NCBI GenBank assembly: GCA_015178975.1
Contig: WHVD01000211.1
Coordinates: forward strand, 59,081-123,080
Length of the DNA stretch: 64,000 nucleotides
Reading direction: 5' to 3'
Source of the DNA: Hysterangium stoloniferum
Lineage: Eukaryota > Basidiomycota > Agaricomycetes > Hysterangiales > Hysterangiaceae
A model generated the notes under the pieces. The model was not told the origin of the DNA. It was given only the letters and a program-made list of their open reading frames with translations, and did not search any database. Shown here piece by piece: positions 1-64,000 of the stretch (the first letter of the stretch is position 1; each line of letters opens with the position of its first letter). A program made the translations under genes and the position numbers.

Positions 1-1000
1 GATATAAAGAGTCGGGTGCAGATAAGGTGGAGTCCAGAGGCTGGCAGGTTTTCCAGTTGTAACTGCACCTTGGGTACAATGTAGAGAGTTGGGTGCATAT
101 AAGGTGCAGTCAAAGATTAAAGAAGCATGTTCACATTCTGCAGAGGGGTACTGTCAAGACCATTTCCCAGGAACTCCAGGGAGTATCCTTCAGATATTAT
201 ATTAGGTTCTGAACCATCTTCCAGACCAGTATCAAGATCTGGAATCCACCAGAACCTGACCCTCATCCCTCAAGTACCCTTCAACTCACATCCCATTCTG
301 TCAGTCTGCCCCTCGACTTTTTGTTATGACCCAGAACCCCTCAGACTCCACCCTTTCACAGTTGACATCTTGATGGGTGTTCAGTGGAGCTCTAAAGGTA
401 GTTCACATACACAGGGCACTGAACTGAGGGTGTGTCCGGAAAGAACCTAAAGATGGATGACCAGTGGAGCCTCCATACCCTGGCCAAGCTAAAGAGAAGG
501 AAATTGACCATTTGGGAGGCTGGACTAAATGATAACCCAATACCCAACAATCAACAGATCATAAGGAGGTGAGTTAGTCACATCCAAGGATGACCAAAAA
601 TCAAAAACCAACTTATGTCAAAAATGACCTAAAGATGTTTCCTTGTGGACCAGGTGACTGGAAAGGCCTTTTGGGGTTGACAATATTGTTGACAATGTTG
701 TTCAAGTGTTTTAAAGGAAAAATGGGTCAACTGGTAGTGTTGGAGCTGAAAGAGAAAGAAAAGGCCAAAGAAATGCTAGAACACGAGTAGCTTGAAGACC
801 TACATAAAAGAGTGGATGGATTGCAGAAGGGGTTGGCTGCTATTGCATGGGGGAATCCAATGCAGTCCTCACCAGTGTGGGGGCTCAAGGGTTAGCATAT
901 GCTGTTTTTGACTCAGTCACCAATGTCAGCATGTCTGAGGGCTTTTCAGCCTTAGCAGCATGAGCTTTTGTGGTGTTGTTTAAGGGACATTTGTTTGCCA
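1..1000. other. Unresolved degenerate repeat DNA, LTR-like at its left edge
   Basis: No convincing gene. The first 60 bases resemble, with many changes, the end of the Gypsy LTR found at 3269-3861 (shared spacing of a GGTGC..ATAAG block, a CTGG block and a CCAGT.ATAAC block). A block at about 8-33 recurs at about 87-112. The plus strand has short open frames at 127-450 and 590-790; the second is lysine/glutamate-rich. They could be remains of an antisense accessory gene like the one at 4074-5038, but I cannot align them. The left edge is cut by the window. Confidence 0.25.
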
Positions 1001-1002
1001 TA

Positions 1003-2598
1003 CAGTGACTCACAAAACCTTTTCAAATATTGGCAGGCTGCTACCAGGAGAGAGAAAATAGCGACAAATCTCAAAAAAAAATACAGTATATAGCTAAACA
1101 TGTGTAGAAACATGACCTAGAATACTATTACATAATATCCATTTTTAGGCATGTTACAAATAGTTTAGTCAGGCCTGCTCATTGAAAAGGTTTTGTTGCT
1201 GATGATTATGATGCAATATATGCTACATTTTAATACTTGGTATACCCTCCTTTGGCCTTTATTACTGCTTCAATCCTTCTTGGCATGCTTTCAATTAACT
1301 TCTGACACTCAGAAGCTGGTATATCTTCCCACTTCTTCTCTATCCTCTCCCACAACTCTAGAATCCCACTTGGTGCAGTGGCATACTGTCCCAGCTTTCT
1401 CTTCAAGTAATCCCATAGATGCTCAATTGGATTGAGGTCTGGGGACTGGGCAGGCCATGGTAGGACAGTCATTACATGCTTTTCAAACCATTCCTTTGCC
1501 TTTTTGCAGGTGTACTTTGGATCATTGTCCTGCTGAAAGATAATTTTAGCAGGGTCCAACTGGTAATACCTGATGCTGTTTTGGAGGTCTTCATCCAAGA
1601 TGCTCCTGTAAAGCTCCCCATCCATTCTACCCTCAATCCTAGTGGCATATCCCACACCCTCCCACATGAAGCACCCCCAAACCATGACAGACCCTCCACC
1701 AAACTTCACTGTTCCTTGAACAAGCCTCTCATTCAGGCCTTCCCCAGTCTTTTTCCATGCCCACTTCCTCCCATCTGAACCAAGGTGATTTATTTTAGTC
1801 TCATCAGACCATATAATCCTCCTCCAGTCATCTAAAGTCCAGTACTAGTGGGCCAAAGCTAAGTGAAGCCTCTCCTTCATGTGTCTCTTGGACAAAAGTG
1901 GCTCCTTCTTCACAACTACTCTCATCCCTGCCTTCTTCAAGCTCCTCTGAACTGTCTGAGCTGATATAGGGTTGTTGGTGATGGTCTGAAGTGTTTGGGC
2001 TATGTCAACTGCAGTTTCAGCCTTTCCAGAGCTGATCAGGTGGACTGCAAAATGGATGTTGGTAGCAGAAAGCTTTTTGGGATGACCTCCAGTTGATTTT
2101 GGGAGGGTAGGAAGGTATTTAGAGTGAAGTCTGGAGATAGTACTAATGCTAATACCAGTGATTGAGGCAATGTATGAGTGGAATGGCCAGCTTCAAGCTG
2201 GGAGATAATATATTGTTGCTGATCAGGAGTGATGGAGTGCATGATGGATTGCTGGTAATGCAGAGAGGTATAAATATCAAAATCAACTATAAATCAACAA
2301 GTCACATGACCATGTTGAATACAATCCAGAAAGTCATGTGATTTGGCAAGTTAATATAGCATATATGTATCACATTATAATCATCAGCAACAAAACCTTT
2401 TCAATGAGCAGGCCTGACTAAACTACATATTTGTAACATGCCTAAAAATGGATATTATGTAATAATATTCTAGGCCATCTTTCTACACATGTTTAGCTAT
2501 ATACTGTGTTTTATTGAGATTTTTGCTATTTTCTCTCCTTTGGTAGCAGCCTGCCAATATGCAAATGCCAAACATTGAAAAGGTTTTGTGAGTCACTG
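1003..2598 (-). mobile_element. Tc1-like DNA transposon, complete but inactive (Tc1-a)
   Basis: The element is 1596 bp, bounded by TA at 1001-1002 and TA at 2599-2600, the duplication expected for Tc1/mariner. Termini start CAGTGACTCACAAAACCTTT and are the first bases of long inverted repeats of about 210 bp (1003-1222 and about 2350-2598). Each repeat also carries, near its inner end, an inverted copy of its own terminal motif (AAAACCTTTTCA at the tip, TGAAAAGGTTTT about 185 bp in), so each arm is itself palindromic. The single gene runs on the minus strand. The element sits next to a Gypsy gag remnant (2601-3268). Confidence 0.93.
1230..2242 (-). pseudogene. Tc1-like DD34E transposase, broken
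   Basis: Cut-and-paste transposase that would bind the inverted repeats and integrate at TA. From the ATG at 2242 the N-terminal helix-turn-helix begins with MHSITPDQQQYI. The catalytic core shows WSDETK (first Asp), QQDNDPK (second Asp) and NPIEHLW (Glu), with exactly 34 residues between the second Asp and the Glu. Two lesions are visible: a one-base deletion near 2172 that shifts the HTH frame, and a TAG at about 1844-1846 just upstream of the first catalytic Asp. The length of 1013 nt against 1017 nt for the second Tc1 copy agrees with a single lost base. The 159 C-terminal codons are open. Confidence 0.9.
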
Positions 2599-2600
2599 TA

Positions 2601-3268
2601 TTTTCTTTTTGGACTTCTTCAAGGAGTGCTCACCATTGCCATTTTTCCTGTTTGAAAAGGGTGCCTGTTCATTGTCTTCATTGTTCTTTGCTGAGTGGTC
2701 CAAAAGTGTTTCATGACTGATCTCGGCACACCACTCCCAATAGTGGGAATTACATTGCTGAGCTTTCATGTGCATATTTGATGAGCATAGTTGGCTTGCC
2801 ATTGCTATGACAAATATCATCATTAAGGCAAGATGGGAGACCAGAATAAAACTTGTGGCATAGGGCAGAGTTGCCCCAATTAATGAGTGTGGTGAGGGAG
2901 TTAAACTGGACAATATACTCAGTGATCCATTGACTGTCCTTCATCTTAATGTTGGCCAAGGTGGTTTTGGTGTCACCAACAGCATCATGGGAATCAAAAT
3001 TAAGTTTGAGCTCTGTAACAAAAAATGCATAGTTGTTGAGCCAGCTGGATTGGTATGCATCAATATTATTGAGTGCCAGTTCAAACCAGTTCATGGTGGT
3101 ACCCCAAAGAAATGATAGGGTAATATTACCTTGCTTCTGTTGGTGGTGAATTCATCAAGGTGGTCATTTAAGTTCAGATTGCATTGCATAAGGAATGGCT
3201 GCAACTTTGAAGTGTCAGTTCCATGAAAGACATCAGGTTCCTTAACCTTGGCATGCCAGGTGGTCCTC
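2601..3268 (-). pseudogene. Ty3/Gypsy gag fragment
   Basis: Minus-strand reading gives a retrotransposon gag (capsid) core. A frame-shifted KVKEPDVFHG-like start lies near 3230, then FLWGTTMNWFELAL, the NNYAFFVTELKLNF segment and the KMKDSQWITEYIVQFNSL segment at about 2900-3090, then the CHKFYSGLP motif. This order is typical of basidiomycete Gypsy gag. The fragment starts directly at the LTR end (3268/3269), without leader or primer-binding site, and is cut at its other side by the Tc1-like element. It is therefore either the target into which element D inserted or a deleted 5' part of a neighbouring copy. Confidence 0.75.
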
Positions 3269-3861
3269 TGTTAGGGTACATACACGGTGGGGAGATAGAT
3301 AAGAGAGATAGATGTGCTGGAGCCTGTGGGCTCCAACTAGCGTGAGCGGTGTAATTCAAGTAGGAGTTTAGAGTGGAAAATGTATTAGATTACTGGGGGG
3401 AATCTAAGCCGATTTTCTGACTGGATTGTATGTATGTACAACATCTGCCAGACTATATAGACTGTGGAATGAATGACATACCAAATCCAGTAATGATGAA
3501 ATGAAACTAGCAAAACATGAAACAAGAATAGTAAACACCAAATTTGGTGTTAGGAATGGGACAGAATGGAGCGAAGTCCAAATCGGTCATTTGACTAAAA
3601 TGGGAATGGGGTTCTGTTAGAGGGATGATGGGTTTTCTGAGTGGGGTCTGGTGACTGATGCGTGGGATGAGGTCGGACATAGACAGGGACAGAGTCTGGT
3701 GGGTATTCCAGTGACTGATACACAATGTAACGAAGTCGAATGTAGACAAGTCTGATGTACGGAGTCCAGCGGGAATTCCGGTAAACTGACAATTGGTGCA
3801 TATAGGGTGCAGGTGCGTATAAGTTAGTGCCTGGAGTCTGGTGGGAATTCCAGTCATAACA
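3269..3861 (-). repeat. 3' LTR of Gypsy element D
   Basis: On the minus strand it starts TGTTATGACTGG, right after a purine tract (AAAGGGAGGGTAC), and ends ACCCTAACA, i.e. TG...CA, 593 bp. The polypurine tract marks this as a 3' LTR of the minus-strand element. The far side abuts gag sequence rather than unique DNA. No matching 5' LTR remains because D is truncated near 42097. Confidence 0.75.
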
Positions 3862-4073
3862 GTACCCTCCCTTTATGCTGAAGTCCCAAAGAGGCTCCAG
3901 ACCTCGATAAGGTTCTTGTCAGCTACACACATGTCAAAAGTCATGTCAGTTACACATATGTGTCAAAGAGTCATGTGATCTGGAAGGTAAGGTTCAGATG
4001 CGACGAGCCTATATAAAAATTTGAAAAAATGAAATTGCTTCTTCTTTACTTCCCCCATCTTCGCCATTATGGG

Positions 4074-5038
4074 ACCAAAACCAACGCTGTGAAGGCCATT
4101 GCTGACTGCCAGGCCCTCCACAGGCAATCAATACTGGGGGCCTCTCACCACTGCCCAAATTTTGGTGCAGTGGGAGGAACAACACTGACAGTGAGAGGAG
4201 GCAGAAAAAGAAGCCAGGGAGGTCGAGGAGGCCCTGGATAGGAAATACCAGGTAGCTGTGGCTGTGGAGAAAGTGGTGAGAAAAGGAAAAGGGATGAGGA
4301 AGAGGCTGCACGGGTTGCCGTGGAGAAAGCCCGGGCAGCTGTGGAGAGGGCCACGGTTGTTGCAGGCAAAGTAAGTCCCAAAATTTTTAACTTGTCATTT
4401 TTCTTTTGACTGACTTGTCATGTTCAGTGCAAGGTGACAGAGGTGGAGTCAGAGTCCGAGGGGGAGCTGGAGAGCCCCCACAAGGTGAGTCTTGGTCTGT
4501 GGGATCTCCATGGTAACTAACCAAATCAACAGAAGGCAAGGAAGGTGGCACCAGTCTGCCTACCTACATGGAATGATCCGCGGTGTTCTGGTTGCAATGA
4601 CTGGAACACAGAGTGTAATCGGAAGTCTGGGTGGGGACCAGGGTGCTACCAGTGTGTGCACCTCAAGGCGAGGTGCTTGCTCGTCCACGAGCAACCCACA
4701 GGGTCCGGGACATTAGCAGGACAGATGGGTATTCCAGTTTGGAAGAGGTCTTGGGATGGATCGCTGAGGGCATTGAGGCCCAGAACGAGTTGCTCTGGAA
4801 GAGCAACAAGGTGCATGTAGTAATGGCGAACGATCTCCATACACTCTGCTCAGAACATTTCAAGTTCTTAGTGGAGTATGCTGGCTTTGTTTATGAGGAG
4901 CCGGAGGCCAGGAGTTCTGAGAATGCTGGGTCAGATGAGGATGGGGTGCCTGTGGAGATAGCGGAGCTACCCGAGGAAATGGCTGAGGTGGGAAAAAAGA
5001 AGGTGGGGAAAAAAGATAGCCCCATAAATGTAGACTGA
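4074..5038 (+). pseudogene. Antisense accessory gene of Gypsy D: coiled coil plus Zn2Cys6-like cluster
   Basis: It lies on the strand opposite to D's pol, between the chromodomain and the 3' LTR. Introns with canonical borders are visible at 4371-4427 (GTAAGT...CAG) and 4485-4532 (GTGAGT...CAG). Exon 1 (ATG near 4074) encodes a Glu/Ala/Arg-rich helical segment with two TGA codons where arginine fits. Exon 2 (4428-4484) is acidic. Exon 3 encodes CX2CX6CX9CX2CX6C (about 4578-4674), the spacing of fungal Zn(II)2Cys6 binuclear clusters, then a predicted helical and acidic tail ending at 5038. A frameshift near 4700 separates the cluster from the tail. The function is unknown; DNA or RNA binding is an inference from the cysteine pattern. 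Confidence 0.65.
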
Positions 5039-5234
5039 AAATAAAAAATAAAACTTGATAATAATTTTTTTTTGAACATAAAAGTAAAGTGTGAAAAGCA
5101 TAAGAATCAAAGTCTGCAGGAAATCCACTTAAGGACTTGAAAGACATGTCAGAACCTGTAAAAGCAAAGAGACATAGGGTGACAGGGAATAATGAAAATG
5201 AGTCCAAACGTAACACAGGGTCCATGGAGTGTGG

Positions 5235-5979
5235 TCAGAGAGACGATAGTGGTCCGGGTTTGAGTGGGTAAGCTGTATGAAAGTCAGTAATGAGATCCGT
5301 GGCATTACTGAGTTCCGTGGCCAAAATCCATGAAGTTTCTTCATTGGTGCCCTCGTAACCCACCCACTTGACCAAGTAAAGCAGTTTACAAGTGCGTCGA
5401 CACTTGTCAATTTTCAACTCTAAAATTTGCAAGATTTCAAACTTGGGTTCTCCATCAATAATGACCGGAGGGGGCGGAGATTGCATGTGATCTGGGATAG
5501 TGTTAGCAGCACAAGGTTCTAACATAGAAACATGAAATATCAGGTGTACCACACGTATGCTATCCGGAAGCTATAGGGTCCAAGAGACTGAACCTACTTG
5601 TGCTATAATTTCAAATGGACCTAAATATTTTTCAGCAAGCTTTTTTGATGGATGGGTAGTCCAGAAGAATTGAGCTTTGACAAAAACACAATTGCCAATT
5701 TTGAAGTTGGGTGGTGTCTGTCCACTGAAAGTTGGTATTGCTCTTGGGCGGACTTTATTGCAGTCCAGAGTTCCTTTTGGAGCTCGTGGAGGTCCATGGT
5801 GAACTCTTGAGTGTGAGCAGAGGCAAGATTTCATTCTGGATGTACTGTAATATTTGGATTATATCCTGTATTTGCAAAGAATGGGGAAACACCAGTAGTG
5901 GCCGAGGGTGCATTGTTGTAAGCAAATTCTGCAAGTGGTAACAAGGATTTCCAATTGTCCTGTTGATAATTGCAATATA
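5235..5979 (-). pseudogene. Gypsy D integrase C-terminus and chromodomain
   Basis: Minus-strand reading continues the integrase broken at 7587: [20 protein letters not shown]-type sequence near 5900, the VHLIFHVSMLEP motif, then a chromodomain (about 5250-5450) with YLVKWVGYEGTNEETSW. Chromodomains tether integration complexes to histone marks in chromoviruses. Frameshifts and stops occur near 5560-5600 and 5840. The right edge is the TA insertion site of the Tc1-like element at 5978-5979. Confidence 0.85.
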
Positions 5980-7584
5980 CAGTGGGTCAAAAAACTGCCC
6001 CAATGTTTGTGCATTTTAGAAAGATTGATACTGTGTGAAGGAATGACATCAGCGAAAATTCTGAAAAATTCACATGATATACTAGAACATGTTGGCTATC
6101 TACCAACTTAAGAAATCATGTGAATCCAATCAAAACTCATTGCTTAATAAATCAAACAAAATAATCACTCATTGGGGCAGTTTTTTGACCCTCTATTATT
6201 TTCTCTGATTTTCAATATTACACACCAGTATAAGGTAGGAGTGGATCATATGAATCATCAACATGTCATGTGACCTTATTTGTATCAATTTGGCATGCTG
6301 AACTTTGTTCATTCATCTCCTTGACTCCTTACCACCACTATGAAATCCATCTCTGCAGAAAAGCATTCTTCTGTTATTTTTCTCCTCAATGAGGGGTATT
6401 CCCAGTGTCAAATTCAAGCTAGGACTGGTCTGGGAAAGGGTACTATTGGCAGGATCAGTAGGGAGGTAGAGGGGGATAAGGAAAATCATCCTGGTGGCCA
6501 TTCTTCCAAGCTTTCCCCTTATGATAAACAGTCAATTATCCATTAAATCAGCTCTGGGAAGCTTGACAATGCTGTCCAAGCCACCCAATTTATAAATTCC
6601 ATCATATCTACCTCTGTCACTCCTCAGACTGTTAGGAATGTGTTGAAGGAAGCTGGCTTTAGGTCAGCAACAAAGAAGAAAGTCCCTATGTTCAAGGGGT
6701 CTCATCGTCAGCAACATCTAAAGTTTGCCCAATACCATGAAAATTGGACTATGGAGAACTGGAAGAGGGTGTTGTGGACTGATGAGACAAAAATCAATAG
6801 GATTGGGTCAGATGGGAAGGTATATGTTTGGAAGCAACAAGGGGAACCAGTATCAGACAGGACCACCACACCAACTATCAAACATGGAGGGGGGAATAAC
6901 TTGATGGTTTGGGGGTATATGGGCTGGAATGGGGTGGGGAAGCTGATAGAGGTGCAGAAGAACATGGATACAGTGCAGTATTATGAGATTTTGGAGGAGG
7001 GAGTGGAGGAGAGCATTGAAAGTTTGGAGATGGCTGAGGATAAGTGGTACTTCCAACAGGACAATGATCCAAAACATACCTCAAAAAAGGCAGACCAGTG
7101 GTTATCTGACAATAACATCATTCCCATGAATTGGCCTGCCCAATCCCCTGATCTAAATCCCATTGAACACCTCTGGCAACACCTCAAGGCCAAACTCCAA
7201 CAATATGACATATCACCCAAAGGAGTACATAAATTATGGGACAGGGTGGCAAAGGAGTGGACTGAAATACCACCAGAGACATGTCAGAAGCTAATAGAAA
7301 GCATGCCTAGGAGGATACAGGCAGTTTTAAAGGCAAAGGGGCATACAAAGTATTAGATTGTAAAATAATAGAGGGTCAAAAAACTGCCCCAATGAGTGAT
7401 TATTTTGTTTGATTTATTGAGCAATGAGTTTTGATTGGAATCACATGATTTCTTAAGTTGGTAGATAGCCAACATGTGCTAGTATATCATGTGAATTTTT
7501 CAGAATTTATGCTGATGTCATTCCTTCACACAATATCAATCTTTCTAAAATGCACAAACATTGGGGCAGTTTTTTGACCCACTG
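5980..7584 (+). mobile_element. Tc1-like DNA transposon, complete, one nonsense codon (Tc1-b)
   Basis: The element is 1605 bp with TA at 5978-5979 and 7585-7586. Termini start CAGTGGGTCAAAAAACTGCC. Inverted repeats are about 220 bp (5980-6200 and 7365-7584) and, as in Tc1-a, the terminal motif reappears inverted at the inner end (GGGGCAGTTTTTTGACCCTC near 6175-6194), so each arm can fold on itself. It interrupts D's integrase directly after the TLEQYL motif. It is a different family from Tc1-a in both termini and protein. Confidence 0.94.
6340..7356 (+). pseudogene. Tc1-like DD34E transposase with one in-frame TAA
   Basis: Starting at the ATG at 6340, the frame is open for 338 codons except for a TAA at 6544-6546, one C-to-T change from CAA. 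N-terminal helix-turn-helix residues are about 5-50 (QCQIQARTGLGKGTIGRI). The catalytic signature is WTDETKI, then QQDNDPKHT, then NPIEHLW, with 34 residues between the second Asp and the Glu. No frameshift is seen, so this is a recently silenced copy. It shares its fold and C-terminal SMPRRIQAVLKAKG motif with the Tc1-a protein, but the two differ clearly. Confidence 0.92.
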
Positions 7585-7586
7585 TA

Positions 7587-7816
7587 TGCAGAGATATTGT
7601 TCCAATGTCTGGTTGACGCGTTCGGTTTGTCTGTCGCCTTCCGGGTGATGTCCAGATGTGAAATGTAGTTTCATGTCCAAGGATTTCCTGAGGGATCTAA
7701 AGAAGTGAGACACGAACTCTGATCCTCAATCGGAAGTTACGTGGGATGGAACTCCGTGCTTGGAAAATACATGGATAATAAAAAGTTCCGCTAACTGCAT
7801 GGATGTAATTGTGTCA
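7587..7816 (-). pseudogene. Gypsy D integrase core segment
   Basis: Minus-strand reading gives LFIIHVFSKHGVPSHVTSD, a TGA where arginine is normal, then GSEFVSHFF, and [20 protein letters not shown]. These are the second Asp and third (Glu) regions of a retroviral-type integrase core. The segment ends left at the Tc1-b insertion and right at the Plavaka insertion. Its reading continues at 37924 after removal of the Plavaka element. Confidence 0.88.
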
Positions 7817-9190
7817 CACTGCTGCGGTGAACCCCTTTTGGAGCACTGCAAAATCCTTCCCAAGGAGATGAACTTTAATAAATGAATTTTATTGTGCACT
7901 AAATCTTACTTAAAATAGACATTTTGGGTCATGCAAGAGTGGAACTAAAGGTGACTATTAGTGTGAGGAGTATGCTTTTACCACAGTATCATTGTGGTAA
8001 AACACTTCTTTTATTTCATTTATATTTTACATATTCTATTCATATTTTTCTATCTTTCATATTCTCCGAATATTGCATATTTCATTAGTTCGAAGCATTG
8101 TGTATACTTGTGGGTGCACTCAGCACCAATTAGAACTCAGACACACTTTAACCCAAGAACCACCACTCGTAAGACACAAACTAGGTCTACTACAAGCGGT
8201 GATCAGGGTAACGTGTCAGCTACTACATAAGTAGCAATATCTGAACTACTAAACACTTCTGGCCTCGAACTGTAATAGTCGAGGCCTCCACTCGAACCAT
8301 CGCACTTGTTGACTCCTTCGTCATCTTGTGCTCTTTCTCTTACTTTCTCTTATATTGCACCGAATAGGTCAATATCCTTCCTTTCTACTCATTTCTTCGT
8401 ATATAGAACGGTCAGAACTTCCGCCACTCTTCACAATTAGGTTGAATTTAGCTTGTAAGTAAATATCACATCTAGTGTTAATATTGAGCATGTCAAAATA
8501 TACCCAAAAAATGATCTTTTATCAGCATTTTATGGCGGCATAAATGAGTCATTTTGAGACAATATTAAAGAGAAATAATAGTTGAAAATTAGATAGACTT
8601 TTGCAAGTTAATAAAGATAACATTTTATACTTGTTTTATAGAGTATTTAAATCCTATTCCTAAATGTGTCCTTTAGTGAAGTGTAAAAAATAAATTTAGT
8701 AATCAGATTTTAGAATACATCAAATTGAGCTATTTAGTACATGGATTTAAAATAGTACAAGATGTTTCCCAAATTTAGAATTCTGTGCAATCCAAAATTC
8801 ATTGCACTCTGTGTGTGTCGCTTTGGAGATGATCTTCGCACGAACTCACACAATAAAAGTTGCTTGTTACCAATTGGGCAGCAAGATGTGAGCGTGAATA
8901 TAACAAAAAAATTACTGGCAGGTACCAATTGTGACAAATTGTTATACCACGATATGCAATTAATATTTGTGTGTCACAGGGTGATGAATTGTGTGTCACA
9001 GGGTGATGAATTGCGTGTCACAGGGTGACGAATTGTGTGTCACAGGGTGATGAATTGCGTGTCACAGGGTGACGAATTGCGTGTCACAGGGTGATGAATT
9101 GCATGTCACAGGGTGACAAATTGCATGTCACAGGGTGACAAATTGCATGTCACAGGGTGATGAATTGCGTGTCACAGGGTGACAAATCGT
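7817..9190 (+). repeat. Left inverted arm of the Plavaka element
   Basis: Matches the reverse complement of about 36990-37923 almost throughout, apart from the 474-bp solo LTR insertion at 7962-8435 and a stretch of about 100 bp present only in the right arm near 37195-37295. The arm has no gene. Short open frames here (for example 8762-9028) have mirror images in the right arm only because the DNA is repeated. Confidence 0.9.
7962..8435 (+). repeat. Solo LTR in the left Plavaka arm
   Basis: Starts TGTGAGGAGTATGC and ends CCACTCTTCACA, with a 5-bp duplication ATTAG at 7957-7961 and 8436-8440. The right arm of the Plavaka element carries the uninterrupted target. The 3' end closely resembles the LTR of Gypsy A (57239-57865), so it comes from the same broad LTR family. 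No internal sequence remains. Confidence 0.93.
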
Positions 9191-9195
9191 GTGTC
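8971..9195 (+). repeat. Subterminal minisatellite, GTGTCACAGGGTGATGAATT units
   Basis: About ten head-to-tail copies of a 21-bp unit (GTGTCACAGGGTGAYRAATYG with variants). A mirror-image set with variable spacing lies at about 37015-37185 in the right arm. Such subterminal repeats are commonly transposase binding sites in CACTA-like elements; that role here is inferred. Confidence 0.85.
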
Positions 9196-9203
9196 ATGAG
9201 AGG

Positions 9204-9553
9204 GTGGAGTCAATTGGTACGACTTGGTAAGTTGGCTGTCAGATCTGAATGTTCACAGGCAACATGACAACTTCAGAAGACTTACACAACAAAAGTACCC
9301 AGACACTCTTGCAGGTGGGTCAGTCATAATGCATGCATGCTCTTAGGAGTGACTTTAAATCTCCCAATTTTGTTGTTGTGGGTCCTGGTCCACAGATCAA
9401 GATGTCGGTGTGTTGAACTGTTACTTCTCAGTACTCAATCCTTTGTAAGTGCAGTTCCATCCCTTCCACTTATCTGTCCATAGCATCTAACTTATAATGG
9501 TATCAGAGTTGAAGAGATATGAGAATGGCTGAATATTATGTGCAGCTGCGAAA
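9204..9553 (+). other. Noncoding stretch ending in a Copia-like primer-binding motif
   Basis: The only recognisable signal is TGGTATCAGAG at 9498-9508, the classic initiator-Met tRNA primer-binding core found just after the 5' LTR of Ty1/Copia elements. The preceding 300 bp may therefore be an LTR remnant, but no TG...CA pair or duplication can be fixed. No gene is seen. Confidence 0.35.
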
Positions 9554-9904
9554 ATGGCGGGTATTGGCTTGCGCACAGGAACACATCAACCAGAACTTGT
9601 GTGTGAATTGACCACACTATTTTCCTTCGACACGAATGAACTGGCCATCAAGATGGAAGTGCAATTGCTTGTGTCAGCGGCGATAGAGGGGTTATACCGA
9701 GCAGTAGGTGCAACCTTGAGGGAGTTTGTTGGTCAATGTGAAGCTGTTCTGGAGGTAGGAAATAGAGATGATGTCCCAGTATTAAAGCTTGGTACTTTAC
9801 GAGTGACATCTACAGACATGGATGAGGAATCAAATCCTGAGGCCACACCTCGTATCTTTTTTATTCCCCTGGATGTGGGACACCAAACCAAGTCGCTCCA
9901 ATAA
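9554..9904 (+). CDS. Hypothetical protein, 116 aa, unrecognised
   Basis: Open frame beginning MAGIGLRTGTHQPELVCELT shortly after the Copia-like primer site. Its last 20 codons (RIFFIPLDVGHQ and neighbours) fall in a 380-bp tandem repeat, and the same tail closes the open frames at 10059-10286 and 17416-17649. No known domain was recognised. It may be a spliced or truncated gag-like remnant, or a chance frame. Confidence 0.25.
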   Translation: MAGIGLRTGTHQPELVCELTTLFSFDTNELAIKMEVQLLVSAAIEGLYRAVGATLREFVGQCEAVLEVGNRDDVPVLKLGTLRVTSTDMDEESNPEATPRIFFIPLDVGHQTKSLQ

Positions 9905-10396
9905 CATTTGTCTCTTACCATGAAGCCCATTTTGGAACGTGGAACGTGAGTCCCATTTTGTCCATTTTGCCTACAAATTCCTATGCTAACGATGACTTTA
10001 ATTCTTTCTGTAGTTACTCCCCACCTCAACACTAGTTGGCCTTTCTTCCCGTTCATGCATGACTCCATCCATCTCATTTTCACCCCTGGTGCACAATCAC
10101 AGTAAGCTCGCATTTGTTTTATTCATTTGTTTTATTAATCTCTATCACAGCTGTTCACTGACGTCATATGGGCCCGGCACTCCCCCGCTTAGCTTACAGG
10201 GACCATATGACATCATGTTGAGTGGTACACTTCGTATCTTTTTTATTTCCCTGGATGTGGGACACCAAACCAAGTCACTCCAATAACATTCGTCTCTTAC
10301 TGTGAAGGTCAGTTTGGAGCGTGAGTCCCATTTTGTCCATTTTGCCTACGAATTCCTATGCTAACTATGACTTTAATTCTTTCTGTAGTTACTCCC
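9851..10396 (+). repeat. About 380-bp tandem repeat with a conserved hairpin, left part
   Basis: One full unit begins at 9851 and a second at 10233. The second is interrupted at 10396 by Gypsy G1 and resumes at 17383. Each unit holds a near-palindrome (10161-10221 here) with arms TGACRTCATATGG and CCATATGAYRTCA around about 25 bp. The repeats read through as short open frames but show no recognisable protein. Confidence 0.75.
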
Positions 10397-10818
10397 TGTC
10401 ACAACCGTCACATGTCACATATTGTCACAAACATTCAAAGGTAACTTTCGACAACTCTTCGACCTATCGAATTCAACTCGATGAAACTGAACATTATTCG
10501 ACACCATCGAATCTCTTTCGACATGTCTCATTTCAATGTCATGAATGATTTCATTATTAGTTCATAACATAGTCATAACGATACGAAGAAAAGCATAAAA
10601 GGGCTACGAAAGGAGTGAGGGAAGTCAGTTGAAATATCTGTATATTAGTGATATTAGTAATCTATCTTGTCGTAACTTCTTTGACAAATACTTCCATGAG
10701 TTCTCGCGACTGGTATTAGCCTCTTACTTCATTGACAGGGTGAATATATACTTCATTGAACGAGGCTTTCGAGTTCGATTAATAGAAGATTTTATTGTAG
10801 AATAATCGATTCGTGACA
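10397..10818 (+). repeat. 5' LTR of Gypsy G1
   Basis: 422 bp, TGTCAC...GTGACA. An 8-bp gap near 10785-10800 relative to the 3' LTR explains most of the length difference. It is followed directly by the leader with the ATG at 10843. Confidence 0.95.
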
Positions 10819-10842
10819 GTATATTTCAACTATCAACTGTTA

Positions 10843-13800
10843 ATGAAGCCCAGGATGCAATCCGAGACTACCAAAGCATCAAGTTCCACAGCACTTCAAT
10901 CCGTGGCTCCCACTCCTTTGCTGAGAGTTATTTGGCCATCGCAAATTCCAGTTTCTCCTTTAACCAAAACTAGAAGAACTGCGATGTCTTCAATCCGAGA
11001 ACCCGAAGAAGTTCGAGAAGAGCCAATCTTGCCAATTCAAGAATCCGAATCCCCTTTAACACCTTTGCCCAAATCTCCACGTCCCGAACCTGTTACATCT
11101 GAGGATGAAACAATGTTTTGACATTTCGGAGATGCGCTTGGAAAAGTATTGAAGGACCAGATGTCTTTGAAGGAGCCCGAAATCACAGTGAATAAGCCCG
11201 AAGAGTTTTCTGGAGAAGAACCTTCGATGTTGAAGAAATTTTATCACTCAATGTGAAATGGTCTTTCGATCTCGACCAAAATTGTTTGAATCCGATCAAT
11301 CGAAAATTACACTGGTAACTTCGTATTTCCGGAAAATGGCTCAAGAGTGGTGGCAACCTTTTTTATTAAATCCCCCAATTCCTCCGCCATCTTTTCTTGT
11401 GGACTATCTCGATTTTCTAGATGAATTATATGCTCCATTTGGAGAAATTGATGCAGAAGGAGAAGCCGAAGAAAAACTCAATAATCTTCAAATGAAAGCT
11501 CATCATCATGTTGCGAAGTATTCAATTCAATTTACAAGTCTCACTGCTCAAACTCAATATGATGAATTCGCTTTATGACAATGATTTTATAAAGGACTTC
11601 CGAATCGAATTAAGGACGAAATAGTGAAGCTTCAAGTTCAGCCTGAAAGTTTTGCCGAACTATGAACAGCAGCCCTTCGACTCAATTCTTACTATTGGAT
11701 GCGAGAGAATGAACAACAATGCGAAACAGAATCAAGTTCGACTCCATGAAGATTTGAAAGAAGACAATCAACGACGTCTATGACTTATCCTTTGACATCA
11801 CGAACACTTTCGACTTCAAACACTTTCGACTTCAAAACCGACAATTTCGACTTCAAGAACATTTAGGCCTTCGACTCAAGCGAAACCATCTTCGACAATT
11901 TTAGGACCTGATGGACGATTACTTCCTGCCGAACGAGACAGAAGATTTAAAGAAGGGTTATATATATTATGTGGAGAGAAAGGTCATTCAGTGAGGGATT
12001 GCCCAAAAAGAAAAACTCGTCAAATTGCAAAAGGACGAATCATTGAAGTCCAAGATTCGACAACTCAATCCGACCAGTCGAATCAAGCATCGAATGTTAA
12101 ATCGGAAAATTGAAAAGGGATACTCTTCAGGTGTGTGAAGAGTATCGAAGAAGACTCGATCATGCTGAAAAAGATTCCTGTATAATATTATGAGTGGTAA
12201 CAATTTCTGATTCTTTAATTATTGAACTTAAATCGAAAAAAATTCCGAAAATGAAAGCATTAATTGATTCAGGATCTAGTCATCTTTTTATGGACAAAAT
12301 ATTTGCACGACAAAATAATCTATCTTTTGACCAATTGAAAAATCCATTATCATTAAAATTAATTGACGGATCGACTCCGACATCAGGACAAATTACGTAT
12401 ACGACTACATTACAAGTTTACTTTCCATCCAGGAAAATTCAAGAATTACAATTCTTTCTAACCAATCTCAACTCGTCTTGTCAAGTGGTATTAGGACTCA
12501 ACTGGCTGAAGCAATACAATCCTGCGATTGACTGGTGATCTGGCCGTATATTGTTTGAACCTACTTCGACACCTTTGACAAATACGAATCCGATTCAACC
12601 ATCAATCAAAACGTTATCAGAAGAGAAGCATGCTTCGACCTCGGCGAGTCATTCATTGACATCTGAGAAAATCCATGAAGAATTGAAATCCGAGACTGTC
12701 AATCCGAATATCAACATAGTCAATCAGAAGACTTTCTTACAAGCTGCGAAAGCAAAAGACTCTCAAACCTTTGTGGTCTTTATCTGCGATGAATCTTTCA
12801 AGACTTGTAAGGCCTCCGGTGCAAAAACTACGACTTCAACTTCATTCGACATACCGAATGTTCCGACCAAATATTCCAACTTCTCGGGCATTTTCGACAA
12901 AAAAGAAGCTGAAGCTTTACCTCAACATCGAAGTTATGATCACACTATCCCATTAGAAGAAGGAACTATTCCACCTATGGGCCCGATCTATTCATTATCC
13001 GAGACAGAACCTCAAGTGCTATGAGAATATCTCCAAGAGAACCTTTTGAAGAAATTTATTCGATCGTCGCAATCTCCCACCAGTGCACCAATTTTATTCG
13101 TTAAGAAGAAAGACGGAAGCCTACGACATTGCGTCGACTATTGAGGACTTAATAAAATTACATGGAAAAACCGATATCCACTTCCTTTAATCCCTGATCT
13201 TTTGGATCAACTTCGAACGGTGAAATATTTTACAAAAATCGATCTCCGAGGTGCCTATAATTTAGTTAGGATTGCTCCAGGAGATGAGTGGAAAACAGCC
13301 TTTTGGACTCGATATGGATCTTTCGAATATTTGGTTATGCCTTTTGGATTATGCAATGCTCCGGCAACCTTTCAACAATTAATGAATGAAATATTTTCAG
13401 ATTTACTTGATATTTGGGTAATTATCTATCTCGACGACATACTAATATTTTCCAACAATCTCGAAGAACATTTATGACAAGTTTGAGAAGTTCTTCGACA
13501 GCTTCGACAAAATCGATTATTTGCAAAACCCGAAAAATGTGAATTTCACAAAACCAGTATCGAGTTTCTAGGATATGTTATTTCCCCTCAAGGTGTATAT
13601 ATGGACGAAGAAAAAATCAAAGTTATTCAAGACTGGCCCGAACCACAAAAAGTCCGTGACATTCAATCATTTTTAGGATTTGCGAATTTCTATCGAAGAT
13701 TTATTCCAAGTTATTCTGAAATCATTTTACCATTGACTTGACTTACTCGAAAAAAGGTTCAATGGCATTTCGATGAAAAATGTCGACATGCATTTAACTA

Positions 13801-15914
13801 TTTGAAAAAAGAATTTACTACAGCTCCAATTTTAATTCATTGGAACAGACTATAAACCTATACTCGAAACTGACGCTTCTGATCATGCTATAGCTTCAAT
13901 ATTTTCTATGCAGACTCCCAATAACGAGATTCATCCAGTTGCTTATAATTCAAGAACCCTTTCGACTTCCGAAATCAATTACAACACTTACGATAAAGAA
14001 TTATTGGCAATATTCGAATCTTTCAAAATTTGGTGACATTATTTCGAAGGAACAAGAACCAATTGAAGTTTTAACGGATCACAAGAATCTCGAATATTTT
14101 GTGACAACTCGAATTTTGTCTTGATGACAAGCTTGATGGGCAGAATATTTATTGACCTTTAATTTGATTATTTGATTTCAACTGGGAAAACTAAATTTGA
14201 AAACAGATGTTCTTTCCAGAAGAAATGACGTTTATCCGAATGAACCCGACTACTCAAAAAAGAATCCAACTAATCTTCGACTGGTATTTACAAATGAGCA
14301 AATTCAAGCTTCCTTACGTGCAACATATTATCTTCCAATAGTGTGAAAAGCTACTCTCATTATGGATACGAATCAACTATTGAAAGATATATTCAAAGCT
14401 CAAAAAGAAGATCAATTTACTCTCGACAAAATTCGACAGATTTCTGACAGTACCGAAGAAGATTGGCAAAAGAACGAACAAGACTTTTTATGTTTCCGAA
14501 ACAGAATTTACATTCCCGATTATCAAACTCTATCACTTCAAGTTCTTCAATCACGACACGATCATATTACTGCAGGCCATTTCGGTCAAACAAAAATGTA
14601 TCGAACAATATATCGAGATTTCTTTTGGCCACGACTCCGACAAGATATTCAAAAATTTATTTGATCATGCGTAAGTGTACAAAATCGAAAACTCCACGAC
14701 ATCGACCCATTGGATTACTTAAGCAACTTCTGATTCCTCTTTGACCATGGCATTCAATCTCGATGGACTTTATCGAACAATTACCAACCTCGAATGGTTA
14801 CGACTCAATACTCATAATCGTCGATCGACTTTTGAAACAAGCAATATTCATTCCAACTTATACTACGATCAACGCTCCCGAACTCGCTCGGCTTTTCGTA
14901 TTACATGTCTTTTCAAAACATGGAGTCCCAAGTCATGTAACTTCTGATCGAGGATCCGAATTTGTATCACATTTCTTTTGATCTCTCGGAACAGCACTCG
15001 ACATGAAATTACATTTCACTTTGGGATATCATCCTGAAGGTGATGGACAAACCAAACGAGTCAATCAAACCCTCGAACAATATTTACGAATATATTCCAA
15101 TTATCAACAAGACAATTGGGCTGAATTACTTCCTTTAGCCGAATTCGCTTACAACAATGCACCTTCCAAAACAACTGGTGAAATGCCATTTTTTGCTAAT
15201 AAAGGTTATCATCCATTGTTAGAAATTCACCCTGAAAAAGATCTAGCTTCCGCTCTAGCTCGCGATTATACGACAGATCTCGAAGCTCTACATAAACATC
15301 TCAAATCAAATATCCAGAAAGTGCAAATACATTATCAAAAATATTCCGACATACATCGAAAAGAGTCTTTTGACTTTCTGATCCATTCTCAAGTCTTTTG
15401 ACTTTCTGATCCATTCTCAAGTCTTTTGACTTTCCGATCCATTCTCAAGTCTTTTGACTTTCCGATCCATTCTCAAGTCTTCGTACGATCCAACTTCATT
15501 TGAACAACTTGACCATCGAAAAGATTATCAGAAAAATTATTAGGCCCATTCGAAATCATTGCTCGACCCAGGATCTCATTCATACACATTAAAACTCCCC
15601 AATCATCTCAAAGGAATTCATCCCATCTTTCACATCTCAATGTTAGAACCGTTTATCCCAATACTTTCCCAAATTGAAAACAACCTCCTCCTCCACCAAT
15701 TTATGTTGAAGAAGAACCTGAATATGAAATTCGAGAAATTTTGGATTCAAAATTTGATAAAAGATATAAAGATTTGTTACAATATTTAGTTGCTTGGTTA
15801 GGTTATGAAGGAACAGATGAAAAAACTTCATGGTTAGGATCTCAAGATCTCGAACATGCTTTTGACCTTATCGAAGAATTTCATCAAAAATATCCAAATC
15901 TTCCACGACATTAA
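10843..15914 (+). pseudogene. Gag-pol polyprotein of Gypsy G1, many CGA-to-TGA stops
   Basis: Gag begins at the ATG at 10843 (a frame break lies near 11250). A zinc knuckle near 11960-11995 keeps CGEKGHSVRDC but has lost its first Cys. Protease: ALIDSGSS (near 12263). RT: DYxGLN at 13136-13150 and [11 protein letters not shown] near 13420. RNase H: ETDASD near 13870. Integrase: a RHDHITAGHFG zinc-binding motif, SMDFIEQLPTSNGYDSILIIV and [13 protein letters not shown]. Chromodomain: YLVAWLGYEGTDEKTSW near 15780-15832, stop at 15914. At least 15 in-frame TGA codons sit where arginine is expected, including the Arg of DYRGLN (13142-13144). Few true frameshifts are seen, so decay was mostly by point change. 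Confidence 0.93.
15364..15475 (+). repeat. 28-bp unit repeated four times in integrase of G1
   Basis: Unit GTCTTTTGACTTTCTGATCC plus ATTCTCAA, four head-to-tail copies with one C/T variant. Three extra units add 84 bp, a multiple of three, so the frame before and after is the same although the inner copies are read in other frames. Confidence 0.9.
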
Positions 15915-16021
15915 AAATTTCATTCAATTATCTTTCGACTCTTATTTCGACACTTAATCGACAAAATCGCAAAAAAATATCAAAATGCAAAAACATCAAT
16001 TATATCAAAATTTAAAAGTAA

Positions 16022-16867
16022 CTATAAATCCTCAATTCCTTCCTCTCTCAGTTCCGCCATCTTATCAAACCATGCCCCCCTAAATCTCCCACTATTAACA
16101 CTGATATCAGTCTCCTGACTAAAATTGCCACTTTCGACCAATTTCTTCGACAAAACTGAAAAATCCTTTCTGAACACTTTGACCTCACCAATTACATCTT
16201 CCATAGTTTCCTCTAATTTCAACATTCTTTTGCCAATCGATTTTATTTCCTTTTCCAACTGGTTATCCAACCAATGTTCTGACCTTCTCGACTGTCTAGA
16301 AAAATTCGACATTCTTGACATAATGTTGCAACGGACATTCTTCCTTTGGCCAAGTTTACGAATCCCAGCACTACCATCTTTGCTTTCATTTTCCAATTCT
16401 TCGATCACGTTTCGACTCTTTTTTCGGTTTCGATGCAGTTTTCCAGCTGGCCTATTCATGGTCCAGTAACAAGCCCAATGCAATCAATTGCACCGATCAC
16501 AATTCGATGACGCATTAGTTTTCTTACACACGAAATTTGTGTTGAAACACATTGTGCAACTGGAAAAAACAAATTAGCAAAATTTGACAAAATTTGACAA
16601 AATTTGACAAAACTGAAAAATTACGAATTTTCCGATTTTGCCTCAAATTCCCATTGCATCCCAATTCCCTTACGAGTCGCCTTATTGAACGGTTCTTCGC
16701 AGTCTTCTATCCGCTTTTTGGGAATTTCTTCTAAAAATTAACTAATTAACTAATTTTAAAGAAATCCCAGAAATCGACTTACCAACCGCATCAACAACCA
16801 CATCTCTATCCTTGAAACCCAAATACTCAGATCCTGATTCGAGTTGATCGACTTCTATATCAGACAT
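16022..16867 (-). CDS. Antisense spliced accessory gene of Gypsy G1: Zn2Cys6-like cluster plus coiled coil
   Basis: Lies opposite to pol, between chromodomain and 3' LTR. ATG at 16867. Exons 16867-16783, 16730-16625 and 16559-16022; introns of 52 bp (GTAAGT...TAG) and 65 bp (GTAATT...CCAG, with a GCTAAT branch-like motif). The joined length is 729 nt, 243 codons, with no frame conflict. Exon 3 begins CTMCFNTNFVC and continues to CX2CX6CX8CX2CX6C, the fungal Zn(II)2Cys6 spacing, followed by a basic stretch and a Leu/Lys/Glu helical region (IKSIGKRMLKLEETMEDV). One TGA falls inside the cluster (C-N-stop-L-H) where Arg fits. A related copy is at 47657-48492. Function unknown; nucleic-acid binding is inferred. 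Confidence 0.75.
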
Positions 16868-16947
16868 TGATTGATGAACACGAAAATAGACAATGAAAAA
16901 ACTTTTCAAACTCTGACCTCGTGGGCTCGGTCACAAAGGGAGGATAC

Positions 16948-17377
16948 TGTCACAACCGTCACATGTCACATATTGTCACAAACATTCAAAGGTAACTTTC
17001 GACAACTCTTCGACCTATTGAATTCAACTCAATGAAACTGAACATTATTTGACACCATCGAATCTCTTTCGACATGTCTCATTTCGACATCATGAATGAT
17101 TTCATTATAAGTTCATAACATAGTCATAATGATATGAAGAAAAGCATAAAAGGGCTATGAAAGGAGCGAGGGAAGTCAGTCGAAATATCTGTATATTAGT
17201 GATATTAGTAATCCATCTTGTCATAACTTCTTCAACAAATACTTCTGTGAGTTCTTGCGACTGGTATTAGCCTCTTACTTCATCGACAGGGCGAATATAT
17301 ACTTCGTCGAACGAGGCTTTCGAGTTCGATTAATAGAATATTATTCGACTTTATTGAAGAATAATCGATTCGTGACA
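16948..17377 (+). repeat. 3' LTR of Gypsy G1
   Basis: 430 bp, same termini as the 5' LTR, preceded by the purine tract AAAGGGAGGATAC and followed by the CTCCC duplication. CpG sites that are TG or CA here are often still CG in the 5' LTR and vice versa. Confidence 0.95.
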
Positions 17378-17382
17378 CTCCC

Positions 17383-17671
17383 TGCCTCAACACTAATGGG
17401 CCTTCCCGTTCATGCATGACTGCATTCACCTCATTTTCATGCCTGGTGGAAAATCATGGTAAGCTCACTTTGACTTTATGCATTCTTTTATTAATCTCTA
17501 TCACAGCTGTTCACCCTGCAGTGACATCATATGGGCCCGGTGCTCCCCTGCTTAGTTTACAGGGACCATATGATGTCATGTTGAGTGGTACACCTCGTAT
17601 CTTTTTTATTCCCCTGGATGTGGGACACCAAACCAAGTCACTCCAATAACATTCATCTCTTACTGTGATTT
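17383..17671 (+). repeat. About 380-bp tandem repeat, right part
   Basis: Completes the second unit interrupted by G1 and begins a third (from 17595) that stops near 17671. The hairpin recurs at 17520-17583 with arms TGACATCATATGG and CCATATGATGTCA, here fully complementary. Confidence 0.75.
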
Positions 17672-17705
17672 GTAGAGGCAAAGTTCATAATCTAATCAGG
17701 AGTAG

Positions 17706-18427
17706 TGTTAAGAACTAGAAACTGACTAATGTCGGTGGCCGACAGGGACCGATCGGAAGGACTTGGCTTCAGCTTATGTGCTGTGCCCTCGCAAATATCC
17801 GTAGGATGTCCTTAAATTTCGGGCGGGCGAAGACTAGTCCTAGTGAGTACCCTTCGGCGTGATACTGATCGGAATCGAAGGACAAGTCGAGCGTCGGGCC
17901 AAGGGGTTGGGGCCAGGAGTGGGCGAGCACACGTGAAGGCGGATGGGGGGATTCTTAGTATGAGACTGATACAGGCGTATGAGGGTATTCTGAGTCGATA
18001 TTCTGATTGCCTAGTAACTACAACTACAGCGGGTTCATATACAAGTAACAGGCGTCTGGAAATTACTAATGGGGAGAAGGGCGGAACACGGTATTAACAA
18101 TAAGCTTGACTAGGAACGGGAAGTTTATGATTAGTTCGGAGGCCAATGATAACTGAGAGTGGGATTACGATAAAAGGAAATAGTTCAAGGACTACAAATA
18201 TAGATAGACATATGCGAAACATAAGATTGAACAGATCAACATAATAAAGGGGACGTGTCAAAGTTTGACCAGACAATACGAGTTGTTTTGACGTGGGCGT
18301 AAACGGAGTTTGATCTTCGCGAAAACATTCATCAGCTTTGGGGCCGATGGTTTCCGAGAGGATGACTTGAAACGTTGACAAGTGGTGATAACCTTGGAGC
18401 TGATAGGGTTGCGACACGGTCGTAACA
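17706..18427 (-). repeat. Solo LTR (722 bp) with AGTAG duplication
   Basis: TGTTAAGAACTAG...GGTCGTAACA on the plus strand, duplication AGTAG at 17701-17705 and 18428-18432. It is the reverse complement of the solo LTR at 29780-30498 over its whole length, with modest differences. Open frames inside it (17843-18097, 18094-18540) are not genes. Confidence 0.93.
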
Positions 18428-18432
18428 AGTAG

Positions 18433-19040
18433 ATTGAAGACATACAATGCTTTGGGAGAGATATCAGCACCTAGAGTATTCCCAAATAATGGCAGTGGCA
18501 AACCAAAATACTTTAAGAATGGTTTATTAGCCAGTAACATGGAAACAAGGAAGAGATTATTATACCAGAAGAAATATGCTGTCCCATCTCTGGTTAAATT
18601 CAGGTCAACTGAATGGGTGATAATTAAAGTACTAGAGGAGCAAACCTGAAGAATACATTGAGCATTGGCGTGTTAGAAAGGTTGAGTGATTGCTTGTGTC
18701 GTAATACAGCATATAAAGCCAATCCTAGATATGTTGCTAAAGATAGCATTTGTATGAAGTAGCTGAAATGCTATGAGGGACATTTACCTTGGATGGCACC
18801 TGATCAAAACACACCAGTTATCAGGAGGTGCACTCCCAATGATAGTGAGCCTGTCATTCAGACCATGGTACATCATAGAAAATACCTTGGTATGTTGTAG
18901 TGAATTGTCATGCTGCATATTCAATCCATTGGTACAATCAATGTAGCACAACAGACAGTAATTGCAATTCCATGTAAGTCCATACAACTACTATGCTACA
19001 GAGGGTATCTTGATTACTAACATCTAGTTGGCATCTTAGC
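18433..19040. other. No recognised gene; contains a short piece of Plavaka-arm sequence
   Basis: 18434-18649 is open on the plus strand but not recognised. At about 18893-18965 the DNA resembles the right Plavaka arm near 37228-37305 in the same orientation (TCATGCTGCATATT, GGTACAATCAA and CAGTAATT in the same order). No promoter or RNA signal was seen. Confidence 0.4.
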
Positions 19041-19049
19041 ATGTCTCCA

Positions 19050-21038
19050 TTAATAATCATCATCTAGTGATGTCAAGAATTCCAATGCAGGTTTTGCCTT
19101 GAGTGCGATCTTCTCCTGTTGTGTCAACCCCATATACCAATCTTCACTGTAAAAGTTGATTGGCTTTCCAGTTGGTGGTGCCCTTGCTGTTGGGTGTGAA
19201 TCCCTTGCTGACTTTCTCTTGCGAGTCCTTGTTGCAGTCCCTGGTTGACGATTGCCATACTTGTTCGTAGTCCTTCTCACTGCATCCACCCCATTTAACC
19301 TTTTGATCAATTCCCTATTCCTCCAGTTGAGTCGCTTTACAGTGTACACCCCATCACTGTCCTCATCAGTCTCATCAGAACTTTGTCCCTCAACACCAAG
19401 GTTATCAACAATTGTGTGGTTATCGATCCAGGCTTTCGACTCATCATTTAGTTCTTCAATCAGAATTTCTGGATCAGGCAATCTCTCCATAATGGTGTCA
19501 AGTCATGTATGAAAGAGCTGTCTTTAATGTCAGCATGCTGGACACATCACAATCAATATGCCTACCTCTTTTCGTCGAGCATTTCACCTATTCATACCTA
19601 GCATCTCTTTATGGCGACCTTGACTTCTCTTCTCAGTTTGCTGAGGTCCCTCCTTTGGCTTTGGCTGGTTCAGGTTGATGACACCCACCATTCGATTGAT
19701 TCGAGCATAAAACATATCCCTCAGCTCATCCTCATCAGCATCTTGAATGCATCCTTCAGCATAACCCTGTTCTTCAGCATATGAAAGAAACTGCAGGAAC
19801 AACTCTTCGTTCCATCTTCCATTGACCACCTTCCAATTTATCCTCATCGGTTTGAGCTGTGGGCCTTCATCTTTTTTATGATCTTTGTAAAGTGCCATCT
19901 CCTTCTGCAATTCTGTGTCAATAGCATATAGCTCATCTTTGAATAGGAGTATCTCATTTGTTGTTCGAATACCAATCAAGCTATGCATATGATTTCGTAC
20001 CCATGCCTGTGACTTGTCAATGCATGCATTTTAGAGAAGACGGAAAGCCCAAACCAATCTTTTATTCCTTCCTTCACCTTTCTCCACTCTTACCACAGGA
20101 TCCTTGAATCCACTCAATATGGGTCTGTGTTTAGGGACCGTCCTTGGTGCCTTCTGAAGGCGATGTTTAACTTCTCTTCAACACTCATGTTTAAGTAGCT
20201 TTATTGGGTATTCCCTTGACCAGACTGTGTGCCACTTTTTTGCCTGTTGCCAATAGATGGAGGTGGAGGTGGAAGTTTTCTTGTGGATCCCTTTGAGCTT
20301 GTGGGTGGGATTGGCTTCAGAATAGCAGATGACTAGATGCCATGAATATCAGCATAGAGGATAAAAGCCAGAGAGGGAACCTGCATGAGACATTGGTTTA
20401 GCCCTTGTATTAGTAGCTACTTGATAGATGGACATATCAAAATCACTATCACTGTCTTCCTCGTTACCTATTTTAACTATTGTCTTTGAGGGACCCAGAG
20501 TTTGTGGATTAATGTGATCTCTGTGTTGATTCACAGGCACAGACAGATTGGCTGTTTTGTCCTAATGGTTGTGGCAATAAAGGTTAGCTATTACCTTTGC
20601 AATGCTTTTCTTTCTGGCACTCACCTGCTGCTCCACCTCAGTGGCTTGCCTTGTTGCCTCTTCACCAACCTTCTCTGCATTCTCTGCATGCTTCTTGAAG
20701 TCATTTAATTGAGCTTGAAGTTCCTTCAATGTTTCGGATTGCCAAGCAACCTGCTATTCGTCAGCTTTGAACATTGGAAATTGACAAATCTTACACTTTT
20801 CTTCATCTGCTCAAACTCTTCATGTCGTTGCCAATCTTGCCAATTATTTTGCATCACTAGTCACACCTTCTGTGCTGCCACCACCTGCAAACATTAGTGT
20901 TTAGATATATTAAGAGTTTTCGGAAAGTAGTCTCACCTGTGAAGACTTATTATTTTCTATAGGTGGCGATTCCAACCGTTGATGTTTAGAAGGCAATCTA
21001 TTTGATTCGACATTATATCCTGCAATGACAAGTGACAT
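19050..21038 (-). pseudogene. Unfamiliar multi-exon gene with coiled coil, inside the Plavaka element (gene PA)
   Basis: ATG near 21038 (MSLVIAGYNVESNRLPSKHQ), followed by exons joined at GT...AG borders near 20937/20886 and 20785/20753. The middle exon is a clear coiled coil (ETLKELQAQLNDFKKHAENA). Later exons: an acidic SDSDFDMSIYQVATNT segment (about 20400-20480), a segment 19988-19584 with INWKVVNGRWNEELFLQFLSY, and a C-terminal domain 19490-19050 with SSDETDEDSDG, TVKRLNWRNREL and INFYSEDWYMGL. I recall proteins of this pattern as repetitive hypothetical proteins in Agaricomycetes, probably transposon-borne; I know no function. A TGA near 20865 interrupts one exon, and the full exon map is uncertain. 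Confidence 0.5.
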
Positions 21039-21503
21039 GTTCTGTGGTGCAGAAGATATAGCTTCTTCGGATGGTTGGCTCAGGGCTGGAAGATAAGTTG
21101 GAGACACTGTCAGTGCAGCATGAGAAGGCTGAACAAGCGGTTGAGCTATCAAGCCAGCATTTCCAAGATTCTGTTCAATATTGATCTCCTGATGACCTTC
21201 AGAGTTGCCAGGAAGTGCCTTTTGACCAGGTCAGTAACTGGTAGTATGACATGGAAACAAGTGAAGCAAACATTATCCACCTCTCCTGCATAACCCATCT
21301 CGACATCCATATTGCTGTTTAACTTTGCATTTGAAGAAAGTCGTGTGAATAAAAACATTGTAAGAAGAATTGTTCTAAAGTCAATTATAGGACTTAGTGC
21401 TTAGGGGAGGAGTCAACTTTGTTGTTGAGCTACATTTTTTATACTATTTATCACTTTGTCTCTGGTTTGCACATTTCTCCGTATTTCTGTGCATATGCAT
21501 TGC

Positions 21504-22042
21504 CAGTCACAATTGCTCCTATTTGTCCCAATTTGGAAGTGGAAAGAATCTAGTGTCCATTATTGTATCTTTATTGTATCTACATTTGGTAGTCTAGCTG
21601 CACTTTTTATATTATTCATCACATTTGTCTTCACTGTCTGTTTGCACATTCTCTGTATTTCTATGTACCATGTATTCTCCCAGTCGCCTATTGCTCCTAT
21701 TTGTCCCCATTTTGGAAATGGAAAGAATCTAGTGTGCCTCTTTATTGTATCTTTATCGTATCTACATTTGGTAGTCTAGCCATGCTTTTTATATTATTCA
21801 TTGCTTTTGTCTCTGCTACCCATTTGCACATTTTGTATTTCCATGCAATGTGTTCTGCCAGTTGCCTACTGCTCCTATGTGTCCCCAATTTGGAAATGGA
21901 AAGAATCTAGTATGCCCTGTTATTGTATCTTTATTGTATCTACATTTGATAGTCTAGCCGCACTTTTTATATTATTCATCACATTTGTATTCCCTGCCTG
22001 TACATGTTTGCACATTCTCTGTATTTCTATGTACCATGTATT
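21504..22042 (+). repeat. About 178-bp tandem repeat, left part (three units)
   Basis: Units begin at 21504, 21681 and 21859 (periods 177 and 178). Each contains TGCTCCTATTTGTCCC, GGAAATGGAAAGAATCTAG, ATTGTATC and TGGTAGTCTAGCC. The third unit ends at the Harbinger insertion and the array resumes at 27714. Open frames through the repeat are artefacts of its reading. Confidence 0.88.
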
Positions 22043-22190
22043 AGAGAGTATTTGCAACTAATAATTATCAGCTCCGGAATGATCTGGACATCAACTCCGC
22101 CTATTATTTATTGTCGATCAAAATATTTCCCAACATGTGACCTAAAATGTGACAGCTGAGTCTCCAAACCGGGCTCTTTACCCTAACAGA

Positions 22191-22830
22191 CGTGTTCTCA
22201 AGGCCATCACCTTGTGTTCCAGTGGTCCCCAGTGAGTTCAACCTGTCCCCTCTGTTTTCTATGCTAACTGACTCTTTTCTGAGGCTGTCATCACGTTTTC
22301 CAGGTTTCTCAGTGCATCCAAACCATATCCCTTCTTCCTAATCCAACACACGTGTTCTCAAGGCCATCACTTCGTGTTCCAGTGGTCCCCAGTAAGTTCA
22401 ACCCATCCTCTCTGTTTTCTATGCTAACTGACTCTTTTCTGAGGCTGTCATCACATTTTCCAGGTTTCTCAATGTGTCCAAACCATATCCCTTCTTCCTA
22501 ATCTAACACACGTGTTCTCAAGGCCATCACTTCGTGTTCCAGTGGTCCCCAGTAAGTTCAGCCCATCCTCTCTGTTTTCTATGCTAACTGACTCTTTTCT
22601 GAGGCTGTCATCACGTTTTCCAGGTTTCTCAGTGCGTCCAAACCATATCCCTTCTTCCTAATCTAACACACATGTTCTCAAGGCCATCACTTCGTGTTCC
22701 AGTGGTCCCCAGTAAGTTCAACCCATCCTCTCTGTTTTCTATGCTAACTGACTCTTTTCTGAGGCTGTCATCACGTTTTCCAGGTTTCTCAGTGCATCCA
22801 AACCATATCCCCTCTCCCTAATCTAACACA
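22191..22830 (+). repeat. 160-bp tandem repeat, four units
   Basis: Units begin at 22191, 22351, 22511 and 22671 (exactly 160 bp each) at CGTGTTCTCAAGGCCATCAC. Variation between units is a few bases. The array ends about 30 bp before the start codon of the Myb-like gene, so it occupies the promoter or subterminal position. Confidence 0.95.
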
Positions 22831-22860
22831 CGTCTGCAAGGTCCACATATTCTGAGTGCC

Positions 22861-24227
22861 ATGTCCTACCAATTCAGGACCGTGTCACCTTCTGACTTCT
22901 ATCACACTTCCCTTCTCTCGCCCTCACCTCCTCTCCCATCATCACATGTGATGCCCCTCACACCCACACTCCCATCTTCAAAACGTGCAAGATACTTATC
23001 TGAAGCATCCAACATGCAGGTCCCACACCCCCATAGTCCCATGAACGTGGATACCCCCATATGCCCTCTTCCCCCCAACTCCTCTTCCATGGTCAACGCC
23101 CCCCAACTGGTCACTCCGGTCAGGTCATATCCACGCCATCGCCAGGTCACTTCAGTCACATTATCTCTACGAGTGTTTGAAGGTGAGTCAGACACTGGCA
23201 TTTTCACTGATGGCAGCAAGGATGCCTCTTCACCCACCAAGAAGAGGACACAACGACGCAAGCCCAGGGAGGAGTTCACGACCAATGACCTCAAAGCACT
23301 TTTGATTGCAGTTCTAAATGTCAACCCCTGGATGTGCGCGTGTGGGGAGTCAAAGGACAAGTGGCAGGAGGTGTCAGTTTTGGTCAAACAGGCTAATGCG
23401 TGTGAGGGACGTTCAGCTGATACACTGAAAAACAAGGTGTACAGTCTCTTGAAAGCTGTTGAGGTGCGTTTTTTTTTTCTTTATGTATTTTATTAACAAC
23501 TCTATTAGACTCGAGGTGTTAGCACACAGAATTCTCTCGCTTGTGATGCAGGTCTTTTCACTGCCATCTCAGGTCGTTTGGATTCTGTGGCAGCTCTCAA
23601 AAAACTGGTGGAGGAAACAAGGGAATCTGATCGCGAGAAAGTGAAACTGGTATGTTGTTCTTGATATTATATCTTTATTCTACTCACTTTTTTTAGGAAG
23701 CCGAAGCTCAGAAGACTGCTGGCTTGAACTTGCACAATGCAATGATGAAGGGCCATTCACGCCGATCCCTGAAGAAGTGCACTCAGGACGATCTTTTTTC
23801 AGCCACAGGGCATTCTGACATAGCACAGGAAGACTCCTCTGGCTCTGGCATATCAATGTTGACGAGCCAACACACTTCGAAGAGCAAAAAACGCCGTGAA
23901 GACACACTCGAGTCAATTATCGGCCTCATTCGTACTTCAGTGGATGCGAGGGAGGTTATGATCAGTGAGCAATGCAAGCAGACAGAAGCATTCATTCTGG
24001 AGGCGCGTGCAGCATGAGAGGAGGCGCGTGCAGCATGAGAGGAGGCTCATGCAGCACGAGAGGAGGCGCGTGCAGCACGAGAGGAGGCGCATGCAGCACG
24101 AGAGGAGGCGTGTGCAGCACGAGAGGAGGTGCGTGCAGCACGAGAGGAGGCACATGCAGCACGACTTGCCAGTGATGAGATTGCGAAGTCACTCATTGAT
24201 GTGTTGAGACAGGGGTTGTTGGGATGA
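22861..24227 (+). CDS. Harbinger Myb/SANT-like DNA-binding protein, two TGA stops near the end
   Basis: Partner protein of Harbinger transposases, needed for DNA binding and nuclear import in known systems. Exons 22861-23463, 23509-23649 and 23697-24227; introns GTGCGT...TTAG and GTATGT...TTAG. The joined length is 1275 nt, 425 codons. The N-terminal half is Pro/Ser-rich. The Myb/SANT-like fold covers residues about 125-200 (KPREEFTTNDLKALLIAVLN to LKNKVYSLLKAVE). The C-terminus has KSKKRRE, then eight copies of a seven-residue unit EEARAAR (about 23998-24165), then an amphipathic end. TGA at 24016-24018 and 24037-24039 replaces the CGA found in later units. Confidence 0.82.
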
Positions 24228-24353
24228 TGTTTGTTTTTCTCCATTTTCTTGTGATTTTATCATAGTCGGTTTTCTCAATAATATTTTGTATACAAAAAAG
24301 ATAAAAGAAACTTGTTTTATTGTGAGGAATACAATGGAATACAACAGAGTAAA

Positions 24354-25355
24354 TTAATCATGAAAATATATATCTACAGTTGGCGGCATGCAACCATAAT
24401 GAATAGATGTTTGATTCGGAGTGAGACATGCATGGGCATTGCACAATAGGACACCAATGCGATACATTGTTCCACACTGTGTCCCCAATATCTTCTGCTT
24501 CGCAACTGAATTGAGAAATGGCCAGTCCTGAAGGACGAGGCCAAATCCATGCTCCACTGAAATGCGCACCCTACCCATTGCCGTGTTCCATGCACGCTGT
24601 TCTTCAGAGAGTGGTGCAACTGCAGTGTATGAGCTCACCATGACTGGACTTGTGCCATATGCCAAATCTCCATAGATCTGAAAGTATCGGCACTCAGGGG
24701 GGTCATCTAAAGTCGATCCTGGTTGGATCGCCTTCTGCTCTAACATCGCTAGGAGCCCGCTCTCAGCTAGAACTCCCACATCATTTTGAGGGGCACGAAA
24801 TGGTCCGCTGAGATGTACCATTAGCCTGTTGGGGGCTACAATGCCTTGGAACTTCATGCCGTGGCACTTCTTGTAGCCAGTGTACACAAGCTCCTGAAAT
24901 TCGCCTGGTCGACAGGTGGGACGGATTGTGCAATCGATGAAGCCGAATATTGTAGATGTGGGTGCTCCAAAGTTATGAATGGCTTCGGCATATTCTTGAA
25001 GACGATCCGGGTTGACAACCCCTTCTGTATCCCAGTCTAGTAGATGATCCCACCGGTTGTTGAGAAATTTCGCTGTGGAGTTGATGAGATCAGAGATGAC
25101 ACCCTGCAACAAGTTATATTTGGCAGATAGAGCCCACTGGTCCTCTGGGCTACGCAATCGTGCACAAAGAAGTGTGAATGCCTCGACAGCAGTGGCTTTG
25201 TTGCGGTTAGGAGTGATAAGGGGATCTGGGATCTCAAGGATTTGGCTCAATAGTATGAGCTCATCTGCTGTGAATCTATATAAATACGTTAGCAATGGTC
25301 ATCAAATCAAAAAATATCCATACGCACCTGAATGCCCAAAGACACCCCAACCGCC
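24354..25355 (-). CDS. PIF/Harbinger DDE transposase (HARBI1-like)
   Basis: Main exon 25275-24354 is open for 306 codons. Catalytic residues: Asp in GFIDCT, Asp in GDLAYG, Glu in RVRISVEHGFG, with QELVYTGYKKCHGMKFQ between, as in DDE_Tnp_4 proteins. A 52-bp intron (GTGCGT...TATAG) at 25327-25276 joins a short upstream exon encoding the WAF residues; an upstream 3' splice site (CTAATACATTACAG) suggests at least one more 5' exon that I cannot place. No stop or frameshift in the main exon, so the protein may be functional. Convergent with the Myb gene, 127 bp between stop codons. Confidence 0.85.
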
Positions 25356-25379
25356 CTGTAATGTATTAGCCTTATTTTA

Positions 25380-26500
25380 ATATTATTTTCTGGAAAAAGG
25401 AGTCCAATGCTCTATCAAAGTGTGCAAATACTCAATTCACTACAAGGTAAAATAATTTAAGTATTTGATATTAATCAGTGGCAGCCTAAATAGACTTAGA
25501 ACCCCTGAAGTCAAGAGTTTACTTGAATATATGCACCCTACTTCGCAAAGAAGGTTTTGAGAGCTGCTTGTGCAAGCTTGTTCTTTTTCTGTGATAACAA
25601 CTACTAAAATAAGAATAACAATTTACTGATTCCAAAGCTAGATTTAACTTCAATGCTAGCTAGTTTATATATATTTTATACTATTTGTCAAACAGTAAAA
25701 ATATTTATAAACGGGTCAAAAGATTAGATATAGAATAAAACACTATTTGGCTAATATATGCTTTATTTACACTAACCTACAAGGTCTACTGTGATACTAA
25801 CTTATCAGGATCTTAATGTAGTCTTAATGATTCTGCAAGAATATTCTCAGTATTTAACTATAAGCCAAACCAGGAGAAATTAGAATTATATTCTAATTTC
25901 AAATAATCAAACAAACAATTTATTTATTACTTGGTTGATAGCCAACAACTCTAACCGAGGTGGCAACGGATTCCAACAACTTAAATAGAAGTTAGAAAAA
26001 GTAATAAAGCCAGCTACTCAATTAAGAGGTGGCAAGGGGGAACAAAAGTCAACAACTCAGATTGAGGTGACAGGGGGAACAAAGATCAGTCAACAACTCA
26101 GATTGAGGTGACAAGGGATCTTATTGGGCCAACAACTCTGATAGAGGTGGCAAGGGTTTCCAACAGCTCTGATAGAGGTGGAATTAGATGTCCAACTGCC
26201 CAGATTGGGGTGGAGTAGCCTGCTTGCTGCAGTGACACACAGATGTGGTGTAAATGGGTTGATAAAATTGGTTAAAATTGGTTGTATTTCATGGCTGGAG
26301 CAGAGCTCCTTGTTATGAACTGTGTCTTACGCATGCCCTGAATAAACACGAGGATAAACACGATGTCACAAACAACAATAACACTTTGACCACGAACCGT
26401 AAATATTTCTTTTTGTCCATTTCCTATTGTTACAATCCCATTGTCCTACCGTCTCTTTTGTGCCATGGGATTCATTGTTCGCATCCACATAAATACGAGC
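25380..26500. other. Noncoding Harbinger interior with an irregular minisatellite
   Basis: AT-rich, no gene. At 25937-26215 six or seven irregular units share CAACAACTC.GATNGAGGTGGCAAGG, spaced about 33-55 bp. The open frame at 26278-26562 has no recognised domain. Confidence 0.6.
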
Positions 26501-26516
26501 ACTACCAATGTATGTT

Positions 26517-26676
26517 CCTCAGTCGATTTACAATCTTCGTGTCGACTGAGGTACGTTACTAAATATGTTTCTTTTCTTTCACGCACTAGCATGCTAACGA
26601 TTGTGTGGTAGATACTATATTTGTAATAGGTTCGATCTTTTATATCAGTTGATTTACAATCTTCGTGTCGACTGAG
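26517..26676 (+). repeat. Pair of short hairpins, CCTCAGTCGA / TCGACTGAGG
   Basis: Hairpin 1 at 26517-26551 has arms CCTCAGTCGA and TCGACTGAGG around 15 bases. Hairpin 2 at 26645-26676 has the same right arm core and a degraded left arm (TCAGTTGA). Both loops contain TTTACAATCTTCGTG. A second pair with the same arms lies at 50147-50466. Confidence 0.7.
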
Positions 26677-26689
26677 ATACTATATTTGT

Positions 26690-27331
26690 AATACTCCTTA
26701 TATACACTGAGATGTGAGACATTTAGAGACATATTGAACTTTATTTCCTATTTTAGCTATTTTACTTGGAATGTTTTAGACATTTCTGCCATTCTCTACT
26801 GTAGCATATATGATGACATAATGTATGACATAATATTCCCAGATGACATAACATATGACTTAATATTCCCAAATGACATAATGTATGACATAATATTCCC
26901 GCGCTAGTGCGCATGTGACACCTGTCGCGCCTTGTGACTGTCGCGCGCCCTTGTGACTGTCGCGCGCCCTTGTGACTGTCGCGCGCCCTTGTGACTGTCG
27001 CGCGCCCTTGTGACTGTCACTCGGTGTGACGATGGTCACTTGTTGTGACGGCCGGTCACTTGTTGTGACGAATTATTCCCGCGCGTTGTGTAATAAGCGC
27101 CAGGTGGCCGGTTTGAAGATATATAGTTAAAAAAGAATAGAAAGTAGAAATTTCGTAGCTTCCTCAATTTATAAGATAAAAATGCAAAATAAATTGCATA
27201 AATTCAATATAAATTAAGAGAATATTGTACAATTTTTATAATCGCGATATAAGTACATTTAGAAGCCTTTGTTAAGAATTTCGTTTTGGGGAAATTGTGA
27301 AAAATAGAAAAACCTTTTAAAATACATGACA
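26690..27331 (+). repeat. LTR-like repeat R, copy 1
   Basis: Shares most of its length with 42098-42618: CTCCTTATATACACTGAGA at the left, ATTTAGCTATTTTACTTGGA, a 19-bp minisatellite block, TAGTTAAAAAAGAATA, ATATAAGTACATTTA and an end in AATACATRACA. The ACA end suggests an LTR. The left TG end and a duplication could not be fixed. Confidence 0.6.
26934..27010 (+). repeat. CpG-rich 19-bp minisatellite
   Basis: About four units of GTGACTGTCGCGCGCCCTT, followed by GTGACGATGGTCACTTGTTGTGACG variants. It is the densest CpG cluster in the window, while nearby elements have lost most CpG. The equivalent block in copy 2 (42298-42360) is AT-rich, with 19-bp TGTCACATATTGTGACAAA units. Confidence 0.85.
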
Positions 27332-27713
27332 CGCCCAAGCCTGTTCAGATAGTCCACAGTAATCCTCTCTCCTCCCTGATCTGGCCAAGGTCATTGCTTG
27401 AGTAGTGCAGAAATGGTTGCAAGAGTTGCAACATTGGCTGCATCGTCAAGTTGGAGTTGGATAGTGGGGAACAAAATGGGTGATGCAGTGAGAGGCTGTG
27501 CTGTGCAATGTTGGATAAAGACATTGGCAATAGTACTGGCAATGAGGGCCTTCTGTCACCTGGAGAGTGTTTTTCTCAATGGTCTTGACTGCGTGACAGA
27601 CATAATTATGCTACAACTAATGTTGAATACTAAGTACCACAGGCGCCAATATTATCCAACATAATATCGGATCAAAAAATGCTAATATATATTAGTTGCA
27701 AATACTCTCTATT

Positions 27714-28070
27714 CTCCCAGTCGCCTGTTGCTCCTATTTGTCCCTATTTTGGAAATGGAAAGAATCTAGTGTGCCTCTTTATTGTATCTTTATTATATCT
27801 ATGTTTGGTAGTCTAGCCACACTTGTTATATTATTCATTGCTTTTCTCTCTGTTGTCTGTTTGCACATTTCGTCTTTCCATGCAATGTGTTCTGTCAGTT
27901 GCCTACTGTTCCTATTTGTCCCCATTTTAGAAATACAATAAATTTAGCATGCTCCTTCGTTATACCTTTATTGTATCTACATTTGGTAGTTTAGCCACAT
28001 TTTTATATTCTTCGTCATCTTAACTGTCTCTGTTGCCTGTTTGTTGGATTGTCTATTCAGTGTACTATAC
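27714..28070 (+). repeat. About 178-bp tandem repeat, right part (two units)
   Basis: Units begin at 27718 and 27896 and continue the array interrupted by the Harbinger element; the last unit fades near 28070. Same internal blocks as at 21504-22042. Confidence 0.88.
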
Positions 28071-28082
28071 ATGGCTTGATAC

Positions 28083-28929
28083 TAATTTACTAGAGTTCCA
28101 TGATTCCGAACTGCCTTGCAAAAGGTTTCCCCTTGCTTCTGATAGATTCCTGATGTATACTTCAAATGCAACTTGATCATATCTCGTATTGGCCAGTAGT
28201 TGTCATACTTATTGACAACTGGATAATGCTTTTTTGCCTTCCAATACAGGCATGAGGATCATGAGTGGACGATGATAGATTATCTAACACTTACCAAGGC
28301 ACAAATTGCATTAATGTCAGCAGATTTCTGTTTCTTGTAACTTTTCGTGGTGTCCAGTGTATCATTTGCTTTATTCTTCACAAATCGCTATGGAGGGCTA
28401 AGAGACAGGAAGTAAATTTACAATGCATGCTGAAACTCACAGTGACATTCTCTAGTAGATCAGGACTCCAGCCACACAGCTCACTCTCAACACTGTACCC
28501 ACCAGAGTTAGGACATCCAGGTTCACCCTGTGGTTTGGGAATCTTGTTATTGTTGCATTTTCCAAGGATTCCAAGGGTTCCACCGCCTTCATTGTCTCAA
28601 TCATCATTTTCTATCACATCATCCAATTCTTTGTCTTGTGAATCTATATCTGAATGCATATCCAATTCAATTGATGTCAGCATTCCATCATTGTGGCCCC
28701 ATTCTTCAGCAAAATCGATGCGAGGTGTAATTATTGGTCGGTGACCTGAAGCCTTCAATGGTTGGAACTCAATCTCGGAGGTGATGAGTGGTAGATGTCG
28801 AGCGATTGTGTGCTGCATGAATGGTGGGATTGGCCTGAATGTCAATATATCAGCAACACTTAAAGGGACAAGAGTGTTTTGTTCCATTTCTGGTTCATCT
28901 TGAGTTAGTTGCATACACAATGAGTACAA
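28083..28929 (-). pseudogene. Unfamiliar acidic multi-exon gene inside the Plavaka element (gene PB)
   Basis: ATG near 28929 (MYSLCMQLTQDEPEMEQNTL). Exon 1 ends at a GTGAGT site near 28442, after KIPKPQGEPG.PNSGGYS and LCGWSPDLLENVT. It is followed by exons with DTTKSYKKQKSADINAI (about 28290-28365) and KYDNYWPIRDMIKLHLKYTS (about 28130-28190). I recall the order Pro-Gln-Gly..NSGGY, TKSY.KQ, then a Y.D.WP.RD.hK.+LKYTS block from repeated hypothetical proteins of Agaricomycetes; no function is known to me. One TGA near 28600 sits in a D-rich stretch. A 101-bp tandem duplication overlaps the start codon region. Confidence 0.5.
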
Positions 28930-29066
28930 TTAACACGCTGCACCAATATTGAGTAATATGGAACAAGGACAAGAGTGTTTTGTTCCATTTCTGATTCATC
29001 TTGAGTTAGTTGCATACACGATGAGTACAATTAACATGCTGCACCAATATTGAGTAATATGGAACA
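28866..29066 (+). repeat. 101-bp tandem duplication at the start of gene PB
   Basis: GGACAAGAGTGTTTTGTTCC begins at about 28866 and again at about 28967. The two copies, through ATATTGAGTAATATGGAACAA, differ at only a few positions, which are CG/CA or TG changes. Confidence 0.85.
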
Positions 29067-29148
29067 ATAACCATATAACGGTTTAAAGCTGATTTAAAGG
29101 CGAAGGCGAAGACCTAGAGAACATATCAGAAACCCAAGATACTCATCG

Positions 29149-31422
29149 ATGGTGCCTGCCTTAGAAACATTCATAGATTCCTTCTTGCCTGAGTCGGAGG
29201 ATGTGAGCACCTTATGCCATGTTAGGGTTTCCTCATTTTAACTAAGCCAGCCAGTGCTATCGGTTAGTTGCCTCTCTCGATGGACATGGAGGACCTGTGA
29301 ATGCCTTTGCATTCAACACTGGCTCTACCCTGCTGGCCAGCGGAGGTTTGTATATCCTAGTTTCATATAATTAACTGAAAAATGAAATGACATCAGGAGA
29401 CGATGAAGAAGTTCGAATATGGGACTTGAAGATACACACCCTTTTTCAGATGCTTGCCAACAATAATCAGCATTGGGGACAGATCACAACTATCAACTTT
29501 ATCAACCGAGATGCCACACCTTCTGGAATAGAGTGGCTTTGTTTCGGAACTGGTTGTGGACAGTTTTTGGTATATCGTCACAATTGCAAGGCAGTAAGTG
29601 GATAACTATTCCAATTATTGTGTTGTCTAATGCTGTGCAGTCAGACTTCACTGAGTATATTCATCAAGAAATCTTTCCCCTTAATGATAGTATAGAAAGT
29701 CTTGCCTTTGATCCCTCAGCTCAACGTTTGACCATCACCAGCCACTATGGGCAACTCAAAGTCTTTCAAGTTGATCATGTGTTACGACTGTGTTGCAACC
29801 CTTTGCACACCGACGATCCCCGATGGTATATCGTAGTTATACGTCTTCAATAAGACGAGATCTCGGAAGCCGTCAGTCCCCTGACGCTGACATATGCCTT
29901 CTGGTCAATCAAACCCGACTACGCCTTTCTGTCTGGTTATGTTTAATACGTCCTTTTCATTATGTTGATCCGTTCCACTGTATGTTTCACACATGTCTAT
30001 CTATATTTGTAGTCCTCGAACTATTTCCTTTTATCGTAATTCCCATTCTCGGTTATCATCGGCCTCCGAACTAATCATAAACTTCCTGTTCCTAGTCAAG
30101 CTTAATGCTAATACCGTTTTCCACCCTTCTCCCCATTAGTATTTTCTAGACACCTGTTACTTGTATATGAACCCGCTGTAGTTGTAGTTACTAGGCAATC
30201 AGAATATCGACTCAGAATACCCTCTTACATCTGTAGCAGTCTCATACTGAGAATCCCCCATCCGCCTTCACGTGCGCTCGCCCACTCTCGGCCCCGACCC
30301 CTCGGCCCGACACTTGACTTGTCCTTCGGTTCCGATCGGTATCTCGCCGAAAGGTTCTTCTTAGGATTAGTCTTCGCCCGTCCAAAATTTAAGGACAACC
30401 AACGGATAATTGCGAGGGCGCAGCACATAAGCTGAAGCCAAGTCCTTCCGATTGGTCCCCGTCGGCCGCCAACATTAGTCAGTTTCCAGTTCTTAACATC
30501 ATGCCCATCTCACTAAACTGTGGGAGGATACACTCCCCGATGTGATTCCCCAAGCTGTCTCTTTTGCTGATGAAGGAACTTCAGTGATCGTATATGTGAT
30601 GGAAACAGGGATGATGTAAGTGTATACCTTAGTATCTATCAATAATACCAACAGCAAAATTATAGTTCTTGTAAAGACACTGAAACAGCAACTGAGAAGT
30701 ACAATTGTCCACTTAAATCAGCAATGTGGGTTGCCCTTTCACTCTTATCTTCCATTGTGTTTTTGAAACTTTCTCAGTGGAAATGTTGATATTTGTGCTT
30801 CGAGTGGAAATGTTTTAATCAATAATATGGGTAATGGGTTTGACCTCTACCCTGCCAACCATACCACGCTGATGAGGACATTCAAAGTCCACACACAGAA
30901 GAAGTTTGTGAAAGCTGGTGTATTTGCTGAAAGGGGAAAAGCTGTTGTCTGCAGGAGCGACCATGGAAAGGCATATGTCTTTGGTATTGACAACAGAAAA
31001 CCGCAACAAATTCCGAGGCATGGGGGTGCTGAACAGATGATTCAAGTAGTAGGGGTAAGAGACTATGTTGATGAGATCACAAAAGGTTTATTCACCAAAT
31101 GCACTAGGCAATGTCCTCCCAGAGTAGCCAAATTATTGTAACAGGTGCCTCCACAGGCAAATACATTCGTATCTGGAAAAAAAGGGTACTGGTAAATCTT
31201 CAAAGGCCATCACATTATGAAAATTAATTCTACCATCAGACTCAACCTGTTCGGGTGGAACACAGACGTCCCCAATGTTCTGACTTCCAGTTCCTCATGA
31301 ACATTGTTGTAATATTACTCCTCGCAATCTGGACTTCAAATGCATGGCTTCCACCTATAAAAGAAGTAAGCTTACATTAAACTCCACTGAATGGATTGTA
31401 CTTATAGATACTAGCAATATGA
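29149..31422 (+). pseudogene. WD40-repeat protein with C-terminal membrane segment, interrupted by a solo LTR
   Basis: Beta-propeller-type protein carried as Plavaka cargo. Exons: 29149-29202, 29255-29345, 29397-29593, 29641-29779 plus 30504-30615 (split by the solo LTR), 30778-31054, 31108-31185, 31240-31365, 31408-31422. Without the LTR and one duplication the exons sum to 1089 nt, exactly 363 codons, with no stop. WD motifs: SGGDDEEVRIWDLK (exons 2-3), YGQLKVFQVDH (exon 4), DHGKAYVFGIDN (exon 5), TGKYIRIWKK (exon 6). Exon 7 has a hydrophobic helix, FLMNIVVILLLAIW, before the end. The structure looks selected until the LTR hit. The cellular role is unknown. Confidence 0.85.
29780..30498 (+). 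repeat. Solo LTR (719 bp) inside an exon of the WD40 gene
   Basis: TGTTACGACTGTG...CAGTTCTTAACA with duplication TCATG at 29775-29779 and 30499-30503. Same family as the inverted copy at 17706-18427. It interrupts the codon after FQVDH of exon 4. Confidence 0.95.
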
Positions 31423-32471
31423 GACATTCACTTCACGCATTTCCACCAATAACCCAAGTTATATTGAGACTATTCAGGCATTGATGCCATGACACAGTGA
31501 GCCCTCCGTGAATTTTATGGAACTGATCCATTCAATGGATGATGACACCCTGCATAGGGTATTCAAGATGGAAATGGGTCCACAATTGACAGAGACGTAC
31601 TCACAGGACATTGCAGAGAACGCTAATTAGCTGGTAATCGTGATACCCTTTATGTATATTATAGTAGTTGGATGGACTTGTGCAGACTTCTATTATATAC
31701 CCTACTTTCAAGTCAGTCGGAAATTTGCAGGGTGGAGACGGCCAATATTCATGCAGTGTGGGATGTCGCCAGCTAAGTGTGCCAAGGTAAACCCCAGACA
31801 GGCTCAGCTGCATGAGGGTATTACAGTGGTTACCCCAGGGCATTGCGTGCCTCAAGAGACCCAAGGCATCTAATATGATAGTGAGATAGCCTTGTAGATA
31901 GTATGCTACCTTGAACTTATTAAGTAATTAAGAGTTGTATTAAATTATAATTTGTGCCGAGTGCGCCATTCTAGAGTGGCTAGGAAGGTTAGAATGCGAG
32001 CTCATCGTGCGGCAATGGAAACTGAGTGAGAGCGGTGATGCCCAGATACATCTCCCACAGCCTGAAAACCAGAAAGATACTTTTTCACCATCCAATGCAT
32101 TACCATATGCGATGAGTAGTTGAAACACGAGATCTCATGTATTAGTGCTCAAGCACATCCACAAGAGTACTGTATGGGGAGCTACTAACTATCGGAGTTA
32201 TCATGATATATATTACTTAGAACGTGATGCTTTCTAGTAATTGTCTAGTCTGCACTTGCAACAAAAGTCCTTGGGTCCTCTGACAGAGTCAAAACTGTAC
32301 CATTCAGTCCCAGAATATCAACTATGAGATCTCAGATAGGTGACCTCAAGCTTAGTGACAGTAAGTGTGATGGTGGGGTTAAATGCAACAGATTGCAACA
32401 ATTTTATTGAAAGGGTGATTACTTTACAGTGGCCAAACATGAGGCTAGACATACCAAAGATTTTTGATTTG
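31423..32471. other. No supported gene between WD40 gene and transposase
   Basis: Open frames on both strands (31601-31864, 31640-31873, 31940-32128) show no known motif and no clear splice context. The part from about 32130 may hold 3' exons or the 3' UTR of the Plavaka transposase. Confidence 0.4.
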
Positions 32472-35400
32472 TTAGTCCAGTGATTGGCAGGTGGGTGGTG
32501 TGCATATACGACAAAGTGAAAGAACAGCAATGTACTTCTCATGTCCCATTTCAACTGGGAGTTGCGCACAGTGTGATGATATCTGACCCGGTGTCACAAT
32601 TTTGAGATTAGATAGCTGCATTTCCCATAGCTGAGCCTGAAGAATGGGATATCGGGAGAATGGATCGTGATGGAGTGTCGCTGGTTTGTGACCTTGAACG
32701 GCAAGATAAGTCTTGTTCATTCCTTCTATTGAAAATTCAATGATATGTGCAACTTTAGCAGGAACGGGTTTTGCATCATTTGCCACCTTTATCATAATGC
32801 ATGCATTGCTATGATGCTTGGAAAATGTTGAATATGTGAGGCCACGGATGGAAAAATTCAAGAGGAAGTAACCAGAAGGCGGTGCCTCGATCTGGGAGCG
32901 CTGAAAGGCGAGACGCAGTTCTGTCGGAAGCAAATGCATAGTCCGCTTTATAACCACCACGTGCTGCACATCATTCCCATCCTCGAGAAGTGCTCCCAGA
33001 CTTTGAATGTCAGTCTGGAGGCTATCACGTATTTGGGGATCAACAAGCTTGCGAAAAATAGACTTGCAGTGCTGTATGATGTCAGGACATCTGGTTTTCA
33101 ATAATATCCCACAAAGACGGGCTGATTGTGTGTAAGCACGAGCAATCGATTCTTCAAGTTCTCCTTAAGCATATATCAGCTCTACTCGCAAGGACCAGTA
33201 ACAACTAATTCACCTGTTTTGTTGTTATGTGGCATATGCTGAAGCGCTCCAATCATCCGCTCAAAGGGGAATGTCCACCAGCAATGGACTGGACCAAATA
33301 ACAGGAGGTATTCATGAATGTGAAGGGCCATGTGATGGTTAGGACAAAGCTTGTATTTGGGGAAAAGTTCCTTGATGCCATTGAGGTAGTCAATCATGTA
33401 CTGTAAGTAGGTGTTGGTGTGGGTGGCAGAAATAGTGTGAGATGTAGCAATGACAACTGCTGCTGAGGCCAATGACATTGTCACTTCGAGGATTTTCTGG
33501 CAACGAACTGAACGAGGATCATCGCTGTTGACATAGCCCCACAGATGAATGAGTGACAAGGGAAGGTGAATAGTACTGAGGGCACGCCACTGATCAGCTT
33601 TGAGTTTGCCATGAGCAGCATTGCTGAGGTTGTGAGGAATGGAAGTCATCCATGCAGGCATGACTATACGCTCCAGGTCAGCCCATATCTCTGTCATGTC
33701 TTTGGGGGAGAGAACGTGACCAAGCTGTGTAGAGGTATCCGCACCAGTTTTGCAGTCTTCCACTTGCTTGAGATACTATCAAGGTCTTAGGATGTCAGCT
33801 GGATATAAAGAATTGAAGGCTCACCCAATCAAGGATGGCACTCGCATAGTCCGTCTTGGTGTAATTCCTCGTCCTGGTCGGGAGAGGACACTGAACATGT
33901 TTACAGATGAAGTTGAGTGACTTGAGGTTGGCACTCTTCAGTTTTTCCACCGCCTTTACCCGGTCGGGTGAGAAAACTGTTGCAGCTGGTGCTTCAAGCC
34001 ACCTTTTAAGCTTATCCACTCCCTTTCTGTCACTTTCAGATAGATCCAGAGGTAGAGCACCAAGGGCCAGCGAGATTACTGTGCTCTCACGGTAACACAT
34101 AGGTGCAATCCCGAGAATGCCACTAAAATGTTCCTTGATAAGCCCAAGGAATAGGTTGTGCATCGAATCGACTACAATGCAGCGTGCAATATCAAAGTAT
34201 GGAAGATGGAGAAGCTCAGACCATCGAACACCTGTTTTATTGAACTCATTCAACCTGGATTCCGGGGTAGCCACTCGGCAATATGACTCAGCAGCACTCC
34301 GACAATCAGCATCAGTCCTGCGCTTCCAGCTATGGTAATTAGTATCACCATACCCTTGGCGTGATCATGTACAGTGGCAAACCAAGCAGAAGTGCTCATG
34401 GCTGCATGCAGCAAAGCCTGCAGTCTTTCATGCGGCGAGAAGGTCACATATGACCAAAATGAGGGCACATTGTACTAGATGTCCTTCAGGATAGTTGTAT
34501 TTTTGTGAAAATTGAATGCTGGTATCCCAAAAGGACTGGAATTTGCAAATTAAAGGTGTGAGGTAATGATTAATTGCTGTGAGGGGAGCTCATTCGGACC
34601 AGGAATAACACAAGGAACATGTTTTCTGCTTTATATCACAGTGAAGGAGGAAGATTGACGCATACAACAGATATGATGCCAATGGAACTCTTTTTGCCAG
34701 CTTGCTTGTTTATAAAAGGATTAAAGAAGTTGACACAAAGGCTGAATGAATAGTGCCCTACTTGGACAGTCGAGTGGAAGGGTTGTCCATTAGCGTCCTT
34801 GAAATTTCGAAGAAATTGTCCATCAAATATGTCATGCATAGCTTCAACAGCAGGGCATGTCTGTGGATTATCCATCTAGTCTTCAAACCCAGGATGCGAA
34901 AGAAGTCCAGATACGAAGTCCTTAAAACTGAAGGATATGAATCGCTTGATAGGGACCTCCACACTAATATCACCAAATACACAAGGGCGAGTCAGATGTG
35001 TTCCACACTCAGGACCTCCTGAAAACTCTGTGTAGATACAGTATTTGGGGTAAACTGGGATGGAAGAGTCCTTGTAGAAAATTGGTGGATAAGTTTTGTG
35101 ACATTGGGCCTGTGGGCAGACGGCATATATTGTTTCCTTTCCATCTAGAGCAAACTTCTTTGAGGCTGAGTCTGGATCAGCAGGGAAGTGGGCAATAAAC
35201 TCTTCATTGTGTGGGGAAATGTTACATTTGTTATGAGTCATGGAGAGTTGAATGATGTACCGAATCATCGAGGAAGGAAATGGCAACCACGACGACTGAC
35301 ATGGAGGATTACTTGGAGGGCAACCATAGTAAACAAGGAGACTTGAATGATCGGGTCAACATTGGGTAAGGTATCCTCAAAATGGTGAGCTGGAGGACTG

Positions 35401-36170
35401 GATTAGCATATTTGAATAGCATGCTGGTGGAAGATGCTCACTTGTGTCGTAAGTAGAGATGGTTTCCTTGACCTCAGGTAACAGTTTCATTTTCTTGTTC
35501 CATGATGCATTGCCATCCATGAGCTCTTGAAAGAAGGGGGTTAGACGGTCATTGATAGTGGCCTTGGTTTCATGAACAGAAGTCACTTGATTGGTGACTA
35601 AGGAGAGGCGAGTGTGGAGTAAACGAGCAGCTGATATTGCGGACTTCAATGGGAATATATCGTCCCACGATGAGGGGAAAAAAAGATTCGTTAGTTGAGC
35701 CTGACAACTGAAGTCAAGGATTCGAGATCCTTCTCAATACTGTGAAGTTTGGAGAGTGTGTCACTGAGTGGTGAATGGTGGGACGATGTTTGAACAGGAT
35801 CAGACCTGCAAGTTGAGTCCATTGAATGGGAACAGAGATGACCACCTGGGGCAGTGTTGTTTCCCATCCCATTTTCCGATAGTGGGTCATCTTGATCTGA
35901 AAGGGACCAGAGGTGACCCCCTGGGGTGGTGTTGCTTCCAGTCGCATTATCAGATAGTGTCAGGGAGGAGATATAGGCTGAAATGTCGTCATCGTGCTTG
36001 TCACAAACTTGGGTGGCCTTAGTAAAGGCCTGCTGGAAATTTCACCTCTTATCTTCATGCTCGTGGTTGTTGAAGGTGCAAAGAGTGATATTTTTTCCCT
36101 TACAGCCATGTGATTCACAATTACAGGCAGGCATGAAAAGGTAATTGTTTCTGGAGAGCTACAAGCTTGC
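32472..36170 (-). pseudogene. Plavaka-type transposase (CMC superfamily), multi-exon, probably decayed
   Basis: Large transposase that would act on the inverted arms. N-terminal exon near 36130-36060: Cys/His motif ACNCESHGCKGKN. Linkers and helices follow to about 35380. A zinc-binding segment at 35290-34876 has VCPQAQCHKTYPP, then CIYTEFSGGPECG and SFKDFVSGLLSHPGFED. Core at 34274-33795: NKTGVRWSELLHLPYFD and VVDSMHNLFLGL. Next block 33763-33182: KLCPNHHMALHIHEYLL and the WWTFPFERMIGALQHM motif. C-terminal block 33101-32472: LTYSTFSKHHSNA and ISSHCAQLPVEMG. These motifs in this order are, as I remember the family, typical of fungal Plavaka/tnp2-like transposases. Exon borders and the integrity of 34560-34280 are uncertain. 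Confidence 0.78.
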
Positions 36171-36327
36171 TGCATATGGTATTTATCTGTAAAGGAATAA
36201 TAGCAGTAGACAATAGATCCTAATGTAGGGCAAAAAAAAAAGAAAGCACAATAGGTCATACATCCCGAAACATCATACAAAAAATAGATCATGTGCAGCT
36301 ACTTTTTTTTTATTTTTTTTAATACAT

Positions 36328-36989
36328 TTATATACCGCATTGCATAACTAGGATACATAGCGGTTCTGTAGTGTCATATAGAGCATAGCTGCTATAGTAT
36401 CTATGAGAGAATCGAGAGGGAGCAGGCCGGATGCGTCGCAGCGAGTGGTGGTTGGTATGATGGTCGAATGAAGAGTGGAAATTTGGGCCGAAGCCCGAGG
36501 AAGAGCCTGAGATCCTGCTAGCAGTCGACGGCTGCTGCAGGCACACTGAAGCCTTACATTGCCAGTGCATAAGTGCCACAGTTCATTAGTAGTGCCTAGA
36601 GAATAATTTAAAAGGTGAACACCGACCTGACAATACGATCATACAGAGTTGAATCATATAGACCAGCCATAACCATAAGTCTGTTGTCCTTGCAGCGAAT
36701 GAAATGCAGTAAATACCCCTTGCCCTTCTGCAACTGCTCAAAATAGCTAATGATGTAAGCTTGGATCAGTCTCTGGCAGGACGGGTATGGATGAACTGAC
36801 CAATCGCAAACGACAACACATTGTTTTTTTGCCTTCATATTGCTCCATATGCCGGCCAATTTGATGAAATTCTCAGCTCACATGTTTATGGTGTTGAGCC
36901 TCACATCCTTGTGTTTCAACCAGTGAGGTACTAAACCCCATTGTGAGTGTGCCTCCTGATAACTGGTGCATTTGAGCAAGGGTTGTGAC
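36328..36989 (-). other. Region between transposase and right arm; one unrecognised open frame
   Basis: The minus-strand frame 36859-36608 reads MAGIWSNMKAKKQCVVVCDW, then HPYPSCQRLIQAYIISYFEQ and RCKDNRLMVMAGLYD. It looks protein-like (balanced composition, no low complexity) and is followed by a possible GT site near 36605, so it may be one exon of a further Plavaka gene. I do not recognise it. Confidence 0.35.
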
Positions 36990-37923
36990 GATGATATGTT
37001 GCTTGTGATGAAGTGTCACCCCATGACACACGATTCATCACCTGTGACATGCAATTCATCACCCCATGACACGTGATGTGTCACCCTGTGACGCACGATT
37101 CATCCCTGTGACATGTGATTTGTCACCTGTGACACACGATTCATCCCTGTGACATGTGATTCATCACCCTGTGACACATGAATATTAATTGCATATCGTG
37201 GTAAGTATGGCGATTTGTTATGTATAATTGGTATGTTGCGGTGAATCGTCATGCTGCATATTTGATACATCGGTACAATCAACAAACAGTGTCACCTGCC
37301 AGTAATTTTTTTGTTATATTCATGCTCACATCTTGCCACCCAATTGGTAACAAGCAACTTTTATTGTGTGAGTTCGTGTGAAGATTGTCTCCAAAGTGAC
37401 ATGCACAGAGTGCGATGAATTTTGGATTGCACAAAATTCTAAATTTGGGAAACATCTTGTACTGTTTTAAATCCATGTATTAAATAGCTCATTTTGATGT
37501 ATTCTAAAATCTGATTACTAAATTTATTTTTTTAACACTTCACTAAAGGACACATTTAGGAATAGGATTTAAATACTCCATAAAACAAGTACAAAATGTT
37601 ATCTTTATTAACTTGCAAAAGTCTATCTAATTTTCAACTATTATTTCTCTTTAATGTTGTCTCAAAATGACTCATTTATGCCATCATAAAATGCTGATAA
37701 AAGGTCATTTTTTGGGTATATTTTGACATGCTCAATATTAATACTAGATGTGATATTTACTTACCAACTAAATTCAACCTAATAGTCACCTTTAGTTCCA
37801 CTCTTGTGTGACCCAAAATGTCTATTTTAAGTAAGATTTAGTGCACAATAAAATTCATTTATTAAAGTTCATCTCCTTGGGAAGGATTTTGCGGTGCTCC
37901 AAAAGGGGTTCACCGCAGCAGTG
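36990..37923 (-). repeat. Right inverted arm of the Plavaka element
   Basis: Reverse complement of the left arm, ending CCGCAGCAGTG, then the TCA duplication (37924-37926). The minisatellite at 37015-37185 is more diverged than the left one. It holds the uninterrupted ATTAG site where the left arm has a solo LTR. Confidence 0.9.
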
Positions 37924-38214
37924 TCATGTGTAGGGATGAATATACCTTGTTTTGAGAATCTGTCAACAATGACTAGAATGGTGAAAAAGCCTTCAAAGTC
38001 TGGTAGGTGTTCAATGAAATCCATAGAGATAGAATTCCATGGGTGTTCCGGTACCGGGAGTTGTTTCAAAAGGCCGTATGGCTTGTGTCGCTGAGATTTC
38101 GAGCGGGGACAAGTAGTGTAAGATTTACAATAGTGCTTGACGAATCCACAGAGTCTGGGCCAAGTATATTCTCTTCTTATTAATGATAGAGTTTTGTTGT
38201 ACCCGAAATGTCCT
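37924..38214 (-). pseudogene. Gypsy D integrase, zinc domain to first catalytic Asp region
   Basis: Minus-strand reading: HFGYNKTLSLIRREYTWPRL, CKSYTTCPRSKSQRHKPYG, then SMDFIEHLPDFEGFFTILVI containing the first core Asp, and VDRFSKQGIFIPTHDT at the break. It is bounded by the solo LTR on the right and the Plavaka element on the left. Confidence 0.9.
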
Positions 38215-39478
38215 TGTAAGGTATCTGGCTATTTACTCTCTCAAATAATTAACAAACGTTGACATGGCAAGGGATTCAAGAAATAAACAAATAAAGGTCC
38301 AGTAATTTAAATACTGATAGATTAATTAGCTGCACTATTAAGCTTAAACAACAAAAGTCAATATTTGTTTGGTCTCTTGACAAATTCAGATGAACTTGTA
38401 GTGACGTGCTCTACGAAAGTTAAGTTCTCCTTGAGAATAAAGGTTCGGGAGCTGAATGTATGCGCAATAAGTTGGCGGAAACTTGTCGTAAGCCTTCGCT
38501 TTCTTGTAGCCTTTTAGTTTACTATTTATAAAGATTTAACAAGCTGTTAAATAATTTATAAATAGAGAGATTGTCTGAGAGTCGAATATCCAAGTGTTTG
38601 TTTAAAGATTGATTAACTGTGCTGTTAAAATGGGCTCTTGAATGACCTAAATGGGCAGGGATTTCAGTAATGAGAATTTAGATTTACTTAAGTGATTAGT
38701 AAGCCTAAAGGTTTTCCAGGAAGCTGAGGGAACTTAGATGAATTAGCTAAGTTCAAGAGAAAGAGTTCAAGATGCTGCAAGTGTAGATGCTTGCAGTTAG
38801 ATATCAGACTAAGGCTATTTTTGTCCTTAGGATGATTAGATAAGCTTTGAGCTGGTGCTGTTGATAGTAGTAAAATAGATTGATTTATTCAGTGATTTAG
38901 GCCTCCTTTTATACATGTAGAGAGTTCTGCTTAATAATATCTAAATAACTAATTAGGAAACTTTTAGAAGCTTCTAAGAAGTTTCCATAATTCCGCTATG
39001 ATATCATACTCCTCACCTGACTTGAAGATCCGAACCAAAGATCTGAACTGGTCGAGTCAGAAAATAAACCCAGGATGGCCGAGGGTGGAAGCAAAATAAG
39101 CTGGGTGGCCGAAACGGAAATAAACCCAGCTGGGCAGCTGCGAAAACTACTCGTGATGATTTGTGAATGCACCGTGACTTCTTTGTCACATTATGTCACA
39201 TGATTGTGTGATAATAATGTGCATATATGTAGTAATATAATATAATAAAACCCAGCCGCCTAAAATTAGATAACCTGGCTTTATTATATTTATATTTCGA
39301 CCGCTCTAGGCTTTGATTACATAATGTGATGTCATTCGAAGCTTTGAGTATTCAAAGTTAAAAGGAAACAGCCTAATTCTTGAAATAATAAACAAAATAA
39401 AATAGAATAAAATAAGAGAAGTAAATCCCAGAAAATTAAGGGTAAATTTGTGAAGATATATGTACTAGATACATCACA
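38215..39478. repeat. Solo-LTR-like insertion of 1264 bp with GTCCT duplication
   Basis: Starts TGTAAGGTATC and ends GATACATCACA (TG...CA, with imperfect inverted ends), duplication GTCCT at 38210-38214 and 39479-39483. It splits D's integrase between HDHPLSG and HFGYNK. AT-rich, no gene. It is long for a solo LTR, so it could instead be a small nonautonomous LTR element. Confidence 0.8.
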
Positions 39479-39483
39479 GTCCT

Positions 39484-42097
39484 GAAAGTGGATGATCATG
39501 TTTGTATTGAAGGATCCTGAGGCGGAGGCCATCGGAGTCCAGTACATAGATGCAATCGTCAAGTTTAATGAAACCATGCTGGTCAAGAGACCACCAGGGT
39601 TGATCGGGGTCCATGGGATTGTCAAGGTGAGCTTTAGTTATCAGGTCTAGTGGAATTGCCAATAGAATATCTTGATGTAACTTCTCAATACCCATAATGA
39701 TAATTCCACGGACAATGGGATGCACGAGGAAAGTTGTGCAGACTGATGCAGTAAGTTGCTGATTCATGAAAATAGGTTTCAGGTTATGCAGGTTTACTGT
39801 GGCATAGTCATTGCTCCCCTCTTTAGGATAGACATCCCATCGTCTAGTTAAAGCGTCAGATTTGCTGCCGAGATGGCCGGGTCGAAAATGGATGATCATA
39901 TTGAAGGCAGATACTCAGACCAGTGGGCCTGCCGGGGGGTCAAAAGCTTTGTAGTAGAAAAGTATTCCAGGTTTTTGTGATCTGTTACAACATCAATTGG
40001 AGTTCCTGAGCCTTCCAAATAGTGTCACTACACTTTGAAAGCTGAAAAAATTGCCAGGAGTTCCTTATCATGAACGTCGTAGTTCAGCTCTGCTCTGGTA
40101 AAAGTCCAGGACAGAAAAGCCACAGGGTGGACTTCTCCATTGGAGTCCTAGATTGACAGAATGGCTCCAAGTGCATAGTCTGAGGCATCCATTTCGAAAA
40201 TGAGCGGGGAAGTCTGGTTTCCAATGTGACAGAATAGGAGCTGAAGAGAAAGAATTTTTTAAAAGATTGAAAGCTTTTTGACACTTATCATTAAAATTCC
40301 ACGGAGTATCCTTATGCGTAAGACAGGTAAGGGGAACTGTGATGTTGGAATATCCATGGATAAACCGTCTGTAAAAATTGGCAAAGCTGAGGAAGGATTG
40401 TATATCTTTAACTTTTTGGGCTTCAGGCCAATCTTTGATGACTTGCACTTTAGTTTCGTCCATGTGGAGTCCATTGGGTCCTATAATGAAACCTAGGTAT
40501 TCCACGGAGTCCGTGTCAAAAGTACATTTTTTACCATTCACAAATAAACCATGTTGTCTGAGTCTCCGGAGAACTTCACGGACTTGTTTGTCATGTTCCG
40601 CGGGGTCCTTGGAGTAGATAAGAATGTTGTCCAAGTAAACAATGACACATACATTGAGCATGTTGGAGAAAATGTTGTTGATAAAATGCTGAAAAACAGA
40701 AGGAGCATTGGTGAGTCCAAAGGGCATCACCAACCACTCAAAGGCCCCATAGCGGGTTCTAAAAGTGGTTTTCCATTTGTTGCCCACCGCGATCCGGACC
40801 AAATGATAGGCATGTTTGAGATCTATTTTGGTGTAAATCCGGGCATTCCACAGAGCATTGAGCAGATCAGATATCAGTGGAAGTGGATACTTATCCTTTT
40901 TTGTGACAGCATTGAGGCCTCTAAAGTCAACACATAGTCTAAGGGATCCATCCTTTTTTCTGACAAACAGAATAGGTGCTCCAAAAGGAGACTTTGAGGA
41001 TCGGATAAAACCTATGGACAAATGTTCATCCAGGAAATCGTGGATTGTGGAAAGTTCCATGGATAAGAGCAGGTAAATATGTCCTAGGGGTGGCTGGGTG
41101 CCTTCTTCAAGATCGATTGGTAAGTCGTATTCTCTGTGGGGCAGAAGCTGGTCAGCTTTTTGCTTACTAAAAACATCTGTGAAGTCATGATATTTCTTCA
41201 GGATGCCTTCTAGGTCAGCAGCTTGCTCAGATGCAGATACCAGGGTTGAAAAATGTCCAGTTGCTTCATCAATTGTTAAGTTGATAGTGAACGCCTGGGA
41301 CCTGTCCATTTTTGTAGCCCTAATAAAAGCTGCAGCATTAATTAGAGAAATAGATGGAGGTGCCGTGGGTTCCAGGGAAGCCATGGTTGCTGTAGGGATC
41401 ACAGGAGTCCTCGAGACTGCAGGTGCTGGGAAGGCCATGGGTGCCATGGAGGCTGTGATGGGCACAGTTTCCTCAGCTGCCGTGGGGGTCCGAAATGTTA
41501 TACTGTTAGCTATCCAGTCAATCAACATTGTAGCGGGTAAGCCAGTTGTGTCCTAGGACCACCGAGCAACTTGAGTCTAACTGGGTCACATAGAAAGTGA
41601 CCAACTGAGATGTTCCACATGGGAAACAGATGGATAAATCACAAGCTTGGGTGACAACCGAATTACTTGTAACATCGAAAAGGCGGAGGCTGATGGGATT
41701 TATCGGATAAGTTGACAACAAATCTTTTTGCGTGAATTTTGTATCTAAAAAACAATGAGTTGAGCTGGAATCTATAAGAGCTGAAAAAACAAATTTCAGA
41801 ATCATATTAGACATAAGTTTAATGAAAAATGAATCAGAATGCGAAAGAGCAGATGCGTTGAGGTGGGTAAACTCTTGAATGCATGGAGAGGCAACACAAC
41901 CCCCAACCTGTGCGGAGTCCACAGGGTTGCTTACTCTTTTTTTGAGTCGGAAGCCAGTTTGTCCTTTGATGGGGTTCTGTGGAGGTCTTGGCTGTTTGAC
42001 CCTTTGGACATTCCAGGACTCGATGACCAGGTTTTCCACACAAGAGACAGAGGTTATTGTCCATACGACGTTGTGTTTCCCTAACAATATTACAGAG
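39484..42097 (-). pseudogene. Gypsy D protease, reverse transcriptase and RNase H
   Basis: Minus-strand reading from the right: RRMDNNLCLLCGKPGH zinc knuckle (about 42070), protease ALIDSSSTHCFLD (about 41790), a long linker, then RT at about 41070-40500: KKDGSLRLCVDFRGLNAV, TKIDLKHAYHLVRIAV, LVMPFGLTNAP and VIVYLDNILIYSKD. RNase H begins near 40190 and is frame-shifted. The RT active site reads YLDN instead of YLDD, a one-base GAC-to-AAC change that should abolish catalysis. The 486-codon open frame 41528-40068 is the best preserved part. The 5' gag part is absent; the sequence stops at repeat R. Confidence 0.9.
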
Positions 42098-42618
42098 CTC
42101 CTTATATACACTGAGATCTGAGACATTTTAGAAGGTTCTAGTAACCAATTCTATCCTAATTTAGCTATTTTACTTGGAAACTGCTGGAATATTCCAGGAG
42201 TTTCTGCCATTTTCCATTGTAGCATATACATATAATGATGTAATGTTCCCATCCATCATGAGGTCACTGTGTGCATGTCACACTACTCTTCACATTTGTG
42301 ACTGTCACATATTGTGACAAATGTCACATATTGTGACAAATGTCACATATTGTGACAAATGTCACTTGTTATGACAAATATTCCCGTGCATCGTGTAATA
42401 GTGCTAGTTTGTAGTTAAAAAAGAATAAAGGTAGAAATTTCACAGTCCACTCAGTTCTTTAGATAAAAATACAAAATAATTTGCATAATTTCAAGATAAT
42501 TCAATGGAATATTTTGAAATTTTATCATAGTGATATAAGTACATTTAATGGATGTTTTTAGCAATTTCATTATTGGGGAAATTGAGAAAATAGAAAAAAC
42601 CTTTACAAATACATAACA
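42098..42618 (+). repeat. LTR-like repeat R, copy 2
   Basis: Homologous to 26690-27331. Begins CTCCTTATATACACTGAG right where D's zinc-knuckle reading stops, and ends AAATACATAACA right before the Copia C1 fragment. Contains about three units of TGTCACATATTGTGACAAA (42307-42360). Confidence 0.65.
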
Positions 42619-42639
42619 GTGACCACTCGGATGTGTTGC

Positions 42640-43009
42640 TTATGCCAAGATCCCAGTTGAAGCTGGCGGTGAGCTCAGTAAACTGGATCCATACTCAATC
42701 AAAGGGATACACATAGGTTACTTTGGATGTGACACTCACCAAATTTATAACCCAGAAACCCACTGCATTTTTTGCTCCCATGATGTAATTTTCAAGGAAA
42801 CCTGCAGTCACAAAACACTGAATGATTTGTCAAGTGAGGGGGAGATGATCAACACCACCAACCATGTTACACTTGACACACTGATCAGCAAGAGACCATC
42901 ACAGGGGATTAGCATGGAACCTGTGCCATGCCACTCACTGCATGTCTCCATACCAACACAGGCACTTAAGGACTCAATAACTTTGGAGAACAATATATGA
43001 GATGCTAAG
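42640..43009 (+). pseudogene. Copia C1, integrase C-terminal fragment
   Basis: Plus-strand reading AYAKIPVEAGGELSKLDPYS, then KGIHIGYFGCDTHQIYNPET and SHDVIFKE, the usual end of a Ty1/Copia integrase domain, then a Ser/Thr-rich linker to a stop near 43000. It continues, after removal of C2, at 49837-50146. Confidence 0.8.
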
Positions 43010-43200
43010 TATTAGGTATAATGAGTATTGCAGAAGTAAACCTGCGTATGAAAAAGGTGAAACAAAATGTCTCGAAAAGACGCAATGTGTCATATGTTCA
43101 ATCTCCTCTCGAATGTACTCTTATATACGTGTAGTATAGCTAGGGAATCTCTCAGCAAACGTTTATTCGCTGAGAGTAAGTGATATGTGTATTGCCTCAT
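43010..43200 (+). repeat. 5' LTR of Copia C2
   Basis: Begins TATTAGGTATAATGAGTATT and ends GTATTGCCTCAT. It aligns with 49665-49836, which lacks a stretch near GGAATCTCTCAGCAAACG. A possible TG start is mutated or lies a few bases upstream. Confidence 0.75.
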
Positions 43201-43365
43201 CATGAAACAAAACTTATCTATGTATTTAGTACTTAAACGTCTTTAGGTATTGTATAATATAGTGAACGTTTATTCGCTGAAATACTTAAACATCTTTAGG
43301 TTATGGGCCCCGGCTCTTTATATTGATAGCAAACAATTAACAAGCCATTCTAATTAATCGCTGAA

Positions 43366-46300
43366 ATGATCACCCTGGACAAAATTAAGAATTATGAAAT
43401 AAGCACTGGGAGTGCTTACCAAGTTTTTCCAAAGTTATGCAAAGACAATTATTTTACGTGGAGTGCAAGTATGAAAACTGTGCTGGAGTCTTTGAATCAA
43501 TGGAAGGTCGTAACTGGAGAACTAGTGGATCCTATATGCGTAGATGCGAAGGTTCCAATGATGGAGGAACTTGAGATTGAAGAGGCCTGGGAACTTCGAA
43601 AGAAGAGGGCCTACAGTGAGATAATGCTCCACGTTGAAGACAAGCCCAGGGTGGCTATAATGGTGGATAGTAATCCAGTCAATGCATGGGAAACTTTGAA
43701 GACGACTTACAGAACACGATTGGCCAATAGTCATGCGATGCTACTTTCCGAACTCATTCGTATGCGTTACAATGGGACAGGAATTATCGAATATAAATCC
43801 CAAATGGACTCCATCAGACTTAAATTGTTGGAGGCTGGTCATGCCATCACAAATGCTGACTACCTCAGCCTATTCATGAGTATGCTACCCGAGGATTTCG
43901 ATATAATGTCAACGACAATCGATTATGACGTTGATACTGTGGAGGAAGTAGTCAATAAACTGCGTCAAGTTGAGATTCGAAAAGAAATACGTCCAGGCTA
44001 TGGCGAAGGTTCCACATTTCGTGCCCAGAGGGGCAAAGGTTTTACATTTCGTCCCCAGAGGGGAATCATTACGCAGTGACGAGCGTATCGTAATAGGGGT
44101 AGTGGTCGTGCCGCCATTCCACGAGGAACACAGATCAGGAGGAGTACTCCACAATCTGGTTGTTTCGAATGCGGGGATTTGTCGCATTGGGCAAGTGATT
44201 GTCCTAAAAGAAAGCAGAGATATGCTCAGCGATCTGAAAATTGGAAGAACCAAAATAGAAGTAACGACTCATCTGGAAATATGCCATCTCCCTCAGTTGC
44301 AAGTAGGGGAATGTTTACCGCCGTCGAATCCACATTTTTCTTGAGCAAGGAGAGTGTGCCACATAAATATTTCCTGGATTCTGCAGCATCAGGACATTAT
44401 GTGCCAAGTATGTATGACTTACACAATTTTATGGCATATAAAAATCCAAAGAAAATCCAAACGGCGAATGGCACTTATATTCATGCCAGAAGTATTGGAA
44501 CATTGCATTTCAAGGTTACGGAACATGGTCCGGAGTTTATAGGTGAAATTCCCAATGTCGAATGGACTCCAGAAGTTAAAGTGCGACTCCTTAATCCCAT
44601 GCAGTGTTTCAAGGATGGATATCGTGTTATGTTGAGCAAAACTGGTTCTACAATTGTTGATTCGTCAGGCCATACACTGATTGAGGCGAATGAGAGGGGT
44701 AATGTATACCCTTTCCAGCTGGATACGATCTCCGTGTCACCGCCAGTATGCGAATATACAAATATATCAGACGATGAATTACAAAATAGGTTGGAAGATG
44801 TACCTATGATGTTTTCCGCGAATTTGACATGTGATATTATGAAATGGCATCAGCGTTTGGGGCATTTGAGCATGAACGCTATTAGGAATCTTGCGCGACA
44901 TTTTGCGACCGGAATAGAGATCAAAGAAATTGAAGGTTTCGAAGCTGACTGCATTGCATGTATTGAAGGTAAACAGTGCAGAAACCCATTCAAAACTGGA
45001 TGTACCAGAGCGACAAAGTTGGGAGAATCACTCCATATGGATTTAGTTGGCCCTATGGAAACGATAGGTTTCGACAAAAAGCGTTATTTCATTATTGTTG
45101 TTGATGACTTCTCCCATGCTGTATGGGTTGAAACATTAGCAAGCAAGCTGGAAGCGGTGCGCAAAATAAAGGAATATATAACTCAACTGGAGACGTTATT
45201 CAATACGAGGGTCCAAGGAGTTATGACGGATAACAGAACTGAGCTAATAAATTTGGAATTTAGAAGTTATCTGTTATCGAAAGGTATAGCTTTATTTACC
45301 TCGGTGCCATATACGCCGCAGCAAAATGGTGTTGCAGAAAGAGGTATACGCACCATTACTGAAGGGGCAAGAACAATGTTATATGCAACGAAAATAGCGG
45401 AAGGCGCACGAAACTTACTTTATGCATCAAAACTCCCTAAATTCTTGTGGTCTATCGCAGTCAAAACGATGGCATATTTGAGGAATCGTAGTCCATCGCG
45501 TGCAAACAATGGACATACACCTATTGAAAGGATAATGGGAGAAAAGCTGGATTTAGCACATTTGCGGATCTTTGGAAGTCCAGTTAGCATGGCAGTTCCT
45601 AAACAAAGACATCAGAAGTGGGACTCACGTTCGAAGATGGGTTATATGGTTGGGTATGAACCGTATTCATCTGGATATTTAGTGTGGTTCCCTGGAACGA
45701 GGAGGATTGAAAAGGTACACAATGTGATATTCCATGAAGATGCGATGACATTGCCATCACCGGTGCCTTATGGAGATGAAGGTCAATTTAGGAATATAAA
45801 TAGCGTACCTCCAATGCAACCTGAGAAAGAGCCTCAGCCTAGACTCACGGTCCGTATCCCGCCTCGTCCTCAACCTATCGAAGAAAAAGAGGAGACTACA
45901 ATGAGAGAAGAGTCCCAATTAGTGTCAAGTGTACCTGACTATCCTCGTGGAATAACAAGATCTGGTAAAGTGTGGGAAGGAATTCGAAGTTTATTGTCAG
46001 TCAAAGAAAAAGAATTGGAAGATTCTAACGTACCGGTTGTTTTCTCGACATTGGGAAATCCGACAATAGAGGAGGCATTGAATATGCCAGGAGATGAAGG
46101 ATTAGCTTGGGAAGAAGCTAGGCAGGCAGAGTGGAAGAATATGATAGAACATAATGTATTCGGCGCACCTGAAGAACCGCTGCCAGGAACACGTGTTTTA
46201 AAAACCGGAATGGTGTGTCGTGGATCGTACAAGAACGGTGAACTAATAAAGAGGAAAGTATAAATTGTCGTAAAAGGATTTAGTCAAATTCCTGGATTAC

Positions 46301-47450
46301 ATTTTAATGAAACATACACACCAGTCATGAAGTGGGAAACATTCCAAATTTTACTGGCACTGGGAGCAATAACAAATTCAGCTTTATGTCAATTCGATGT
46401 CAAATCGGCATACTTACATGGGACGATGAAAGAAAAGGTTTGGGTTCAACAACCAGAGGGGTTTGAAGAACCCGGAAAGGAAAATTTAGCATTACCGTTA
46501 TTGAAAGCTCTATATGGAACAAAACAGGGAGGCAATGAGTGGAGAAAAATGCTGTATGATTTTATGGTTAAAGAACTCACCTGGTTCTGTTCCGATTTTA
46601 ACAGTGCTACATTCTTCAAAATATGGGATGACGGAAGTTGGGCCGTAGTTACATTTTGGGTGGATGATGCAACTGCCGTAGGTGATGAAAAACGGCTCCT
46701 AGATCTCGAAAAGGCATTCCATGAACGATTTGGAATTTCAAGCGAAGGGGAGGCCCATTGGATATTGGGAATGGGTATCTGTCGAGATGCTGAATCAAAA
46801 TCAGCATTTATATCGCAGAGGGAATATATCGAAAATATAGTGAAGAAGTTCAACGTACAAAATTCCAAGCCAATTTGAACTCCCATATCACTTGGAATTG
46901 ATTTCACCTCTATTATTTGTCCAGATACTGAAGAAGAATGAAATGAAGTTGAAAAATTGCCCTATCGTGAACTTATCGGAAGTTTGATGTGTGCAGCTAC
47001 AGTATCGCATCCCGATATCGCATATTCTGTTAACAAACTATCTCAATATTCATCAAATCCCACGAGAATGCATTGGGACTTAGTTAAGCGCATCCTGCAA
47101 TATTTATATACGACTTGCGATTTCGAGCTTCAATTGGGAGGACAAGCTCTTTGTCTGCATGGATATTTGGATGCCGATTTTGCAGGAGATCAAGAGGATA
47201 GACGTTCAACAGGTGGATATGCAATTTTTTTAGGTTCAGGAACGGTATCTTGGTCTTCGAGGAAGCAGTCAACAGTCGCCCTTTCATCCACCGAAGTGGA
47301 GTATATTGCGCTTTCAGAAGCGGCTCGCGAAATTATGTGGACGCGTCATTTCCTCGAAGAACTTAATATAATATATGAAGAACTGACAGCAATTTTTGAA
47401 GATAATCAAGGTACTATCGCATTTGCACAAAACCAACGCACTTTGAGAAG
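43366..47450 (+). pseudogene. Copia C2 gag-pol, few nonsense codons
   Basis: Gag starts at the ATG at 43366 (MITLDKIKNYEISTGSAYQV); the zinc knuckle is CFECGDLSHWASDC (44161-44205). Protease FLDSAASGHYVP near 44380. GAG-pre-integrase MKWHQRLGHLSMNAIRNL near 44845. Integrase HMDLVGP, GVMTDNRTEL, TPQQNGVAERG near 45035-45340. RT QFDVKSAYLHGTMKEKVWVQ near 46390 and TFWVDDATAVG near 46655. RNase H DADFAGDQEDRRSTGGYA near 47170, then DNQGTIAFAQNQ before the break. Stops: TGA at 44077-44079 and 46876-46878, TAA at 46261-46263, TGA near 46939. It stays in one frame from 43366 to 46263 apart from the first stop. Confidence 0.93.
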
Positions 47451-47656
47451 ATGGTGGTTAGGCTCTCAAGATCTCAAACATGCTTTTGACCTTATCGAAG
47501 AATTTCATCAAAAATATCCAAATCTTCCACGACATTAAAATTTCATTCAATTATTTTTCGACACTTACTTCAACATCTATTTGACAAAATCGAAAAAAAA
47601 AAAAAAAAAAAAAAATCAAAACGCAAAAAACATCAATTAATCAAAATTTTAAGTAT

Positions 47657-48492
47657 CTACAAATCTTCAATTCCTTCCTCTCTCAATTCCTCCATCTTAT
47701 CAAACCACGCCCTCCTAAACCTTCCACTATTCACACTAATATCAGTCTCTTCACTAAAATCGCCACTTTTGACCAATTTCTTCGACAAAACCGAAAAATC
47801 TTTTCTGAACACTTTCACCTCACCAATTAAATCTTCCACAGTCTCTTCTAATTTTGACATCCTTTCGCCAATCGATTTTATTTCTTTCTCCAAGTCCTTA
47901 TCCGACCGATGTTCCAACCTTCTCGACCATCTAGAAAAATTCGACATTCTCGATATGACGTTGCGACGATTATTTTTCCTTTGCCCAAGCTTTCGAATTT
48001 CTGGACTACCATTTTCATTTTCGTCTTCCGATTCTTCGATCACATTTCGACTCTTCTTTCCATTTCGACGTGGTTTTCCGGCTGGCCTATTTACGGTCCA
48101 ATAACAAGCCCGATGCAATCAATTGCACCGATCGCAATTCGACGACACGTTACTTTTCTTACACACGAAATTCGTGTTGAAACACATTGTGCAACTGGAA
48201 AAAACAAATTAGCAAAATTCAACAAAAGTTCGACAAAACCAAAAAATTAAGCATTGTCCGATTTTGCCTCAAATTCCCATTGCATCCCAATTCCTTTACG
48301 AGTCACCTTATTGTACGGTTCTTTGCAATCTTCAATCTGTTTCTTGGGAATTTCTTCTAAAAAATAACTAATTAACTAATTTTAAAGAAATCCCAGAAAC
48401 GACTTACCAACCACATCAACAATCTCATTCCTATCCTCAAAACCCAAAAACTCGGATCCTGATTCGAGTTGATTGACTTTTATATCAGACAT
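47657..48492 (-). pseudogene. Second copy of the antisense Zn2Cys6-like accessory gene
   Basis: ATG at 48492 (MSDI, as in the G1 copy). The first intron is kept (GTAAGT...TTTTAG). At the second intron the 5' site GT is TT in this copy, while the 3' site TTTTTTCCAG is kept. Exon 3 has the same cysteines (CFNTNFVCKKSNVSSNCDRC, then a TGA, then LHRACYW) and an open 153-codon tail with no length change. By eye about four residues in five match the G1 copy. Conserved stretches are GEVKVFRKDFSVLSKKLV and ETDISVNSGRFR. The TGA in the cluster is at the same codon as in G1. Confidence 0.75.
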
Positions 48493-48572
48493 TGATTGAA
48501 GAACACGAAAATAGACAATGAAAAAACTTTTCAAACTCCGACCTCGTGGGCTCGGTCACAAAGGGAGGATAC

Positions 48573-49008
48573 TGTCACAACCGTCACATGTCACATATTG
48601 TCACAAACATTCAAAGGTAATATTCGACAACTCTTCGACCTATCGAATTCAACTCAACAAAACCGACATTAATCGACACCATCGAATCTCTTTCGACATG
48701 TCTCATTTCGACGTCATATATGATTTCATAATTAGTTCATAACATAGTCATAACAATACGACAAAAAGCATAAAAGGGCTACAAAAGAAATGAGGAAAGT
48801 CAGTCGAAATATCTGTATATTAGTGATATTAGTAATCTACTTTGTCGTAACTTCTTCGACAATTACTTCTGTGAGTTCTCGCGACTGGTAATAGCCTCTT
48901 ACTTCATCGACAGGGCGAATATATACTTCATCGAACGAGGCTTTCGAGTTCAGTTAATAGAATATTATTCAACTTTATCGAAGAATAATCGAAATTCAAT
49001 TCGTGACA
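48573..49008 (+). repeat. G1-family LTR inside the rearranged fragment
   Basis: 436 bp, TGTCACAACCGTCACATG...TTCGTGACA, preceded by AAAGGGAGGATAC as a 3' LTR would be, but followed by leader-like sequence as a 5' LTR would be. Confidence 0.92.
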
Positions 49009-49469
49009 GTGTTTTCTGACTGCCAACTGTTGATGAAGTATAGGACACTCTGAGCACACACCACAAACCCGATTCGTTTCACATCCCCTTCATCATCATT
49101 CCCACGACCACATTATCTGGACTCATCATGTCAAGTGGTATTAGGACCCAATCGGCTGAAGCAATACAGGACTTGGAAAAGTTCGACGATTATGTAATAC
49201 AGTAATAATACAATATAATACAGGTATTCTGACTGACTTCCTTCGTTCCTATCATTGCCCTTATATACTATATATCATTTACCTATGATGATAATATGAT
49301 ATCAAAGTGAAATCATCAATGACATCAACCTGAGACAAGTCGAAGATATTGTCAAAGAATAGTCGAATCAGAAGTTGAGTCAAAAATCGAGTCGGAAAGT
49401 CGAAGAAATGTCGAAGAAATGTCGAGGAAATATTAAATTGAATATTATCGAAATTTGAGTTTGTATGTT

Positions 49470-49661
49470 CATGACAGAAGGTTGAAACACATTGAAGTGA
49501 AATACCACTTCATTTGTCATTTGATTGAAAACAGCACTATCCAACTTATCTATCGATCGACTAAACAAATGACTGCGGATATATTGACAAAACCACTCTC
49601 CTCACCCATTCACTACCATCACACAGAATGTTTAGGACTTACTTCTTCAAAACTCGAGGAG
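49470..49661 (+). pseudogene. Copia C2 RNase H C-terminus
   Basis: Reading DRRLKHIEVKYHFICHLIEN, then TKQMTADILTKPL and CLGLTSSKLEEEY, the standard end of Copia pol, followed by the purine tract and the 3' LTR. It joins to FAQNQ at about 47450. Confidence 0.9.
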
Positions 49662-49664
49662 GAG

Positions 49665-49836
49665 TATTAGGTATAATGAGTATTGCAGAAGTAAACACAC
49701 ATATGAAAAAGGTGAGACAAAATGTCTCGAAAAGACGCAATGCGTCATATGTTCAATCTCCTCTCGAATGTACTCTTATATACGTGTAGTATAGCTAGTT
49801 ATTCGCTGAGAGTAAGTGATATGTGTATTGCCTCAT
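49665..49836 (+). repeat. 3' LTR of Copia C2
   Basis: 172 bp, same ends as 43010-43200 with an internal deletion. Followed directly by the C1 continuation. Confidence 0.78.
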
Positions 49837-50146
49837 GAGGCATGGGCAGATGATGGATGAGACACATACAGCTGACCATGACCAAGTCAGAGCTTTCCAC
49901 ACAGACACCAAAACAATTCCAGACCAATGAGCATCTGGCTTTCCAATACATAAAGTGAGATGATGGTGCATCCTGTTATATGGGGGGTCCAATAGACAAA
50001 GAATTGGCAGTAATGAAGAAACACAGGGTTTGGACAGTAGTGGATTGCCTCAAGGACGTCAGACTGTTAAAGACCCGATGGACCTTTGCAAACAAGTATG
50101 ACAGTAATGGCGTAACCTATTTAACTACCATAATTGCAGCCCCATA
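49837..50146 (+). pseudogene. Copia C1, start of reverse transcriptase
   Basis: Reading MGGPIDKELAVMKKHRVWTV, then KDVRLLKTRWTFANKYDSNG, the conserved entry of a Copia RT domain. It stops at the hairpin element that starts at 50147, so the rest of C1 is missing. Confidence 0.8.
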
Positions 50147-50466
50147 CCTCAGTCGAACCACTCTTTCGTGTCGACTGAGCGTATTTGTCACACCTTTGCT
50201 CTTCACGGGTTCAGTATCTGTTAACCAAGCTCTACCGTCAAGCTCTACCGTCAACCACCCGTATTGACAAAAAACCAGCAACACAATAAATACCATTGAA
50301 ACTCACTCGGAAACCCCTCGCCGTCGATCGTGTCGTTCCTCAAATCTGTACACATCGGGTCGCAACGATCTAGTACTACTTCCATGTCAAGACACCTAAA
50401 TACAAGAATTTTCTTACAGTAGTACCTCAGTCGTTTCTATAACCATTTACGGGCGACGACTGAGGT
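50147..50466 (+). repeat. Hairpin-bounded small element
   Basis: Left hairpin 50147-50179 (CCTCAGTCGA...TCGACTGAG) and right hairpin 50424-50466 (ACCTCAGTCG...CGACTGAGGT), about 240 bp apart. The same arms occur at 26517-26676. No coding capacity. It may be a nonautonomous element, or its ends may be regulatory hairpins. Confidence 0.55.
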
Positions 50467-50541
50467 GAATTTCCTTGTGCACGGCCTTATAATATTTAGT
50501 ACGGGCATCGTTCGCCCTTCTGTAGTTTTGTCACCCACAAA

Positions 50542-50790
50542 TGTCGCTCATCAACTACTTCTATGACGACGATCCTTTTTTGCATTTCGCCGAGTTCAAT
50601 CGTCTCTGTGAAGATGCCTAGAATACCAGTAGGAAATTGTCGTTCTGAAACCTCCAGAGACCTTCAACGTATCAACAATGGCTCTGGCTCGGCAATTGAT
50701 TTCATATATATAGTCTTGCCGCTTTTAATCGATGGTCCAAATGCACGATCAGATTGGGACCTGATTAGCGGAATGAACATAGTTTTAATA
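50542..50790 (+). pseudogene. Possible small heat-shock protein remnant
   Basis: ATG at 50542 gives MSLINYFYDDDPFLHFAEFN, which resembles the start of fungal Hsp20 proteins (MSL, then DPF, then a Phe/Arg/Leu helix), then a TAG after about 26 codons; a second frame follows with SETSRDLQRINNGSGSAI. No alpha-crystallin core is visible. The upstream TTATAATATTTA could be a TATA element. Weak call. Confidence 0.22.
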
Positions 50791-51025
50791 TAGTATTACT
50801 TTGGGTACAAGGAGTCATAAATGACAGTGTTGCAATGCATAATGAACGTGCGGCTGGCTGTGTGATGCCTATACAACAAACGATTGTCTAAGAAATCATG
50901 ATAGTAGGTGAGTCCAACCTGTTAGAATTGAATGTCAGGGGAGGATAATGATTGTCCCCGATTGTAAAATGGCGCACCGAATCGTCACACATGGCTAAAC
51001 GATCCCAATCGTTGTGACCAATTTG

Positions 51026-52200
51026 TCACGATATCACCCAATCCTTGTGCCGTCGTCTTTTTGATGGTTTCGTGTTGTCTCCGACTAAGTTCCGAAAAAT
51101 ATTTTTTAGGCAAGAATGAGCCGATCCTGCGACCCATTTCATTTGTTGATCTGTCTTTTGTGCAAGGTCAAAATCAATCAGACGCCAGGCGTGCCGGTAG
51201 CCGTGGTAGGGACAGATCAGTTTCTCTGAAGTGTCGGATGCTGCAAGAATATTACGCCAATGAGTGTCTTGGGTCCGAATGCCTAGCATGCCCAAGTCGT
51301 CATGAAGGTCATGAACATCCTGCCTGAGCGGAATGAGATTGTCGATACGAGATCAAGACAATTGTAAAACGCACTCTATGCCTTCAAGGGGGACACGGAT
51401 GGGAAGATGGCCACCAAGCTGTTCAAGTACAAGGACAGAAATCAAATGGTGTTTCCGAACAAATGTGAGATGGGCGGCAGGGTTTGGGGTAAAAAATGCT
51501 CTGCGCTTCCTACCTTGCTCTTCTACATCTTCCCAACTAGGGAAAACCTCGTCTGGAGTTGGTGTTTGAGCCGTTTCTTCCATCATTACGGCATCATATA
51601 TCTTGGATTCTCGCGACCAGACTGACTCTTTTAAAGAACACCTTTCCTCCATGTCAGCTTCTTCCGCGCTCTCTTCAGAAACTTTACACCAATTCGGAAC
51701 CTCGTATTCTTCGGTCAACTCAACTTGAAAAAAGCCGTAGCAGCGTGCGATAGAGACACCCTGAAGATGTTCCATCTCTTCATAAAACCAGGCTTCACGA
51801 GCCAACTTGGCGGAACGATACCTATCAGATACTTTGATCACAAGGGGTGGGATATGGGCCCTGTCATCTGGAGATGCAATATGTACGGAATAAACTGTTC
51901 CTATCCGTCCTTGTCCCAGTTGGTCCTTCACAGTGACGCGGAGCGTTCCATTACCAGGTGATGGCAATTTGGATGGAGGACGGACCCAAAATCCATCGGG
52001 TCGAGCGTCCTCAAACGAGCCAAAGAAAAGGTCTGCTGGAATTGGTACGCCTCTTGTGCAGGTCAGCATTACCTTCTGGGCGTTTTTCCTGGCTAAACCT
52101 TCAATTTCTATGGATGAAAAGGCATTCTGTGGCTGCATACGGCTTAGATATAACGTGAAGGTTTAGCTAGACACTTACAATCAAACTGGTGGGTGACATG
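51026..52200 (-). CDS. Protein-kinase-like protein
   Basis: Best model: ATG at 52200 in a good context (ACCGCCATG), exons 52200-52180, 52132-51375 and 51323-51026; introns GTAAGT...GCAG (47 bp) and GTGCGT...CTCAG (51 bp); 1077 nt, 358 residues. Kinase features: glycine loop GQGRIGTVYSV, Lys in PLVIKVS, helix with AREAWFYEEMEHLQGV, hinge-like ISVLVLEQLGG, catalytic-loop-like RTQDTHWRNIL, and IDFDLAQKT in place of DFG. The HRD His-Arg is lost, so activity is doubtful. An open frame upstream of 52200 may add a 5' exon. This is the best candidate for an ordinary host gene here. Confidence 0.72.
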
Positions 52201-53104
52201 GCGGTGAGGAAGGTCAGTGATCTTGATTGTATCGTTGTCGTCGATTTTCCCCGGCGTTTGCCTAGCGAGGACCAATATTCATTCCCCGACACTCTCAGCA
52301 AAAGTAGCACATTTCCCGTGAATCATAACACAAATTTATAAAAAGAATTGTATGCTAACTTTGCGTGATGGCTTTTCATTTGTTTCGACTGAAGTGTTTA
52401 CCTCACTGCCAGTTCCGAGTCATGTAGTGCACTTTTTCGTACCCCCCTTTCCGCCTTCATCTCCCTTTTTATTCACTCTTTTTCTCACTGTACACATGTT
52501 ATATATTTTTTCGCTAATTGGTCTCTCTACCTTAGTTCGTTATTCCCCTTTGTATTTCCCGAAGTAACTCCTGATAAAAATCAGTGACGCTAGCAATGCG
52601 ATGACGGCCAGAAACATCCGAAGGTCTGTTGTAATACCGGTCTCGCATCAGACTGGACATTAAGCGTCACCTCGTGTCATGAGCTTATTTTCACCACCTG
52701 TGTATCTTCTATTTGCAACCTAATTAGCTTGCTGCATAGCCCCCTAAGCCCTAACCTAATTAGAATGCATAAGCTGTTTTGCTGCACTGTAATCCTGGCC
52801 GCCTTACCACACATACAGAGCCGCATCCTGACCCCTGATCACTGACCGCACTCCAATGATTCCCCTGATCGAGCCCAACCCGAGATCAGACTCAATAAAG
52901 ATTCAAACCATTTTTCTTTTCTCTTTCCTTCTCCTTCCCTACACGATCTAGACTCTTGGTCCTGCTTGTCCGGAATTGCCCTTGTCGCGAATACTTGATG
53001 GTTCTCTATTTTATATATATTAGTTAGACGTCATATCTGTTTTGTAGTAGGAAAAATCACTCATAACATGATACTTTTGTCCTGTCCATTACCGACCGAG
53101 TGAG
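52201..53104. other. Intergenic DNA, no gene seen
   Basis: Pyrimidine-rich stretches near 52440-52510 and 52915-52945, no recognised repeat and no coding signal. Part of it may be the promoter of the kinase gene. Confidence 0.55.
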
Positions 53105-54146
53105 GCTGATACCACAGCCTTACATGCACCCTGCTTACCCTTGTTGAGGGAGTTTGACATGATTGATGGTAGATCATCCCTTGTGGAGCTCACTGAATTG
53201 AGTATTTGAGGGAGCCTGGATAATGGGTCAATGTTACTGTGGACTTGGCCTGCAGGATGTAGGATTTATAGACCAGGATACATGGCATATACTGTCCCCC
53301 ATGCAGCCAGTCAATGATTAGTATTCTTGTATGACCTGGCCCATTTCCAAGCTGCATGATCCATGATAAGTATGTGTTCAGGGCTGAAAATGAACCAGTC
53401 CTTCTTTGCTGCTAATGCTTTCCATTCTGTAGCAGAGTAGTTGCATTCTGCTTTCTTAAGCATGTTGCTCCAGTAGGGCAATGATATGCTTGATAGTGAT
53501 ACTGGTGCTGTCAAAGTCCAAGGCCCAAGAGTCTGTCCAAGTGATTGATAAGGACAGGCATTTCCCATGATTGCTCAAAGGCAGATTTCACTTGAAGATA
53601 GATTTTTGTGTCCTTTAAATCCTGCAGCATCATCTTCTGGACCTGCTGGAGGCAGCATCCTAAGGCAAAGTTGGAAGCATCTATATACAGGTGATAGGGT
53701 CTTCCACTGATATGGTGTCCCAGCACTGGGGCAGAGCTTAACATGACTTTAGTGTCCTCAAACACTCTGGTGTGCTCAGAGCTCCAAGTCCAATGAATCC
53801 TTTTGTTTAACAAAGTGAATAATGGAGACAATCCACAAATAGAATGGTATATAAGCTGAGAAATATAGAACCATTTCAAGGAAGCATTGTAGCTCTGCTA
53901 TTTTAGTTGGTGGAACCAGTTCCAATATAGTGTGGACCTTCTCTTGGGGAGTTGAGAAACTGAGTCAGGAGACCTTATGCCCAAGCAGGAGGATGGAGTT
54001 GTATCCAATGTAGCACTTCTTTGGGGAGAGCATTATACTGGCTGAAATTATAGCTGGTAGTACTTGATCCAAGTGGTTCAAATGATCATCCCAGGTTTTG
54101 GAAAAAATCACAATATTGTCTATGTAAACTAGGCAACTAATCCATA

Positions 54147-55172
54147 GGAGGATTACCAAAAACTTTAAAAGTTACTTATTGTCACAACCATCACAAATCA
54201 CAAAACCATCACAAACAATCAAAGGTAATATTCGACAACTCTTTGACGCATTGAATTCAACTCGACAAACCTGAACATTATTCGACAATATCGAATCTCT
54301 TTCGACATGTCTCATTTCAATGTCATGTATGATTTCATTATTAGTTCGTAACATAGTCATAACGATACGAAGAAAAGCATAAAAGGGCAATGAAAGGAGC
54401 GAGGGAAGTCAGTCAAAATATCTGTATATTAGTGATATAGCAATCTATCTTGTTGTAACTTCTTCAACAAGTACTTCTGTGAGTTCTCACGACTGGTAAT
54501 AGCCTCTTACTTCATTGACAGGGTGAATATATACTTCGTCGAACGAGGCTTCCGAGTTTGATTAGTAGAATATTATTCGACTTTATTGAAGAATAATCGA
54601 TTCGTGACACTTATCCACTCAAGTATATATATTTATATTGTTTGCTGTGGAATTAATATTTAATTAAATTCAGTCCATCAGGTGACACTCTGGAGAATAA
54701 GGAAATAGTAATATTTATCTTGTATCTGACAAAAGTTAGTCAAACAAACTTATGTGGACTATCCTTTTGGGGATAAATTCCACAACATGGATTGGTAGGC
54801 CAGATAGTTCTGGTTAAGTTTCTAAATTAAATAAATTTAAATTATATGAACTGTATTTGAAAGTTTGCATATATACAAGAGAATGCATCTTATTCCAAAG
54901 ATTAAGTGTAACCCAAATAATTTTGTTTAACCATGACATTTGTGCATATTTTAACAGTCACACAGATATTAAGTCATAAACCAAATAATCTTGTTTAACC
55001 ATGACATTTGTGCATATTTTAAAAGAGTATTTAAATCTTAAACAAAAGCTTTAAGTAATGCAATATACATAAACTCCTAAAACATGTGATCATAGCCAGA
55101 AGAAATTGTCTCACTTAAAAATATGAGGACATTTTCATAAAATTTTGTATATTCAACAAATTGTGACTATCT
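54147..55172. mobile_element. Unidentified insertion in Gypsy B with TCCATA duplication
   Basis: TCCATA at 54141-54146 and 55173-55178 flanks 1026 bp that is absent from the Gypsy A homologue, whose matching site reads TATCCATAAG. Minus the nested solo LTR it is about 590 bp. No clear inverted ends or coding. It contains a direct repeat (CCAAATAATTTTGTTTAACC near 54913 and a near copy about 65 bp later). The class is unknown. Confidence 0.65.
54180..54609 (+). repeat. Solo LTR of the G1 family
   Basis: 430 bp, TGTCACAACCATCAC...TTCGTGACA, duplication CTTAT at 54175-54179 and 54610-54614. Nested in the unidentified insertion, itself nested in Gypsy B. Confidence 0.95.
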
Positions 55173-57238
55173 TCCATACATAAAGTGCAAGTACAACTTG
55201 CATGACCCATTGGAAGATTGAGGGGCCATTCCTCAGGCTGAATGGCATTCATTTAAACTCCTGCAGTCCTCTATGGAATCTGAAGGTGGTGTTCAGTTTA
55301 TCTTCTTCTAACATCTCCAGCTGGGTGGATCCAGCCAGCATGTTAATGGAGGACAGAAAATTGGATCCAGATAGTGCCTGCATTATTTCTGATTGGTGTA
55401 ATAATGGAAACTCATTGGGAATAGTAAGACTGTTTAATTTTCAATAGTCTATCACACCTCAGGGTTTGTCATTGTGATAGACAATGAAGGCTGGTGCCCC
55501 CCACAAGCTCCTGGATGATTTGATGACTCATTGTTGGAACCAAGTGTCAATCTGTTTATCAATGACCTTCCCATTAGCTGGAGAGGTCTGAAACATTGGC
55601 ACTGAAATTGGTTGTGCATCATCCTTCAATGGGATGCTGGCCTTAATATTGATCTGTCCTAGTCATCCATCAACTCCAAACCCATGAATATTCCTAGTCA
55701 ATACAAAACTAAGGTGAGGCAAGATGTCAACAGGAATATTGGGTCCTACGTTAACTAGTTTATGAAGGTCCTCAGAGCAAAACTACTCAGTAGTAGTGAC
55801 TTCCAAAGTCTTAGTACCCACAGGGTCGAAATCATCCATCACTTTGCACTTGAAGGATGGTTTGAATGATTGGAGGTTAAGCACTCAGTCCTCCTCTATC
55901 CTGGAGAGACTTTCAATGAGATGAGCAATTTGTGTTCTGGTTGACTGCATGATTTGTTTCTCAGTTGGCAACCTAGGTTTCTGTGCCTGCTTGTTGGCAT
56001 CATGGGTTAGACTGATAGTTTCTCCCCTTCTGATAATTCAGGGCATCAAGGACAGGTTAGCAAGGGGTATAACAGCCTTTTCTTTAGAGATGGCAATGGT
56101 AGGAGCTACAAGTATAGTTCTATCCTCATTTTTCAGAATAATCCCTTCAACTATCCATTCATTGCCTATGAGATCTTCAACACAAATGGGTATCAGTCTT
56201 GCTGATTCCAATTCAATCATGCAGTCCTCCTCCAGTGCTCGTGTGACTCTCTCAGTGTGCACTCCCTTGTCCAGTTTGGAAGTCAGCTTAGGTCAATCAT
56301 CAGAATGTTCCTCAAAAGGAGCTTTGCTAATTGAGAAGGTTAGAGTTTGAGGAGCTAGCCAGATAGACCCTGCCCTCCCAGAGAGGATGAGTCTGGATCC
56401 TAACAGTTGGTCTCTCAGAGTCCTGATTTTGTAGTTCACATGGAAATCTTCCCCTAACAGGATTGGTAATGTCATTCCTCTGATGACCTAGGTTTTGGCT
56501 GTGAATCCTAATCTTAATGAGCTCAGTAGAGTCCAGATCTCCTATATGTATGTCCTACATGCAGTGCAGAGATTCCTATGGAGGGTTCCTTTTTTTGATA
56601 GATAATGGTTGTGTCTTTCATTATTTGGCTAGATCGAGGGTATTGTATTTTAGGCCTCTTACTTTCCTTCTCCAATGCTAGTTTGATGTCTCTTCTGGCA
56701 TGTCTGCTACTCAGTTCCATATGAGTGTCCCCTTGGGATAGATCATTGTCTCCCTCTTCCAAGCCTGAATCCTTGCAAGTTATCAGCATAGGCAATGGCC
56801 CAAAGTTGAAAGGGAAAGATTCCTCTTTCAATTCCTTTGATTGAGAGGGATCCTCTATGAGATAATCCTCACTGATGTGTTTGGGCCAGTTAATTAAAAT
56901 TTCTTCATCTATGACTTCCTCCATCTCCATGGTCAGTAATTTGAGCTGTTGTGAATTCTCTCTTTGCATCAGACCTTTAAAGTTCTGACAATGAGCATTT
57001 AGCCAATCTCCCTTTTCGAGAAAGTCATGATCTGATATCAATATATATACTTCCACTATTTCTTTCATGTTTGAACTAAATCCTGCCTCTATGGCAATAT
57101 CATCTTCTAATCAAGGGATGTAGGTGGAAATGAAAATCAATTTGTTATCAATGTTATTTACTTGTCCTTGTGTGCTCAATCCATGAACCACTTCATACAA
57201 CCTCTGATCTTCAGCTTCCTTGACAGGATTCTGCATGG

Positions 57239-57865
57239 TGTGAGAGGTATGGTGAAATACACTCAGGAAATATAGTCGGATGAGCTCTTACTATATCTCC
57301 TTTATTATTTCTATTTTCTCTCTTTTATTATATCTATAATTAGTTCGACGACCTATGTATGCGGTACATCGACTCTTGTGGGCGCACACACAGACTTATG
57401 TATTCTAGCGCCCGTAGTTTAGAACTCAGACACTTTTTACACCGCAACCACGACTTACCCAGACACCCGTTAGTGTCCTGTAAGTTGTGATTGGTGTATC
57501 GTCTCGACCGTGACAGATGGGCTTTAGCTACTCATTCAAACTGAGTTTTGAACTGTATCAGTCAAAACTCAATCCTTATCTCAACTCGCGTGGACTACAT
57601 CCACGCTACTCTATTATTTGACTCTCTACTACTCTACTTGCACTCGAGCAGTTGTCCAGAATCGCACTTAACCAGTCGATTCTGCTTATTCGTTCTAGCT
57701 ATCTACCTTACTTTAGATAGCTACTTCTCTCTACCATATTGAACTAAGTAGTCAATACACGTTCGGTCCGTATTAGACTTAGACAGTCAATACATTGTGG
57801 TATCATACCTCAACGGTCGATATTCTTCGTATATAGAACAGTTAGAACTTCTACCACTCTTCACA
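57239..57865 (+). repeat. 5' LTR of Gypsy A
   Basis: 627 bp, TGTGAGAGGTATGG...CCACTCTTCACA. The solo LTR at 7962-8435 shares the ends and several interior blocks. Confidence 0.88.
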
Positions 57866-57866
57866 G

Positions 57867-57882
57867 TGGTGATCCGAGCTGG
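57867..57882 (+). other. Primer-binding site of Gypsy A
   Basis: TGGTGATCCGAGCTGG begins two bases after the LTR end, as expected for pairing with a tRNA 3' end. I did not assign the tRNA. Confidence 0.6.
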
Positions 57883-57941
57883 ACCGCTCTTTCCCTACGA
57901 AGAAAAACATTTATTTTAACTATCAAATTCTAAACACGTAA

Positions 57942-59683
57942 ATGACCACTGGCAAGAACCAAACGCCGAGATCCTCTGTGACCCCGAGTAGTTCAAAACC
58001 TTGTCAAAGACCTGCAAGTCTGGAACCACCCCGTAACGTCACCATGAGGAAGTCTTCGTTGACTTTTCAAAAACCAGCTCCTCCTGGAAGTCCCGTCAAA
58101 GCAGTAGCTGGACCGTCAACGGATGTCCCTCCAAGTCCACAAGAAGAACACCCGTCAACTGAACAGTTGAACGTCCCCAGAGCTAAGGTCGAAATTACAC
58201 GTGCTTCTGAACCCGTTCTCTCGTTCCCGCCTAAACAGGTCATCCTTAAGCAATTCTTTAGGGGTCATATGATTTACGCCCAGCCCATTGACTTACAATG
58301 GGATGCATACTACGCCGACTGAATTTCTATGGATCAGGTTACTCCCTTTGTGGAGGAGTACAATACGGACTACCCCCTCTTACCGGTGACTGTAGCAGTC
58401 TGGTTAGGTCATTATCAGGCTATTTTATCAGCGCAGGATCTATTCTTACGACCTGGAACCCTTGAGGACTTGACTCGCTACGATTCCCGAATGGTTGAGT
58501 GAAGTTACTTCTGTTATGGAAGGAGGGAGGACGGTTCTTAAACAAGAGGTGTTCTCTTCATTCCTCGAAGCGCTCCGCACACACGATGACGCGTTACAAA
58601 TCCTTCACGTCCTACTCGGTGGGGATCACATTGTCCCCAAAGTCAACTACCAGTATATATACATTCGGATGCTGGAGGAGTCTCTTAACGGGATTACTCA
58701 GAATTCTTCGTTTGTGTATTTCACTTTAAGGGGTCAGTTAAGGCGAAATCAGAGAAGACTAGATAAGATGGTTTTGGAAGTGCTTTACCCTTATGGTGAT
58801 TCCATCCAGGTACCCGATTCGCCCATCTCCACAACAAGTTCATTTGTTCGTACCCTGAATGGATCTTCCGACACTCGTTTCCTTCATTCGCTCAATCGTC
58901 CCATTATTTTGCAAGACTTCCCATCTGACATGAGGATGCAGGTGGCGGAACGTCTTCAGGAAAAAGGAATGGAAATATGCATCCCCCTCTATCAGCCTCA
59001 ACCTCGTCGACCTTTGAATACGGTCGAAATCGAGAGAGGGATCGCGACAGAACCTAGCCCTACCCCCCAACAGGAAATTCACCGCTCTCACGTCATGTTC
59101 GAACGAATCCCTGGCAATACGAACGTGGGTGATGAACCAACTACGACTAGAAATCAATCAGTTGCCAACAGGGGTCGACCGTCTTTCTCCACTGCATTCA
59201 CCGAGGGTATAGCTGGTCAGGTTGCTGGTCGAGGATTGCTGAATCCAGTCGATCCTCGCCATTCCCTGCCGATCTCCTCCAACCCTTTTCTGCCATCAGG
59301 AGGACCTCCTAGTAATTCATCTGGGAGTTCTAGTACCTCAAGCTATGGAGGGAATTCGGGATGTGGGGCGTCACGGTAGAGTACCTAACTCTCCCTTTCA
59401 AACTCCGATGCAGCCTCGAGCCAGCACGCCTATCGATGACTTACCTAAGGATAAAAGGATCACTCTTAACACCAATGACATCAAGATCAAATGGTCAGAC
59501 CTTCCTGAATACAATGGGACCCAATCCAAGGCGTTGGATTACATCATGGACATTATGAGCCTCTCGGAGATCTCTGACTCCATGAGTACATTGTTGGGAG
59601 TTGCTCTGCCAAGACGACTCACCGGCGGTGCTAAGATCTGGTGGAGCACCCTAGACCGTGAACATCGCACTGAATTTAGTTGA
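57942..59683 (+). pseudogene. Gypsy A gag, two frame breaks and CGA-to-TGA stops
   Basis: ATG at 57942 (MTTGKNQTPRSSVTPSSSKP). In-frame TGA at 58320-58322; the frame shifts near 58500, continues at 58495-59379, and shifts again near 59345-59379 into KDKRITLNTNDIKIKWSDLP, and ends at TGA 59681-59683. The Pro/Ser-rich start, an LGHYQAILSAQDLF segment and the WWSTLDREHRTEFS core agree with a Gypsy capsid. The same frame continues into pol after the last stop. Confidence 0.8.
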
Positions 59684-62600
59684 TCTCACAGATCGTTTCT
59701 TTGGGGCATCGTAGAAGGATTACTAGGAACTCATTGGCGCAAATCCTTGGCTCTAGAATGGGAAGCCATGAAGTTTCGACAGGCCGGTCACAATCATGAG
59801 ACACCCGTTCATTACATTCAGCGAAGGGTCAAGCTCTATCGATTCTTGTATGGGTTCCACCAAAACCGGAAAGACGAAACACACAGACTTAGCCTGACAC
59901 TACCCACGGAATGGCTTTATCTTCTACAGGGACAACCTATCAACGACATCATGAGCTTACAGACTTACGTGAACAATTTACAAGAGGCTCTGATTAACGC
60001 TTGGGTTCAAACACATCGAGAACGTTATCGGTTTCAGAAACCCAGAGTCATGATTGCCGAGAAAAATGAGTCAGATCCCTGGCATGAGGAGGAGCACTCT
60101 GGAAAAATCGACTCCACTAATCGAGGCCACGTCCTCCTCGGTGAACTCGAGGATAAAACCGTCCCTAGGAGATCGAACGCTAAGCAGGGTAAGAAACACG
60201 GCAAGTTCTTTTTCAAACAAAGTGACAAGAAAAGCATCGCCAAGCCTCCGAAGGAGTGTTGGATTTGTGGGAGCTTAGAGCATTTCAAGATCGACTGCCC
60301 CCATGTGGGCAGGATGTCGCACTATGTCTCTATTAACAAGTGCTCCGCGCAGAACCCAATGGAGGAGGCAGAGGATCAAAGGGCTTATGAAACGGTTTAT
60401 GGATTAAGTGTACAGGGACAAGTACATAACATTGATGAGGAATTGATTTTCATTTCTGTCTACCTTCCTCAGCCAGAGGACAACATCATTTCAGATGTGA
60501 AAGCATCCTCGAATGAGAATGAGACATCGCAAGTTTATGTTTCTATATCAGACCATGATTTTCTCGAGAAAGGAGACTGGCTAGACGCTCATCGTCAGAA
60601 TCATGAAGGTCTGACTGAGATGAGAGTTTTATCGCAACCTGAACCTCCCACCATTGAGGAAATCGTCGACGAGGACACATTTGCGAACCGATCTAAGGAA
60701 ATAAGTCAGACCTACGTCATAGAAGACCCCTCTGAGTCAGAGGGATCGGAGGAGGAGAGCTTCCCCTTCGACCCAGGGCAATTACCCGACTTAATTCCTT
60801 GCGATGAGTTAGACTCTGAAGCGGACGACTCTATTTCGAACGCTCCCAAAGTACCTAATGGTAGACGTATCAGGAGGGACATCAAACTGGCTGCAAGAAA
60901 AGAAAGCAAAAGACCTAGAATTCAATACCCCCGATCCAGTCGACTTATGAAAGAGGATTCGACTATTATCTATCGCAGAAGGGACCCTCCAGGTGGATAT
61001 TCCAGTATTGGGATTTCAGCATTACACGTCTACGGACACGTAGGAAATTCAGAAGCCTCAAATCCTATTAAAATCAGGTTGGATGCCGGAGCTGACCTCT
61101 CCTTAATCTTGGAGGATTTCTATAAGGAACTAGAAGACCACCCTAAACTCAAGCAGGGACTCAAGCTGCACCTCGTACAACTTACCGGTAATGCCAAAGT
61201 ATTAGGATACATCAACGTCCCCATTTATCTCGAGGACGACACTGGTATACTCCTCAAATTTACCGCCGAGATGTACGTTGTCCGAGGTATGACCATCCTG
61301 ATCCTTCTTGGAGAAGACTTTCATGTGAACTATGAGATCGGGACACTGCGAGACCAACCGCTGGGTTCCAGATTGATTTTGCCTGGGAGAGCAGGATCTA
61401 TTCCAGCCAGTTCTTCCAAGGAGCCGCAGCCTTTAACCTTTTCGATTAGCAAGATCCCCTTTGAGGAATTAGCCAATGACTTGTCTGAATTGACTTCCAA
61501 ACCAGACAAAGGAGTGCGTACTGAAAGAGTCGCACGGGCCTCACAAGATTGTACTATAGAACCGGAATCAGCTCGATTAGTACCAATATTTGTAGGAGAT
61601 CTTATTGGTGACCAATGGATAGTTGAGGAAGTTGTCTTGCAGAACAATGATGGGAGTATACTAGCTGCTCCCACCACCACCATCTCTAGGGAACGTGCTG
61701 CGATACCTCTCGCTAATCCCTCTCTGACACCAAGAATCATCAGACGAGGGGAAACCGTTGGATTAATTCACGATGCGAACAAATGGGCCCAGACTCCTAG
61801 ATCTTCGACTGAGAGGGCATCGATGCAGTCGACGGCAACCAGGATCGCCCATCTCGTCGAAAGTCTATCAAGAATAGAAGAGGAATGTGTCCTTAATCCT
61901 CAATTCTCCGGACTGCCCCCAGAATGGGAACTTGCAGATGATTTCGACCCAGCAGGTCCTAAAACGTCAGAGGTTGCCACCACGGAAATGTTTCGTGCGG
62001 AAGACCTGCATAAGCTGGTTAACTTAGGACCTGACATCCCTACCGAAGTCTCCTCCCGCTTGGAGTCGGTATTAACTAAGAATGTCCTAGCTTTCGGCGT
62101 AGATGGGCGACTGGGACAAGTGGATGTCAAGGTCAATGTCCCATTGAAAGAGGGCGCGCAACCTATTTCAATGTCAATGTTCCCAACCTCCCCAGCTAAT
62201 AGGAAAGTCATTGATGAACAAATGGATACTTGGTTCCAACAGGGAGTAATCGAACCGTCCAAGAGTCCTTGGGGGGTGCCAGCCTTTGTCGTCTATCACA
62301 ACGGGAAACCACGAGTAGTGATCGACTATAGAAAGTTAAACAGTCTAACAGTTCCCGACGAATTCCCGCTGCCACGCCAGTCGGAAATCATGCAAGCGCT
62401 TTTGGGCTCCAACATCTTATCTTCCTTCGATGCACTAGCCAGTTTTACCCAACTTGAAATGTTAGAGGAAGACAAGCCGAAGACCGCCTTCAGATCCCAT
62501 CGAGGACTGTGGCAATTCAGGAGAATGCCCTTTGGACTTCGTAATGGACCTTCTATATTCCAAAGGGTTATGCAAACCGTACTTGCACCTTACTTATGGA

Positions 62601-64000
62601 TATTCTGTCTGGTTTATATTGACGACATCGTGATCTTTTCTAAGACATGGGACGATCATCTAGAACATTTAGATCAGGTTTTACAAGCCATAATTGCCAC
62701 GGGAATCACTCTCTCGCCCAAAAAGTGCTATGTAGGGTATAATTCGATTCTACTACTAGGACATAAGGTGTCTAGACTCAGCTTTTCGACCCATCAAGAA
62801 AAGGTCGCCACTATATTAGAATTGGCTACGCCTTCTAAGATAGTGGATCTTCAACGTTTTCTAGGAATGGTTCTGTATTTCTCTGCGTACATACCATTTT
62901 ACTCCTGGACGGTCGCTCCACTTTTCAACCTCTTGAAGAAAGGAGTTCGTTGGAATTGGGATTCTGAACACGCCTGAGCTTTTGAGGACATCAAGGTTGC
63001 GTTGAGCTCCACTCCAGTACTCGGACACCCCGCAAGCAGTATGCCTTACCGGTTATACACGGACGCTTCGGACTTTGCGCTAGGATGTTGTCTCCAACAA
63101 ATACAGAAAATGGCGCTTAAAGACCTTAAGGATACGAAAATTTATTCCCAAGCACGAGCAGCCTTCGATCAATCATGAGACGTGCCCATCTTTGTTACTC
63201 GTTACAAAACCAAAGAGCTGGAATTCACCTGGACGGATTCCTGGGCCGCAGATTTTGATGACACCAGTGTCACGGTCGAACACGTTATCGCCTACTGGAG
63301 CCGTACGCTCAAGAAAGCAGAATGTAACTATTCAGCCACAGAGCGAGAAGCGTTAGCCACTAAAGAAGGATTAGTCCATTTCCAGCCCTTTATCGAAGGC
63401 GAACATATCCTTCTGATCACTGACCATGTGGCATTACAATGGGCCAGATCTTACGAGAATACTAATCGTCGACTGGCCACATGGGGGGCAGTATACACTG
63501 CATACCCTGGTCTGGAAATCCTACATAGAGCAGGACAAATACATAGCAACGTTGACCCACTGTCCAGATTTCCTCGAGTACTGGACTATGCTAGCCCTGC
63601 GAGGGACGACCTTTTACTGATCGTAGTGGATTCTTATAACTGGAATAACGATGAGACGTTATGGGAGAACAAACCAGCGGAAAAGGCCGTCTTTCTCACT
63701 CATCACGAGTTAGTCAAACCAGTCAGAACCATGGAAGAGGTCCCCCAAATGAAATGGGATTTGCACAACCTCCCCAGAAATGATGAAACCGATGAAGCGA
63801 ATTTTACTCTCTCTAATCCACAATTGCTTATAGAGATCGACGAAAATTACGCTAAGGAACTTCGCGATGGATATCAGAAGGACCCTGCCTTCAGAAACTA
63901 TTACGCCACCGATCCCATTTCTCCAAACATGGTAACTACTCCTTCGCATTATTTCATCGGCAAGAATAAGCTATTGTTCTTTCGAGATTCGGACTGGAAA
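59684..64000 (+). pseudogene. Gypsy A capsid end, zinc knuckle, protease, RT and RNase H (partial)
   Basis: Open for 1076 codons at 59747-62977. Zinc knuckle CWICGSLEHFKIDC (60259-60300). A long acidic linker. Protease RLDAGADLSLILEDFY (61077-61125). RT: GVPAFVVYHNGKPRVVIDYR at about 62265, LVYIDDIVIF at about 62610 with an intact YIDD. A TGA at 62975-62977 replaces Arg in EHARAFEDI; RNase H: YTDASDFALGC (63055) and ECNYSATEREALATKE. A second TGA near 63177. The integrase begins at the window edge. Apart from point nonsense, the enzyme is nearly intact. Confidence 0.92.

Follow-up and report, generated by a model that had tools for sequence, protein, structure and literature searches.

An antisense, two-intron gene with a zinc-cluster-like module recurs in chromovirus families of Hysterangium stoloniferum

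Several Ty3/Gypsy chromovirus families of the truffle-like agaricomycete Hysterangium stoloniferum (genome of 111 Mb in 554 contigs) appear to carry an antisense gene that is spliced twice, and on balance I consider it probable that the product is a regulator acting at the edge of the LTR. What the sequence shows is a gene recognizable by its antisense position, two short introns with their splice signals, constraint on the exons, purifying selection, recurrence in several families and a TATA box. The analysis started from a window of 64,000 nucleotides (the whole stretch of DNA that was analysed), which holds a chromovirus insertion, hereafter called element A, two copies (A and B) of the antisense gene of one family, G1, and one copy of the antisense gene of a sister family, G5 (Table 1). 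An earlier note on this DNA had proposed that the G1 gene is an accessory gene of a chromovirus, antisense and spliced, a proposal that the copies across the genome, the selection acting on them, the indel pattern and the sister families all support.

Table 1. Positions in the window of element A, of the G1 and G5 antisense genes and of associated features.
Feature	Position	Strand	Details
5' LTR of element A	10397..10818	+	422 nt, TGTCAC...GTGACA
gag piece, element A	11234..11578	+	PF03732
Aspartic protease piece, element A	12194..12538	+	PF08284
Reverse transcriptase piece, element A	13145..13477	+	PF00078
Integrase zinc-binding piece, element A	14347..14664	+	PF17921
Chromodomain and pol end, element A	15681..15914	+	PF00385 match 15681-15911, 33.4 bits vs cut-off 25.1
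3' LTR of element A	16948..17377	+	430 nt
G1 antisense exon 1	16783..16867	-	85 nt, ATG at 16867
G1 intron 1	16731..16782	-	52 nt, GTAAGT..TTTTTAG, phase 1
G1 antisense exon 2	16625..16730	-	106 nt
G1 intron 2	16560..16624	-	65 nt, GTAATT..TTTCCAG, phase 2
G1 antisense exon 3	16022..16559	-	538 nt, terminal stop 16024-16022
Premature in-frame stop, copy A	16484..16486	-	between Cys5 and Cys6
LTR/polypurine-tract edge upstream of G1 ATG	16925..17000		candidate cis-element (inference); five TGTGAC on gene strand
Copy B of G1 antisense gene	47657..48492	-	exon lengths 85/106/538 kept
G5 antisense gene, decayed copy	4069..5038	+	boundaries by eye vs intact L092
G5 exons	4069-4370, 4428-4484, 4533-5038	+	
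G5 introns	4371-4427, 4485-4532	+	
TATA box of G5 antisense gene	4010..4019	+	59 nt before ATG
Six-cysteine cluster of G5 gene	4584..4676	+	CX2CX6CX9CX2CX6C, exon 3
Chromodomain of G5 element, pol end	5238..5570	-	element's sense strand; PF00385, 26.7 bits vs cut-off 25.1

Element A has the features of a Ty3/Gypsy chromovirus: pol ends in a chromodomain, and reverse transcriptase (RT), integrase and protease pieces are present. Judged by its ends it is a complete insertion, flanked by a 5-bp target duplication, CTCCC (10392-10396 and 17378-17382), with LTRs that are 94.1% identical over ungapped positions (25 mismatches, of which 23 are transitions). It is decayed, its gag, protease, RT, integrase and chromodomain lying in separate open pieces. 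Its flanks are themselves repeated (9845-10021 with 10227-10396, and 10016-10305 with 17377-17668), which indicates that element A inserted in an older repeat. The window also contains tandem arrays at 8923-9230 (22-bp units), 22183-22962 (160-bp) and 28866-29067 (101-bp), as well as a 269-aa open frame on the minus strand (51353-52162) that has, by eye, the look of a host kinase-type gene.

The G1 antisense gene lies on the minus strand, between the end of pol (15914) and the 3' LTR (16948) of element A. This is the location of the antisense additional open reading frames termed aORF-3R (opposite to gag-pol, between pol and the 3' LTR), and it is shared by the antisense genes of a sister locus, L081, and of the G5 element of the window. 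The three-exon model opposite gag-pol was reproduced as the earlier note had drawn it, position included, and so were the exon sum of 729 nt and the GT..AG ends of both introns in copy A. The note had overlooked, however, the in-frame stop listed in Table 1: the frame is not open across the 729 nt in the window, and the "153-codon last exon" is merely the part of exon 3 that follows this premature stop. Without splicing there is no such frame: intron 1 carries in-frame stops in copies A and B alike, and the length of intron 2 in most copies, 56 nt, is not divisible by three. Copy B had been described as keeping the last exon without change in length; all three exon lengths are indeed kept, but this copy is broken too, with a stop at the same codon as in copy A and with the GT donor of intron 2 lost. 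Because a stop is present at that codon in 20 of the 62 distinct G1 copies read across the genome, its occurrence in both window copies says little. Copy B has its pol side cut off and adjoins a Ty1/copia-like pol (43354-47538, with long open frames by eye) whose last frame runs straight into the chromodomain end of copy B; by eye, the join is a nested or recombined junction.

The genome was searched with the 153-aa piece; the best 150 of 171 first-look candidates were scored, and the matches listed correspond to 117 places once those within 1.5 kb of each other are merged. The 62 distinct copies that were read include copies A and B, and some of them are incomplete. The earlier note had counted a lack of open copies outside this locus among the signs against the gene; such copies exist: the full 729-nt frame is free of stops in 11 of the 62, eight of which also have all four splice dinucleotides. 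Thirty of the first 60 G1 loci had been picked by protein similarity, and the counts were redone on a DNA-ranked set of 29 copies (query excluded, copy B included). In this set, exon lengths are exact in 18 copies and all four splice dinucleotides are present in 20; among the 18 with exact exon lengths, seven are without premature stop and five are intact including the splice sites. Exon 3 is open in the frame of the antisense gene in 24 of the 62 copies, and in 8 of the 29 DNA-ranked ones, compared with none of the 62 and none of the 29 for each of the other five frames. Open frames on the sense strand across from exon 3 were rejected as candidates on the same counts (0/62 and 0/29). At the first intron, the donor is GT in 53 of 55 readable copies and the acceptor AG in 52 of 55; at the second, the donor is GT in 40 of 60 readable copies (18 have AT) and the acceptor is AG in all 60. 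Judged by these sequences, the G1 antisense gene is real, and its window copy is broken.

The gene also travels with its element. Among the matches listed, 52 of the 75 G1-type RTs are followed by the antisense gene at most 8 kb downstream on the opposite strand; the spacing is 2.43-2.55 kb in 30 of these pairs. Same-strand pairs number three. The gene is thus found in most copies of the family, the other 23 RTs being without it or their gene not being among the matches listed. A search across the genome with the exon 2-3 junction pattern found no intronless G1 retrocopy, while the exon 1-2 junction pattern gave 12 places, all with three mismatches and unrelated-looking; this outcome argues neither for nor against splicing.

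Exons and introns of G1 differ sharply in their tolerance of length changes. In the 29 DNA-ranked copies, distinct indels amount to 13.7 per 100 nt in introns versus 2.1 in exons; in a separate count, deletion alleles amount to 30.8 per 100 nt versus 3.6. Distinct events are reported because the query intron 2 exceeds that of most copies by about 9 nt and therefore gives every DNA-ranked copy (29/29) an intron indel; in the other copies, intron 1 is mostly 51-54 nt and intron 2 mostly 55-58 nt long. Substitutions do not single out the introns: columns whose polymorphism is shared between copies are fewer in intron 1 (8 of 52) than in the exons (35-42%), and in intron 2 (26 of 61) they are about as frequent as in the exons. 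The exons are set apart solely by the indel and codon patterns.

The codon patterns were examined by separating changes common to at least three G1 copies, which mostly arose during element activity, from singletons, which are mostly post-insertion. The ratio of nonsynonymous to synonymous changes is 175:153 for the former versus 157:46 for the latter (odds ratio 0.34, Fisher p 2.5e-8), and third positions account for 185 of 328 common changes versus 70 of 203 singletons. Transversions were also counted apart since decay is rich in transitions, as the differences between the LTRs of element A show. Among transversions alone, 47 of 73 common changes fall at third positions versus 42 of 107 singletons (p 0.0014). 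The nonsynonymous to synonymous ratio of transversions is 26:17 for changes found in at least six copies versus 85:22 for singletons (p 0.023); at the threshold of three copies it is 55:18, close to that of singletons, so that this signal is weak. The median pairwise dN/dS (Nei-Gojobori, 45 pairs from ten of the 11 full-frame copies, pairs picked for open frames) is 0.16, far from the value near 1 that the earlier note had named as speaking against the gene. The G1 protein is under purifying selection.

A search of the genome for RTs, in which the best 150 of 2929 candidates were scored, gave two groups among the matches listed: 75 with at least 77% identity, which belong to G1, and 75 with 66-71% identity, which belong to the sister families. 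Many of the sister matches lie in open frames of 1000-1300 aa. Thirteen of them begin less than 3 kb from the start of a contig (e.g. G000:C52:245, C134:1000, C178:667, C521:958), probably because near-identical copies break the assembly, in which case copy numbers are lower bounds. Within 8 kb downstream of the 75 sister RTs, no G1 antisense gene was present among the matches listed. The sister locus L081 nonetheless carries an antisense gene in the same slot, with a first exon of 303 nt, a second exon of 81 nt and a third exon encoding CX2CX6CX10CX2CX6C. When the genome was searched with L081 exon 3 (best 150 of 648 candidates scored), at least 29 of the 75 sister RT matches were paired with an antisense gene at 2.4-2.7 kb, and among the matches listed one pair was on the same strand. 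On its LTR-side flank, L081 contains a transposase-like open frame (2911-3504) that resembles, by eye, a DDE_3 open frame at 1230-1844 of the window.

Eleven sister loci were read, L081 and ten more. Six of them accommodate a two-intron model, with both introns in phase 0 and the six cysteines in an open frame; lengths match closely in L081, L082, L086 and L089, while L085 and L090 need another second acceptor. No full two-intron model was obtained for the other five (L083, L084, L087, L088 and L091). Comparison of the G2 gene with three G3 genes over the full frame (3 pairs) gives dN/dS values of 0.12-0.18. The window copy of the G5 gene has an early stop in exon 1 and a frameshift in exon 3. 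L092, an intact G5 relative elsewhere in the genome, has exons of 327, 57 and 501 nt, two introns of 49 nt, both in phase 0, a product of 294 aa and a TATA box 60 nt before the ATG. The G5 cluster is the sole match in the window of a scan for the open six-cysteine pattern, which gave none in each of 20 base shuffles. The genome search for the G5 gene yielded 1534 candidates, the best 150 of which were scored. By eye, the NCBI model BU17DRAFT_86143 has the same exon 1-exon 2 join as the G5 model and departs from it after exon 2; BU17DRAFT_80596 does not follow the G5 exon model. Near the G5 gene, a transposase-like open frame (6547-7356, plus strand, DDE_3 kind by eye) lies inside 226-bp inverted repeats (97%) at 5977-7587, and seems to be a nested DNA transposon within the integrase of the G5 chromovirus (pieces at 7507-7725 and 5755-6015, minus strand, by eye).

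All 12 genes examined (the 11 sister loci and the G5 gene of the window) have a TATA box 56-63 nt ahead of the ATG. With a stricter pattern it is found in 11 of 12 loci (L081-L092) versus 173 of 6000 shuffles, these genes being kin and not independent cases. In the sister families it falls outside the LTR, in the stretch that separates the LTR edge from the gene. The 150 nt upstream of the G1 gene contain no TATA box. The LTR edge upstream of the G1 gene is characterized by TGTGAC. Of 30 loci examined, both window copies included, the edge could be located in 29, and 28 of these have the hexamer three to seven times; in 2000 shuffles of this stretch of the window, no hexamer was repeated as often. 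At the LTR edge of the sister families, an inverted repeat is found whose core is similar to TGTGAC; five of the 11 loci have the exact sequence GTTGCGACacgGTCGTAAC and the others come near it, while L092 has no match to this type of inverted repeat. Since the edge sequence starts both LTRs of element A, the TGTGAC and inverted-repeat motifs are candidate targets of the antisense protein, but they could just as well mark the ends of the element, serving integrase or the RNA ends.

Is the product a zinc-cluster protein? The Zn(2)-Cys(6) pattern of PF00172 is CX2CX6CX5-12CX2CX6-8C, and the cysteine spacing of G1 (intact copies), G2/G3 and G5 conforms to it, with a middle spacing of 8, 10 and 9, respectively. 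The cluster CX2CX6CX8CX2CX6C that the earlier note had read in the window is found in intact copies elsewhere, whereas the window copy is interrupted by the stop before Cys6. Its likeness to a fungal zinc cluster holds for the spacing but not for the PF00172 profile, whose search scores stayed below the cut-off in every family tested. For G1, two intact proteins and the cluster piece alone gave no Zn_clus match at E<=10; the sister proteins missed the gathering score of 21 bits, the best of seven reaching 18.5 bits (E 0.0023) and the other six giving no match; the G5 protein scored 8-10 bits. Moreover, the G1 cluster is without basic residues between Cys2 and Cys3, where they are usual in Gal4-type clusters.

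Fungal zinc-cluster regulators are ordered as a cysteine cluster, a basic stretch and a coiled coil. The G1 protein displays, all within exon 3, the order Cys6 cluster, basic stretch, acidic stretch, long helix; in the sister proteins, the part from exon 1 is highly charged, that from exon 2 is short and acidic, and the Cys6 cluster sits near the head of exon 3. The helical tail proposed in the earlier note agrees with an AlphaFold2 model of the G1 153-aa piece made from the lone sequence (mean pLDDT 75, pTM 0.39), which contains a single helix at residues 38-117, the ten-residue blocks from 41 to 120 having pLDDT values of 79-98. The Cys6 module is a putative zinc- and DNA-binding module. Comparison with solved structures gave best matches of E 0.05 or worse, those of G1 being mostly to coiled coils. 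Among the Pfam matches of the antisense proteins there was no bZIP family and, at E<=10, no TRP28 domain (PF04195); a CREB coiled coil was matched very weakly (E 0.05) outside Pfam. A search of 5.8 billion proteins gave 236 candidates for G1 and 86 for G2, with no relative among them, and G5 had at least two, both hypothetical proteins of the same species (best 7998 candidates scored); IMG/VR contained no relatives of the G1 piece.

The genes of G2, G3 and G5 likely descend from one gene, as far as their sequences tell. Common descent with G1 is not proven, since the profile comparison between G1 and the sisters was not significant (E 0.08 over half the cluster) and intron phases differ (1/2 in G1 versus 0/0 in the sisters). 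Two independent captures of cysteine-cluster genes into the same slot would account for these differences, as well as for the different layout of G1 and its lack of a TATA box, yet I regard such a double event as rather unlikely: the slot and strand are shared, both genes have two introns with the cluster opening exon 3, all six cysteines can be aligned when a single protein from each of G1, G2, G3 and G5 is compared, and the RTs of the two groups are 66-71% identical.

How might such a gene work? An antisense mRNA would be produced from an integrated copy by the gene's own promoter, which in the sister families would include the TATA box between LTR edge and gene. The host spliceosome would remove the two introns in the nucleus, and the resulting product of 240-300 aa would combine the zinc-cluster-like module with the long helix. 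After dimerization through its coiled coil, the protein would enter the nucleus and bind DNA via the Cys6 module, its sites being the repeated motifs of the LTR edge, i.e., the TGTGAC cluster in G1 and the GTTGCGACacgGTCGTAAC-type inverted repeat in the sisters. Because these sites are located both at the two LTR starts and just upstream of the antisense gene, the dimer could tune sense transcription and its own. The best guess as to the sign of this regulation, by analogy with HBZ, is feedback repression. Retrotransposition would leave the introns in place because reverse transcription copies the sense, genomic RNA, a strand on which they read backwards and are no introns.

The selection and the gene structure would be explained equally well by a selected antisense protein that does not regulate the LTR but acts on RNA or on the particle (in packaging or nuclear export, or as a chaperone) or counters a silencing factor of the host, the Cys6 cluster being an RNA- or protein-binding knuckle. 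This is possible, though I think it doubtful. The cluster is only distantly Zn_clus-like (18.5 bits at best) and lacks the usual basic residues in G1, and the long, highly charged exon 1 of the sisters suits a scaffold as well as a regulator; on the other hand, the succession of cysteine spacing, basic stretch and coiled coil is that of fungal zinc-cluster regulators, and the repeated motifs at the LTR edge argue for a target there. Likewise, the antisense proteins of HTLV are mostly nuclear and LTR-acting, according to the text available from PMC10186651.

It is very improbable that the antisense RNA is what matters (as dsRNA, through small RNA or by interference with sense transcription), with the frame as a passenger. 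The available part of PMC7264820 treats non-coding antisense transcripts of LTR elements, and that of PMC10648671 reports lncRNAs from transposon-derived antisense sequence in a fungal phytopathogen, but the third-position and synonymous bias, dN/dS values of about 0.1-0.3, exon lengths that are fixed while intron lengths vary, and conserved cysteines are marks of a protein. A chance open frame or an artefact of decaying repeats, which the broken state of both window copies might have suggested, is refuted by the intact copies elsewhere, by the absence of openings in the other five frames and by the recurrence of the pattern across families, and has next to no probability.

The regulator reading can be extended to a whole group of fungal chromoviruses. 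Each would encode its own zinc-cluster regulator in an antisense gene with two introns, which in most families is driven by a TATA box, as an independently evolved counterpart of HBZ, the introns marking propagation by sense RNA; I find this broader proposition evenly poised. In the present genome, the extent of the copies is given by 171 + 648 + 1534 first-look candidate places, overlaps included, with the best 150 of each search scored.

Among known proteins, the Gal4-type Zn(2)-Cys(6) regulators come close in layout and share the six-cysteine spacing, the nearby basic stretch and the coiled coil behind it. The Hysterangium proteins differ from them in being borne by retrotransposons, in staying below the Pfam cut-off in every tested family and, for G1, in lacking basic residues between Cys2 and Cys3. 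As to position, the available text of PMC7264820 and PMC11963269 describes antisense ORFs of plant LTR retrotransposons (Grande gene23, RIRE2, Retand TRP28) that occupy the interval from pol to the 3' LTR and resemble the G1 and sister genes in slot, in strand and in being kept in most copies. They are suggested there to be regulators, with possible DNA binding in the case of TRP28 and an own promoter reported for gene23, while the function of such accessory genes is described as unknown. The plant systems differ by their hosts and, for Retand, by a non-chromovirus lineage; PF04195 was not found in the Hysterangium proteins, which have instead a Cys6 cluster and a helical tail, and the text seen on the plant genes mentions no two-intron structure. 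A fungal case is Boty of Botrytis cinerea and Sclerotinia, an element whose gene brtn occupies the same antisense slot between pol and the 3' LTR (PMC7264820, available part) and is named as an additional ORF of BcGypsy1 in that of PMC8365987.

The earlier note knew of no described spliced antisense gene with a zinc cluster. Its novelty has to be narrowed, since antisense genes in this slot are known from plants and from Boty brtn (PMC7264820), and spliced antisense regulators from HTLV (PMC10186651), as far as the accessible text of these sources goes. Among the open-access papers listed by the literature searches, none deals, as judged by title and opening of abstract, with a zinc-cluster gene of an LTR element that is both antisense and spliced, and what appears to be new is a spliced antisense zinc-cluster-like gene in LTR retrotransposons, widespread in one genome. 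Introns inside an element that replicates through RNA are notable, and fit a tolerance of spliceosomal introns on the strand that is not genomic RNA. With divergent and partly intact families, a conserved module, a core promoter and candidate targets at the LTR edge, self-regulation becomes directly testable. A parallel is found in human retroviruses. HBZ of HTLV-1 and APH-2/3/4 are antisense regulators; they have spliced forms, are expressed from the 3' end and reduce expression driven by the LTR (PMC10186651, available text). These primate retroviruses have the promoter inside the 3' LTR, whereas the Hysterangium TATA box lies between LTR edge and gene, and HBZ has a bZIP where the Hysterangium proteins have a Cys6 cluster; the likeness would be one of convergence, and no sequence kinship is claimed. 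That selection has kept such a gene working suggests that these chromoviruses may supply a regulator of their own, as is the case in certain human retroviruses.
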